NCBI GenBank assembly: GCA_027858915.1
Contig: JAQIBT010000040.1
Location: 1-45,741 of the forward strand
Reading direction: 5' to 3'
Length of the DNA stretch: 45,741 bases
Source of the DNA: Salinisphaera sp.
Lineage (GTDB): Bacteria; Pseudomonadota; Gammaproteobacteria; Nevskiales; Salinisphaeraceae
The position numbers and the translations under genes are program-made. Positions within the stretch are counted from its first letter, which is position 1. Every line of letters starts with the position of its first letter. A model generated the notes under the pieces. That model had not been told where the DNA came from. It worked only from the letters and a program-made list of their open reading frames with translations, and made no database searches. Shown one piece after another: positions 1 through 45,741 of the stretch.

Positions 1-82
1 GGCCATTGCCTGCGCACCGCGCCTTGCCACGCACGCGCGCCGCCTCGCTGAACGCGACAAAATACGCGTGACAGGACACTAG
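1..82. repeat. 82-bp inverted repeat, left copy (TnpB element end)
   Basis: Bases 1-82 match the reverse complement of 7064-7145 with one mismatch (G at 21 versus the complement of A at 7125). The match stops at a CTAG, ten bases before the TnpB start codon at 92, so this is probably the upstream end of a TnpB-type element. It begins at the window edge, so the repeat may extend further left. The two copies point towards each other across 7 kb. Confidence 0.85.
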
Positions 83-91
83 TATGGCGCC

Positions 92-466
92 ATGAAGCGC
101 ACGAAGACACTCAAGGTCAGGGTACGGGACAAGCACGCAAAGCGCCTGAATGACATGGCGCGGTCGGTAAATTTCGTCTGGAACTATGTGAACGAATTGA
201 GCGAGCGTGCGATTCGAGAGCGTGGGCTATTTCTGTCCGGCTACGATCTCCATGCCTACACCAAGGGCGCTCACAACGATCTGGGACTTCATAACCATAC
301 CTTGCAGCGCATCAACATGGAATACGCCACGCGGCGCCGGAAGGCGCGCAAGCGCCGGCTGGCCTGGCGCAAGTCCTCCGGCGCCCGCCGAAGCCTGGGC
401 TGGATCCCGATCAATACCGGCCAGGCGAAGTGGAAGCATGGCCAGTTGTTTCACAACGGCCACTAT
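92..466 (+). pseudogene. tnpB: TnpB-type RNA-guided nuclease/OrfB, 5' fragment
   Basis: The first ~125 residues read as the N-terminus of an IS200/IS605-type OrfB (TnpB). It starts MKRTKTLKVRVRDKHA, has an aromatic and Asn-rich first helix pair (NFVWNYVNEL), a basic segment (RRRKARKRRLAWRK) and then a GWIPINTG / FHNGHY stretch that matches the wedge region of the family. Intact TnpB proteins are about 350-400 residues and carry a RuvC DED triad and a CxxC zinc finger. None of these is present: similarity stops at about base 467 and the frame runs on through unrelated sequence to a stop at 587-589, overlapping the end of the convergent PQQ gene. No TnpA gene lies in the window. It is a dead relic as nuclease; whether it still makes protein is unknown. 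Confidence 0.8.
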
Positions 467-469
467 TCA

Positions 470-501
470 ACAAAAGCGCCTCGAGACAAAAGCGCCTCGA
501 G
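470..501. repeat. 16-bp tandem duplication at the tnpB break
   Basis: The unit ACAAAAGCGCCTCGAG occurs twice in perfect tandem (470-485 and 486-501), directly after the point where TnpB similarity ends. Each unit ends in the palindrome CTCGAG. It marks the rearrangement that truncated tnpB. Confidence 0.8.
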
Positions 502-581
502 GCCTGCCGACAATGAGGTTATAGCTGCGCTTGATCCGGTTGGCGTAACCATTCCGAGGGCGTTGGGGCGTCTGATATCGG

Positions 582-2486
582 TTACTTAGGCAACGCAAAG
601 GCGACAACCTGATCGCTGACCTTGGGCTCAAGGATCGAGTTGCCACCGACCACGAACACCACATACTGACGCCCGTGGTACGTGTAAGAGGCCGGGTTGG
701 CCACGGCGGGCGCATCGACGGCCGCACTCCAGAGTACCTTGCCGGTCTTAAGGCTGAGCGCACGCACCCTGGAATCCATCGACGCGCCGATGAAGATCAG
801 CCCGGGCTTGGTGATCATGGGGCTGCCGATGGTCACCGAGCCCCAGGATTTGGGCAAAGGGACATGAAACTTGATGATCCGGCCGAACGGTTTGTCCCAT
901 AGCCGCTTGCCGGTGTTCAGATCGTAGGCTGCTATGGTGCCGTAGGGCGGCTTCCAGCAAGGCATGCCGGCCCAGTTGTTGAAAACGCTCAGATGAAAGC
1001 CGTAGGGCGATCCCTTCATCGGGAAGTAGCCGGATGGGGTGCCGTTCCTGGTCTTCGCCGCGTAGTCCTGGCGCTTGAGCAGCTTGTAGATATAAGCCAC
1101 GCTCGAGCTGTTGACCACATACACGCCGCTTTCGGGGTCGACCGCGCCGCCGCCCCATTCCGTGCCTCCGGCAGTGCCCGGATAGCCCAGGCTACCCTGC
1201 AGGCTGGGCGGGGTGAATTTGCCGTCGTAGCGCAGTTTGTGGAAACGCCGACTGCAAGAGCCAAAGCTCACGATATTGGCCAGTGTGGAAATTCCCGGCC
1301 AGTGGGCCTTGATGACCGGCTTAGGTGTAGCCACGAACGGTTGCGTGGGCGCAGATTGTTCGCCGGGCACATGCGACTGTGGCACCGGCTTTTCCACGAT
1401 CGGGTAAATCGGTTTGCCGGTCTTGCGGTTGAGTACGTACAGGAAACCCTGCTTCGACGATTGCACCAACGCCGGAATGGTCTGGCCGTTCTTGTGGATA
1501 TCCACCAGCGTGGGCGGCGAATTGGTGTCGTAATCCCACAAATCATGATGGACCAGCTGACGGCTCCAGACCACCTTGCCGGTCTGGCTGTTCAGCGCGG
1601 TCACCGAGGTAGCCAGCGGCAGTTTTTCTTTGCGGTTACCGCCATAGAAATTGGGACTGGGCGAGCTGATCGGCAGGTAGAGCAGCCCGGTCTCCGGGTC
1701 GATCGTCATGCTGGCCCATACATTGGCCGTGCCGGTCTTGGCCGCCACCGCCTTGGGCAGCGCGTTGAAAGTCCACTTCAATCGGCCGGTGCGGGCGTCC
1801 ACGGCGAAGACCGTGCCGGGCGGCGCCTCGCTGTCGGCCCAGTCCTTGCCGGCCCAGCCGATGTACAGCGTATTGTTGTAGACGGTTGGCGGCTGCAGGA
1901 TCGATAGCGGCCACTTGTTGTTGATGGTGTTCCACTGATTGATATCGAGCACGCCGTTGTTGGCGAACTGCCTGCATGGCTTGCCGGTATCGGCATCGAC
2001 CGCGAACAGCTTCGCGTTCATCGTGCCCATGTAGACAATCTTCTGGCAGGCTTTGCCCGGCACCGGATTTTTGGCTTGCCAGTAGGCGACGCCGCGACTT
2101 TTCAGATCCGGTTGGGTGAGCGCCTTGAGCGGCGTATGGGAGTTGAAAGTCCACTTGACCTTGCCGGTATCCGGTGCCAGCGCGAAGATGCGATAGAACG
2201 GCGTGGAAATATAGATGGTGTCGTTGGCGAACAACGGGGTGGCCGACCATACGGATTGCGGGATCTTGCCACTGCCGTCTGAAACGTCGCCGGTATGCAC
2301 CTGCCAGGCCATCTTGAGCTTGTCGACGTTGGCCGGCGTGATCTGGCTGTCGGGCGAATATTTCTGGTCTTTGAGATTGCCGTTAAAAGTCGACCAGGTA
2401 TCGGGCTGTGCCAGCGCGCCTCCGGAGCCAAGTGCGGCAAAGAGCGCGAAGCAGATGACCCAGGTAGAAAGAATTCGTTGCGTCAT
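582..2486 (-). CDS. Periplasmic PQQ-dependent dehydrogenase (glucose/quinate-type)
   Basis: This is a quinoprotein dehydrogenase that would oxidise a sugar, polyol or alicyclic alcohol in the periplasm and pass electrons to the respiratory chain. From ATG 2486 it is 634 residues. Residues 1-27 are a Sec signal peptide ending ALA, followed by QPDTWSTFNGN, a typical start of the eight-bladed propeller. Repeated W-motifs of the form GKVKWTFN / GKVVWSRQ / GKVLWSAA mark the blades. HHDLWDYD, WGGGAVDPESG and the C-terminal YVVFVVGGNS resemble the glucose/quinate/glycerol dehydrogenase branch rather than methanol dehydrogenases. It lacks the five-helix membrane anchor of Gcd, so it is soluble or peripheral. 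The reading frame is open to 2702, but the signal peptide and an AAGAGA ribosome site support the internal start. Substrate cannot be assigned; no pqq biosynthesis genes are in the window. Confidence 0.85.
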   Translation of the reverse strand: MTQRILSTWVICFALFAALGSGGALAQPDTWSTFNGNLKDQKYSPDSQITPANVDKLKMAWQVHTGDVSDGSGKIPQSVWSATPLFANDTIYISTPFYRIFALAPDTGKVKWTFNSHTPLKALTQPDLKSRGVAYWQAKNPVPGKACQKIVYMGTMNAKLFAVDADTGKPCRQFANNGVLDINQWNTINNKWPLSILQPPTVYNNTLYIGWAGKDWADSEAPPGTVFAVDARTGRLKWTFNALPKAVAAKTGTANVWASMTIDPETGLLYLPISSPSPNFYGGNRKEKLPLATSVTALNSQTGKVVWSRQLVHHDLWDYDTNSPPTLVDIHKNGQTIPALVQSSKQGFLYVLNRKTGKPIYPIVEKPVPQSHVPGEQSAPTQPFVATPKPVIKAHWPGISTLANIVSFGSCSRRFHKLRYDGKFTPPSLQGSLGYPGTAGGTEWGGGAVDPESGVYVVNSSSVAYIYKLLKRQDYAAKTRNGTPSGYFPMKGSPYGFHLSVFNNWAGMPCWKPPYGTIAAYDLNTGKRLWDKPFGRIIKFHVPLPKSWGSVTIGSPMITKPGLIFIGASMDSRVRALSLKTGKVLWSAAVDAPAVANPASYTYHGRQYVVFVVGGNSILEPKVSDQVVAFALPK

Positions 2487-2747
2487 ATCGGCACGATCTC
2501 TTGATCGCCGGTGGGAAACTCGGCATCTTGTCAATCCCAGCACGGGTCGGGGGGGAGCCCGCTGCTCAAGAACGGGGAAGACTTGAGTGTCCGCGCAATT
2601 ACCTGGGCGGTCAATCGAAGGCACGTTCACGTGGCATTGCGACAAGACCCGGCAATCACCAACAGTGTGCGGCCGTGAGTCCGAATGTTGGAGCAGCCGC
2701 ATAGCCGGCCGCCAGTCAATCTGATCAGGAAATGATCAAAGACGGAC

Positions 2748-2773
2748 ACTTGGCACGCGATCGCCAAGTTTTT
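2748..2773 (+). terminator. Orphan hairpin with T tract
   Basis: Stem ACTTGGC / GCCAAGT (2748-2754 and 2763-2769), loop of 8 nt, followed by five T at 2769-2773. It has the form of a rho-independent terminator reading rightwards, yet no plus-strand gene ends just upstream. It may be left from a deleted gene or shield against readthrough into the IS fragment. Confidence 0.4.
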
Positions 2774-2796
2774 GATAACGATTTGTCGGCTATTTA

Positions 2797-3350
2797 GAAC
2801 CTATCCCAATTGGCACTATCAAAGCTTATACAAGTCATTGAATAGGCGGCCGATTACGGGATTGGTATTCAAGGACGACGGCTGGCGTATTCCGGATGCG
2901 CTTTGGGCGAAGATGGAACCGTCACTGCCGGTGCATGTGTCGCCGGCGCATCCGCTGGGATGCCATCGTCACCGGGTGAGCAACCGGGCGGCGATGGATG
3001 CGATCCTGTTTGTGCTGCGAACCGGATGTCAGTGGAATGCGCTCAATGGCTCGGGCATCTGTTCGTCCAGTTCGGCCTATCGCCGTTTCCGCGAGTGGCT
3101 GGATGCCGGCGTGTTCGAGCGTTTCTGGCAGGAAGGCTTGCTCGAATATGATCGACTGCAAGGTATCGACTGGGCTTGGCTGTCAGTGGATGGCGCGATG
3201 ACCAAGGCGCGCTTGGGCGGGGAAAAAACCGGGCCCAATCCCACCGACCGCGGCAAGACCGGTGTCAAACGCAGCGTGCTCACCGACGGTCGCGCTCTGC
3301 CGTTGAGTCTCGTCACCGCCGGCGCCAATCGCCATGACATGAAATTGCTT
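2797..3350 (+). mobile_element. IS5-family insertion sequence, left part only
   Basis: The segment carries a truncated IS5-type DDE transposase. GAACCTATCCCAATTGG at 2797-2813 has the look of an IS5-group terminal repeat and may be the left end; this could not be confirmed because the right end is missing. Transposase similarity begins near 2868 and stops at about 3350, where the sequence passes directly into a regulator fragment on the other strand. No target duplication can be identified. Confidence 0.6.
2868..3350 (+). pseudogene. IS5-family transposase, truncated
   Basis: The frame is open from 2772, but recognisable sequence begins around DDGWRIPDALW. It continues with the N-terminal helical domain (AAMDAILFVLRTGCQWNAL), then the SSSSAYRRFREW block and the DDE core start (WLSVDGAMTKARLGGEKTG). 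The first catalytic Asp is in SVDGAMT and the second in GANRHDMK, after which the match ends. The C-terminal half with the catalytic Glu is missing, so it cannot be an active transposase. The original start codon is uncertain. The remaining frame to 3632 is unrelated read-through over the antisense Crp fragment. Confidence 0.8.
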
Positions 3351-3504
3351 CGGTCGGGAAATAGACATGGCGCAACTCGTCGCCCGCCTCGTAGAGGACC
3401 TTGCCCAGCGGCAGGGCGACCCACTCCAGGTACGGGAACAACCGCGATTGGACCTCGGGCGGCAGTGCCGCCAAGAGATGATTCTGTTGTGGCTGGCTGG
3501 GTAT
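3343..3504 (-). pseudogene. Crp/Fnr-family regulator, N-terminal fragment
   Basis: Reading leftwards, the peptide QNHLLAALPPEVQSRLFPYL followed by LGKVLYEAGDELRHVYFPTEAI is a textbook start of a Crp/Fnr-type cyclic-nucleotide-binding fold: an N-terminal helix, then the first beta strands with the E(A/P)GD turn. It breaks off at TEAI, exactly where IS5 transposase sequence starts on the other strand, so most of the sensor domain and the whole HTH domain are lost. The frame is open up to 3561, but no convincing start with a ribosome site was found and the true 5' end is uncertain. Confidence 0.7.
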
Positions 3505-3778
3505 TGGAGCTCGTCCAGTTCGCCGCACAAACGGCCGCCTTGTCCGCAGCCCCGCGGCCAATCAGCGAGCACAGCGCCGAGGCGATCGACGCGCGGCGGT
3601 GCAGCTGTGGCAATCGAGCCTGCGCGGCATAGCGGGTGGAAGCAGATACAGCAGGCGATGCGGGCAGCGAGCGCCTAAGGCCGCCTTTACTGCAGGCTGG
3701 GCGTGCCCGTCAATGAGAGCGCTCGCGACGGCGCTCATGCATCGGACCGACCGGCCGTATCCCGTGACCTGCTACCGT
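3505..3778. other. No recognisable gene
   Basis: This stretch lies behind the Crp fragment and before the choice-of-anchor gene. Open frames exist on both strands, but none shows a recognisable domain or a good ribosome site. It is probably the former upstream region of the lost regulator plus rearranged DNA. Confidence 0.4.
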
Positions 3779-4758
3779 TTATAGGACGCCGCGCCGACGG
3801 CGGACGCTGAAGAACGCGATCCCGGCCAGTGCGAATGCAAACAGGGGCCATATCGGCGGTTCGGCCACGTCGAACCCAGGGCTAACTATGGTCGGAAAAT
3901 TGTTGGCGAATATCGGTTGGTGGACTTCACCGTATTGCTCGAATGAATTGACAGCGACGCTGCCTTCCAGGTTATTGGAGTTCCTGATTGCAGCCTGCGG
4001 TGCCAGAATCGAGCCTCTGAACTGACGGTCGAAGTTGATATTCGTGGCGTCACTGAAGTTCCACAACAGATTAGGTTGCAGTGAAGAATAATTGCCTAGG
4101 AAATTCGCGGCTATCCGGCCCGGATCCCCAGTGACGTTTATGAGCACGGATTGCGACGGATCAACAGAGAACTGAATTTCATTGAGCTGCGAGAACAGAC
4201 TGCCAGATATATTGAACACTGATAGATCAGCTCCCGACAGGCCCGTGAAAGTCGCCCGTTTATTCAATACGCTGACCGAACTGTTGGCATCTTCGCCGGC
4301 AAGCGCAAGCGAGTAATCCCGTAGCGAACTGCTAAAGTCGGGAATGGTCACCGCAGTGCCCTGGTTCACTCTACCGTTCGCACGGCTCGTTACGCGCCCG
4401 CCGATCAACGCGGTGCCGCCGTTCATGGTCAGCGATTCTACGTTGCCGCCGATCACCGCGTTGCCGTTGCTGTTGACCTTCTTGTCGCCGCCGGTGATGT
4501 TGCCGCCAACGGTCAGGGCCGCGTAATCAGAGGCCGACGCTTGACTGCCGTGCTGGAAGAAATCAGCTGAGCTCCCGGTCAGATTACCGCCGACGTAGGT
4601 ACGCCCGTCAACGTGCGAATGAGAGTCTAGATTCCCTAGTACCACCAGGTTGAACTGGCTGAGAATATCGCCGCCCGTGATCATGGACGCCGACGCACTG
4701 CCGACGCTCATCAACGACATGCCCGCTACAGCAAAAAAACAGACAGATGCAGTTTCAT
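3779..4758 (-). CDS. Choice-of-anchor A, PEP-CTERM-like surface protein (frameshifted signal peptide)
   Basis: This is a predicted secreted adhesin or matrix-type protein. The body matches the choice-of-anchor A domain: FNLVVLGNLDSHSHVDGR, then VGGNLTG / VGGNITGG / IGGNVESL repeats, and LLWNFSDATNINFDRQFRGS near the end, with GSILAP. The tail has the tripartite sorting signal EPPIWPLF, a hydrophobic helix and RRRR, as in PEP-CTERM exosortase substrates. A strong ribosome site (GAGGGGGAAA) sits just upstream of ATG 4758, but that frame stops after ten codons. One more T in the 7-T run (complement of 4733-4739) would give MKLHLSVFFAVAGMSLMSVG ending ASA, a perfect signal peptide joined to the body. 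The uninterrupted alternative start at 4795 has no ribosome site. GC content looks lower than in neighbours, which hints at transfer. No exosortase gene is in the window. Confidence 0.8.
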
Positions 4759-5050
4759 TGGTTTCCCCCTCGATTAGAACGATGCCATCGTTCATGTCGC
4801 GATAATACGACTATCCCGGCCTGTCAGCCAGATACCCTGCGGCGTCACCTCGCGACATTGCATGGGCTTGCAGCCGACTACAGCGTTAGTTGAACTGCTC
4901 AGTCCACACCTCGCATCGCATCACGTTGAGATCCGATGTTATAGAATTGAATTCAGGATTTGTTTCCAGCGCCGGCGTCCAAACAAGCGTCGGCACCCAC
5001 AGCCATTCGATTCGTCAGATAGGCCCGGATGGGCGAACAGGAGCATTCGG

Positions 5051-5416
5051 ATGAACCCGACCGATGCCGAAAAGACAGAACGTGTGATCGCCGCGCAGCG
5101 CGAATACAGCGCGCAACGAGCCAGTGGTTACCGCGAGCAGGCGCTCAAACTGTATCCGTGGGTATGCGGTCGTTGCGGACGCTCGTTCATGCGCGCCAAT
5201 CTGCGCGAGTTGACCGTCCACCACATCGACCACGATCACGATAACAACCCGCCAGATGGCAGCAACTGGGAACTGCTGTGCCTGTTCTGCCACGACGAGG
5301 AGCACAGCAAGTACGAATCATTCGCCAGCCGTGGCACTTCCTCCGAGCGCATAGGCAACGCCGCCACACACAACCCATTCGCAGGCCTTCGAGATGCATT
5401 GAACAACAAAAAATAA
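5051..5416 (+). CDS. yajD: YajD-type HNH nuclease domain protein
   Basis: The 121-residue protein is a close match to E. coli YajD in length and sequence. Shared features are [18 protein letters not shown] near residues 25-42, [17 protein letters not shown] at 51-67 (the HNH beta-beta-alpha metal core), [15 protein letters not shown] at 71-85, and NPFAGL near the C-terminus. Four Cys (39, 42, 77, 80) form a zinc knuckle, and H57/H58, N72 and H81 are candidate metal-site residues. The activity of YajD in cells is not established as far as I know. ATG 5051 is chosen because AGGAG lies 10 bases upstream; the frame is open from 4862, but that extension does not match the family. Confidence 0.92.
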
Positions 5417-5579
5417 CGATGATCCATCCAGCCTCTGCTGTGCGATCCAGCGTACTCTGCAGATAGGGAAGGCTTGCTGTCAGGCGTGTCGCGACAACAA
5501 CGTCGTATTTCAAGAACTCAATGAGCCCGCCAGACGAAAAACCATCGAAACTTCTCAACAGCGATGGATTCCTGTCGAT

Positions 5580-6992
5580 ATGAGGGCTGCTGACTTGGAA
5601 ATACCGCGACTGCGGCTCTCTAAACCGGTGGCACGAATTATGAGGAATCCGATTGCGGCTTTGGCGAAAATCTGGGCGCGACGTTCACGCTCCGAGCTTG
5701 CTGCCCAGATTCTGGCGCTGCACAAAGCCCAGGCGATCATTGAATTCGATATCAAAGGGACCGTTCTACACGCCAACGATAACTTCCTGAAAACTTTTGG
5801 CTACAGTCGTTCCGAGGTGATCGGACAGCATCATCGGATGTTCGTCGACCCCAGCGAGCACGAGTCGGACGCTTATCGGGAATTCTGGACAAAGCTGGGC
5901 GAGGGAAAGCAGCATAGCGGGCTCTATCGACGATTTGCCAAGAGCGGCGCGGAAGTTTGGATTCAGGGGAGCTACAGCCCGATCCTTGATAGACGCGGAC
6001 GTCCCCGCAAGGTCATCAAGCATGCGACCGACGTCACGGCACAACAGCTGCAAACCGCCAACATGACTGGTCGTTTGGCGGCGATTGATCGTACCCAGGC
6101 CATTGTCAGCTTTGATCTTGACGGTCTCATTCTCGAGGCAAACGAGAATTTTCTCAAGGCGCTGGGCTACCGTCAGGAAGAGATCGTCGGACGGCACCAC
6201 CGAATGTTCGTAAACGAGGACAAGCGCGGTAGCGCGGAATACCACCTCTTCTGGGCTCGTCTTCGGCGTGGGGACGTTAACGCCGGCTTGTTCCAGCGCG
6301 TCGGCAAGAACGGCCGCGAGGTGTGGATCCAGGCTTCCTACAACCCGATTTTCGATATGAGTGGACGCCCGTCCAAAGTCGTTAAATACGCCACGGACGT
6401 GACTGAACGTACTCTCGCCACCCGTCAGCTCCAGCGATCTCTTGCCTCACTGTCAGACACGGTGCCAGCGATCGCCGGACAGGCCAAGAATGCTAACCAG
6501 CTCTCCCGCAATGCCAGCGGCAGTGCCAGTTCAGGGGGCGCGCTGGTTGATCAACTCGTGAAGACCATGTCGGCTATCAATGAGCGCTCGCGGAGTATGG
6601 CCGAGATCGTCGGGCTAATGAATTCCATTGCCTTTCAGACCAATATTCTGGCACTTAACGCGTCTATCGAGGCAGCGCGTGCCGGTGAACAGGGTAAGGG
6701 CTTTGCCGTAGTCGCCCAGGAAGTCCGAGCGCTGGCGCAGCGAAGTGCAAAATCCGCCCGTGACATTGGTGGCCTGATCGGCGAGGTGCACGAATCGCTG
6801 GGCCAGTGTACAGAGCGAGCCGATGCGGCAGGAAGCGCGATGCGCGCAATCGTCGATGCGACGGCTCAGGTCAACGAGCGCATACGTCAGATCGCAGAAG
6901 CGGCCGATTCACAGGCTGATGGAGTACAGCAGCTCACCCATACGATCCAGAATATGAAGAGAGAGGACACTACGCGCCAAGTTGCCGCGTAA
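5580..6992 (+). CDS. Soluble methyl-accepting chemotaxis protein with tandem PAS domains
   Basis: This is a 470-residue chemoreceptor without membrane segments, so it would sense an intracellular signal. PAS1 spans about 44-153 and PAS2 about 165-275. The two are obvious duplicates: both contain a GYxxxEV/I-x-G-xHHRMFV block and an EVWIQ-SY-PI-D stretch ending in ATDVT. A short linker leads to the signalling domain (about 295-460) with the conserved hairpin tip ([20 protein letters not shown] at 349-368, then [19 protein letters not shown]). No HAMP domain is visible and the C-terminus is short, without a CheR/CheB-binding pentapeptide. Similar PAS-PAS-MCP proteins often bind haem or FAD, but no such site can be claimed here. 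ATG 5640 is an alternative start; neither has a good ribosome site. Confidence 0.88.
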
Positions 6993-7063
6993 CCAGGTGA
7001 TTTCGTCCGCTGCTGACGGGACCCCGGATCGCGACGCGAATTCCGTGAGCACGTATCGCCGAT

Positions 7064-7145
7064 CTAGTGTCCTGTCACGCGTATTTTGTCGCGTTCAGCG
7101 AGGCGGCGCGCGTGCGTGGCAAGGAGCGGTGCGCAGGCAATGGCC
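7064..7145. repeat. 82-bp inverted repeat, right copy
   Basis: Reverse complement of 1-82 with a single mismatch. In the left copy, tnpB follows the CTAG end after ten bases; here the sequence beyond the CTAG (below 7064) has no tnpB, so this copy is a solo end or what remains after loss of the ORF. Confidence 0.85.
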
Positions 7146-7320
7146 GTCGCCCTTGGCAAGCCGCCGCAACGCAGACCACGGGCGCGGGCAGACTCGCCCA
7201 TGTTTGATGATCAGGGCCACGGGAACGCTTGTGCGCATCAATCACAGCGTTACACTCGCTTGCCATAGTAGCGGGCTATGACGCGCTCGCGTGCCTTGTG
7301 CTTGACGCGGGCAGACGTTC

Positions 7321-7350
7321 TGAACACGGCAAAATACACGTGACAGACAC
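7321..7350. repeat. Decayed third copy of the repeat core
   Basis: TGAACACGGCAAAATACACG plus GTGACAGACAC-type sequence aligns with 49-79 in the same orientation as the left copy, with three substitutions and one missing base. Weaker similarity continues to the left (CGTGCCTTG against CGCGCCTTG). It lies just beyond the 3' end of livF. Confidence 0.6.
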
Positions 7351-7364
7351 GAGGAGGCTATTGC

Positions 7365-8087
7365 CTAATGCGCGTCAGTCTTGCCCAGATAAGCTTCCTG
7401 AACTTCGGGAGAGGCCAGCAGATTGGCGGCGCTGTCTTCGTGGACCATACGACCGACCTCGAGCACGTAACCGCGGTCAGCAAGCTTCAGTGCCATACGC
7501 GCGTTCTGCTCGACCAGCAATACGGTGACACCGGTATTGGCAATCTCGCGCAGTGCCGTGAAGATGCCCTTGACGATCAGCGGCGCTAGGCCGAGGCTTG
7601 GCTCATCAAGTAGCAGTAGTGTCGGTTTGGCCATGAGCGCCCGGCCGATCGCGAGCATCTGCTGCTCGCCGCCAGACAAAGTGCCTGCCATCTGCAGGCG
7701 ACGCTCTTCGAGCCGCGGAAACATCTTGTAGACCTCGGCACGCGAGCCACTGACCTCTGACGGGGGGCGGGTATAGGCACCCAGCCCGAGGTTCTCTTCC
7801 ACAGTCAACGTGCCGAATACGCGACGGCCCTCCGGTGACTGGGCAATACCCTTGCGCACGATCAGGTCCGCGCGTTGGCCGACCAGTTCTTCACCACGGT
7901 AGATGATTGAACCAGCGCCCGCCTTGAGCAGACCGCTGAGGGCACGCATCAACGTGGTCTTACCTGCGCCGTTTGACCCCAGAATAGCGACAACCTCACC
8001 CTTGGCTACCTCGAGCGACACGCCTTTGAGCGCCTCGATCTGACCATAACTAACGTGGAGATCGCTGATTTGCAACAAGGCGCTCAT
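7365..8087 (-). CDS. livF: HAAT ABC transporter ATP-binding protein LivF, operon 1
   Basis: This 240-residue ATPase is the second nucleotide-binding subunit of the branched-chain amino acid-type transporter encoded by 7365-11892. Walker A is GSNGAGKTT (about 37-45), the signature is LSGGEQQM, and Walker B is LLLLDEPSLGLAP. The family's VLLVEQN follows. Its start overlaps the livG stop by four bases (ATGA), indicating translational coupling. It is the last gene of the operon and ends just before the mobile-element remnants. Confidence 0.93.
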   Translation of the reverse strand: MSALLQISDLHVSYGQIEALKGVSLEVAKGEVVAILGSNGAGKTTLMRALSGLLKAGAGSIIYRGEELVGQRADLIVRKGIAQSPEGRRVFGTLTVEENLGLGAYTRPPSEVSGSRAEVYKMFPRLEERRLQMAGTLSGGEQQMLAIGRALMAKPTLLLLDEPSLGLAPLIVKGIFTALREIANTGVTVLLVEQNARMALKLADRGYVLEVGRMVHEDSAANLLASPEVQEAYLGKTDAH

Positions 8088-8878
8088 GCAGCAACCTCGT
8101 CATCGTCTTCATCCACGCCCAGGTAGGCTTCGATAACCTTGGGGTTGTTTCGCACCGAGTGCGGATCGCCTTCGGCGATCTTTTTGCCAAAATTGATCAC
8201 GACAATGTTGTCGGTCACGCGCATGACGACATTCATATCGTGCTCGACAAGCAGAACGGTAATACCGCTATCACGAATACCCAGAATGGTGTGATTCAGC
8301 TCGGCCGATTCCTGATCGTTCAGTCCAGCCGCCGGCTCGTCGAGAATCAACAGCTCCGGCGAGGCGGCAAGCGTACGCGCCATCTCCACCCGCCTTTGAA
8401 CACCGTAGGGAAGCGATGTTGCGACTTCGTTAGCGACATCAGCAAGATCAAGCCGCTCGATTATCTCCATGCAGCTTTCGCGCAGCGCGCGCTCTTCGCG
8501 CCGTTGCCCCGGCGTATTCAGCAGACTGGCCCACCATGTCTGCTTCGTGCGCATGTGCTGCCCGGCCAATACGTTCTCGAGCACGCTCATGCCGCTGAAC
8601 AGACGAATCGTCTGGAACGTACGAAGGATACCGCAGTCGGCGACCTTATAGGGCGGCAATCCACTGATTTCACGGCCTTTCCAGCGCACGGCGCCGTCGG
8701 TTGGCTTGTAGACACCGGTGATGATGTTGAACACCGTGGTCTTGCCGGCCCCGTTGGGGCCAATCAGCCCTACGATCTGTCCCTTCTGCACGCTGAAGTC
8801 CAGCCCATCGACCGCGCGCAGACCACCGAAGCTAATGCCGATATTGTCGAGCGTGAGTAGCGTGTCGGTTTCGCTCAT
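8084..8878 (-). CDS. livG: HAAT ABC transporter ATP-binding protein LivG, operon 1
   Basis: This 264-residue ATPase would pair with LivF on the cytoplasmic face of LivHM. Walker A is GPNGAGKTT, followed by the LivG-type FNIITGVYKPTDG. LRTFQTIRLF and QHMRTKQTWW are typical of this subunit, which has a longer helical insertion than LivF. Signature and Walker B appear as PYGVQRRVEMARTLA and LLILDEPAAGLND. The C-terminus ends in an acidic DEDDDE tract. It lies 10 bases downstream of livM. Confidence 0.93.
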   Translation of the reverse strand: MSETDTLLTLDNIGISFGGLRAVDGLDFSVQKGQIVGLIGPNGAGKTTVFNIITGVYKPTDGAVRWKGREISGLPPYKVADCGILRTFQTIRLFSGMSVLENVLAGQHMRTKQTWWASLLNTPGQRREERALRESCMEIIERLDLADVANEVATSLPYGVQRRVEMARTLAASPELLILDEPAAGLNDQESAELNHTILGIRDSGITVLLVEHDMNVVMRVTDNIVVINFGKKIAEGDPHSVRNNPKVIEAYLGVDEDDDEVAA

Positions 8879-8888
8879 TGGATTGCGC

Positions 8889-9815
8889 TCATTCGATGCG
8901 TCGGCGACGAGGCCAGATGCCCTGCGGACGGATCACCATCACCACGATCATGGCGATGCCGAAAACAAAATAACGGTACTGCGCCAGCTCCCGGAATACC
9001 TGCGGCACCACGAACATCAGCACCGTCCCCAGCAGCACACCCGGAATCGAGGCCTGCCCCCCCACCAGGACGATGGCAAAAAGGGTGACCGATTCGGTAA
9101 ACACGAAGGCACCGGGGCTGACCACCGCCAATTGACTGGCCAGCAGCGTGCCGGCCGAGCCTGCCACACCGGCACCCAGTGCAAAAGCCACTATCTTGTA
9201 ATAACGGGCGTTCACGCCGAGCGTGGTGGCCGCAAGTTCGTCTTCCTTGAGATAGCGAAATACGCGCCCTAGCCGGCTGTTCTCAAGATTGTTCATCAGC
9301 AGAAGAACCACACCCAGCAGCAGCCAACCAACCAAAAACAGCCCGCTCTGGGAGACAATCTGATAACCGAAAATGCTCGGTACGCCAATTCCGAATATTC
9401 CGTCGGGCCCGCCAGTCATGCCGGCCACGTTGTTGACCATCACCAGATGAAAAATCTGGCTGATACCGATGGTCGCCACAAGAAGATAATCGCCGCGCAG
9501 TTTGACAATCGGCGCGGCAAGCAGGCCTCCGACAAGAGCTGCCAGCACGACGGCAGGCACCATGGTCCAGAGGATGGGCCAGCCATACACAGTATTGAGT
9601 ATCGCTGTGGTATAGGCGCCAACACCGAAATACACCGCATGCCCCATATCGAACATGCCGGCACGCCCAAGCACGATATCCTGGCTCAGCGCCACTACGG
9701 CGTAGATCGAGAAAATGGACAGGATACTGATCCAGTTCGGCCCCAGCACCAGCGGCACGCCCAGGCCAATGATCCAGATCGCCGGGCCGATCCAGCGGTA
9801 GAAGACAGTCCTCAT
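8889..9815 (-). CDS. livM: HAAT ABC transporter permease LivM, operon 1
   Basis: This 308-residue integral membrane protein has about nine or ten hydrophobic segments. Family hallmarks are LSQDIVLGRAGMFDMGHAVY near residue 43, the LRGDYLLVATIGISQIFH stretch, the cytoplasmic EDELAATTLGVN loop that contacts the ATPases, and GGQASIPGVLLGT. Its ATG overlaps the livH stop by four bases, so the two permease subunits are likely made in equal amounts. Confidence 0.93.
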   Translation of the reverse strand: MRTVFYRWIGPAIWIIGLGVPLVLGPNWISILSIFSIYAVVALSQDIVLGRAGMFDMGHAVYFGVGAYTTAILNTVYGWPILWTMVPAVVLAALVGGLLAAPIVKLRGDYLLVATIGISQIFHLVMVNNVAGMTGGPDGIFGIGVPSIFGYQIVSQSGLFLVGWLLLGVVLLLMNNLENSRLGRVFRYLKEDELAATTLGVNARYYKIVAFALGAGVAGSAGTLLASQLAVVSPGAFVFTESVTLFAIVLVGGQASIPGVLLGTVLMFVVPQVFRELAQYRYFVFGIAMIVVMVIRPQGIWPRRRRIE

Positions 9816-10717
9816 ACCTTTTCCGCCACGCGTTCGCCGAGAATTCCGCTCGGTCGGATCAGCAGGATGGCAATCAACAGGCCAAACGTGATCGCCTGCT
9901 GCCAGGTACTGGAGATATAGCCGGCTGCGAGCGCATTGAACAGACCCAGCAACAACCCGCCCAACATAGCGCCCGGGATATTACCGATGCCGCCGATGAT
10001 GGCGGCGATAAAGGCGTTCAAGCCGTAGGTCCAGCCCATGTTGAATACGGCCTGGCGATAATAAAGCCCGATGAACAGGCCACCGATCGCGCCCAGCGCT
10101 GGCCCGAGAATGAAGACGCTGACAATCACACGATTGACGTTGATGCCCATCAGGCGCGCCGCGTCCTGATCGATGGCCGCCGCCCGAATCGCGGTGCCGA
10201 AGCGCGTGCGATTGACGTACAGGTAAAGCGCGGCCATCAGCACGAACGATACGACGATGATAAGCAACTGGGTGAAGGTGATCACCACGCCAGCAATATG
10301 CCAGCTCTTGCTCGGCAGAATTCCCTGCGGAAAGACCAGCGTCTGGGGGCTCCAGATAAGCATGATGCCGTTCTCGATCATCATCGAAGCGCCAAGCGCC
10401 GAGACCACAGCCGACAGACGGTGCGCATTACGCAGCGGTCGGTACGCGGCGAACTCGAGCAGTGCCCCGGCGCAGGAGATCGCCACAATGGCCACCACGA
10501 ATGCGAGCCCGACCACCCATGCCGCTGGCGAGCCGGTGGCGCCTCCCATGCTCGTGATGACCGTCAGGCCTATGAACGCACCGAGCACACACAGATCGCC
10601 ATGAGCGAAATTGATCAGCTTCAGTATGCCGTAGACCATCGTGTAGCCGAGCGCGATAAGGGCATAAATGCCACCCACCGTCAGCCCGTTCACGAGTTGT
10701 TGAGCAAACTCGCTCAT
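9812..10717 (-). CDS. livH: HAAT ABC transporter permease LivH, operon 1
   Basis: This 301-residue permease begins with the family pattern LVNGLTVGGIYALIALGYTM followed by VYGILKLINFAHGD. AIDQDAARLMGINVNRVI is the coupling-helix region, and IGGIGNIPGAMLGGLLLG is also typical. It has about eight membrane segments. It starts 32 bases after the substrate-binding protein gene. The organisation SBP-livH-livM-livG-livF is the classical order. Confidence 0.93.
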   Translation of the reverse strand: MSEFAQQLVNGLTVGGIYALIALGYTMVYGILKLINFAHGDLCVLGAFIGLTVITSMGGATGSPAAWVVGLAFVVAIVAISCAGALLEFAAYRPLRNAHRLSAVVSALGASMMIENGIMLIWSPQTLVFPQGILPSKSWHIAGVVITFTQLLIIVVSFVLMAALYLYVNRTRFGTAIRAAAIDQDAARLMGINVNRVIVSVFILGPALGAIGGLFIGLYYRQAVFNMGWTYGLNAFIAAIIGGIGNIPGAMLGGLLLGLFNALAAGYISSTWQQAITFGLLIAILLIRPSGILGERVAEKV

Positions 10718-10749
10718 GAAAGACGCCCCCGTTCGTCAGATGCCGTAGA

Positions 10750-11892
10750 TCAGCTGGATGCCGCGTCGGCGGGATAAACCGTCTTGTAGCTGCCGTCGGC
10801 CTGTACTTCAAAGGCCTGGAATGCGCTGCCGATGCGCTCTCCAGTCTTGGAGAAGGTGATCGGCCCGGTGATGCCCTGGAAGTTGTCGACCTTGTTATGC
10901 ATGTAGCTCATCACCTTGACCGGATCGAGACTCTTGGTCTGTTCAACGGCCTTCATGATCACGCGCATCCCGTCCGCGTTGGTCAACGTGTAGATACTGG
11001 GCGGAAGGGCGTCGTAGGCTTTCTTGTAGGCAGCAAGAAACTGCTTGGCTGCCGGATATGGCAGGTTTTCCGGCGCCGGCACATTGATGATAACCGAGCC
11101 CTTGGCAGCGCTACCGGCAATCTTGGCAAATGCCACGTTCTGATTGGCATCGCCACCGACGAACGGGACGTTCATCCCCAGCTGTGCCTCCTGTGAGCGC
11201 AGCAGACCGCCGTCCGAGTAATAACCCGAGAAATAGATTACATCGGGGTTCTTGGATTTGAGATCAGTAAGAACCGAGGTGAAATCCTGGGAGCCAGAGT
11301 TGATGTAGGCACGAGCGAGGACATTACCGCCTTCGGCCTTCACCGCTGTTTCGACTGCGTCGCCCAGGCCCTTGGCAAAACTCGAGTGATCAGAAATGAT
11401 CGCGATTTTCTTGTAACCCTTGCCCTTGACCAGGTACTTGCCAGTGAATTTAGCCTCGGCCGAGTTCGGCGGGGCGTTCCGGAAAAAGGTCTTGAAACCG
11501 CGCTTGGTCAGCTCGTCAGCCGTGCCGTCGCTGGTCTGGATGATGTTGGCGCGCGCATAGATCGGCTGAGCCGCCGATGCGGCGCCCGAGGTGTAACTGC
11601 CAATGACGGCGAATACGCCGGCGTTGGCCAGGCGACGTGCGCATAGCGCGGCCTGGGTGGCCTTGCCTTCGTCGTCACAGACCTGAACCTTGATCATCTT
11701 GCCGTTCAGTCCGCCGTCGGCGTTCTGCTGTTTGGCCAGCAATTTGACCGCCTTGGCAATACCCTGACCCTCGTTGGCATACTTGCCGGTGATCGGTGCC
11801 TGGACGCCGAACGTCACGCTGCCGGACGCTGCCGCAAGCGAGGAAAACCCGACCAGTGCCGCAGCAACCGCCCCCACGAATTCCTTACGCAT
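10750..11892 (-). CDS. HAAT periplasmic substrate-binding protein (LivK-like), operon 1
   Basis: This 380-residue protein is the extracytoplasmic receptor of the first HAAT transporter. Residues 1-23 are a Sec signal peptide (MRKEFVGAVAAALVGFSS, then LAAASG). The mature part begins VTFGVQAPITGKYANEGQ, as in Leu/Ile/Val-binding proteins, with VIGSYTSGAASAAQPIYA as the hinge strand around the ligand site. The two-lobed type I periplasmic-binding fold continues to the C-terminus. A GGGGA ribosome site lies about eight bases before the ATG. Likely ligands are branched-chain or other hydrophobic amino acids; the actual ligand cannot be read from sequence. Confidence 0.9.
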   Translation of the reverse strand: MRKEFVGAVAAALVGFSSLAAASGSVTFGVQAPITGKYANEGQGIAKAVKLLAKQQNADGGLNGKMIKVQVCDDEGKATQAALCARRLANAGVFAVIGSYTSGAASAAQPIYARANIIQTSDGTADELTKRGFKTFFRNAPPNSAEAKFTGKYLVKGKGYKKIAIISDHSSFAKGLGDAVETAVKAEGGNVLARAYINSGSQDFTSVLTDLKSKNPDVIYFSGYYSDGGLLRSQEAQLGMNVPFVGGDANQNVAFAKIAGSAAKGSVIINVPAPENLPYPAAKQFLAAYKKAYDALPPSIYTLTNADGMRVIMKAVEQTKSLDPVKVMSYMHNKVDNFQGITGPITFSKTGERIGSAFQAFEVQADGSYKTVYPADAASS

Positions 11893-12402
11893 CTCTTATC
11901 CCCTTAATGTCTAGTGCCAACGATGAATGCCTGTCTTGGAACAGCACAGCACGGTGCGTGCCACAATCGCAGTGTTTGTAACGCTGTTCTAATCACAGCG
12001 CAACCGTTGCAGGTACGCGCCTGGCAGCGTTCACGGCCGGAAGGCTCGGCGGTTTGGCGATTGTCTATCGCTATTCCACGGTTAGTATCGATGTGGCATA
12101 TGAAATGCTTAAGACTAAATGATGACCACAAATTCGGCGGGCAGCGTCAATAGCTCTCTTCAATGGATCTGGCCGCGCGGAACAATTCCTCCAATATCTG
12201 GCGCCCATTCAGATCAGATCGTGGCCGTTGGGGCGCCTGTCCGCGAAAACCTGCTGAGACAGCCCGCCTGGACCGGCTTCTGATGGACGCCCTGTTGCTG
12301 CTGATAACCACCGCGGTCATGCGATACGCCGGCCACCACTTCGAAACCCAGTGGTTTGGCACCGTAGCGATGAGTCGATAAATCCTACTCCCTGCAATCC
12401 TG
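11893..12402. other. Upstream region of liv operon 1; otherwise no clear gene
   Basis: The right end of this 510-base stretch (12147-12402) is open on both strands: a 72-codon frame at 12163-12381 (+) and a 71-codon frame at 12147-12362 (-). Neither has a recognisable domain, and they are mirror images of each other, so neither is called. The left part holds a sigma-54-type promoter at 11948-11963 and a small dyad (GCGAT-N5-ATCGC) near 12058-12072. A gene remnant in 12147-12402 cannot be excluded. Confidence 0.5.
11948..11963 (-). promoter_or_regulatory. Sigma-54 (RpoN) promoter candidate for liv operon 1
   Basis: On the minus strand the sequence is TGGCACGCACCGTGCT. It matches the sigma-54 consensus TGGCACGNNNNTTGCW at every defined position except one (G for the first T of the -12 element), with the correct GG-to-GC spacing. 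Transcription would start around 11936, giving a leader of about 45 bases before the ATG at 11892. This suggests nitrogen-regulated (NtrC-type) expression; no clear activator site was identified upstream. Confidence 0.6.
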
Positions 12403-13077
12403 TCACGTCTCGTTGGGCTGTGATGCCGCCGCTTCGCGCTGCGCTACGATCTGGCGCACGCCCTCGACAATCACATCCGGCGGCTGGGCGCCAGATGTCA
12501 GGTATTTGTCGTCAACAATGAACGACGGCACCGCGTCCACGCCACCGGCGCGAAAACGCTCGACCTCCTCGCTGACGGCTTCGCCGTGGGTGTCACCGGC
12601 CAGAATGTCGCGCACAGCTCCGCCATCCAGACCAACCGACTCGGCCACGCGGCTCAAGACCGCCGGATCGGTGGGGTTTTCTGCGTCGCCGAAATAGGCA
12701 TCAAAAAGGGCGAGGTTCATGGCCTGATCCTTATTGTGCAAGCTTGCATAGCGGAGTACGCGATGGGTATCGAAAGTGTTCCACGACCGCCGCTCGAGAA
12801 AATGCTCGAAGTGCAGGCCCAGTTCCTCACCCAGCGATTTCAACGCCTCCTGGCTGCGCAGAATCTCGGTCTCGCTCTTGCCGTACTTGCTCTTCAGGTG
12901 CTCGATCATGTCGCGCCCTTCCGGCGGCAGATCCGGATTCAACAGGAACGAATTCCAGTGGACATCCAGTTCCACCTCGCCGCGAAGCATCTCCTGTGCC
13001 TGCTGCAGGCGCGCAAACCCAATCGCACACCACGGGCATACGACGTCTGACACGAGATCGATTTTTACGCTGTTCAT
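12403..13077 (-). CDS. FrnE-type DsbA family oxidoreductase
   Basis: This 224-residue thioredoxin-fold protein has the active-site motif CPWC at residues 14-17 just after the first beta strand (KIDLVSDVVCPWCAIG). The helical insertion, the cis-Pro loop (VDAVPSFIVDDKY) and the ending GAQPPDVIVEGVRQI place it in the DsbA-like FrnE group, which is cytoplasmic and has no signal peptide. Members act as thiol-disulfide oxidoreductases or isomerases and in Deinococcus are linked to oxidative stress. It stands alone on its strand here. The ribosome site is weak (AAGATGAG). Confidence 0.9.
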   Translation of the reverse strand: MNSVKIDLVSDVVCPWCAIGFARLQQAQEMLRGEVELDVHWNSFLLNPDLPPEGRDMIEHLKSKYGKSETEILRSQEALKSLGEELGLHFEHFLERRSWNTFDTHRVLRYASLHNKDQAMNLALFDAYFGDAENPTDPAVLSRVAESVGLDGGAVRDILAGDTHGEAVSEEVERFRAGGVDAVPSFIVDDKYLTSGAQPPDVIVEGVRQIVAQREAAASQPNET

Positions 13078-13564
13078 GGCTGATACTCATCTTGACTAAA
13101 GGCGCGATAATGACCTGACTGAGTCGTGCTTTCAAACGCGCATCTGGAACATACCAGGTCCAGAGCAATATCCATTTCCAGAGTGTTTTCATAAAATTTC
13201 CGATGCCGTAACGGCGTTTTGCCGCCAGCTCGAGAAGTGCCGCTGCGAGACAGCTCCATAGCCGGCCCAAAATTCGCTTATTGCGACGCCGCGAGATAAG
13301 CACCGTGTGTATATTCATAGCGCCAACAAGCATGCCCGAGCTTCTGATACGCTTTCGCACGAATCCTAATCTCTTCGCCGAGACCTAAGGTTCATGAAGA
13401 CTGCGACATAGGCCAGACCTTGGGAGCGGCCCGAGCGTAGCCTGGGATTTGCTCAGATATCAGTCAGACTGTGAGAACTGGGGGGCCAGACCGCTCCGTA
13501 ACCGGCGTCATCAGCCTATCCGCCTCGTCAGACCGTGCAGGGTCTTGAAATCTAGGGAGAGAAC
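13078..13564. other. Intergenic region, no gene recognised
   Basis: About 490 bases between the divergently oriented frnE-like gene and the antiporter gene. No open frame shows a known domain. A small hairpin (AGACC-N6-GGTCT type, near 13530-13545) lies just before the ribosome site of the antiporter (CTAGGGAGAGAAC-ATG). The length leaves room for regulation, but I recognise no riboswitch. Confidence 0.4.
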
Positions 13565-14830
13565 ATGGAAGCCAATCCAGCGGTCATTAGCGCCGATCAC
13601 CTGCTGTTCCTTGTCGGTGTGATTCTGGCCTGCGGGGCGTTCATCGGTTTCATTGCCCAGAAAATCCGAGTACCCGATATCGTGCTGTTCCTGCTGGCAG
13701 GCATCGTGCTTGGCCCGTCGGTCACCGGGGTGATCCATGTCAGCGCGGCGTCGGAGCTCAACCAGATCATTCTGATATTCGGCGCCTCCTATATTCTTTT
13801 CGACGGCGGCGCCTCGCTGCAACTGCACGTTCTGAAAAAAGTCTGGATCACCTTGCTTCTGCTGGCAACGATCGGGGTGCTGATCTCGGCGCTGCTTGTC
13901 GCCCCGGTTGCACAGTACATACTCGGACTGCCTTTCCTGGTCGCTCTGCTACTGGGTTCGACCATCGCTCCCACCGATCCAGCGACCCTCATGCCAGTGT
14001 TCAAGCAGGTCAATATCCGACCGAAGGTCGCCCAGACCGTGGTAAGCGAATCGGCGCTCAACGACGCCACCGGTTCGATCATCACAGTAACGATACTTGC
14101 CATTCTGCTCGGCACCGGCGGATTCTCGACCAGCCATGCACTGCTTCAGCTGGGCGAGCAGGCAGGGATCGGTATTCTGGTTGGATGCGCTCTCGGCTTT
14201 GGCGCAATATTCATGATTGCTCATGAACGTTACTCATTTCTCCGCGAATACATGCCGATCGTATCCCTCGTGGCGGTTATCGGTGCCTATCTGGGCGCGG
14301 CTGATCTGCACGCGAGCGGCTTCATGGCGGCGTTCATCGCCGGCATTATCATCGGAAACCGAGCAATATTCGGCTTCGAGATCACGAAGGCCGAACATGA
14401 ACGCCTCGAGGATTTTGTCGGCACCACCGCGCTGATCATGCGAATGTTCATCTTCATCCTGCTCGGAAGCCAGGTGAACTTCAGCCTGCTGGCCGCACAC
14501 TGGGCCGGAGCGCTTGCGGTGGTATTATTCCTGATGTTCGTCGCGCGGCCGATCGTCGTTCTTGTATGCGCGGGATTGGATCGCCGCGCCAAGTGGACTT
14601 TCAAGGAACTCCTGTTCATGTTCTGGGTTCGCGAAACCGGCGTTATTCCCAGTGCGCTGGCCGGTATTCTGCTCGGCGAGCACGCGCCTCACGCAGATCT
14701 CATTGCATCAGTGGTCTTTGTTGCCGTGCTGGTCACCATTCTTGCGCAGGCGACCACCACCAAATGGGTGGGAGGCAAATTGGGGCTGCTCGAAGACAAT
14801 CTCCAGGGCGCGACAGACTCGCGGCCGTGA
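13565..14830 (+). CDS. CPA1-type Na+(K+)/H+ antiporter, NhaP-like
   Basis: This 421-residue transporter has about 12 hydrophobic segments spanning nearly the whole length. The early RVPDIVLFLLAGIVLGP stretch is common to CPA antiporters. STIAPTDPATL (132-142) and SESALNDATG (161-170) carry the conserved Asp of TM5 and the Asn-Asp pair typical of CPA1/NhaP exchangers. A further conserved polar stretch is FMFWVRETGVIPSALAG near the end. There is no C-terminal TrkA domain. It would exchange Na+ or K+ for H+ in pH and salt homeostasis. It lies 87 bases upstream of nhaD on the same strand, suggesting joint expression. GGGAG precedes the ATG. Confidence 0.88.
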   Translation: MEANPAVISADHLLFLVGVILACGAFIGFIAQKIRVPDIVLFLLAGIVLGPSVTGVIHVSAASELNQIILIFGASYILFDGGASLQLHVLKKVWITLLLLATIGVLISALLVAPVAQYILGLPFLVALLLGSTIAPTDPATLMPVFKQVNIRPKVAQTVVSESALNDATGSIITVTILAILLGTGGFSTSHALLQLGEQAGIGILVGCALGFGAIFMIAHERYSFLREYMPIVSLVAVIGAYLGAADLHASGFMAAFIAGIIIGNRAIFGFEITKAEHERLEDFVGTTALIMRMFIFILLGSQVNFSLLAAHWAGALAVVLFLMFVARPIVVLVCAGLDRRAKWTFKELLFMFWVRETGVIPSALAGILLGEHAPHADLIASVVFVAVLVTILAQATTTKWVGGKLGLLEDNLQGATDSRP

Positions 14831-14858
14831 CATCGACAAATATAAATAGCCGATTGAT

Positions 14859-14892
14859 AGGCTGCATCGCTTGAATAACCTTGCTGCAGCCT
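14859..14892 (+). promoter_or_regulatory. Long-loop inverted repeat before nhaD
   Basis: AGGCTGCA at 14859-14866 pairs perfectly with TGCAGCCT at 14885-14892, with an 18-nt loop. It ends about 25 bases before the nhaD start, near the ribosome site. No T tract follows, so it is not a classical terminator; it could be an mRNA hairpin or an operator. Confidence 0.35.
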
Positions 14893-14917
14893 GCTCGGCG
14901 ACACGGAGTGACCGCGC

Positions 14918-16369
14918 ATGACAAAGCCCCTGTTAACAACCATGGGACTTGCCGGCGGGCTTTTTCCGCTTGTGGCCGATGCCGCGGAGTCGGCGAGCAA
15001 TCTCAACCTCACCACTGCATGGCCGGGTTTTCTGGCCGTGGGGATTTTTGTGGTTGCCTATCTACTGGTCGGACTCGAGGAATATACGGATCTGCGAAAA
15101 TCCAAGCCGGTGGTCCTGGCCGCGGGCCTGATCTGGATCCTGATTGCCGCCTACGTGCGGTTCAGCGGTGTGTCGGCGCCGGTCGAGGAAGTGCTGACCG
15201 AAACGGTGGGCGAATTCGCCGGATTGTTCCTGTTTTTGCTGGTCGCTATGACCTATGTCAACGCCATGACCGACCGGAATGTCTTTGGCGCCCTGCGAAG
15301 CTGGCTCTCGGCCGGTGGGTTTTCCTACCGTCAGCTGTTCTGGATTGTCGGTTTTCTTGCGTTCGTGCTCTCGCCTGTGATCGACAATCTGACAACTGCG
15401 CTGGTGCTTTCCGCCGTTGTTCTGGCAGTGGGCGACGGCAATCGGCGCTTCATATCGCTTACCTGCATCAATATTGTGGTCGCTGCCAACGCCGGTGGCG
15501 CGTTCAGCCCGTTTGGCGACATCACCACGCTGATGGTCTGGCAAACCGATGTGCTGAGCTTCGGCCAGTTCTTTAAGCTGTTTATTCCGGCGCTGGTCAA
15601 TTTCGTCGTGCCCGCTGCCATCATGTATCTGGCGGTGCCGCGCGGTGCTCCGGAATCCGACAAGAGCACGGCTTTTCTGCGGCGCGGTGGGTGGGCAGTA
15701 CTGCTGCTGTTCGCAGCGACGATCGCCACCGCGGTGGCGGGTCACAGCGTGCTCGATCTGCCGCCGTATATGGGCATGATGATGGGCTTGGCCTATCTCC
15801 AGCTGCTCATGTACTACCTGATGAAAACGGCGTTGAGAAAGGATGAAGCGCTAGCGGCTTACAAAGAATCGGACGAAATGCCGCCACCGGATCTCCTCCG
15901 CCATCAGGAGCGTGGCGAGAGTGCGCCGCGGTTCAATATTTTTGGCCATGTCGCGGAAGCCGAATGGGATACGCTTTTGTTCTTCTACGGAGTGATCCTC
16001 TGCGTGGGCGGCCTTGCCTTCCTGGGCTATCTTGCCGTTCTGTCGAACACGCTTTATCTGCAGCTGGGCGCGACCTGGGCCAACACCGCGGTTGGCGTAC
16101 TGTCGTCGATAGTCGATAACATTCCAATCATGGCTGCCGTGGTCAAGATGAATCCCCAGATGTCCGATGGCCAGTGGCTGCTGGTCACGCTCACCGCTGG
16201 CGTCGGCGGCAGCCTGCTATCGATTGGCTCGGCGGCCGGCGTAGCGCTGATGGGTCAAGCTCGCGGCTACTACACGTTCATGTCGCATCTGAAATGGACG
16301 TGGGCGGTCGCGCTGGGCTATGTGGCGTCCATTGGGGTCCATATGCTGGTGAACGCCGATACGTTCTAG
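14918..16369 (+). CDS. nhaD: NhaD-type Na+/H+ antiporter
   Basis: This 483-residue IT-superfamily antiporter would expel Na+ in exchange for H+ across the inner membrane. After a leading hydrophobic segment it shows about 11 to 12 more. Family signatures are FVLSPVIDNLTTALVLSAVV (TM with DN), NAGGAFSPFGDITTLMVW and a second inverted-repeat half with SSIVDNIPIMAAVVKM and VGGSLLSIGSAAGVALMG. NhaD is typical of halophilic and marine gammaproteobacteria. Together with the CPA1-type gene just upstream it forms a sodium-exporting pair. ACGGAG precedes the ATG. Confidence 0.93.
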   Translation: MTKPLLTTMGLAGGLFPLVADAAESASNLNLTTAWPGFLAVGIFVVAYLLVGLEEYTDLRKSKPVVLAAGLIWILIAAYVRFSGVSAPVEEVLTETVGEFAGLFLFLLVAMTYVNAMTDRNVFGALRSWLSAGGFSYRQLFWIVGFLAFVLSPVIDNLTTALVLSAVVLAVGDGNRRFISLTCINIVVAANAGGAFSPFGDITTLMVWQTDVLSFGQFFKLFIPALVNFVVPAAIMYLAVPRGAPESDKSTAFLRRGGWAVLLLFAATIATAVAGHSVLDLPPYMGMMMGLAYLQLLMYYLMKTALRKDEALAAYKESDEMPPPDLLRHQERGESAPRFNIFGHVAEAEWDTLLFFYGVILCVGGLAFLGYLAVLSNTLYLQLGATWANTAVGVLSSIVDNIPIMAAVVKMNPQMSDGQWLLVTLTAGVGGSLLSIGSAAGVALMGQARGYYTFMSHLKWTWAVALGYVASIGVHMLVNADTF

Positions 16370-16392
16370 AAGCTTGGCGAGGCTGCACACTA

Positions 16393-17067
16393 TCAATCGA
16401 CTCCGCGATCATGACTATGGTCAGCTGCTGCAACCGGTGCCTCATCGCCGCCCGACATCGTGAAACCGCCGCGGCGCAGCACCATCGCGGTGTCCAGTGA
16501 GCTCTGGCAGAACGCCAGCACCTGATTGAATTCGGCCTCAGGCAGCTGTCGCACGGCGTCATTGCCGCGATAGATATTCAGCCATTTGCGATCGCGCTCG
16601 ATCATGGTCGGCAGGTGACCGATGCCCCAGTCCTCGAGCAAGGCCCATAGCCGCGGATTGAAACCGCGCACGAGACTGATCAGAAACGGGATCGGATCGT
16701 TACGAGCCAGCAACGAGGTGAGCCGCAGGATCAATTCAAAGGACACGGTCGCCGAGCCCTGCTCCATTGCCTTGAGCAGCGTTTTATCCTCCATATCCAG
16801 CGACGCGGCCAGCCCCTCCAGCGATAAGCCAGCGGTCACACGCGCGTCGTGAATCGCCGCACCGGCGCGCTGCATCCACGCCCGCTGCTCGGCCGATAGC
16901 GTCCGGCGTTGGGCCTGATCCAGAACCAGCGTGGTACCGATGCGCATCGTCATGCCGCCTACCCGACTCGCAAGCACACCAACAGCCGATTTCGACATAT
17001 TGACCGTGAAGTTCGATACGTGCTCGAACAGGTTTGCGCGCGTCGATTTGTCCGGGTCTCTTGCCAT
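16393..17067 (-). CDS. XRE-like helix-turn-helix protein, uncharacterised
   Basis: A 224-residue protein from ATG 17067 (the frame is open to 17115, but GGAG lies about 11 bases before 17067). Residues about 70-125 resemble a lambda-repressor-type HTH: AIHDARVTAGLSLEGLAASL followed by MEDKTLLKAMEQGSATVSFE. The flanking parts, including HVSNFTVNMSKSAVGVLASR at the N-terminus and a conserved-looking DWGIGHLPTMIERDRKWLNI near the C-terminus, do not belong to a domain I recognise. It converges on nhaD with a gap of 23 bases and has no obvious operon partner. A DNA-binding regulator is the best guess; its target is unknown. Confidence 0.65.
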   Translation of the reverse strand: MARDPDKSTRANLFEHVSNFTVNMSKSAVGVLASRVGGMTMRIGTTLVLDQAQRRTLSAEQRAWMQRAGAAIHDARVTAGLSLEGLAASLDMEDKTLLKAMEQGSATVSFELILRLTSLLARNDPIPFLISLVRGFNPRLWALLEDWGIGHLPTMIERDRKWLNIYRGNDAVRQLPEAEFNQVLAFCQSSLDTAMVLRRGGFTMSGGDEAPVAAADHSHDRGVD

Positions 17068-17317
17068 AATCGTTGGTGCTCCGACAGCGGTACGGGACGT
17101 ATCCGATCCGAGCATACCCAGTTTTACCGAGGGTTATCAGCGAGCGCGTGCGCGTCTCCAGCTGTTTGAAGGCAGCGATAGCCAGACACGCCTCCACCCG
17201 GCATCGCTGCTGCAGGCGAAAATGATCGTCCCAACGGGCCGTCTTTCAGTGTCGGCGTCGCCGTATGACGAGTGCGCAGTTGGCTCGCGGGCCGGTAAGC
17301 GCACGACGGCCACACGC

Positions 17318-17929
17318 TCACTTATAGAAGCGCTTCTTGAGCAACGCATTGATTTCATTAGACAGACCCACGAATCGCTGCGACGCATGCTGCATGATCT
17401 CGCTCAACACCGGGTCTGGCTCGCGCTCACCCAGCTCCTCGGTGAGATAACGCTCTTCATCCGCCGCCACCAATAACCGGATGAGCAAACCACGTTCGAA
17501 CACTTTGCCGGATGCGCCGACCACCGGCGCAAACATTTTCAGCAACCCTTTTTTCTGTGCTTCGTAGGCCGCCTTGAGGATTGCCGGCGTGTGATCTCGA
17601 TGGATGTCCAGCGCGGGAAACTGCTTGCTCAGCGTGGTCAGCCGCTTTCCTAGCCGACCACTATAGCCTGCGAAATCATCGACCACCCGTTGCACGTCAT
17701 CGGACTCGACCTTCACATAGAGGATCTCGTTGACCTTCGACAGCCCGTCGAGCTGGGTATAGAGCACGCTGTAGCCTTCATTGAGTTGATCACGCAGGGA
17801 ACCTGCGGACTCAGATCGCGCGTTCGACGATGCGCGCCCCCTAGTAGACGCACCGACGCCGATAGCGGCACAACCCGTCGATGCACAAAGCATCAACGCA
17901 AGTAGGAATAAGACGATCGACCGGCGCAT
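17318..17929 (-). CDS. Predicted lipoprotein, function unknown
   Basis: From ATG 17929 the product is 203 residues. It starts with an Arg-rich n-region, a hydrophobic stretch (SIVLFLLALMLCAS) and STGC, which works as a lipobox with the lipidated Cys near residue 20, followed by AAIG. The remainder is predicted mostly helical and charged, with segments such as YSVLYTQLDGLSKVNEILYV and EEINALLKK-type ends, and has no domain I recognise. The frame is open to 18022, but the signal sequence decides the start. It sits downstream of the radical-SAM/UdgX fusion with a gap of about 120 bases; a functional link is not evident. Confidence 0.7.
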   Translation of the reverse strand: MRRSIVLFLLALMLCASTGCAAIGVGASTRGRASSNARSESAGSLRDQLNEGYSVLYTQLDGLSKVNEILYVKVESDDVQRVVDDFAGYSGRLGKRLTTLSKQFPALDIHRDHTPAILKAAYEAQKKGLLKMFAPVVGASGKVFERGLLIRLLVAADEERYLTEELGEREPDPVLSEIMQHASQRFVGLSNEINALLKKRFYK

Positions 17930-18049
17930 GCGCAGTCCACAACTTGCCAAGCCTCCCAGCTTACGCCGGTCACAACCGCTTCGCTCAGTATCCGTACATG
18001 CACAAAGCTCAGCTCGTTTCAACGGAGCATCCCACGCTCCACAGTTCGA

Positions 18050-19345
18050 TCATATCGCTGCCGCAATCCTCAGATCGGCAACAAAACGGTCGAACGACTG
18101 GCCGGCTGTCGCATCCGAGCGCAACAGGAACGACGGATGCACGGTTACCCACAACTGGCGGCCCTTCCAGGCGATCGCTCGTCCTCGTTCGCGCGTCACG
18201 GCTACCCGGCGTTCCAGCAATGCACTGGCCGCGGTGCCGCCGAGGGCCATTACGACGTCAGGCGCCACACGCATAATCTCGGCATCCAACCACGGCCGAC
18301 AGGCCGCCACTTCGTGATAGTCCAGCTTGGCATGCAGTCGTTGCTTTCCTCGTGGTTCGAACTTGAAATGCTTGACCGCATTGGTCAGATACAACTGACT
18401 ACGATCCAGACCGGCCGCGTTCAATGCGCGGTCAAGCAGCTGCCCGGCCGGGCCGACAAACGGGCGACCGGCCAGGTCCTCGGCGTCGCCCGGCTGTTCT
18501 CCCACCAGCATGAGGCGGGCCTTTTGCGGACCTTCGCCGAATACCGTCTGCGTAGCCGGCCCGTATAACGGACAACCGCAACACATGGCGGCGCGCAACG
18601 ACAATTGCTCGAGCGCATCGGTCGACGGCTCGGCGCCAATAATCATCTGGGTGGATTGCCCCGCCGGCGCAAATCTCGGGGCTGCAGCACGCCGCGGCGA
18701 GGCATTGGTGATGCGTTTCGCCTGGCGGCGCTGTTCGGCCACCTCATCCCGACCGGCACGAATGCGTGCCATCGATAACTTGATGGTGCGATGGTCTTTT
18801 TCCGGCGCCAGATCGGCCAGTGCCACCTGCGTCGGCAATTCGATGTTGATGCTCAGACGATCAGCAAAACGGCCAGCGTCGGCAAGCAGCTGACCACCGG
18901 CATCGGGAATAGTCTTGAGATGAATATAGCCGCGAAAATCATGATCGACACGCAGACTGCGCGCCACTTCCACCAGCTGAGCCATCGTGTAGTCTGGCGA
19001 CTGGATCACACCGGAGGACAGAAACAGCCCTTCGATATAGTTGCGCTTGTAGAAATCCAGCGTTAGATCGACCACTTCTTTCGTCGTGAACCGCGCGCGC
19101 TGGACATTCGAGGAATTGCGATTGATGCAGTAGCTGCACTCGTAGATACAGAAATTCGTGAGCAGGATCTTGAGCAGCGAGATACAGCGCCCGTCCGGCG
19201 CATAGGCATGACAGATACCCGACCCTTCCGACGACCCCATGCCGCGCCCACCTACCGAGGAGCGTCGAGTGGTACCACTGGATGAGCACGAGGCATCATA
19301 CTTGGCCGCATCGGCCAGAATTTCGAGTTTCTTGAGCAGCTCCAT
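18050..19345 (-). CDS. Radical-SAM (partial)/UdgX uracil-DNA glycosylase fusion
   Basis: Numbering from the GTG at 19363 (437 codons), residues 7-250 match the first half of the putative DNA modification/repair radical-SAM family: MELLKKLEILADAAKYDASC, then TNFCIYECSYCINRN with the CX3CX2C cluster (C72, C76, C79), and RFAPAGQSTQMIIGAEPSTD. At about residue 250 (base ~18613) the protein switches to a UdgX-type domain: GEQPGD (288-293), the uracil-crosslinking loop as KQRLH (340-344, usually KRRIH) and HPS (409-411). In the usual arrangement the radical-SAM protein is about 400 residues and a second gene encodes a DUF4130 domain followed by UdgX. Here the second half of the radical-SAM part and the whole DUF4130 domain are missing, with the frame kept. 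UdgX covalently traps uracil in DNA. ATG 19345 matches the family start; neither start has a good ribosome site. Confidence 0.85.
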   Translation of the reverse strand: MELLKKLEILADAAKYDASCSSSGTTRRSSVGGRGMGSSEGSGICHAYAPDGRCISLLKILLTNFCIYECSYCINRNSSNVQRARFTTKEVVDLTLDFYKRNYIEGLFLSSGVIQSPDYTMAQLVEVARSLRVDHDFRGYIHLKTIPDAGGQLLADAGRFADRLSINIELPTQVALADLAPEKDHRTIKLSMARIRAGRDEVAEQRRQAKRITNASPRRAAAPRFAPAGQSTQMIIGAEPSTDALEQLSLRAAMCCGCPLYGPATQTVFGEGPQKARLMLVGEQPGDAEDLAGRPFVGPAGQLLDRALNAAGLDRSQLYLTNAVKHFKFEPRGKQRLHAKLDYHEVAACRPWLDAEIMRVAPDVVMALGGTAASALLERRVAVTRERGRAIAWKGRQLWVTVHPSFLLRSDATAGQSFDRFVADLRIAAAI

Positions 19346-19439
19346 CGCTGTATTTTTATACACGCTGGGTGGCTTGAGTCAATACGTATCAGTCGCTCTT
19401 TCTGGTTGCAGGTGAGACAGCGTATGGCAAAAACGGCGT

Positions 19440-20156
19440 CTACATCCCCATGTAGGCCTTGCGCACGTCCGGGTCGTTGGCGACCTCGCGTGATGGGCCT
19501 TCGCTGTGCAGCCGTCCTTCGGCCAGCACATAAGCATAGTCCGACAGCGCCAGCGCCAGATGCAGGTTCTGTTCGACCAGCACGAGGGTGAGACCGTCGT
19601 TCTTGAGATCGGCCAGCGTGCCGAAGAGCTGTTGGGTCAGCAGCGGCGATAGCCCCAACGAGAGTTCGTCAATAATCAATACCTTGGGTGAGGCCATCAA
19701 CCCGCGGGCCACCGCGAGCATCTGCTGTTCACCTCCGGAAAACGTACCGGCCTTCTGCTTGCGGCGTTCTTTCAGACGCGGAAAATAGGTAAAGACGCGC
19801 TCGAGGTTGGCCGCGTAATCGGGGCGCGCCCGTGCCGTATAGGCGCCCAGTTCTAGATTCTCCTCGACCGTCATGTCGTTGAACAGTTGCCGCCCTTCCG
19901 GAACCAGCACCAGGCCGCGCGCAGCTTTTTGGTAAGCGCTCAGCCGAGTCACGTCTTCGCCTTCGAAACGCACACGCCCGCTCCATACACGGATGCTGCC
20001 CAAAGCCGCGCGCAGCAACGTGGTCTTGCCGGCACCATTGGCGCCCACCAGCGTAGTCAAGCGTTTGGGCATCACCGCGACGCTTACGCCCCAGAGCACC
20101 TGCAGTTCGTCGTAGCCAGAGACGACATCCTCGAGTTCAAGTAGTGCCTCGCTCAC
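19440..20156 (-). CDS. livF: HAAT ABC transporter ATP-binding protein LivF, operon 2
   Basis: This 238-residue ATPase is encoded last in the second HAAT operon. Walker A is GANGAGKTT, the signature FSGGEQQM, and Walker B reads VLIIDELSLGLSP, with Leu where the family usually has Pro after Glu. It resembles the operon 1 LivF only at family level, so the two operons are old paralogues or separate acquisitions rather than a recent duplication. It overlaps the livG stop by four bases. Confidence 0.92.
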   Translation of the reverse strand: MSEALLELEDVVSGYDELQVLWGVSVAVMPKRLTTLVGANGAGKTTLLRAALGSIRVWSGRVRFEGEDVTRLSAYQKAARGLVLVPEGRQLFNDMTVEENLELGAYTARARPDYAANLERVFTYFPRLKERRKQKAGTFSGGEQQMLAVARGLMASPKVLIIDELSLGLSPLLTQQLFGTLADLKNDGLTLVLVEQNLHLALALSDYAYVLAEGRLHSEGPSREVANDPDVRKAYMGM

Positions 20157-20908
20157 TTCTGCTCCATCAGCCGACTGGCCAGATCTGGGTCCCCCAGATA
20201 GGCCTCGATCACCCGTTCGTCGTGGGCGATTTCCTCGGGCGTGCCTTCGGCCAGTTTTTCGCCGAAGTTCAATACCATAATGCGGTCGGACAACGACATG
20301 ATCACCTGCATCAGATGCTCGATCATCAGAATCGCCACCCCGCTCTCTTCACGAATACGTCGCACGACCGCAATCATCCGTTCGGCCTCGGTTGGGTTGA
20401 GTCCAGCCAGGGTTTCGTCGAGTAGCAGCAGACGTGGCTGCCCGGCCAGCGCCCGCGCAATCTCCAGACGTTTCTTGCCGGCCAGATTGAGCGTGCCGGC
20501 CAGTACGTGAGCCCGGTCGATTAGCTCGACGGTCTTCAGACTGTCGCGGGCGGCCGTGGCAGCCTCCTTCAACTTGAGCTTCTGCGGGCCGAAACAGGCG
20601 CCGACGATCACATTGTCCAGTACCGTCATATCGTTGAGCGGCTTGACGATCTGATGGGTCCGCGCCAGGCCGCGGTGGACCACGCTGTAGGGCGCCATAC
20701 CGGTAATCGCCTCGCCCTGCAGTGCGACCCGGCCAGTATCGGGTTTGATCACGCCGTTGATGAGGTTGAACAGCGTCGTCTTGCCGGCCCCGTTGGGCCC
20801 GATGAGGCCAAATATCTGGCCTTCTTCGATCGCGAAACTGACGTCGTGCACCGCACGCACGCCGCCAAAACGCTTGCCCAGATGTTCGACTTCCAGCAGC
20901 GCGCTCAC
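20153..20908 (-). CDS. livG: HAAT ABC transporter ATP-binding protein LivG, operon 2
   Basis: This 251-residue ATPase has Walker A GPNGAGKTT, then LFNLINGVIKPDTG, the Q-loop region ARTHQIVKPLNDMT, signature-like LNLAGKKRLEIARALA (Leu-Ala-Gly-Lys instead of LSGGQ, as is common in LivG) and Walker B LLLLDETLAGLNP, with Thr where Pro is usual. The MIEHLMQVIMSLSDRI segment is typical of the subunit. Start and stop overlap neighbouring liv genes by four bases each. Confidence 0.92.
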   Translation of the reverse strand: MSALLEVEHLGKRFGGVRAVHDVSFAIEEGQIFGLIGPNGAGKTTLFNLINGVIKPDTGRVALQGEAITGMAPYSVVHRGLARTHQIVKPLNDMTVLDNVIVGACFGPQKLKLKEAATAARDSLKTVELIDRAHVLAGTLNLAGKKRLEIARALAGQPRLLLLDETLAGLNPTEAERMIAVVRRIREESGVAILMIEHLMQVIMSLSDRIMVLNFGEKLAEGTPEEIAHDERVIEAYLGDPDLASRLMEQK

Positions 20909-21882
20909 TCGATCACCCGGCGCAGCCGCGGCAGATGGCGATAGACCCAGCCCATGAAACCTTCCGGCAGAAACAGCACGATCAGCAGCAACAGGACGCC
21001 GGCCACCACTAGCTGAAACTGCGAAAATGTCGAGGAGACGAGCAGAAAGCCGCGCAGCTGTTCATAGGCGAACGCACCGAGTGCGACGCCGATCACGGTG
21101 CCCTGGCCACCGAGCATGAGCATGACGATAGCCTCGATCGACAGCGTGAGGTCGAACGCCTGATCCGGCAGAATCACGCCGTTCTTGAAGAAGAACAGCG
21201 TGCCGGCCACCGCCGGAATAAACGCCGAGATCGCATAGACCAGACTCTTGTACCGGGGCGTTCTCACGCCCAGCACCATCGCCGCGTCCTCGTCCTCGCG
21301 GATAGCGAAAAGGCCCAGACCGAAGCGCGAATTCTTGATCGCCAGACTCAGCCAGAGCGATAGCCCCATCAACACCACAATCGCGAAATAGGCCAGCCAC
21401 AGGGCATGCCGAGCCCCGCCCAGCGCGTTGAAGCTGGAAAACGATAGGTACATGCCGCTGGCACCGCCAAACGGCTCGAAATTGGTCACGAATGCCTTGA
21501 CCGCTTCATTTACGCCGATCGTGGCAAGCGCGAAATAGGCCCCGCGCAGCCGGAGGATGCCGGTGCCGAGAATGAATGCCAGCAGGCTCACCACCACACC
21601 GGCAATCAGACACGCCGGCCACAGCGACCAGCCCAACACGTTGACCACATACAGGCCGATATAGCCGCCAAGGCCGAAGAATGCGATATTGCCGAAATTG
21701 ACGTAAGCGGTGTAGCCGATCATCAGATTCAGGTTGGACGCCAGGATGATGTAGACCGCGCCCAGTAGCAGGTTCTCGCGCAGTTCCAGATTGCCGGTCA
21801 GCGCCGGCACCAAGGCGAAGGCTAGAGTCGCCAGCAGGATGATCCAGAAAGTCGGTCGTTTGAGGATCACTTGCGACCCCAT
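20905..21882 (-). CDS. livM: HAAT ABC transporter permease LivM, operon 2
   Basis: This 325-residue permease carries LASNLNLMIGYTAYVNFGNI, LRLRGAYFALATIGVNEAVK, the ATPase-contact loop REDEDAAMVLGVRTPRYK and GGQGTVIGVALGAFAYEQLR. It has about nine or ten membrane segments. The gene overlaps livH by 16 bases and livG by four. Confidence 0.92.
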   Translation of the reverse strand: MGSQVILKRPTFWIILLATLAFALVPALTGNLELRENLLLGAVYIILASNLNLMIGYTAYVNFGNIAFFGLGGYIGLYVVNVLGWSLWPACLIAGVVVSLLAFILGTGILRLRGAYFALATIGVNEAVKAFVTNFEPFGGASGMYLSFSSFNALGGARHALWLAYFAIVVLMGLSLWLSLAIKNSRFGLGLFAIREDEDAAMVLGVRTPRYKSLVYAISAFIPAVAGTLFFFKNGVILPDQAFDLTLSIEAIVMLMLGGQGTVIGVALGAFAYEQLRGFLLVSSTFSQFQLVVAGVLLLLIVLFLPEGFMGWVYRHLPRLRRVIE

Positions 21883-22742
21883 TTGAAGGCCAGCAGTCCG
21901 GCCGGAAACAGCACCAGGATGATCACGAACAGAGTGAACTCGATCACTGGCGTCCAGCTAACGTTGACGAACGGTGCGGTGACGCCCTCGATCAGGCCCA
22001 GCACGATGCCACCCAGCATCGCCCCGGCCGGATCACCCAGCCCGCCGAGCACGACCACAACGAAACTTTTCAGTTCGTAATTCGCGCCCGAAAGAATCGT
22101 GAATGGGAACAGGGTAGCGATCAGCACGCCGGCGCCGGCGGCCACCGCAATACCAATGCCGAACGAGATCGCCAGCACCCAGCGGGTATTGATTCCCATG
22201 AGCTCGGCGGCGGCGCGATTGTTGGCTACCGCTCGAATCGCCTTGCCCAGGCGCGTGTGATAAAGCAGCCCATAAAGCAGTGTCGCCAGAATCACTGCCA
22301 GCACGGCGGCTACGATCTGGGTGCCGGGAATCGTGTAACCGTGCATGCTGATGGCTAGCTGTGGCACGCTGACGTCGACGTTGTACGGGCTGGTAGTCCA
22401 TACGGCAGTACCCACGCCGATGATGATCATGTTCACGGCAAAGGTCGCTAGCAGCGTCATCAGATCGGAGCTGCCGATTACCCGGTGCACGGCGATCCAG
22501 TACACGAGTACGCCAAAGACAAACCCGCCCAGCAGCACCGGCACGATGGCCAGATACGGATTCAATCCGACGGCGGTGGTCAGCAGATATAACGAGAACA
22601 TGCCAAGCGCGATGGTGGCGCCGTGCATGAGGTTGATCACGTTCATGACGCCGAAGATCAGCGTCAGCCCAATCGCCGCCAGGCCGTAGATTGCACCCAC
22701 CAACACGCCGTTGATCACCGATGCGGTGAGATCAAAAATCAT
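21867..22742 (-). CDS. livH: HAAT ABC transporter permease LivH, operon 2
   Basis: This 291-residue permease opens with VINGVLVGAIYGLAAIGLTL and FGVMNVINLMHGATIALGMF, a close family pattern. The coupling region is RAVANNRAAAELMGINTRWV, and VVLGGLGDPAGAMLGGIVLG follows. It begins 54 bases after the substrate-binding gene and has about eight membrane segments. Confidence 0.92.
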   Translation of the reverse strand: MIFDLTASVINGVLVGAIYGLAAIGLTLIFGVMNVINLMHGATIALGMFSLYLLTTAVGLNPYLAIVPVLLGGFVFGVLVYWIAVHRVIGSSDLMTLLATFAVNMIIIGVGTAVWTTSPYNVDVSVPQLAISMHGYTIPGTQIVAAVLAVILATLLYGLLYHTRLGKAIRAVANNRAAAELMGINTRWVLAISFGIGIAVAAGAGVLIATLFPFTILSGANYELKSFVVVVLGGLGDPAGAMLGGIVLGLIEGVTAPFVNVSWTPVIEFTLFVIILVLFPAGLLAFKWGRK

Positions 22743-22796
22743 CAGGAAAATCCGTGGATATGGCGCGCCGGCATCAAATCCGGCGCGCCCGTGTCG

Positions 22797-24017
22797 CTAC
22801 TGATGGTAGGTGGTCAGCGGAAAAACCAACTTCGCGTTGGCTGCGGATTTCGGCCACACAACCTTGCTGTGCAGCTTGCCGTCGTCGCCCTTCTGCCACT
22901 GCGCCAGCACCATGTCGTGGCCGACTTGCAGGCCGTGGTCCTGCTTGCCGTCGGCGAACTTGATATGACCATAGGCGGTGGTGGCATCCATGGCGTTGAG
23001 TGCCTTGGCCACGGCCGGCGTCTTGATCGAGCCTGCCTGTTCTATGGCGTGCTGGAGCACCAGACCGGCCGCATAGCCGCCGGCGGCGTGATAGCCCGGC
23101 AGCGTGTTGTATTTTTTCTGAAACATCTCCCGGAACTGTTCAGGTGTGGGTCCGAAATCCGGTTTGTAGGCCACCGTCGGCTCCCACTGAGACGGCACCG
23201 TAACGCCGCGGGCTGCCTTGCCCAATGACGCAAACTTGGGGATATCCGGCGCTACCAGCAGCGAGATGAATTCGAGATTTGATTTCTTGTCGTAGAGCTG
23301 ACGTGCCAGCGTGCTGCCGTCGGCATAGTGGCCACCGCCGATCAGAACGTTCGCCCCGGACGACACGATCTTGTTGATAACCGGGCCGAAGTCGGTGGTA
23401 TTGGGCGCGTAGGACTCGGTCAGGACGACATTCAAACCCATGGACTTGGCGGCCTTGGCCGCGCCGTCCGCGGCACCCTTGGAGAAGCCGTCGTTGGAAT
23501 ATACCAGTGCAATTTTGGCATTGGGATCCTTCGACTTGATGGCCTGAAGGGCGCTGGTCAGATACTCATCCGCCGGCGTATACATCTGAAACAGATAGCG
23601 ATTGCCCAGCTTGTAGGTCTTGCCCTCGGCAGCGCCGGTCGTGATCATGATCTTGCCGAACTGCTCGGAAACCACGGCAGCGGTCGAGGTGAGTCCCGAG
23701 GAATACGGGCTGAACAGAAAATCGGCGTTGTCCTGCAGAATCAGCCGCGTATATAACTGCTGTACGCGTCCGGCCGAGGACTGATCGTCATAGTGCTTAA
23801 GCGCAACCTTGTACTGCGTGCCGCCGGCCTTGATGCCGCCGTCGGCGTTGACCTGATCACGCCAGAGCTCGAAACCGCGCAGCTGCGGCGCAGCATCGGC
23901 GTTGAGCTTGCCGGTTTCTGAAGTCGTAAAACCAATCGTAATCGTTTTCTGGGCCAACGCCATGCCCGGCAAAATTACCCCAAGCGCCAGCAAAACGCCG
24001 GCGAACATTTTGTACAT
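22797..24017 (-). CDS. HAAT periplasmic substrate-binding protein, operon 2
   Basis: From ATG 24017 the product is 406 residues. GGGAG lies eight bases upstream, and the signal peptide MYKMFAGVLLALGVILPG ending MALA decides this start (the frame is open to 24197). The mature protein begins QKTITIGFTTSETGKLNADA and continues as a type I periplasmic-binding fold. FLFSPYSSGLTSTAAVVSEQ is the hinge and ligand strand, and LPGYHAAGGYAAGLVLQHAI lies in the second lobe. It belongs to the amide or branched-chain amino acid receptor family but is clearly different from the operon 1 receptor, so the two transporters probably take different substrates. Confidence 0.88.
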   Translation of the reverse strand: MYKMFAGVLLALGVILPGMALAQKTITIGFTTSETGKLNADAAPQLRGFELWRDQVNADGGIKAGGTQYKVALKHYDDQSSAGRVQQLYTRLILQDNADFLFSPYSSGLTSTAAVVSEQFGKIMITTGAAEGKTYKLGNRYLFQMYTPADEYLTSALQAIKSKDPNAKIALVYSNDGFSKGAADGAAKAAKSMGLNVVLTESYAPNTTDFGPVINKIVSSGANVLIGGGHYADGSTLARQLYDKKSNLEFISLLVAPDIPKFASLGKAARGVTVPSQWEPTVAYKPDFGPTPEQFREMFQKKYNTLPGYHAAGGYAAGLVLQHAIEQAGSIKTPAVAKALNAMDATTAYGHIKFADGKQDHGLQVGHDMVLAQWQKGDDGKLHSKVVWPKSAANAKLVFPLTTYHQ

Positions 24018-24275
24018 CGCTAATCTCCCACTGATTAATATATCTATGTTCAACTTAAGCAGGCGAGAAGGGCAATTGGCAATAAGTCGATTACTCTGTC
24101 GCATGCCTTGCATGCCGCACCCGGCAAGACGGAGAATGATGGCGTGGCGCTGACCCAGCGACATCCGGAGGCCAACATGCGAAATCCGTACAACCATGGT
24201 CTTCTAGACGTCGGCGGCGATCGTGGCTTTTCGTGCGGCGCGGCGTACGGCTCAGCACGCGTCGTTGGGTAAGGC

Positions 24276-25214
24276 GTGGCGAATACGTCTAATGCCGACC
24301 ACACGCCACCCCCACTGCAACACGGGCCGCATACGTTTGATCAGTTTTTAACCACTATTGTTCATACGCTGAATGGCCTCTGGTCCGAGTTTGTAACACA
24401 GCTACCGTTCCTGGGTATTGCGTTTGCCATTATCGCGCTTACCTGGCTGGTGGCTTGGTTCGCCCGTGGCGTCGGCCGACGTTTTGCCGGCGAGCGCGCG
24501 CGTCCATCACTGCTACATCTAATCGAACGTCTGCTGACGCTGTCGATCTGGGCTGCCGGCCTGCTGCTGGCCGCAGTCGTGGTGTTCCCGGGCCTGTCGC
24601 CGGCCAAGGCGCTGGGCGGCCTGGGGTTGCTATCGGTAGCCGTGGGGTTTGCATTTCGCGATACCTTCGAGAATTTCTTCGCCGGCATGCTGATGCTCTG
24701 GAAATATCCTTTCGAGGACGGCGATTTCATCCAATCGAACGAGATCATGGGTCGCGTTGAGCACGTCCACGTACGCATGACAACCATTCGGAAGACCACT
24801 GGCGAACTGCTGCTGGTGCCCAACAGCCGATTATTCAAGAACCCGGTTGAAGTGCTCACCGACCAGCCCGAGCGCCGAATCTCGATCATGACCGGGGTGG
24901 CCTATTCGGTCGATCTGGCAGCCGCGCTCGCTGTCATCCGCGAGGCCGTGCTGGCTTGCGAACATATCGTTGCCGTGCGCCCGGTGCAGATCTTCGCGCA
25001 GGGTTTTGGCGCCAGCGGCATGGATATCGAAGTGACCTGGTGGTGCGACTCGACGCCGTTGGGCGTTCGCCGCTCGACCAGCGAAGTGGTGGTTGCGGTC
25101 AAATACGCGCTCGATGCTGCTGGCATGGAAATCCCCTTCCCATACCGCACCCTGACCTTCAGCGAGCCATTGCAGATTGTGACAGCGCGCGACGATGATG
25201 AGGCGGATAGCTAA
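24276..25214 (+). CDS. MscS-family mechanosensitive channel
   Basis: This 312-residue small-conductance channel begins with GTG (24276) after a GGTAAGG stretch. Three hydrophobic segments lie at about 45-67, 80-104 and 108-140; the last is the Gly/Ala-rich pore helix (ALGGLGLLSVAVGFAFRDTF). The MscS beta domain follows (YPFEDGDFIQ, TTIRKTTGELLLVPNSRLFK), then a cytoplasmic alpha/beta domain. It would release solutes on hypo-osmotic shock, which fits an organism facing changing salinity. It is divergent from the second HAAT operon. Confidence 0.9.
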   Translation: MANTSNADHTPPPLQHGPHTFDQFLTTIVHTLNGLWSEFVTQLPFLGIAFAIIALTWLVAWFARGVGRRFAGERARPSLLHLIERLLTLSIWAAGLLLAAVVVFPGLSPAKALGGLGLLSVAVGFAFRDTFENFFAGMLMLWKYPFEDGDFIQSNEIMGRVEHVHVRMTTIRKTTGELLLVPNSRLFKNPVEVLTDQPERRISIMTGVAYSVDLAAALAVIREAVLACEHIVAVRPVQIFAQGFGASGMDIEVTWWCDSTPLGVRRSTSEVVVAVKYALDAAGMEIPFPYRTLTFSEPLQIVTARDDDEADS

Positions 25215-25255
25215 GGCGTCTTGGTCATCGCCGCGATCTTGGATAGGCTGACGTC

Positions 25256-25675
25256 ATGCTGCATATTTCCGATACCGTCAGCCTGGCCGACAGCGAATTC
25301 AGCTGGCATGCGGTACGCGCACAGGGGGCTGGCGGTCAGAACGTCAACAAGGTGGCCTCGGCAATCCATCTGCGCTTCGATATCCAGGCTTCGTCGCTGC
25401 CCGATGTCTATAAGCAGCGACTGCTTGCGCGCTCCGATCAACGGATTACTTTAGGGGGCGTGATCGTGATCAAGGCACAGCAGTTTCGCAGCCAGGATGC
25501 CAACCGCGAAGACGCGCTGACCCGCCTCGCGGCGTTGATCCGATCTGCCGGCAGCACGCCAAAGAAACGCAAACCCACGCGCCCTTCGCGCAACGCACGC
25601 CGAAAACGCATGGATAAAAAGACCCAGCGGGGACGGCTCAAAGGGCTGCGCAGCAAGGGAATTCCCAAGGACTAG
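25256..25675 (+). CDS. arfB: Alternative ribosome-rescue hydrolase ArfB (YaeJ)
   Basis: This 139-residue protein has the class I release-factor-like domain with the catalytic GGQ at 26-28 (RAQGAGGQNVNKVASAIHLR). It ends with the basic, Lys/Arg-rich tail (KKRKPTRPSRNARRKRMDKK) that inserts into the mRNA channel of stalled ribosomes. It frees peptide from ribosomes stalled on non-stop mRNA. The stop codon overlaps the end of the convergent araC-type gene by four bases. Confidence 0.94.
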   Translation: MLHISDTVSLADSEFSWHAVRAQGAGGQNVNKVASAIHLRFDIQASSLPDVYKQRLLARSDQRITLGGVIVIKAQQFRSQDANREDALTRLAALIRSAGSTPKKRKPTRPSRNARRKRMDKKTQRGRLKGLRSKGIPKD

Positions 25676-26595
25676 ATAGCCGCGATCTCGACAATCTCTG
25701 CATCGAGGGCAGGCGCCACACCGAAATAACGTTTGTACTCGCGGCTGAACTGGGACGCGCTCTGATAGCCGACGGCCATCGCCGCCCCGGCTACATTCTC
25801 GACGCGCGACGCCAGCAGATGACGCGCATGTAGCAGCCGGATGCGTTTCTGATACTGGAGCGGCGACAAGCGTGTCACCCGCTTGAAGTGGGCATGAAAA
25901 GTCGAAGCGCTCATATGCGCCTCGGCGGCCAGCCGGTCCACTGCCAGCGGCATCGTAAAATCGGCGTGCAGACGATCAATCGCCCGCGCCACCCGCGCGT
26001 AAGCGCCCTGATCCTGTACCAGTTGCCGCAACAGACGGCCCTGCGGCCCGCGCAGGGCTTCGAACAATACTTCACGCCGCCGCGACGCACCCAGTATCGC
26101 AGCGCTCTGGGGGTCATCCAGACAGGCCAGCAAACGTTCCAGTACATCGAGCATCGCAGAATCCAGACTCACCGCTGCCATCGGCAAGCTATCGGCTCCG
26201 CGCTCGTCGGGCTGTGGGTTGGGCATGGCTGCTGCGAGCTCGGCCAGCACCGCCGGCTCGATCCGCATCACCGCACCGAGCAACGGATGGTCCGCATCGG
26301 CGCCGGTTTCGCATTCGAACGGCAACGGCATAGCCTGCACCAGATAATGGCCGGCACCGTAGTGGATCACCCGGTCGTCCAGATAACCGGTCTTCTTGCC
26401 CTGGGCCACAAATATCAGACCCGGCGCGTAGACCAGCGGCGTCCGAGCGCGGCTGGCATGCGACGCCATCAACGTCACACCCTCGATATTCGAAGCGGTA
26501 TAGCCGTCGCAGCGCACATGCGGAGCAATAAGCTCGCCCAGACGAGCATAGCGATCGGCAAGCTCGTGACGGGCTGAAGTAGCGACATGCATCAT
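25672..26595 (-). CDS. AraC-family regulator, divergent from alcohol dehydrogenase
   Basis: From ATG 26595 (AGGAG eight bases upstream; open to 26613) the product is 307 residues. The N-terminal two thirds match the AraC_N cupin-type domain (PLVYAPGLIFVAQGKKTGYL, then YGAGHYLVQAMPLPFECE). The C-terminal ~100 residues hold two HTH motifs (LAVDRLAAEAHMSASTFHAH and NVAGAAMAVGYQSASQFSRE) and the RYFGVAP ending. E. coli YqhC, which has the same architecture, activates the aldehyde reductase gene yqhD beside it. The divergent alcohol dehydrogenase here suggests a parallel role in aldehyde response. Confidence 0.9.
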   Translation of the reverse strand: MMHVATSARHELADRYARLGELIAPHVRCDGYTASNIEGVTLMASHASRARTPLVYAPGLIFVAQGKKTGYLDDRVIHYGAGHYLVQAMPLPFECETGADADHPLLGAVMRIEPAVLAELAAAMPNPQPDERGADSLPMAAVSLDSAMLDVLERLLACLDDPQSAAILGASRRREVLFEALRGPQGRLLRQLVQDQGAYARVARAIDRLHADFTMPLAVDRLAAEAHMSASTFHAHFKRVTRLSPLQYQKRIRLLHARHLLASRVENVAGAAMAVGYQSASQFSREYKRYFGVAPALDAEIVEIAAI

Positions 26596-26805
26596 GCCAA
26601 TGGCTCCTATCAAGAGCTTTCAGAACTGCGACAGATTGTGCATGAAAAACGCCGCCATGATCGGTTTTAATCGCGCCATCCAGAGAATCAGGCATGGATC
26701 GACGAGGATTACCCATAGCCGGACATCGACTTTGGTAGGAGTATGCACGCCAGATAAGCCATCCGTCGTTTTAGCAGTTTCAAATACTTTCCAATGGAGG
26801 CAGCC

Positions 26806-27870
26806 ATGCCGACCCCAACTCATTCCTTTGCCGCACACGCCCCGGACAAGCCGCTCGCCCCGTTCGATTTCGAGCGCCGTGATCCGCGTGCCGACGACGT
26901 CTCGATCGAAATTCTCTATTGCGGCGTCTGCCACTCGGATCTGCATTTCGCGCAGGACGACTGGGGCATGTCGAGCTTCCCGGTCGTGCCGGGCCATGAA
27001 ATCGTCGGCCGCGTCACCTCGGTTGGCCCTGAGGTCAAGGATTTCGCCGAGGGTGACCTGGTTGGCGTGGGCTGCATGGTCGATTCCTGCCGGCATTGCG
27101 AAGCCTGTGAGGACGGGCTCGAGCAGTATTGCCTCAACGGCATGACCATGACCTATGGCAGCCCGGATCGACACGACGAAACGCTGACCCAGGGCGGCTA
27201 TTCCACATTCGTCGTGGTGTCGGATCGCTTTGTGGTCAAGATGCCCGACGGCATCGATCTGAAATCGGCCGCGCCGTTGCTGTGTGCCGGCATCACCACC
27301 TACTCGCCGCTCAAGCACTACGGCGTCAAGGCCGGCCACAAGGTCGGTGTAATCGGCATGGGCGGCCTGGGCCATATGGGTGTGAAACTGGCCAAGGCGT
27401 TCGGCGCCGAAGTCACGCTGTTCACACGCTCCGAGTCCAAAATCGAGGAAGCCAAGTCCAACGGTGCCGATCATGTGATCGTCTCCACCGATGAAGCCCA
27501 GATGGAGGCCGCAGCCCACAGCTTCGACTTCATGCTCGACACGGTGCCGGTGCAGCACGACATCAACCCCTACCTCAACGCACTGAAATACGACGGCACG
27601 CACATCATGGTGGGCCTGCTGGAGCCGATCGAACCGGCCGTCGAAGGGTTCAACCTGATCTTCAAGCGTCGCGTGCTCGCGGGCTCACTTATCGGCGGCA
27701 TGCCAGAAACCCAGGAAATGCTGGATTTCTGTGCCAAGCACGGTATTACCTGTGACGTCGAGATGATCGACGCCAACTACATCAACGAGGCGTTCAAGCG
27801 CATGCAGCAAGGCGATGTGCGGTATCGCTTTGTCATCGACATGGCGTCTCTGAAAGACAAGGCCGCCTGA
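26806..27870 (+). CDS. Zn-dependent alcohol dehydrogenase, YahK/CAD-type
   Basis: From ATG 26806 (GGAGG five bases upstream) the product is 354 residues. It is a medium-chain dehydrogenase that would interconvert aldehydes and primary alcohols with NADP(H). The catalytic zinc site has C42 (CGVCHSDLH) and H64-E65 (PGHEIVG). The structural zinc has C95, C98, C101 and C109. The Rossmann motif is GMGGLGHMGVKLAKAFGA, followed by TRSESK, whose basic and polar residues favour NADP. The closest described relatives are bacterial YahK and plant cinnamyl alcohol dehydrogenases. It is probably controlled by the divergent AraC-type regulator and is followed by a strong terminator. Confidence 0.93.
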   Translation: MPTPTHSFAAHAPDKPLAPFDFERRDPRADDVSIEILYCGVCHSDLHFAQDDWGMSSFPVVPGHEIVGRVTSVGPEVKDFAEGDLVGVGCMVDSCRHCEACEDGLEQYCLNGMTMTYGSPDRHDETLTQGGYSTFVVVSDRFVVKMPDGIDLKSAAPLLCAGITTYSPLKHYGVKAGHKVGVIGMGGLGHMGVKLAKAFGAEVTLFTRSESKIEEAKSNGADHVIVSTDEAQMEAAAHSFDFMLDTVPVQHDINPYLNALKYDGTHIMVGLLEPIEPAVEGFNLIFKRRVLAGSLIGGMPETQEMLDFCAKHGITCDVEMIDANYINEAFKRMQQGDVRYRFVIDMASLKDKAA

Positions 27871-27913
27871 TCGCTTAGATCGGTGTCTTGACGTCAGCCC
27901 TCCCTGACGGGAA

Positions 27914-27949
27914 AGCCGGCACTCTGCCCATGGAGTGCCGGCTTTTTTT
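27914..27949 (+). terminator. Rho-independent terminator after alcohol dehydrogenase
   Basis: An 11-bp perfect stem (27914-27924 AGCCGGCACTC; 27933-27943 GAGTGCCGGCT) with an 8-nt loop, followed by a run of seven T (27943-27949). It lies 44 bases after the stop codon. Confidence 0.92.
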
Positions 27950-28112
27950 ATGGCGCTTCGCAGATCAGCGGGACGAGAAGAACAGAAAGCAACTGTGTAC
28001 TGATCCAGAAATACCGATCGTTCCTGGGAGGCTGCAGAGAGCTTCGACAATGGCTGCGACCGTAAGGCTTGAACGTATTATCCGTAGTCGGCGAGCGTCA
28101 ACCGTTCCTGCT

Positions 28113-28139
28113 TTGAATCTGCGCAATCTGCGGATAAAT
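28113..28139. repeat. Dispersed CTGCGNATCTGCGGATAAA-type repeat, single copy
   Basis: TTGAATCTGCGCAATCTGCG followed by GATAAAT matches 42962-42989 with few differences. Together with 42771-42800 (inverted) it forms a dispersed repeat family in intergenic DNA of this window. The rest of 27950-28167 holds no gene that I can see. Confidence 0.6.
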
Positions 28140-28167
28140 GCCTTCTGTCGTAGCGCGACGCCACGCG

Positions 28168-29607
28168 TTAACGTTTAGCAGAGGCACCCAGATCAACGAC
28201 CACGCCCGGATTCAGTTGATTGTCCGGATCGAGCGCCTGTTTGATACGGGCGAGCATATCCAGCTCAACGGCCTGCTTGGTTCGCTGCAGCTCGGCCACC
28301 TTCAGCCGCCCGACGCCGTGTTCGGCCGCAATCGAGCCGCCCATGTCGATCGCCAGATCATGGACGAGCCGGTGCAGGCGCGCCGCCTCGGCCTTGAAGA
28401 CCTCATCGGCCATATCGACCGGACGGGTCAGGTTGAAATGCAGATTGCCGTCGCCGACGTGGCCAAACGGGCACGGACGAATCCCAGGCAGCGCTTGATT
28501 CACGGCAGCCAGAGCGGTTTCCAGAAACGCCGGCAGGCGCGATACCGGCAACGAGATGTCGTGCTTGATCGACGCCCCCTCGGCGGTCTGAGCAGGCGGC
28601 AACGATTCGCGCAGATGCCACAGACGATCGATATCCGCCGCCGCCGTAGCCAACTGATAGTCCACCACCTGGCCTGCCTCACAGGCGGCCGCCAGAGCGT
28701 CGCTCAGGATTGGCGCCAGCCAGTCGCCCGGCGCCGAACTCGCGATCTCGACCAGCAGGTTCCACGGATGCCGCTTCACCAGCGGCGGTTCGCAGCCGTC
28801 CATATGGGTACAGGCCAAATCCAGAATCTGCGCACAGATCAGTTCGCAGCCCACGATCTGGCCGCCGCTGGCTGCCCCGATACGTCGGGCCAGCTTCACC
28901 GCCTGCTGCGGATGATCGAGCCCACACCAGGCGACTGCACGCTGTTGTGGCAGGTCGGCCAGTTCCAGCACGGCCGCGGTGATGATCCCCAGCGTGCCTT
29001 CGCTGCCGACAAACAAATCGTTGAGATCGTAGCCGCTATTGTCCTTGCGCAGCCCCGACAGGTTGTGCCATACGCGCCCATTGGCCAGCACCACTTCCAG
29101 GCCCAGCACGCGATCGCGGGTATTGCCGTAGTACACCACGTTGAGCCCGCCGGCATTACTTGCCAGGTTGCCGCCAATACGACAGCGCTCGCGCGAGGCA
29201 AGCTGGATAGGCAGCAGGAAACCGGCGGCGGCGGCGGCGCGCTGTGCGTCTGCCAGCGTGCAGCCAGCCTCGACGGTCATGGTCGCATTGTCGGCATCGA
29301 TCTCGCGGATACGATCCATGCGTTCGAGATTGAGCAGGACGTGGCGCTCGGCATCCGTTGCCGCAGCCCCGCCTACCAGTCCGGTATTACCGGATTGCGG
29401 AACCACCGCACAATCGTGCTCGCTACAACAACGTAGAACGATGCTGACTTGTTCGGTCGTGGCCGGGAAGACGACTGCGAGCGCGGTGGGTTCGAAAGCA
29501 CCCCGCCACTCCCGCAGGTAGTCGCCTGCGGACTCTGGAAGACAGACCGCTTGCTCCCCGAGCGCCTCACGCAGTACAGACAACAAAGGATTCATCGACT
29601 CAGGCAT
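28168..29607 (-). CDS. FAD-linked 2-hydroxyacid dehydrogenase (GlcD/D2HGDH-like)
   Basis: This 479-residue flavoprotein belongs to the FAD_binding_4 / FAD-oxidase C family, which oxidises D-lactate, glycolate or D-2-hydroxyglutarate. The FAD region includes VVPQSGNTGLVGGAA and CRIGGNLASNAGGLNVVYYG. The C-terminal domain includes the metal-site motif GHVGDGNLHFN and SIAAEHGVGRLK. It has no CCG or iron-sulfur extension. The pattern is closest to the D-2-hydroxyglutarate dehydrogenase branch, but the substrate is not settled. ATG 29595 is an alternative start. It follows the YfcH-like gene by 18 bases, so the two are probably cotranscribed. Confidence 0.88.
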   Translation of the reverse strand: MPESMNPLLSVLREALGEQAVCLPESAGDYLREWRGAFEPTALAVVFPATTEQVSIVLRCCSEHDCAVVPQSGNTGLVGGAAATDAERHVLLNLERMDRIREIDADNATMTVEAGCTLADAQRAAAAAGFLLPIQLASRERCRIGGNLASNAGGLNVVYYGNTRDRVLGLEVVLANGRVWHNLSGLRKDNSGYDLNDLFVGSEGTLGIITAAVLELADLPQQRAVAWCGLDHPQQAVKLARRIGAASGGQIVGCELICAQILDLACTHMDGCEPPLVKRHPWNLLVEIASSAPGDWLAPILSDALAAACEAGQVVDYQLATAAADIDRLWHLRESLPPAQTAEGASIKHDISLPVSRLPAFLETALAAVNQALPGIRPCPFGHVGDGNLHFNLTRPVDMADEVFKAEAARLHRLVHDLAIDMGGSIAAEHGVGRLKVAELQRTKQAVELDMLARIKQALDPDNQLNPGVVVDLGASAKR

Positions 29608-29625
29608 GACGAAGGCCGGTCAAGA

Positions 29626-30519
29626 TCAGCGCCCTACAAGATCTTCAAGCGCGGGCGCGAGCGCTGGATGTTCGAACGTATAACCGGCCGCTTCCAAGGC
29701 CGCAGGGACGGCTCGTTGACCGGTGAGCAATAGATGAGACATCTCGCCGATCATCAGCTTGAGCGCCGGCCCCGGAATCCAGGCAAAGCTCGGCCGATGC
29801 AACACGCGCGCCAGCGTATCGGTGAACTCACGATTGGTCACGGGATTGGGCGCTGCCAGATTGAAGGCGCCGCGCAACGTTTGATGCTCGACCAGAAACC
29901 GGATCGCGCCTATCTCATCGGCCAGATGAATCCACGGCATATACTGCTTGCCGCTGCCAAAATGCCCACCCAAGCCGAACTTGAACGGTGTGATCATCTG
30001 CGCGAGCGCCCCATCGTTTTCACCCAGCACGATGCCGGTGCGCACAAAACACACGCGCACGCCGTGCGCTTCGGCCTTGGCCGCCTGGGCTTCCCAATCG
30101 GCACACAGATGTGATTGGAACTCGTTTTTAGGCTGCTTGCGCTCGTCGAGGATCTCCTCGCCGCGTGCTCCGTAGTAGCCAACCGCCGAACCACTCACGA
30201 GCACATTCGGCGGTGTCTCGCAGCGGCCGATGAACGCCACCAGATCCCGTGTGATCGACAGCCGGCTCTCGCGCATATCCTGCTTACGGGCCTCGGTCCA
30301 GCGCCCGTCGGCCAGATTCTCGCCGGCCAGATTGATCACGGCCTGCGGCACGCTGGCCTGATCCAGCGACTCGATCGCGCGGATCCCCTTGGCCAGTGTC
30401 CGCGTCGCCTTGTCGGCGTTGCGCGTCAGCACTTCCACCTGCCAGCCGTCGGCCTGCATGGCAGACGTCAGATGCTGACCGATGAAGCCGGTGCCACCGG
30501 TGACCAGAACTGTTTTCAT
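29626..30519 (-). CDS. YfcH-like SDR (TIGR01777 / SDR39U1 family)
   Basis: A 297-residue epimerase-type Rossmann protein. MKTVLVTGGTGFIGQHL is the cofactor motif; INLAGENLADGRWTEARKQD, LVSGSAVGYYG and QYMPWIHLADEIGAI are hallmarks of the TIGR01777 group (E. coli YfcH, human SDR39U1). Its reaction is not well established. ATG 30519 is preferred over the frame start at 30543 because AGGATG precedes it and the family begins here. Confidence 0.92.
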   Translation of the reverse strand: MKTVLVTGGTGFIGQHLTSAMQADGWQVEVLTRNADKATRTLAKGIRAIESLDQASVPQAVINLAGENLADGRWTEARKQDMRESRLSITRDLVAFIGRCETPPNVLVSGSAVGYYGARGEEILDERKQPKNEFQSHLCADWEAQAAKAEAHGVRVCFVRTGIVLGENDGALAQMITPFKFGLGGHFGSGKQYMPWIHLADEIGAIRFLVEHQTLRGAFNLAAPNPVTNREFTDTLARVLHRPSFAWIPGPALKLMIGEMSHLLLTGQRAVPAALEAAGYTFEHPALAPALEDLVGR

Positions 30520-30652
30520 GGCGTGAACATCCTGTGAACCCATGACTCAAGGATACGCGCTATGTCAGCACGATCGATGCAGGCACCGAAAAGCCCGCAT
30601 TGCCGGGATACAGCGCGCCGAACATGCGGCCCAGCACCCGATCATATCTATA

Positions 30653-31450
30653 TCAGCCGCCGCCCGAGATCGGCAGATTCACGCCGGTCATGTAACTGGC
30701 GTCGTCGCTCATCAGAAACGAAACCGCGCCCGGAATCTCGCTCAGATCACCGTAGCGTCGCATTGGCACGCTCGAAATCATCTGCTCGGCCACCCGCGCG
30801 GTGTCGGCATCGTAGTACTGGCTGCCTGCCGCGGCTTGCTTTTCAACCTGTCGATCCCACATGAAGCCGGGCCCGATGAAACCCGGACTGATTGCATTGA
30901 CGCGGATGCCGTGCGGCGCCAGATCCTTGGCCGCGGTCTGGGTGAGTCCGACAATCGCAAACTTGGAGGCGCCATAGGCCGCCATGTTCGGCGGGCCACC
31001 AATACCGGCCATGCTGGCAGTATTGACGATCCGCCCGAAGCCCCGCTCGACCATTGCAGCCGCCACTCGTTGCAGCACGTGGAACGCGCCGATCACGTTC
31101 ACCTCCATTACCTGCCGGAAATCGTTGGCGGGATAGGTGTGCACCGGGCTGAATGCGCCTTGAAAGCCGGCGTTGTTGAACAACAGATCGATCGGCGCAA
31201 ACTTCGACTCGATCTCGCCAACGATCCGGTCAACGGCTGCGTGGTCAGTCACGTCACAGACAAACGTACCCACGCGCACACCGCTATCGGCGAGCTTGTC
31301 GCGAGCCGCCTCGAGCTTGGCGCTATCCATATCCAGCAACGCAATGTCGGCGCCATCGGCCGCCAGCCGTGCGGCCGTAGCCAGGCCGATATCGCCGCCT
31401 CCGCCTGTAATCAACGCGCAACGGCCGGTAAAACGACGTGAATCCTGCAT
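30653..31450 (-). CDS. Short-chain dehydrogenase/reductase
   Basis: A 265-residue classical SDR. The cofactor motif is TGGGGDIG (15-22), followed by NNAG (92-95) and the catalytic S146, Y159 and K163 (YGASK). D40 at the end of the second strand (LLDMD) points to NAD(H). The C-terminus SYMTGVNLPISGGG is typical. Residues about 190-215 form a family-specific substrate lid (GFMWDRQVEKQAAAGSQYYD). It precedes the YfcH-like and GlcD-like genes on the same strand with a 130-base gap, so cotranscription is possible but not shown. Substrate unknown. Confidence 0.9.
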   Translation of the reverse strand: MQDSRRFTGRCALITGGGGDIGLATAARLAADGADIALLDMDSAKLEAARDKLADSGVRVGTFVCDVTDHAAVDRIVGEIESKFAPIDLLFNNAGFQGAFSPVHTYPANDFRQVMEVNVIGAFHVLQRVAAAMVERGFGRIVNTASMAGIGGPPNMAAYGASKFAIVGLTQTAAKDLAPHGIRVNAISPGFIGPGFMWDRQVEKQAAAGSQYYDADTARVAEQMISSVPMRRYGDLSEIPGAVSFLMSDDASYMTGVNLPISGGG

Positions 31451-31641
31451 GAGAATATCCTGATAAAAGAGAATGGGCAGTGGTCAGCCCTAAGCCAGAG
31501 ACCTGCTGAAAGACATAGATCAGACTACGCTTCTAGCCGCCGGTGACAACCAACAGCGCTCAACCCATGAAACTCGGCCCGCGCGCCCGGCCTGCCAGCC
31601 GATGGCGACCATGCAGTTGCCGCAAGCGACGCCAGATATGC

Positions 31642-31670
31642 TTGCGTTTCGGCTCACCATTGTCGAGAAT
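31642..31670 (+). promoter_or_regulatory. Candidate promoter of tRNA-Gly
   Basis: TTGCGT (31642-31647) and GAGAAT (31665-31670) are separated by 17 bases and lie 13 bases before the tRNA. A GC-rich discriminator (GGACGGG) follows, as expected for a stable-RNA promoter. The -10 match is only 4 of 6. Confidence 0.4.
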
Positions 31671-31683
31671 CAGGACGGGATAT

Positions 31684-31759
31684 GCGGCGGTAGCTCAGTT
31701 GGTAGAGCGCGACCCTCCCACGGTCGAGGTCGCGAGTTCGAATCTCGTCCGCCGCTCCA
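31684..31759 (+). tRNA. tRNA-Gly (anticodon CCC)
   Basis: This 76-nt sequence folds as a cloverleaf. The acceptor GCGGCGG pairs with CCGCCGC, followed by T and an encoded CCA end. The D arm is GCTC-AGTTGGTA-GAGC, the anticodon arm CGACC-CTCCCAC-GGTCG with anticodon CCC, and the T arm GCGAG-TTCGAAT-CTCGT-type. It reads GGG glycine codons and stands alone. Confidence 0.95.
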
Positions 31760-31788
31760 TTTGTTTTTGAATCGCACTTGGCAGTGCC

Positions 31789-32331
31789 TCAGCGCGGCGG
31801 CAATAGGCCGTTCCCAGCCAGTGAGGTGACGACCGCGTCGGCCAGGCGAGTGGCCCGTTCGCGCAGCCCCGCTGGATGCGATCCTTGTTCGATCGCGAAC
31901 ACGGCAACGACCCGTTTCGACTGGGTATCGACCAGGCTAACGCGATAGCCGGGCCTGCCATCAGCCAGCAGACGACGCGAATCCGTGGCCGGGTCTGCCA
32001 GTTCGATGACAATGCTGGCCTGGGCACCGCTGGTTGTTGCCGCCCTTGCCCGGCTGCTGCCGTCCTGATGACGCGTCGGCGTGGCCACAGCAAGCATGGA
32101 CACGCAGGCATGCCCTGCTTTTTGCAGACGTTTGCATAGCGCCTGTTCATAACGCCCTTCGACACCCAGATCCTTGAATGCCGCATAGGCGAGAAATCCG
32201 TCGTAGGTTCTGGATACGCTCGCTGGATTGATGAACGCCTGACTTGGTTGCATCGCGCAGCCGGCGGCCAGCAGAGCAGCGGTCAGCGCGCAGGTCAACA
32301 GCGAGCGACGATGGGTGGCAAGGAATTTCAT
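31789..32331 (-). CDS. Predicted lipoprotein, function unknown
   Basis: A 180-residue protein with the signal sequence MKFLATHRRSLLTCALTAAL and the lipobox LAAGC (Cys at about 25). The mature part starts AMQPSQAFINPASVSRTYDG. A segment predicted as strands (ASIVIELADPATDSRRLLAD, GYRVSLVDTQSKRVVAVFAI) suggests a small alpha/beta domain. The family is not recognised. It lies between the tRNA and the diguanylate cyclase gene, on the same strand as the latter. Confidence 0.75.
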   Translation of the reverse strand: MKFLATHRRSLLTCALTAALLAAGCAMQPSQAFINPASVSRTYDGFLAYAAFKDLGVEGRYEQALCKRLQKAGHACVSMLAVATPTRHQDGSSRARAATTSGAQASIVIELADPATDSRRLLADGRPGYRVSLVDTQSKRVVAVFAIEQGSHPAGLRERATRLADAVVTSLAGNGLLPPR

Positions 32332-32455
32332 GGCAGATGTTCGATCAGCGACGCAGCGAGATTATCCACGAGCGACCACTGGCACAAGCCGGCTCGCCGG
32401 CGCGGGGCCGGATGAAATGGCAACACGCCCTAGGCCAATCTGGCTGGTGTCCTGC

Positions 32456-34174
32456 CTATCGACTGACCTGGTCCGAGACATGGTCCGATACGTCTTTATA
32501 AACGTGAAACTGGCCGCGCCCTTTCCCCTTCGCCGTATAGAGGGCCGCATCAGCCCGCGCAAGTGCCTCCTGGTTCGACGCGAGAGCTGGATCGAGTTCG
32601 GCCACACCCAGAGTGACGCCTACGGCAACATCCCGGCCCGCGCAGTGCAGCCGCAGGCCAGACGCCGCTGCGATCAGCTTTTCGGCAATAGTCTCCACGC
32701 CCTCGCTGCTTCGCGAATAGACGATAGCGGCAAATTCGTCACCGCCAATACGGGCAAGTATGTCGCTATCACGCAATATCGCGCGCAAGGTGGTGGCGGC
32801 CTTGCGCAGAAGTGCATCGCCTGCGGCGTGGCCGCAACAGTCGTTGATGTCCTTGAAATGGTCGAGATCGATATAGATCAGGTAGATCTGCGCCAAACCG
32901 GCTCGTACGCGGCGCCAGGCGGCATCCAGTGCCTGCTGAAATTCGCGTCTGTTGGGCAGCCCTGTCAGCGGATCGTGGCTGGCCTGATGGACCAGCTCGT
33001 CGGTCATCCGGCGCGCTTCGCTGATGTCTTGAAACACGAACACCACGCCTTGCAGTTGACCGTTGCTGGCGTGGATCGGCGAGACCGAATCGACAATCGA
33101 TAACTGCGCACCGTCGTGGCGCCGCAGGCGCGTGAAGATTGGCACGCGAATCCGCCGTGAATGCGCCAGAACGGCTTCGACCGGATCGGGGAGACGCCGA
33201 TCCTGGGCGGGGTCGTAGAGTTGGACGACTTGCGCAAACGGCTGATCAATCGCATCGCTGGCCGGACACCCCAGCAACGCGCAGGCCGCGGAGTTGATTT
33301 CGGTGATCCGCCCTTCGCCGTTCACGCGGATAAAACCCTCACCAATGGCTTCGAAGGTCACCTCAGCCAGTTCCTTTGCCTGGAACACGACCTGCTCGGC
33401 CTGCTTGCGATCGGTGATATCTGACAGCGCACCGATCATGTGACCACAGCTATCCGTATCGCCATCCACCGTCTGGCGACCGGCCTCTCGCACCCACACC
33501 TCGCGGCTATCCGGGAGACACAGCCGATATTCACTGACATAGAACTCGGTTTCTCCGGCACGATGAGCGCGCAGGCGTTGCTGGCGCACTTCCCGATCGT
33601 CGGTATGGACCAGCCGCTCCCAATCATCGGTTGATAGCAGGATTTCGTCGCCGTCGCTCAAGCCAATCTGGCGCGCCAGTTCACCCGACAGACAGTAATG
33701 CTCGCTATCGAAATCGATGATCGCGAGTCCGGCATTCTCACTGGCAATACGCCAGCGGCGACTATGTTGCTCCTGTAGCCGCTGCGCCTGAGCCTGCTCT
33801 TCGATGCGTTCGACTGTGGCCTCGTGGACATCGAAGAACGCGCCAACAAGCAGAGGGGCCTTACCAAGGCGCTGTTCAACTTCTGCCATCGAATACACAT
33901 AGCGCAACTCACCGCTTCTGCGCCTGAGCAAAAGGGTCAAGCTCCAGCCGGTGCCGTCTGAGGCGGCTTTTTCCAAGGCGCTACGCACACGCAAGCGGGA
34001 TTCGGGCTCGTAGAAGTTGACAACAGTTTCCGGAGTGGGCACGTAGCGCTCGGAATCGACATTGTGAATACGATAGATCCCCTGCGACCACCAGATCTCA
34101 CGCGTGTCCAGGTCGTACCACCAGGTACCACCCAAGCCGTGTTTTTCGAGCACATCGATCGCAATGTCGTTCAT
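32456..34174 (-). CDS. Diguanylate cyclase with three PAS domains
   Basis: This 572-residue soluble protein would make cyclic di-GMP. PAS-like regions lie at about 10-118, 140-256 and 268-388; the second ends ALSDITDRKQAE and the third ends FQDISEARRM, both typical PAC ends. The catalytic domain (about 395-560) has the GGDEF site intact at 477-481 (ARIGGDEFAAIV) and the start motif DPLTGLPNRREF. An inhibitory RxxD site (RDSD, 468-471) lies five residues upstream, so product inhibition is likely. There is no membrane segment, HAMP or EAL domain. Signal unknown. Confidence 0.93.
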   Translation of the reverse strand: MNDIAIDVLEKHGLGGTWWYDLDTREIWWSQGIYRIHNVDSERYVPTPETVVNFYEPESRLRVRSALEKAASDGTGWSLTLLLRRRSGELRYVYSMAEVEQRLGKAPLLVGAFFDVHEATVERIEEQAQAQRLQEQHSRRWRIASENAGLAIIDFDSEHYCLSGELARQIGLSDGDEILLSTDDWERLVHTDDREVRQQRLRAHRAGETEFYVSEYRLCLPDSREVWVREAGRQTVDGDTDSCGHMIGALSDITDRKQAEQVVFQAKELAEVTFEAIGEGFIRVNGEGRITEINSAACALLGCPASDAIDQPFAQVVQLYDPAQDRRLPDPVEAVLAHSRRIRVPIFTRLRRHDGAQLSIVDSVSPIHASNGQLQGVVFVFQDISEARRMTDELVHQASHDPLTGLPNRREFQQALDAAWRRVRAGLAQIYLIYIDLDHFKDINDCCGHAAGDALLRKAATTLRAILRDSDILARIGGDEFAAIVYSRSSEGVETIAEKLIAAASGLRLHCAGRDVAVGVTLGVAELDPALASNQEALARADAALYTAKGKGRGQFHVYKDVSDHVSDQVSR

Positions 34175-34326
34175 AGCTCACGCCGTTGCGTTTCCACGGT
34201 CGATTGATACCCCGTGCGTCAACCCACGCGTTCGACCATACCTGAACGTTCAGCTTGACGCGCTGGGGCAAAGGTCGAGGTATGACAATTGCAAGATAAA
34301 GATCGAAGACGCCGCGGTAAAAAGAC

Positions 34327-35280
34327 CTAACCGAGCCGCTCTGAAAGTGCGGCCAACTGTTCTCTGCCGACGATATCGCGTGCGCTTTGCGCTACTTCGA
34401 TCAACTCGCGTTCCGCGAAACGCGTTCGAATCTCTTCAAGATATTCAGCCTGCTGAGCGACCCGCTCGGTCACGAACGCACTCGCTTCGTCGGCCGGCCA
34501 GAGACGATTGACATAGATGGCGCCAACCGGGATTCCGCCCTCTTCCAGCTGGGCAACCACACGGGCGGTCTCCTCTATTGGCAAGCGCTCCGCCAGCATG
34601 ACTGGATGAAACAGCGTCTCGGCGTGCAACCGCCGGCGGGCAGTGCTGAACCGTTCGGATCGCTGGCGCAGGCGGCTCAGCACGCGATCTTCGCGATCCG
34701 GCTCGGCCACGCCGGCCATCGAACGCCACATGCCTTGCAGCTTGTTGACCTTGGCGCGCTGGCCCGCCAGACCTTCCACCCAGGCCCCTAGCATGGAGGG
34801 CAGCGTCAACAGCCGCAGGGTATGGCCGCTAGGCGCAGTATCGAAGACCACGCGATCGTAGTCGTCCGGGCACCAGCTCATGATATGGGTGAAACGGTCG
34901 AACAAGGCCGACTCGGCTGTTCCGGGCGCCTGCACCGCCAACTTCAGATGACGATCAAGCGCGGGCAGAACCGCCTTGGAGACCGCTTCGCGCGCATCCT
35001 CTCGAATACTGTCGACGTAGGCTTGCGCGTCTGCCTGCGGGTCGATTTCCATGGCCCATAGATTAGGCCCCGATGGCCGAGGCTCTGAACCAAGGCGCGT
35101 TTCCAGCAGGTCGGACACCGAGTGGGCCGGATCCGTCGACACCAGCAGCGTGCGCTGTCCCGCGGCCGCCAGACGAAGGGCATGCGCTGCTGCCAGCGTG
35201 GTCTTGCCGACCCCACCCTTGCCGCCAAACAGCAGGAACCGCGTCGGCTCGTCGTGATGATGTGGGTGATCGTGCGCCAT
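34327..35280 (-). CDS. ArsA/Get3-type ATPase with His-rich N-terminus
   Basis: This 317-residue single-domain ATPase of the SIMIBI class has the deviant Walker A GGKGGVGKTT (about 19-28), switch I-like STDPAHSVSDLL, and switch II FDTAPSGHTLRLLTLPSML, all diagnostic of ArsA/Get3. It starts MAHDHPHHHDEP, a His cluster suited to metal binding. Only one Cys is present (MSWCPDD), so the Cys triad that binds arsenite in plasmid ArsA is lacking. It follows cstA, an ArsD-like gene and a CC-ending small protein on the same strand, but 197 bases separate it from the last of these. Arsenite extrusion is therefore not the obvious role; a chaperone or insertion role for a partner protein is an alternative. 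No arsB, acr3 or arsR is present. Confidence 0.87.
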   Translation of the reverse strand: MAHDHPHHHDEPTRFLLFGGKGGVGKTTLAAAHALRLAAAGQRTLLVSTDPAHSVSDLLETRLGSEPRPSGPNLWAMEIDPQADAQAYVDSIREDAREAVSKAVLPALDRHLKLAVQAPGTAESALFDRFTHIMSWCPDDYDRVVFDTAPSGHTLRLLTLPSMLGAWVEGLAGQRAKVNKLQGMWRSMAGVAEPDREDRVLSRLRQRSERFSTARRRLHAETLFHPVMLAERLPIEETARVVAQLEEGGIPVGAIYVNRLWPADEASAFVTERVAQQAEYLEEIRTRFAERELIEVAQSARDIVGREQLAALSERLG

Positions 35281-35292
35281 GAAGTTTCAGAA

Positions 35293-35319
35293 TTAATACG
35301 TCGAGAATGAATCGGTCAA
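35293..35319 (-). promoter_or_regulatory. Candidate promoter for the ArsA-type gene
   Basis: On the minus strand TTGACC (35314-35319) is followed by an AT-rich TATTAATT stretch (35291-35298). The -10 can be set as TATTAA with a 15-base spacer or TTAATT with 17. Both are imperfect, but this is the best sigma-70-like site in the 197-base gap before the ATG at 35280. Confidence 0.3.
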
Positions 35320-35477
35320 GACCAGTTTCGGGCAAGACGGCTTGTGCGCAGATTGACACAGAAACGCCTCCATACATGGCTGATTGGGCAACCGCAGAGA
35401 TTCAGCCTGCTCTTTCATAGGCGTCAATCGGCGCGCATCTGCGGACAAAAGATTTCCTGATTGACAGACCATCCGGG

Positions 35478-35741
35478 TCAGCAGCACACACCGGCTTCGG
35501 GAAAATGCTCCATGCCCATACGCTGGTGCCAGCGATGAAACGCCTCGATCAGGTCGGGGTAGAGCTCCAGCGCATAGTAGTCGGCCGGTCCCGGGATACC
35601 GAGGGCCTCCAGGAACAGCAACGCGACCAGAATGTCTTCTTCCGAGCGTGCCTGACGCGCGATCCCTGCGCGCCATGGCGCCATGAACAGCTCGTCGTGA
35701 TAGGCATTGATGCGCTGCCAGAGACTTTTATCCTCGGCCAT
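35478..35741 (-). CDS. Small protein ending in Cys-Cys-stop (cory-CC-star-like)
   Basis: An 87-residue protein from ATG 35741 with GGAG six bases upstream (the frame is open to 35765). It is rich in acidic and aromatic residues. The pattern DELFMAPWRAGIARQARSEE, then GPADYYALELYPDLIEAFHR and WHQRMGMEHFPEAGVCC fits what I remember of the family named cory-CC-star, whose members end in an invariant CC. The terminal Cys pair could hold a metal or form a disulfide. It lies between the ArsD-like and ArsA-type genes, so a role in the same process is likely, but no function is known to me. Confidence 0.75.
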   Translation of the reverse strand: MAEDKSLWQRINAYHDELFMAPWRAGIARQARSEEDILVALLFLEALGIPGPADYYALELYPDLIEAFHRWHQRMGMEHFPEAGVCC

Positions 35742-35773
35742 GATCGACTCCAAGCGTAGTATCACGAAGGCGG

Positions 35774-36250
35774 CTAGGGCCTGTTGCCGTTCAGACGCGC
35801 CAGCACGGCAGTCACAATGAGATCCGGCGCCGGCAGGCGGCCGGAAAATATCGTATCGCCATCAAGCACGATCGCCGCTGGCGCTCCGGCACGTGCCATG
35901 CTGCGCAACGTCGCGCCGACGCCCCGCCCTGCTCGGCGCGATGCTCGCCAGACCGCCGGATACAGCCAGATAGTATTGCGCGGATCGACCACGTCGATCG
36001 CCAGCCCCGGCGCCTCTGACTGCAATCGACGATAGACGACGCCGATGTCTTCCATCACCGCGCGACTATGGCTGTAGTCGGCCGCCGCACCGAGATCGGT
36101 ATGCGATTCGCCAAGCCGCCCACAACAGCCGGAACCGCTGTGCTGTGCATCCTGCTCGCGCACCAGCATCAGACGGTGTCCGGCGCCCAGGGCGTGTTGC
36201 CGCTTCATCCGGCCAGACACCACCGAATCTCTGTCGGCGAGCGACGCCAT
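35774..36250 (-). CDS. Thioredoxin-fold, ArsD-like protein with CC motif
   Basis: A 158-residue protein with no certain family. After an Arg-rich leader, the strand HRLMLVREQDAQ is followed by GSGCCGRLG with adjacent Cys at 42-43. The C-terminal part (AGAPAAIVLDGDTIFSGRLP at 121-140) closely resembles the end of the ArsD metallochaperone, where a Pro-containing loop leads to LDGE and AGRYP. In between lies DVVDPRNTIWLYPAVWRASR, which I do not recognise. A thioredoxin-like fold is inferred. Its ATG at 36250 overlaps the cstA stop (TGATG) and GAGGAAG precedes it, so translation is coupled to cstA. ArsD hands arsenite to ArsA; by analogy this protein could pass a metal or thiol-bound ligand to the ATPase at 34327-35280. 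Confidence 0.7.
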   Translation of the reverse strand: MASLADRDSVVSGRMKRQHALGAGHRLMLVREQDAQHSGSGCCGRLGESHTDLGAAADYSHSRAVMEDIGVVYRRLQSEAPGLAIDVVDPRNTIWLYPAVWRASRRAGRGVGATLRSMARAGAPAAIVLDGDTIFSGRLPAPDLIVTAVLARLNGNRP

Positions 36251-37953
36251 CACACTTCCTCGACCGCCTCGCTTGCGCCGCGCTGCTGGCGCTGGCGATT
36301 GAGTGCGGTGACTGCTTCGACGATCAGCCAGGCTGTCAGCACCACAATGCCCGCGTCCATGATGAACAGCATCCAGCTGCCTTCCTGCAAGAAGGTGATC
36401 AGATTAAGCACCAGTGCCCAACTGGTCATGAACATCAGGAACGTCAACGGCACGATTGCAGCCAGCGGATTACGATTTCGCGACATGATCCAGACGCTGA
36501 TTACCGACAACGCCAGGCCGGCGGTCAACTGGTTGGTGGTGCCAAACAGCGTCCAGAGCTGACCAAAGGCAAAGCCCTTGCCACCGCCGCCCGGCACCAG
36601 GGCCAGAGCCAGTGGAATGATCACCGCGAGCGTGGTCAGAATCGTAGTCTTCCCTACCAGGCTGCGGAAGCCCGCCAACTCTGCAATCTCTTCCAGGATA
36701 TAGCGCTGCAGGCGCACGCCGGTATCCATGGTCGTACCGGCAAAGGTCACGACCACCACTACCGCGAAAGATGCACCCAACTGGGAGGCGATACCCAGAT
36801 TGGACAGAAAGTGCCCCACACCGTTCACGAAGTTACCGAGTGCGCCACCGGAGGCCACGCCGAAACTCGAATAAGCGGTGTTCCAGTCGGCGGCCGAACC
36901 CAGGCCCGCGGTACAGGCGAGAATTGCTGCCAGTGCCAGCGATCCCTCGCCCAGCGCGCCACAGTAACCAATATAACGGGCGTCGGTTTCCTTGTTGATC
37001 TGCTTGGAGGTCGTACCCGACGCTACCAGACTATGAAAACCAGAAATCGCGCCACAGGCAATCGTGATGAACAGGTAGGGAAACCACTGCTTGGAGCTTG
37101 CCGCGACAGTGTTCACGGCGGGTGCCGCGATGTGATCCCAGCCGACAATAACGCCGGCAAAGATCACCACCAGGGCGACCAACAGCTGCTGTCCGTTGAT
37201 GTAGTCGCGCGGTTGCAGCAACAGCCACACCGGCAGGCGCGACGCGAACCAGGTGTAGGCAAAAATCAGGATGACCCAGGTCGTACGCACTGACAGCCCC
37301 ACCATCTCGGCCAGGCCATCGACATGGATCGGGTACGCCTGTCCGACCGGAATCGCGACATACAGCAGAACAAGGCCGATGAGCGACGGAATCAGCACCG
37401 CGCCTTGCATGCGATAGACCCATTGGCCAATGAACATCGCAATCGGAATCACGATCACGGCCGGAATGACCGAGCCCGGGTGCGCGGTGAACAGAATAGC
37501 CATGACCACGCCAAACACGGCGTTCACCAGCGTCAACAGGAAGAAGATGATCAGCAGGAACAGCGTGCTCGCGCGGGCGCTGATCACCTTGCCCGACAAC
37601 GTGCCGATGTTCTGCCCGCGATTGCGGGCCGAGGTGACAATGGCACCAAAGTCGTGCACGCCGGCGCCGAAGATCGTGCCGAGGATCACCCAGGCAATCG
37701 CCGGCAACCAACCCCAGTAGACTGCGATCGCCGGGCCCACGATAGGCGCCGCTCCGGCTACCGCGGTGAAATGATGGCCAAGCAGAATATGCTTGTTGGT
37801 CGGGACAAAATCGACGCCGTCATTGAACTCGTTGGCCGGCGTCTTGAAATTCGGGTCGAGCGCGTAGACGCGTTCGGCCAGATATTTCGAATAGAAACGG
37901 TAGCCCAGATAAAAGGCACCGAGCGTGATCACGATCAGATAGAAAGCCGGCAT
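36250..37953 (-). CDS. cstA: CstA-family transporter (carbon starvation protein A)
   Basis: A 567-residue membrane protein with about 15 or more hydrophobic segments. It has the family stretch LGHHFTAVAGAAPIVGPAIA near residue 58, then GAGVHDFGAIVTSARNRGQN and the later SGFHSLVASGTTSKQINKET. CstA relatives transport pyruvate or peptides. The protein is about 130 residues shorter than E. coli CstA (701). It is the first gene of a minus-strand group that continues with the ArsD-like and CC-ending genes. GGGGAG stands about eight bases before the ATG. TATGAT at about 38000-38005 (minus strand) is a possible -10, without a good -35. Confidence 0.92.
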   Translation of the reverse strand: MPAFYLIVITLGAFYLGYRFYSKYLAERVYALDPNFKTPANEFNDGVDFVPTNKHILLGHHFTAVAGAAPIVGPAIAVYWGWLPAIAWVILGTIFGAGVHDFGAIVTSARNRGQNIGTLSGKVISARASTLFLLIIFFLLTLVNAVFGVVMAILFTAHPGSVIPAVIVIPIAMFIGQWVYRMQGAVLIPSLIGLVLLYVAIPVGQAYPIHVDGLAEMVGLSVRTTWVILIFAYTWFASRLPVWLLLQPRDYINGQQLLVALVVIFAGVIVGWDHIAAPAVNTVAASSKQWFPYLFITIACGAISGFHSLVASGTTSKQINKETDARYIGYCGALGEGSLALAAILACTAGLGSAADWNTAYSSFGVASGGALGNFVNGVGHFLSNLGIASQLGASFAVVVVVTFAGTTMDTGVRLQRYILEEIAELAGFRSLVGKTTILTTLAVIIPLALALVPGGGGKGFAFGQLWTLFGTTNQLTAGLALSVISVWIMSRNRNPLAAIVPLTFLMFMTSWALVLNLITFLQEGSWMLFIMDAGIVVLTAWLIVEAVTALNRQRQQRGASEAVEEV

Positions 37954-38079
37954 TCAAGTCTCCCCAGACAGACAGCTACTGTTTCAGGGTCGGCTTTTTA
38001 TCATACAAATCCGCAGGCGCGGCCTCGTCTGCGACGAAAGTCGTACGCGCGAACACAAGCCGCGAAAGACAGCGTGGTT

Positions 38080-39225
38080 TTATGGCACCGATACTGGGCT
38101 AGATACCATCTTGCCGTGCCGGTCCCCGCAAACAGCACATTCCGGGTCGGCCGGTACCGTCATCGCTCGCCAGCGCTGGGTTTTGGCGTCGAGCGACAGC
38201 AGGCGGGCAGACAGCGTGTCCGGCATGCCGATGAGCAGCTTGAGCGCTTCCAGCGCCTGCAGCGTACCGACCAATCCCGGCACGACGCCCAGCACCCCGG
38301 CCTCGGCGCAGGTGGGCGCCGAACCTTCGGGTGGTGCTTGGGGGAAAAGACAGCGATAGCAAGGCTGGCCGCCCGCCGGAAACACCCCGACCTGGCCGGC
38401 GAAACGTTCGACGGCGCCGTATACAAGAGTGATGCGCTCGGCCACGCAGGCATCATTGACCGCATACCGTGCAGAGAAATTATCCGACCCGTCGATCACC
38501 AGGTCGTAGCCGGCTACCAGCGCAGACGCATTATCCGGCGTTACCCGTGCTTCGATCGGCTCGACGTGGATCGACGGATTGAGGGCGGTCAACGTAGCAG
38601 CGGCCGAGCGCACCTTGGGCAGACCCACGCTGGTATCACGATGCAGGATCTGTCGATGCAGGTTGGAGCGGTCGACCGTGTCGTGATCGACAATCGCCAG
38701 ATGGCCGACACCGGCGGCGGCCAGATACAAAGCCACCGGACAACCCAGGCCACCGGCGCCGATGATCAAGACCCGTGCATCACGCAGGCGCGCCTGCCCG
38801 GCCTCGCCCATTTCGGGCAGCGTGAGCTGGCGGGCATAACGCGCCCGATCGGCGTTATCGAGCATGACCGGCGTCTCGAAAGCCAGGCCGGCATCTTTCC
38901 AGCCATCGAACCCGCCGGCGACCGAGCGTACGTCCTGATAACCGAGTTGGCGTAGCTGATCGGCCGCCAGCAGCGAACGCGAGCCGGAGGCGCACAGCAA
39001 CAGGATGGTGTCGGTTGCTGCCGCGCCCTCAGACTCCAACCGCATTTCCAGAAAGCCACGCCCCAGCGGTTTCGCCAGAGTAGGCGTGCCTTGCGCAATC
39101 TCGTCGGCTTCGCGGATATCGACCAGCCAAGCGCCCGTCGTGGCCAACGCAGCAGCCTCGGTCGGTGCAATCGGCGGTATCTGCTCGCGCAGTTGTGCAA
39201 GCCGGTCACGAATCGATTGGCTCAT
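38080..39225 (-). CDS. moeB: MoeB/ThiF-type adenylyltransferase with N-terminal rhodanese domain
   Basis: A 381-residue two-domain protein. Residues about 15-118 are a rhodanese domain with the catalytic Cys in CASGSRS (C78) and the ending GGFDGWKDAG. Residues 125-378 are an E1-like adenylyltransferase: RYARQLTLPEMGEAGQARLR, GAGGLG (156-161), DRSNLHRQILH, SDNFSARYAVNDAC, and zinc Cys pairs C289/C292 and C363/C366. It would adenylate the C-terminal Gly of a ubiquitin-like sulfur carrier (MoaD or ThiS type). Fused rhodanese domains in eukaryotic MOCS3 are C-terminal, whereas here the order is reversed, which is known in some proteobacteria. The ATG overlaps the rmuC stop by four bases. Confidence 0.9.
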   Translation of the reverse strand: MSQSIRDRLAQLREQIPPIAPTEAAALATTGAWLVDIREADEIAQGTPTLAKPLGRGFLEMRLESEGAAATDTILLLCASGSRSLLAADQLRQLGYQDVRSVAGGFDGWKDAGLAFETPVMLDNADRARYARQLTLPEMGEAGQARLRDARVLIIGAGGLGCPVALYLAAAGVGHLAIVDHDTVDRSNLHRQILHRDTSVGLPKVRSAAATLTALNPSIHVEPIEARVTPDNASALVAGYDLVIDGSDNFSARYAVNDACVAERITLVYGAVERFAGQVGVFPAGGQPCYRCLFPQAPPEGSAPTCAEAGVLGVVPGLVGTLQALEALKLLIGMPDTLSARLLSLDAKTQRWRAMTVPADPECAVCGDRHGKMVSSPVSVP

Positions 39226-40601
39226 CGGCAGGTCTCCTGATCGGCGTTGTCGTCGGCGTCGAGTGCACTCAGCGCCTGCTCGTCCGCGGCTTCGCCGGAC
39301 GCACGGTCAGCGCCGAGCTGGGCCTGTTCGCGCCAGTTCTTTGGTGCGGTCTTGCTGGTGTTGGCGCCCATGGCGCGCAGCATCTCGGCCTGGCGCACCA
39401 GATTGCCGCGGCCATCGCTGAGCTTGTTGCGCGCCTCGGCAAACGACTTGTTCACGGTGTCCAGATTACGCGAGACCTTGTCCAGGTCGGCAAGAAAACC
39501 GACGAACTTGTCGTAGAGCGTGCCGGCCCGGTTGGCAATCGCCTCGGCGTTCTTTTCCTGCTTATCCAGCCGCCACAGATTCTCGACCGCTCGCAGCATG
39601 GGCATGAGCGTAGTCGGCGAGACCAGTGCGATATTCAGATCCAGGGCTTCGCGCTGCAGTTCGAAATCGCCGCGCAGGGCTTCGACATAAGCCGCCTCGG
39701 AGGGAATGAACATAAAGACATAGTCCAGCGTACGGATAGCATCGATGCCCTGGTAGTTCTTTTCCGACAGCTGCTTGAGATGACGTTGGACCGAAGCGAT
39801 ATGTTCGGCAAGCGCACGGCGCCGGCTGTCTTCGTCCTCGGCTTCGTGCACGCGCAGATAGGCCGTCAGCGACACCTTGGAATCGATCACCAGATCGCGT
39901 TCGCCGGGCAGATGTACCACCGCGTCCGGCAACTGCCGCTTGCCCTCCTCGGTCGTGCTCGAAAACTGGGTATCGTACTGGGTGCCGCGTTCCAGGCCAG
40001 AGCGCTCCAATACGGTTTCCAGAATCATCTCGCCCCAGTTGCCCTGGGTCTTGGACTCGCCTTTCAGCGCGCGGGTCAAATTGGTCGCGTCCTCGGCGAT
40101 CGCGCGATTGGACTGTTCGAGCAGCCGGACCTGCTCGGCCAGCGCCGAGCGTTGCCGGTTTTCGCTGTCGTAGGCTTCACGGACCTGTTTTTCGAAGCGG
40201 CCGATATGTTCACGCAGCGGGGTGATCAATGGTTCGAGGCTGGTCTTGCTGAGCTCGTTGAACGCCCGGCTCTTCTCTTCCAGAATTTCCTGCGACAGCG
40301 TCTTGAACTGATGGGTGAGCGACTCGCGGGCTTCGGTCAGCGTCTTGAGCTTGTCGTCGGCGTGGCGTTTTTCTGCTTCCAGCCGCTCGGAAAGCTTCGC
40401 ATTCTCCGTGCGTTCGCCAGAAAGCGCCTCCTGCGCCGCGTCCAGCGACTGGCCGCGCGCGTCGTGCGCCACGCTCAACGATTCGAGCCGAGAATCCAGC
40501 CCGGCACGAGTGGCATGCGCCGACATCAGCGCAAAGACCGCACCCAGCACTGCGCCAACAACCAGTGCGGCGAGAACAGCTATCCAGGTTTCAGGCGTCA
40601 T
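39222..40601 (-). CDS. rmuC: DNA recombination protein RmuC
   Basis: A 459-residue protein from ATG 40601. One N-terminal hydrophobic helix (WIAVLAALVVGAVLGAVFAL) is followed by a long coiled coil to about 180, then the RmuC nuclease-like domain: GNWGEMILETVLERSGLERG, LPGERDLVIDSKVSLTAYLR and IPSEAAYVEAL. RmuC limits DNA inversions at short inverted repeats in E. coli. The frame is open to a TTG at 40625, but MTPETW follows a purine-rich site (AGAGTGAG) and matches the family. The C-terminus is acidic (ALDADDNADQ). It is divergent from uup. Confidence 0.93.
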   Translation of the reverse strand: MTPETWIAVLAALVVGAVLGAVFALMSAHATRAGLDSRLESLSVAHDARGQSLDAAQEALSGERTENAKLSERLEAEKRHADDKLKTLTEARESLTHQFKTLSQEILEEKSRAFNELSKTSLEPLITPLREHIGRFEKQVREAYDSENRQRSALAEQVRLLEQSNRAIAEDATNLTRALKGESKTQGNWGEMILETVLERSGLERGTQYDTQFSSTTEEGKRQLPDAVVHLPGERDLVIDSKVSLTAYLRVHEAEDEDSRRRALAEHIASVQRHLKQLSEKNYQGIDAIRTLDYVFMFIPSEAAYVEALRGDFELQREALDLNIALVSPTTLMPMLRAVENLWRLDKQEKNAEAIANRAGTLYDKFVGFLADLDKVSRNLDTVNKSFAEARNKLSDGRGNLVRQAEMLRAMGANTSKTAPKNWREQAQLGADRASGEAADEQALSALDADDNADQETCR

Positions 40602-40650
40602 CAACTCACTCTTCAGTCGGAACAAACAGGGCGGAAAAGCAGGGAAACGT

Positions 40651-40695
40651 CCGCAAATGAACGCAAACGCAGCAAGCTGCCAAACGCAAATAAGA
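40651..40695. repeat. 45-bp direct repeat, copy left of uup
   Basis: The sequence starts CCGCAAATGAACGCAAACGC and goes on to AGCAAGCTGC-CAAACGCAAA-TAA. It matches 42833-42877 in the same orientation with about four differences. It contains the short palindrome GCAGC-AA-GCTGC. The two copies bracket uup, about 2.18 kb apart. Confidence 0.8.
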
Positions 40696-40766
40696 AAACA
40701 CTTATAAATGCCGCCAGCGCAGGCCCCGCTCCGCAGACTGAACGACGCGGCATTCTAACGCGCGAT

Positions 40767-40795
40767 CCGACAGCGGGGCAGCGTACAGGTACAAT
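40767..40795 (+). promoter_or_regulatory. Candidate uup promoter
   Basis: CCGACA (40767-40772) and TACAAT (40790-40795) are separated by 17 bases, 9 of 12 positions matching the sigma-70 consensus. Transcription would begin near 40802, 37 bases before the uup start. Confidence 0.5.
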
Positions 40796-40838
40796 AGCGT
40801 CCGCTTTTTGCCTCCCGATCTTCAACCCGCGAACGCCC

Positions 40839-42719
40839 ATGCTGCTGCAACTCCGCGACCTGCGTCTGGCCTATGGCCTGGACGTCCTGCTCGACGACGC
40901 CGAACTGGCCATCGAAAAAGGCGAACGCGTTGCGTTGGTCGGCCGTAACGGTACCGGCAAGTCGACGCTGATGAAGATCGTGGCCGGCGAGCTCGAGCCG
41001 GATGTGGTCAAACGCGAGACCAGCCCGGGCATCAAGATCTCGCGGCTGGAGCAGGAAGTCCCGGCCGGCACCCAAGGCAGCGTCTACGACGTGACCGCCG
41101 GCGGACTGGGCCAGGCAGGCCGCGCGGTCGCACGTTTCCACGAACTCACGGCGCGGCTGTCGGCCGGCGAGGACGTGATGGATGCGTTCTCGCGCGCCCA
41201 GGCCGAGCTCGAAGCCCATGACGGCTGGACGCTGGTGCAGCAGGTCGAAGCCACGCTGTCGCGGCTGAACCTGGACCCAGACTGGGACTTCACGGCTCTG
41301 TCCGGCGGCCAGAAGCGCCGTGTACTGGTGGCGCGTGCGCTGGTCTGTGACCCCGATCTGCTGCTGCTGGATGAGCCTACCAACCATCTGGATATCGCGG
41401 CGATCGCACAGCTTGAGGAAATGCTCATTACCTGGAACGGTGCATTGCTGTTCATTACCCATGATCGTGCCTTCCTGCGCTCGTTGGCGACCCGCATCAT
41501 CGATCTGGATCGCGGCAAGCTGACGTCCTGGCCCGGCAATTACGACCGGTTCCTGGACGGCAAGGACAAGATGCTGGCCGACGAGGAAAAGAACAACGCC
41601 CTGTTCGACAAGCGTCTGGCTCAGGAAGAGGTCTGGATCCGTCAAGGCATCAAGGCCCGACGTACCCGCAACGAAGGCCGCGTACGGGCACTGAAGGCGA
41701 TGCGCAACGAGCGGGCCCAACGGCGTGAGCGCAGCGGCAATGCCAATATCGTCACCCAGGACGCGACGCGCTCGGGCAAGAACGTGATCGTGGCCGAGCA
41801 TCTGTCTTATGCCTGGGACGACAAGTCCATCGTCAACAACTTCTCGACCGTTATCCAGCGCGGTGACAAGCTCGGCATCATCGGCCCCAACGGTGCCGGC
41901 AAGACCACGCTTATTCGCCTGCTGCTGGGCCAGCTGACGCCCGATGCCGGCGAGGTGACGCTCGGCACCAATCTGGATATCGCCCACTTCGACCAGCACC
42001 GCGCCGCGCTGGACGATTCCATCAGCGTGCTGGACAACGTCGCGGGCGGCCGTTCGTCGGTCACGATCAACGGCCAGGAACGCCATATCATGAGTTATCT
42101 GGGCGATTTCCTGTTCTCGCCCAAGCGCGCACGCAGCCCGACGCATGTATTGTCCGGCGGTGAGCGCAACCGCCTGCTGCTGGCCAAATTGTTCACCCGC
42201 CCCGCCAACCTGCTGGTAATGGACGAGCCCACCAACGATCTGGACGTGGAAACCCTCGAACTGCTCGAAGAACGGCTCATGAACTACGAGGGCACGTTGA
42301 TGCTGGTCTCGCATGACCGAGCGTTCCTCGACAACGTCGTCACCAGCTCGTTAGTGGTGGAAGGCAACGGCCGGATCGGCGAATACGTGGGCGGCTATTC
42401 AGACTATCTGCGCCAGCGCCCGGCCGATCCCACGCCGAAGACTGCCGCCAGCAAGCGATCGGCGCCCGCGCCGACTGCCAAACCGCGAGCGGCGTCAACA
42501 TTGTCGACCGCCGAGCGCAAGGAACTACGCGATCTGCCGCCGAGGATCGAAAGCCTGGAAAAAGACGTGGCCAGGCACGAAGCAGTATTCGCCGAAGCCG
42601 GCTTCTATGATCGCGATCCCGCCGATATCAAGAAAGCCACCGATGCCTTCGCGAGCGCCGAAACCGCACTCGAACAAGCACTGGAACGCTGGGAGGCGCT
42701 GGAGGCCAAGCAGGGCTGA
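40839..42719 (+). CDS. uup: ABC-F ATPase Uup
   Basis: A 626-residue soluble ABC-F protein with two ATPase domains. The first has Walker A GRNGTGKST (35-43) and signature LSGGQKRR (about 154); the second has GPNGAGKTT (about 348-356) and LSGGERNR (about 437), with LLVMDEPTNDLDVETLELLE. The linker is rich in charged residues, and a C-terminal coiled coil (about 545-626) is the DNA-binding tail typical of Uup (635 residues in E. coli). Uup acts on ribosomes and affects precise excision of transposons. The frame is open far upstream (to 39165) but over the antisense rmuC gene, so ATG 40839, the family start, is used. Confidence 0.93.
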   Translation: MLLQLRDLRLAYGLDVLLDDAELAIEKGERVALVGRNGTGKSTLMKIVAGELEPDVVKRETSPGIKISRLEQEVPAGTQGSVYDVTAGGLGQAGRAVARFHELTARLSAGEDVMDAFSRAQAELEAHDGWTLVQQVEATLSRLNLDPDWDFTALSGGQKRRVLVARALVCDPDLLLLDEPTNHLDIAAIAQLEEMLITWNGALLFITHDRAFLRSLATRIIDLDRGKLTSWPGNYDRFLDGKDKMLADEEKNNALFDKRLAQEEVWIRQGIKARRTRNEGRVRALKAMRNERAQRRERSGNANIVTQDATRSGKNVIVAEHLSYAWDDKSIVNNFSTVIQRGDKLGIIGPNGAGKTTLIRLLLGQLTPDAGEVTLGTNLDIAHFDQHRAALDDSISVLDNVAGGRSSVTINGQERHIMSYLGDFLFSPKRARSPTHVLSGGERNRLLLAKLFTRPANLLVMDEPTNDLDVETLELLEERLMNYEGTLMLVSHDRAFLDNVVTSSLVVEGNGRIGEYVGGYSDYLRQRPADPTPKTAASKRSAPAPTAKPRAASTLSTAERKELRDLPPRIESLEKDVARHEAVFAEAGFYDRDPADIKKATDAFASAETALEQALERWEALEAKQG

Positions 42720-42770
42720 GCCTAAGCCGTATTGCCGATCGAGTGATAGCGATAGCTTCGTTCTGAAGCA

Positions 42771-42810
42771 TTTTTATCCGCAGATTAACGCAGATACACG
42801 CAGGTTTAAT
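42771..42810. repeat. Type A dispersed repeat, forward
   Basis: TTTTTATCCGCAGATTAACG followed by CAGATACACGCAGGTTTAAT. It contains three CGCAG-type units spaced about 10-12 bases and is the inverted counterpart of 42962-42990 and 28113-28139. Confidence 0.7.
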
Positions 42811-42832
42811 ACAGACGAAAAGAGAGATTTTT

Positions 42833-42877
42833 CCGCAAATGAACACGAACGCAGCAAGCTGCTAAACGCAAATAAAA
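42833..42877. repeat. 45-bp direct repeat, copy right of uup (type B)
   Basis: CCGCAAATGAACACGAACGC then AGCAAGCTGCTAAACGCAAA-TAA matches 40651-40695. Bases 43021-43040 (GGCGTTCATTCGTGGAAAGG) are a partial inverted copy. Confidence 0.8.
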
Positions 42878-42961
42878 GACTGCTGATGCTTGTCTTAAGC
42901 GCAGGCATTTGATCAGCCTCAAGGCATCGCCGGACTACTTAGCGCCGTTTTTAATCTGCTT

Positions 42962-42990
42962 TTTAATCTGCGCGAATCTGCGGATAAAAC
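42962..42990. repeat. Type A dispersed repeat, inverted
   Basis: TTTAATCTGCGCGAATCTGC followed by GGATAAAAC, nearly the reverse complement of 42771-42800. A shorter unit (TTTTTAATCTGC) precedes it at 42949-42960. Confidence 0.7.
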
Positions 42991-43063
42991 CTGCCTGTAT
43001 TAGCTCCATGTACGTGCATTGGCGTTCATTCGTGGAAAGGAATTCTGCGTTCGCCGATCAGCT

Positions 43064-43672
43064 TCAGGCGCCAACCGGCTTGCTCGCTTCGATTTCGATC
43101 GACAGATCGATCTTGTCGCCGACCAGCGGCAGGTAGGCGTCCATGCCGTAATCGCTGCGCTTGAGCTTTGTTTCGGCCGCGAAACCACAGGTGTATTGGC
43201 TCTTCTCCAAGGGATTGATGCGGCAGGCGATATCGTCCACGTCCAGCGTGACGAGCCGGGTTACGCCGTGCATGGTGAAATTGCCCTTTACGGTCGCTTT
43301 GTCTGCATGGTGGTCGTCAAACGTCACGCTCGTGGACTCGAACTTCATCGACGGATATTTCTTCACGTCGAAGAAACCGTCCATGTCGCGTAGATGCTCG
43401 TCGCGGGCCTTGTTGCCGGTGTTCACACTGGCCGGATCGAGCGTTACCGCCACCTGGCTCTGACCACCGCTCGGATCAATCTGGATCGTACCGCTCTTGA
43501 TATCGATACGGCCGTGCATGGCCGACAAGCCCATGTGATTCACTTCGAAATGGCCGTAGCTGTGGGTCGGATCGATTTTGTAGGTGCCGGCATTGAGACC
43601 GGGATCGACATCGGCACCGGCCGTGGCGGCGAGCGCAATTAGCGCGCCGAATACAAGGCTGTGTTTGATCAT
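43064..43672 (-). CDS. YceI-family periplasmic protein
   Basis: A 202-residue protein from ATG 43672 with AGGAG seven bases upstream (the frame is open to 43738). A signal peptide (MIKHSLVFGALIALAATAGA) is followed by the YceI lipocalin-like barrel: YKIDPTHSYGHFEVNHMGLS, then GRIDIKSGTIQID, HLRDMDGFFDVKKYPSMKFE and the ending KRSDYGMDAYLPLVGDKIDL. YceI proteins bind polyisoprenoid lipids such as ubiquinone in a long pocket. The protein has two Cys (DIACR, YTCGF) that could form a disulfide. Confidence 0.92.
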   Translation of the reverse strand: MIKHSLVFGALIALAATAGADVDPGLNAGTYKIDPTHSYGHFEVNHMGLSAMHGRIDIKSGTIQIDPSGGQSQVAVTLDPASVNTGNKARDEHLRDMDGFFDVKKYPSMKFESTSVTFDDHHADKATVKGNFTMHGVTRLVTLDVDDIACRINPLEKSQYTCGFAAETKLKRSDYGMDAYLPLVGDKIDLSIEIEASKPVGA

Positions 43673-43817
43673 CGAAGACTCCTTGTAATTTGCGGGTGTG
43701 GTGAAGAGGCGTCGATGGCATACGTTATCACATCGCATATCGTTAGGAATGCCGTCTTCATCGCTTTGACGCTGGCCGTCGTAGACTGCTAATCACTGTT
43801 TTCGTAGAGCCACATGC

Positions 43818-44659
43818 ATGCCGGAAGGTCCTGAAATCCGACGGATGGTCGACGATATCGAAAAGGCGATCGGCCAACGCAAGGCCGACGAGGTGTTCTT
43901 TGCCTTCGAACGACTCAAGGACTTCGAGTCGATGCTGGCCGGTCGGCAAGTCACAGCCGTCGAGGCACGCGGCAAGGCCGTACTGGTGTTCTTTGCGTCG
44001 AAAGGCGACGACGGGCCGTGGTGTGTTTACAGCCACAACCAGCTCTATGGCCAGTGGCGTATTGGCAAGCCAGGCGTCGAACCACGTACTGGCCGCCAAC
44101 TGCGGTTCGCGGTGATCGGCCGCGACAAGGCGGCGCGCCTCTACAGCGCCTCGGATATCCGCCTGGTACGCCCGGACGAACTCGACACCGTTAATTATCT
44201 GGCCCGTCTCGGGCCTGATCCACTCAACCAGGAGGTATCGATCGACTCGCTGATTGCGCGTTTTGATGACAAGCGTTTTCGCGGCCGGGGCCTGGGCGGT
44301 CTGTTGCTCGATCAGGGATTTGTAGCCGGCGTTGGCAACTATCTGCGTTCGGAGATTCTGTTCGAGGCTGGTATTGCGCACAAGAGCCGTCTGCGCGATC
44401 TGGGCGCGGATGCACAGGTACGACTGGCCACGGCGATTCTTGGGCTTATCGACCGTGCCTATCGCCTGAAAGGCATCACCAACAATCCCGAGCGGGCAAA
44501 GCAGCTCAAGCACGAAGGCTGGTCCTACGGCCAGCGCCGGCATATGGTGTTCAATCGTGAATCAGAGTCTTGTCATGTCTGCGGCACAGCGATCGTGAAG
44601 ACGAGTGTGGCGAGCCGTCGGCTTATTACTGCTCTGTCTGTCAGATCAGCAACCCATAG
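43818..44659 (+). pseudogene. nei: Endonuclease VIII (Nei), frameshifted in the zinc finger
   Basis: Fpg/Nei-family DNA glycosylase/AP lyase for oxidised pyrimidines. MPEGPEIRRMVDDIEKAIGQ gives the catalytic P2 and E3, and ARGKAVLVFF, SHNQLYGQW, YSASDIRL, GLLLDQGFVAGVGNYLRSEI and the HMVFNRESESCHVCG zinc-finger half all align with E. coli Nei. In the read frame the second zinc Cys pair is missing: after VASRRL the frame runs on as unrelated sequence to 44906, overlapping the next gene by 160 bases. Starting at T44624 in the next frame the sequence reads YYCSVCQISNP-stop (TAG 44657-44659), exactly the expected finger end. A single missing T near 44623-44624 restores a 280-residue Nei. Either a real inactivating mutation or a sequencing error. 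Confidence 0.88.
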
Positions 44660-44745
44660 ACCCGCCAGGCGCCAACGGCAGCGCTTGTACCGCTGCACGG
44701 CTCGAATTACTGTATTGCACATAAACCCTTCTACAAAACCCTCCC

Positions 44746-45729
44746 ATGGACTACAAGCAACTAGGCCGCACCGGCACCCGGGTGTCACCGATCTGCCTCG
44801 GCACCATGACCTACGGCACGCCCGAATGGCGGGAATGGGTGCTCGACGAACAGGCCAGCCGCCCGTTCATCAAGAAAGCGCTCGACGCCGACATCAATTT
44901 CTTTGATACCGCTGATATGTACTCGCTGGGCGAGTCCGAACGCGTCGTGGGCAAGGCGCTGCTCGACTATGCCAAGCGCTCCGACGTCGTGCTGGCCACC
45001 AAGGTATTCAACCCCATGGGCGACGGACCCAACGACCGTGGGCTGTCGCGCAAGCACATCATGGACGCTATCGATGCATCGCTGACCCGCCTGGGGACCG
45101 ATCATGTCGATCTGTATCAGATCCATCGCTGGGATTATCACACCCCGGTCGAGGAGTTCATGGAAGCGCTGCACGACGTGGTCAAGGCCGGCAAGGCCCG
45201 CTATATCGGGGCGTCGAGCATGTTCGCCTGGCAGTTTGCCAAGGCCCAGCACGTGGCCGAGTCCAACGGCTGGACGCGGTTCGTGACCATGCAGCCCATG
45301 TACAACCTGATCTATCGCGAGGAAGAACGCGAGATGTTCCCGCTGTGCGCCGACCAGGGCGTCGGCATCATCCCCTGGAGCCCGTTGGCGCGCGGCGTCC
45401 TGGCCGGCAAGAAACAAGGCAAGGACGGCGAGTCCACCCGCTCGAAAACCGACCAGATGACTGATAAATGGCATCTGGGCACGTCCAGCGCCGATGATCA
45501 GGTGATCGAGGCGCTGCGCAAGGTCGCCGAGGCGCGCGACGTATCGATGGCCCAGGTCGCGCTGGCCTGGGTGGCAGCCAATCCGCAGGTCACGGCACCG
45601 ATCATCGGTGCCAGCAAGGAGCGACATCTCGACGAAGCGATTGCCGCCATCCAACTGACGCTGACGGCAGACGAGAAAGCCGCGCTCGAAGCGCCCTATG
45701 TGCCGCACTGGATTGCCGGGCACGCCTGA
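44746..45729 (+). CDS. Aldo/keto reductase
   Basis: A 327-residue NADP-dependent reductase with a TIM barrel. The catalytic tetrad is visible: D54 and Y59 (NFFDTADMYS), K86 (LATKVFNP) and H127 (LYQIHRWD). The cofactor-binding end has IIPWSPLARGVLAGKK and APIIGASKERHL. The closest pattern is the YajO/AKR11-like group of bacterial enzymes; substrate unknown. The gene starts 86 bases after the restored nei stop, with no clear ribosome site visible next to ATG 44746. Confidence 0.92.
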   Translation: MDYKQLGRTGTRVSPICLGTMTYGTPEWREWVLDEQASRPFIKKALDADINFFDTADMYSLGESERVVGKALLDYAKRSDVVLATKVFNPMGDGPNDRGLSRKHIMDAIDASLTRLGTDHVDLYQIHRWDYHTPVEEFMEALHDVVKAGKARYIGASSMFAWQFAKAQHVAESNGWTRFVTMQPMYNLIYREEEREMFPLCADQGVGIIPWSPLARGVLAGKKQGKDGESTRSKTDQMTDKWHLGTSSADDQVIEALRKVAEARDVSMAQVALAWVAANPQVTAPIIGASKERHLDEAIAAIQLTLTADEKAALEAPYVPHWIAGHA

Positions 45730-45741
45730 TCTTAGGCTTCA

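Follow-up and report, generated by a model that had tools for sequence, protein, structure and literature searches.

In the draft genome of a Salinisphaera strain, a single gene on the minus strand (18050..19345) encodes a 431 aa protein that joins, in one reading frame, the N-terminal portion of a radical-SAM protein with a putative role in DNA modification or repair to a complete UdgX domain. With a probability of roughly 0.7, we interpret this gene as the product of a deletion specific to the strain or species, which would have occurred in one Salinisphaera lineage and left UdgX carrying a radical-SAM stub. The window analysed (45,741 nt) spans contig C44 from end to end; this contig belongs to a 4.33 Mb draft that comprises 169 contigs, is 99.6% complete and has an estimated contamination of 2.48%.

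The frame is uninterrupted and ends at 18050, stop codon included. It begins with an ATG at 19345; an alternative GTG start lies upstream at 19363 and would give a protein of 437 aa, but it is the ATG that can be aligned with the relatives. The NCBIfam profile TIGR03916, which describes putative DNA modification/repair radical-SAM proteins linked to uracil-DNA glycosylase (UDG), matches aa 4–244 and exceeds its curated cut-off barely, and from a partial match (356.8 bits against 343.5; profile positions 2–230 of 415 only). The UdgX profile TIGR03914 matches aa 206–427 with 266.4 bits against a curated cut-off of 189.95. The two matches overlap at aa 206–244, which looks like profile overrun, because similarity to intact relatives switches at aa 244/245: that to intact radical-SAM genes ends at aa 244, and that to intact UdgX begins at aa 245. 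The junction therefore lies at 18614/18613, close to where the sequence-only reading had placed it (near base 18613), with aa 1–244 encoded at 18614..19345 and aa 245–431 at 18053..18613, both on the minus strand. The description given there, of one frame holding a radical-SAM front and a full UdgX domain, is borne out by these matches, and all of the motifs it named are present: the CX3CX2C cluster motif (CIYECSYC, aa 66–73) in the first part, and GEQPGD, the R-loop KQRLH and HPS (within HPSFLLR) in the second. The DUF4130 domain has no match in the fusion protein with the NCBIfam and Pfam profiles (TIGR03915, PF13566).

When compared with TIGR03916 proteins, the fusion retains profile positions 2–230, the CX3CX2C motif and strands 1–5, but lacks positions 231–415, which correspond to helix 5, strand 6 and a helical C-terminal part. 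The fold of an intact relative was predicted with AlphaFold2 from the radical-SAM protein of genome G003 (31 sequences, mean pLDDT 81). Its predicted strands are at aa 59–61, 106–110, 140–145, 163–166, 230–236 and 261–266, with helix 5 at 243–257, and the model resembles the solved structures of HydE, MiaB, viperin and biotin synthase (Foldseek E-values of 1e-6 to 1.2e-5), with TM-scores of 0.35–0.4 by query length. On this predicted, not solved, structure, aa 1–244 of the fusion cover barrel strands 1–5, while strand 6 (aa 261–266) lies beyond the junction; the cut after aa 244 falls at the start of helix 5, inside the barrel and not at a domain boundary. The lost C-terminal part is weakly similar to ComEA and RuvA (E-values of 0.03 and up), which we take to be helix-hairpin-helix DNA-binding proteins. 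A model of the fusion itself was built on radical-SAM rows only (A4), and its UdgX half, which had no aligned relatives, was ignored. Strand 5 is unformed in this model, an observation that is only suggestive given the mean pLDDT of 45 and an alignment differing from that of the G003 model. Since strand 6 of the barrel and the helical C-terminal part are gone, the predicted fold indicates that the stub is probably incapable of the original radical-SAM chemistry. It may still bind an Fe-S cluster.

UdgX is known as a stand-alone enzyme. As the Mycobacterium smegmatis protein (MsmUdgX) has been studied as a single domain, the parts lost from the fusion should be dispensable for its UdgX domain. 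The fusion matches MsmUdgX (TIGR03914; PDB 6AIL, 6IO9) with a phmmer E-value of 1e-54, and differs from it by the 244 aa radical-SAM remnant at its N-terminus, the solved MsmUdgX chains being 205–229 aa long. All 11 residues that were checked are kept (MsmUdgX E52, Q53, D56, D59, F65, N91, K94, R107, H109, H178 and R184), their roles being those described in PMC10359453 and PMC10776899. In PMC10359453, motif A is given as GEQPG (containing Q53), and R107 and H109 are assigned to the R-loop; the fusion has GEQPGD together with the equivalents of R107 and H109 within KQRLH; the uracil-crosslinking His recognized in the sequence-only reading is thus retained. Motif B appears there as HPS(S/A)(L/V)(L/V)R and reads HPSFLLR in the fusion, with F at the published S/A place. 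Among relatives this position is occupied by Y, F, H, S or A, and the strict pattern fails for them as well. That reading had also remarked that the R-loop has KQRLH instead of KRRIH, but the loop proves to be ordinary: KQRLH is found in Salinisphaera sp. Q1T1-3 too, and across 16 aligned rows its second residue may be Q, T, K, R, L, I or F, which rules out an unusual R-loop. Judging from its conserved residues, the fusion protein probably works as an ordinary UdgX, excising uracil and becoming covalently attached to DNA via the R-loop His. With the usual partner, a two-domain DUF4130-UdgX protein (TIGR03915 plus TIGR03914), it shares the UdgX half but not the DUF4130 half; the protein encoded at locus L117 has both domains.

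The genus-level comparison covered 61 genomes, the strain's own included, with 13 other Salinisphaera genomes and one genome of the same family (G015). In 12 of the 13, and in G015, the radical-SAM and UdgX matches lie apart on one contig, in the same gene order and strand as the two halves of the fusion. The radical-SAM frame is whole in 11 of these 12 and interrupted by a contig end in G006. The thirteenth genome, G010 (81% complete), has no radical-SAM match and only a weaker UDG match. Loci were measured in the 11 genus members other than G006 and in G015, where the radical-SAM protein is 423–425 aa and the DUF4130-UdgX protein 483–496 aa long (n = 12). The DNA between the points equivalent to the junction amounts to 1430–1537 bp in five of these relatives and 2982–3042 bp in the other seven, and consists of the radical-SAM remainder and the DUF4130 part, with two further genes in the seven. 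The missing piece, put at well over 1 kb in the sequence-only reading, can therefore be specified as 1.43–1.54 or 2.98–3.04 kb, depending on the relative. The two extra genes, which lie between the radical-SAM and DUF4130-UdgX genes (7722–8390 and 6869–7645 on the minus strand of L117), vary in their presence even among members of a single genus; the first has no NCBIfam or Pfam match and presumably resembles SatD, and the other is a DUF3307 gene. Four of the five members of clade B (G001, G005, G007, G009 and G013) and G003 have the long version, G013 having the short one, and for this reason a deletion of about 3.0 kb would be likeliest.

Such a deletion would have started from a radical-SAM gene, followed by two more genes, as in many relatives, and then by the DUF4130-UdgX gene. 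An illegitimate event would have cost the radical-SAM gene its last 181 codons and the DUF4130-UdgX gene about 300 codons, along with all of the DNA separating the two. The reading frame would survive with a chance of one in three, leaving a single gene whose product would be a working UdgX with a radical-SAM stub attached.

The strain's own draft was searched for the missing pieces using intact proteins as queries. The radical-SAM protein of G003 matched the fusion gene with its aa 1–245, and its aa 246–425 were not found elsewhere in the draft (next match, E-value 0.03). An intact DUF4130-UdgX protein matched the fusion gene (query aa 262–492), a gene on C128 that scores over the family-4 UDG cut-off and under that of UdgX, and one further sequence with an E-value of 0.06; its DUF4130 part was not found elsewhere in the draft. 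The DUF3307 gene was also not found in the genome, using a query that was positive in 7 of 15 genomes, its source included. On the left side, downstream of the fusion gene, is a gene for a 234 aa protein with no family match (17318..18022, minus strand). Its homologue was seen in the regions of 2 of the 13 relatives, G001 and G005, where it lies downstream of UdgX and beyond an MFS-like gene, and a homologue of 16393–17115 was seen in 10 of the 13. On the right side (24276..25675, plus strand) are a gene for a mechanosensitive channel and a small gene, 25256–25675, whose homologues lie next to that for the radical-SAM protein in 4 and 8, respectively, of the 13 regions; the regions are unequal in length, and all of these synteny counts are lower bounds. 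Between the fusion gene and the channel gene sits a branched-chain transporter cassette (19440–24197), a relative of which (77% DNA identity) is found at another chromosomal place in G007. Since the missing stretches are absent from the draft and the flanking genes are where they would be expected, a true deletion is likelier than a misassembly.

Matches to the radical-SAM half were found in 17 other genomes among the 61, and three wider surveys, in which at most four candidates were scored per genome, gave matches in 10 of 369 genomes of the class (E ≤ 1e-30), 83 of 398 of the phylum (E ≤ 1e-50) and 25 of 385 from the class of G443 (E ≤ 1e-80). A search for the same junction in related genomes, as had been proposed, returned none: the radical-SAM half was matched in 118 distinct genomes, and in 0 of these did the match continue through UdgX; two parts fused through a long spacer might, however, show as two matches. 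Frames were checked directly at 80 named loci, the best of at least 590, and the C-terminal half of the radical-SAM protein is present in all 80. UdgX matches occur at 77 of these 80 loci, in 0 of the 77 within the radical-SAM frame, and lie downstream of it, in agreement with the expectation that the usual pair is a full radical-SAM gene and a UdgX gene. Another radical-SAM match is located in a short, 278 aa frame (G841:C174:3109-3801), which may reflect truncation or a contig-end effect. The literature searches returned no paper with both UdgX and radical SAM and none naming TIGR03916, and the titles and abstract beginnings of the matches listed contain no account of a fusion of this kind.

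In the radical-SAM half, 92 columns show conservation of at least 98% across 93 other sequences, and none of them is changed in the fusion. At columns invariant in 12 other rows from the genus and family, there are 2 departures in 170 (0–4 for each such row), and the UdgX half has 1 in 73 (0–4 for the others). Pairwise dN/dS values against the relatives are 0.08–0.14 for the radical-SAM half and 0.13–0.31 for the UdgX half, and are rough, dS being high (0.9–1.9). The nearest relative for the radical-SAM half, G003, is at a dS of about 0.9, and the deletion may be placed anywhere along the fusion strain's own branch. Replacements unique to the radical-SAM half of the fusion number five or six, against 0–17 in the relatives (5 against 3 for G003), and the fusion has the higher count in 10 of 12 pairings, where relatives with a close sister score low by construction. 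This excess could indicate mild relaxation. Clear decay of the radical-SAM half is not visible in the conserved columns or in dN/dS, which points either to a recent event or to some remaining use for this half.

The two halves differ in their phylogenetic placement. In the DNA tree, the radical-SAM half is the sister of G003 (98/97). Its DNA rejects a grouping with clade B (p = 0.004), for which the protein-level test is less clear (p = 0.042 with and 0.13 without outgroup rows); the DNA also rejects a grouping with clade A (p = 0.009), unlike the protein tree, which places it on the clade-A side (99/96). The UdgX half falls inside clade B (97/96), and its grouping with clade A is rejected (p = 0.017). 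The rpoB tree, with all rows in frames matched to that of the fusion strain, makes the strain the sister of clade B (100/100) and rejects its pairing with G003 (p = 7e-6). Among the flanking genes, 16393–17115 and 24276–25214 (98/96 for the latter) put the strain with clade B, and 25256–25675 puts it on the other side (98/97). The tree of 12403–13077 is weak, that of 25672–26613 has clade-B rows only, and 14918–16369 has too few rows. When the fusion is excluded, the N-terminal half of the G003 radical-SAM protein is placed on the side of clade B, a grouping with clade A being rejected at p = 0.020, and for its C-terminal half a grouping with clade B is rejected (p = 0.009). At the G003 locus (L112 4092–5366 and 6956–8410), the radical-SAM gene thus looks mosaic, its halves not falling on the same side of the genus tree, and the UdgX forms a long branch. 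Some recombination has touched the radical-SAM gene, and from these trees the recipient may have been G003 rather than the fusion strain.

These data bear on how the join arose. It is unlikely that the contig is a misassembly or strain chimera that misjoins two genes present at full length in the organism. A draft in 169 contigs with 2.48% contamination leaves room for such an error, and the nearest relatives do differ between the two halves, but the missing parts are on no other contig of a genome that is 99.6% complete, the reading frame is kept, and the order, strand and flanking genes are consistent with simple loss. The longest exact word common to both sites (60 bp on each side) is 7–9 bp in the 12 relatives, too short to mislead an assembler, and no repeat is seen in the relatives that could account for a collapsed assembly. 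Words of this length equally rule out, for the sequences of the relatives, a deletion between long direct repeats. A chimera of two genomes would need more than one join, given that the channel gene groups with clade B just as UdgX does, although the small gene 25256 falls on the other side. Rather improbable, too, is that recombination with a related species, and not a plain internal deletion, supplied the radical-SAM half and made the join. The G003 pairing of this half, set against the clade-B affinity of the UdgX half and of rpoB, points in that direction and is not predicted by a plain deletion, and the transporter cassette just upstream, with its G007 relative at another place, could be read in the same way. 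However, the DNA of the radical-SAM half rejects clade A as well as clade B, the protein and DNA trees disagree, and the mosaic G003 gene may be the odd one, in which case the half found in the fusion strain would be vertically inherited.

The sequence-only reading had contrasted a chance deletion that kept the frame with a selected minimal architecture, and of these the deletion is favoured, the fusion being seen in one genome only. In a selected architecture, the stub would be a working accessory module, for Fe-S, DNA or partner binding or for SAM chemistry, coupled to UdgX, which we hold to be just as improbable as recombination. The kept frame and CX3CX2C motif, the 92 unchanged columns and the low dN/dS would all fit, and coupling is plausible because the two genes adjoin in relatives; the absence of clear decay likewise counts against the deletion account, inasmuch as it is expected for a recent event or a retained use. 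Weighing against selection are the restriction to one genome among those searched, the loss, in the predicted fold, of the sixth barrel strand together with the C-terminal part and, suggestively, the unformed strand 5. A functional minimal protein, with the five-strand remnant completed by the N-terminal helix of UdgX, or retained to bind Fe-S or a partner, and acting in cis with UdgX, is more doubtful still; if it were real, the radical-SAM and UdgX proteins would work on the same DNA lesion.

A natural fusion would be a hint that the radical-SAM protein and UdgX act together, but here the hint is weak, because it comes from an apparent deletion in one genome that breaks the radical-SAM core. 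If the gene arose by deletion, its better use is as a natural experiment: a strain seemingly without the radical-SAM enzyme and DUF4130 that still has UdgX and a family-4 UDG.

Elsewhere on the contig, the cassette at 19440–24197 is one of two different cassettes for ABC transporters of the branched-chain amino acid type, the other being at 7365–11892, 7.5 kb away on the same strand. A putative IS4/5-family transposase gene (2772–3632, plus strand), with a DUF4096 match, lies near the left contig end.
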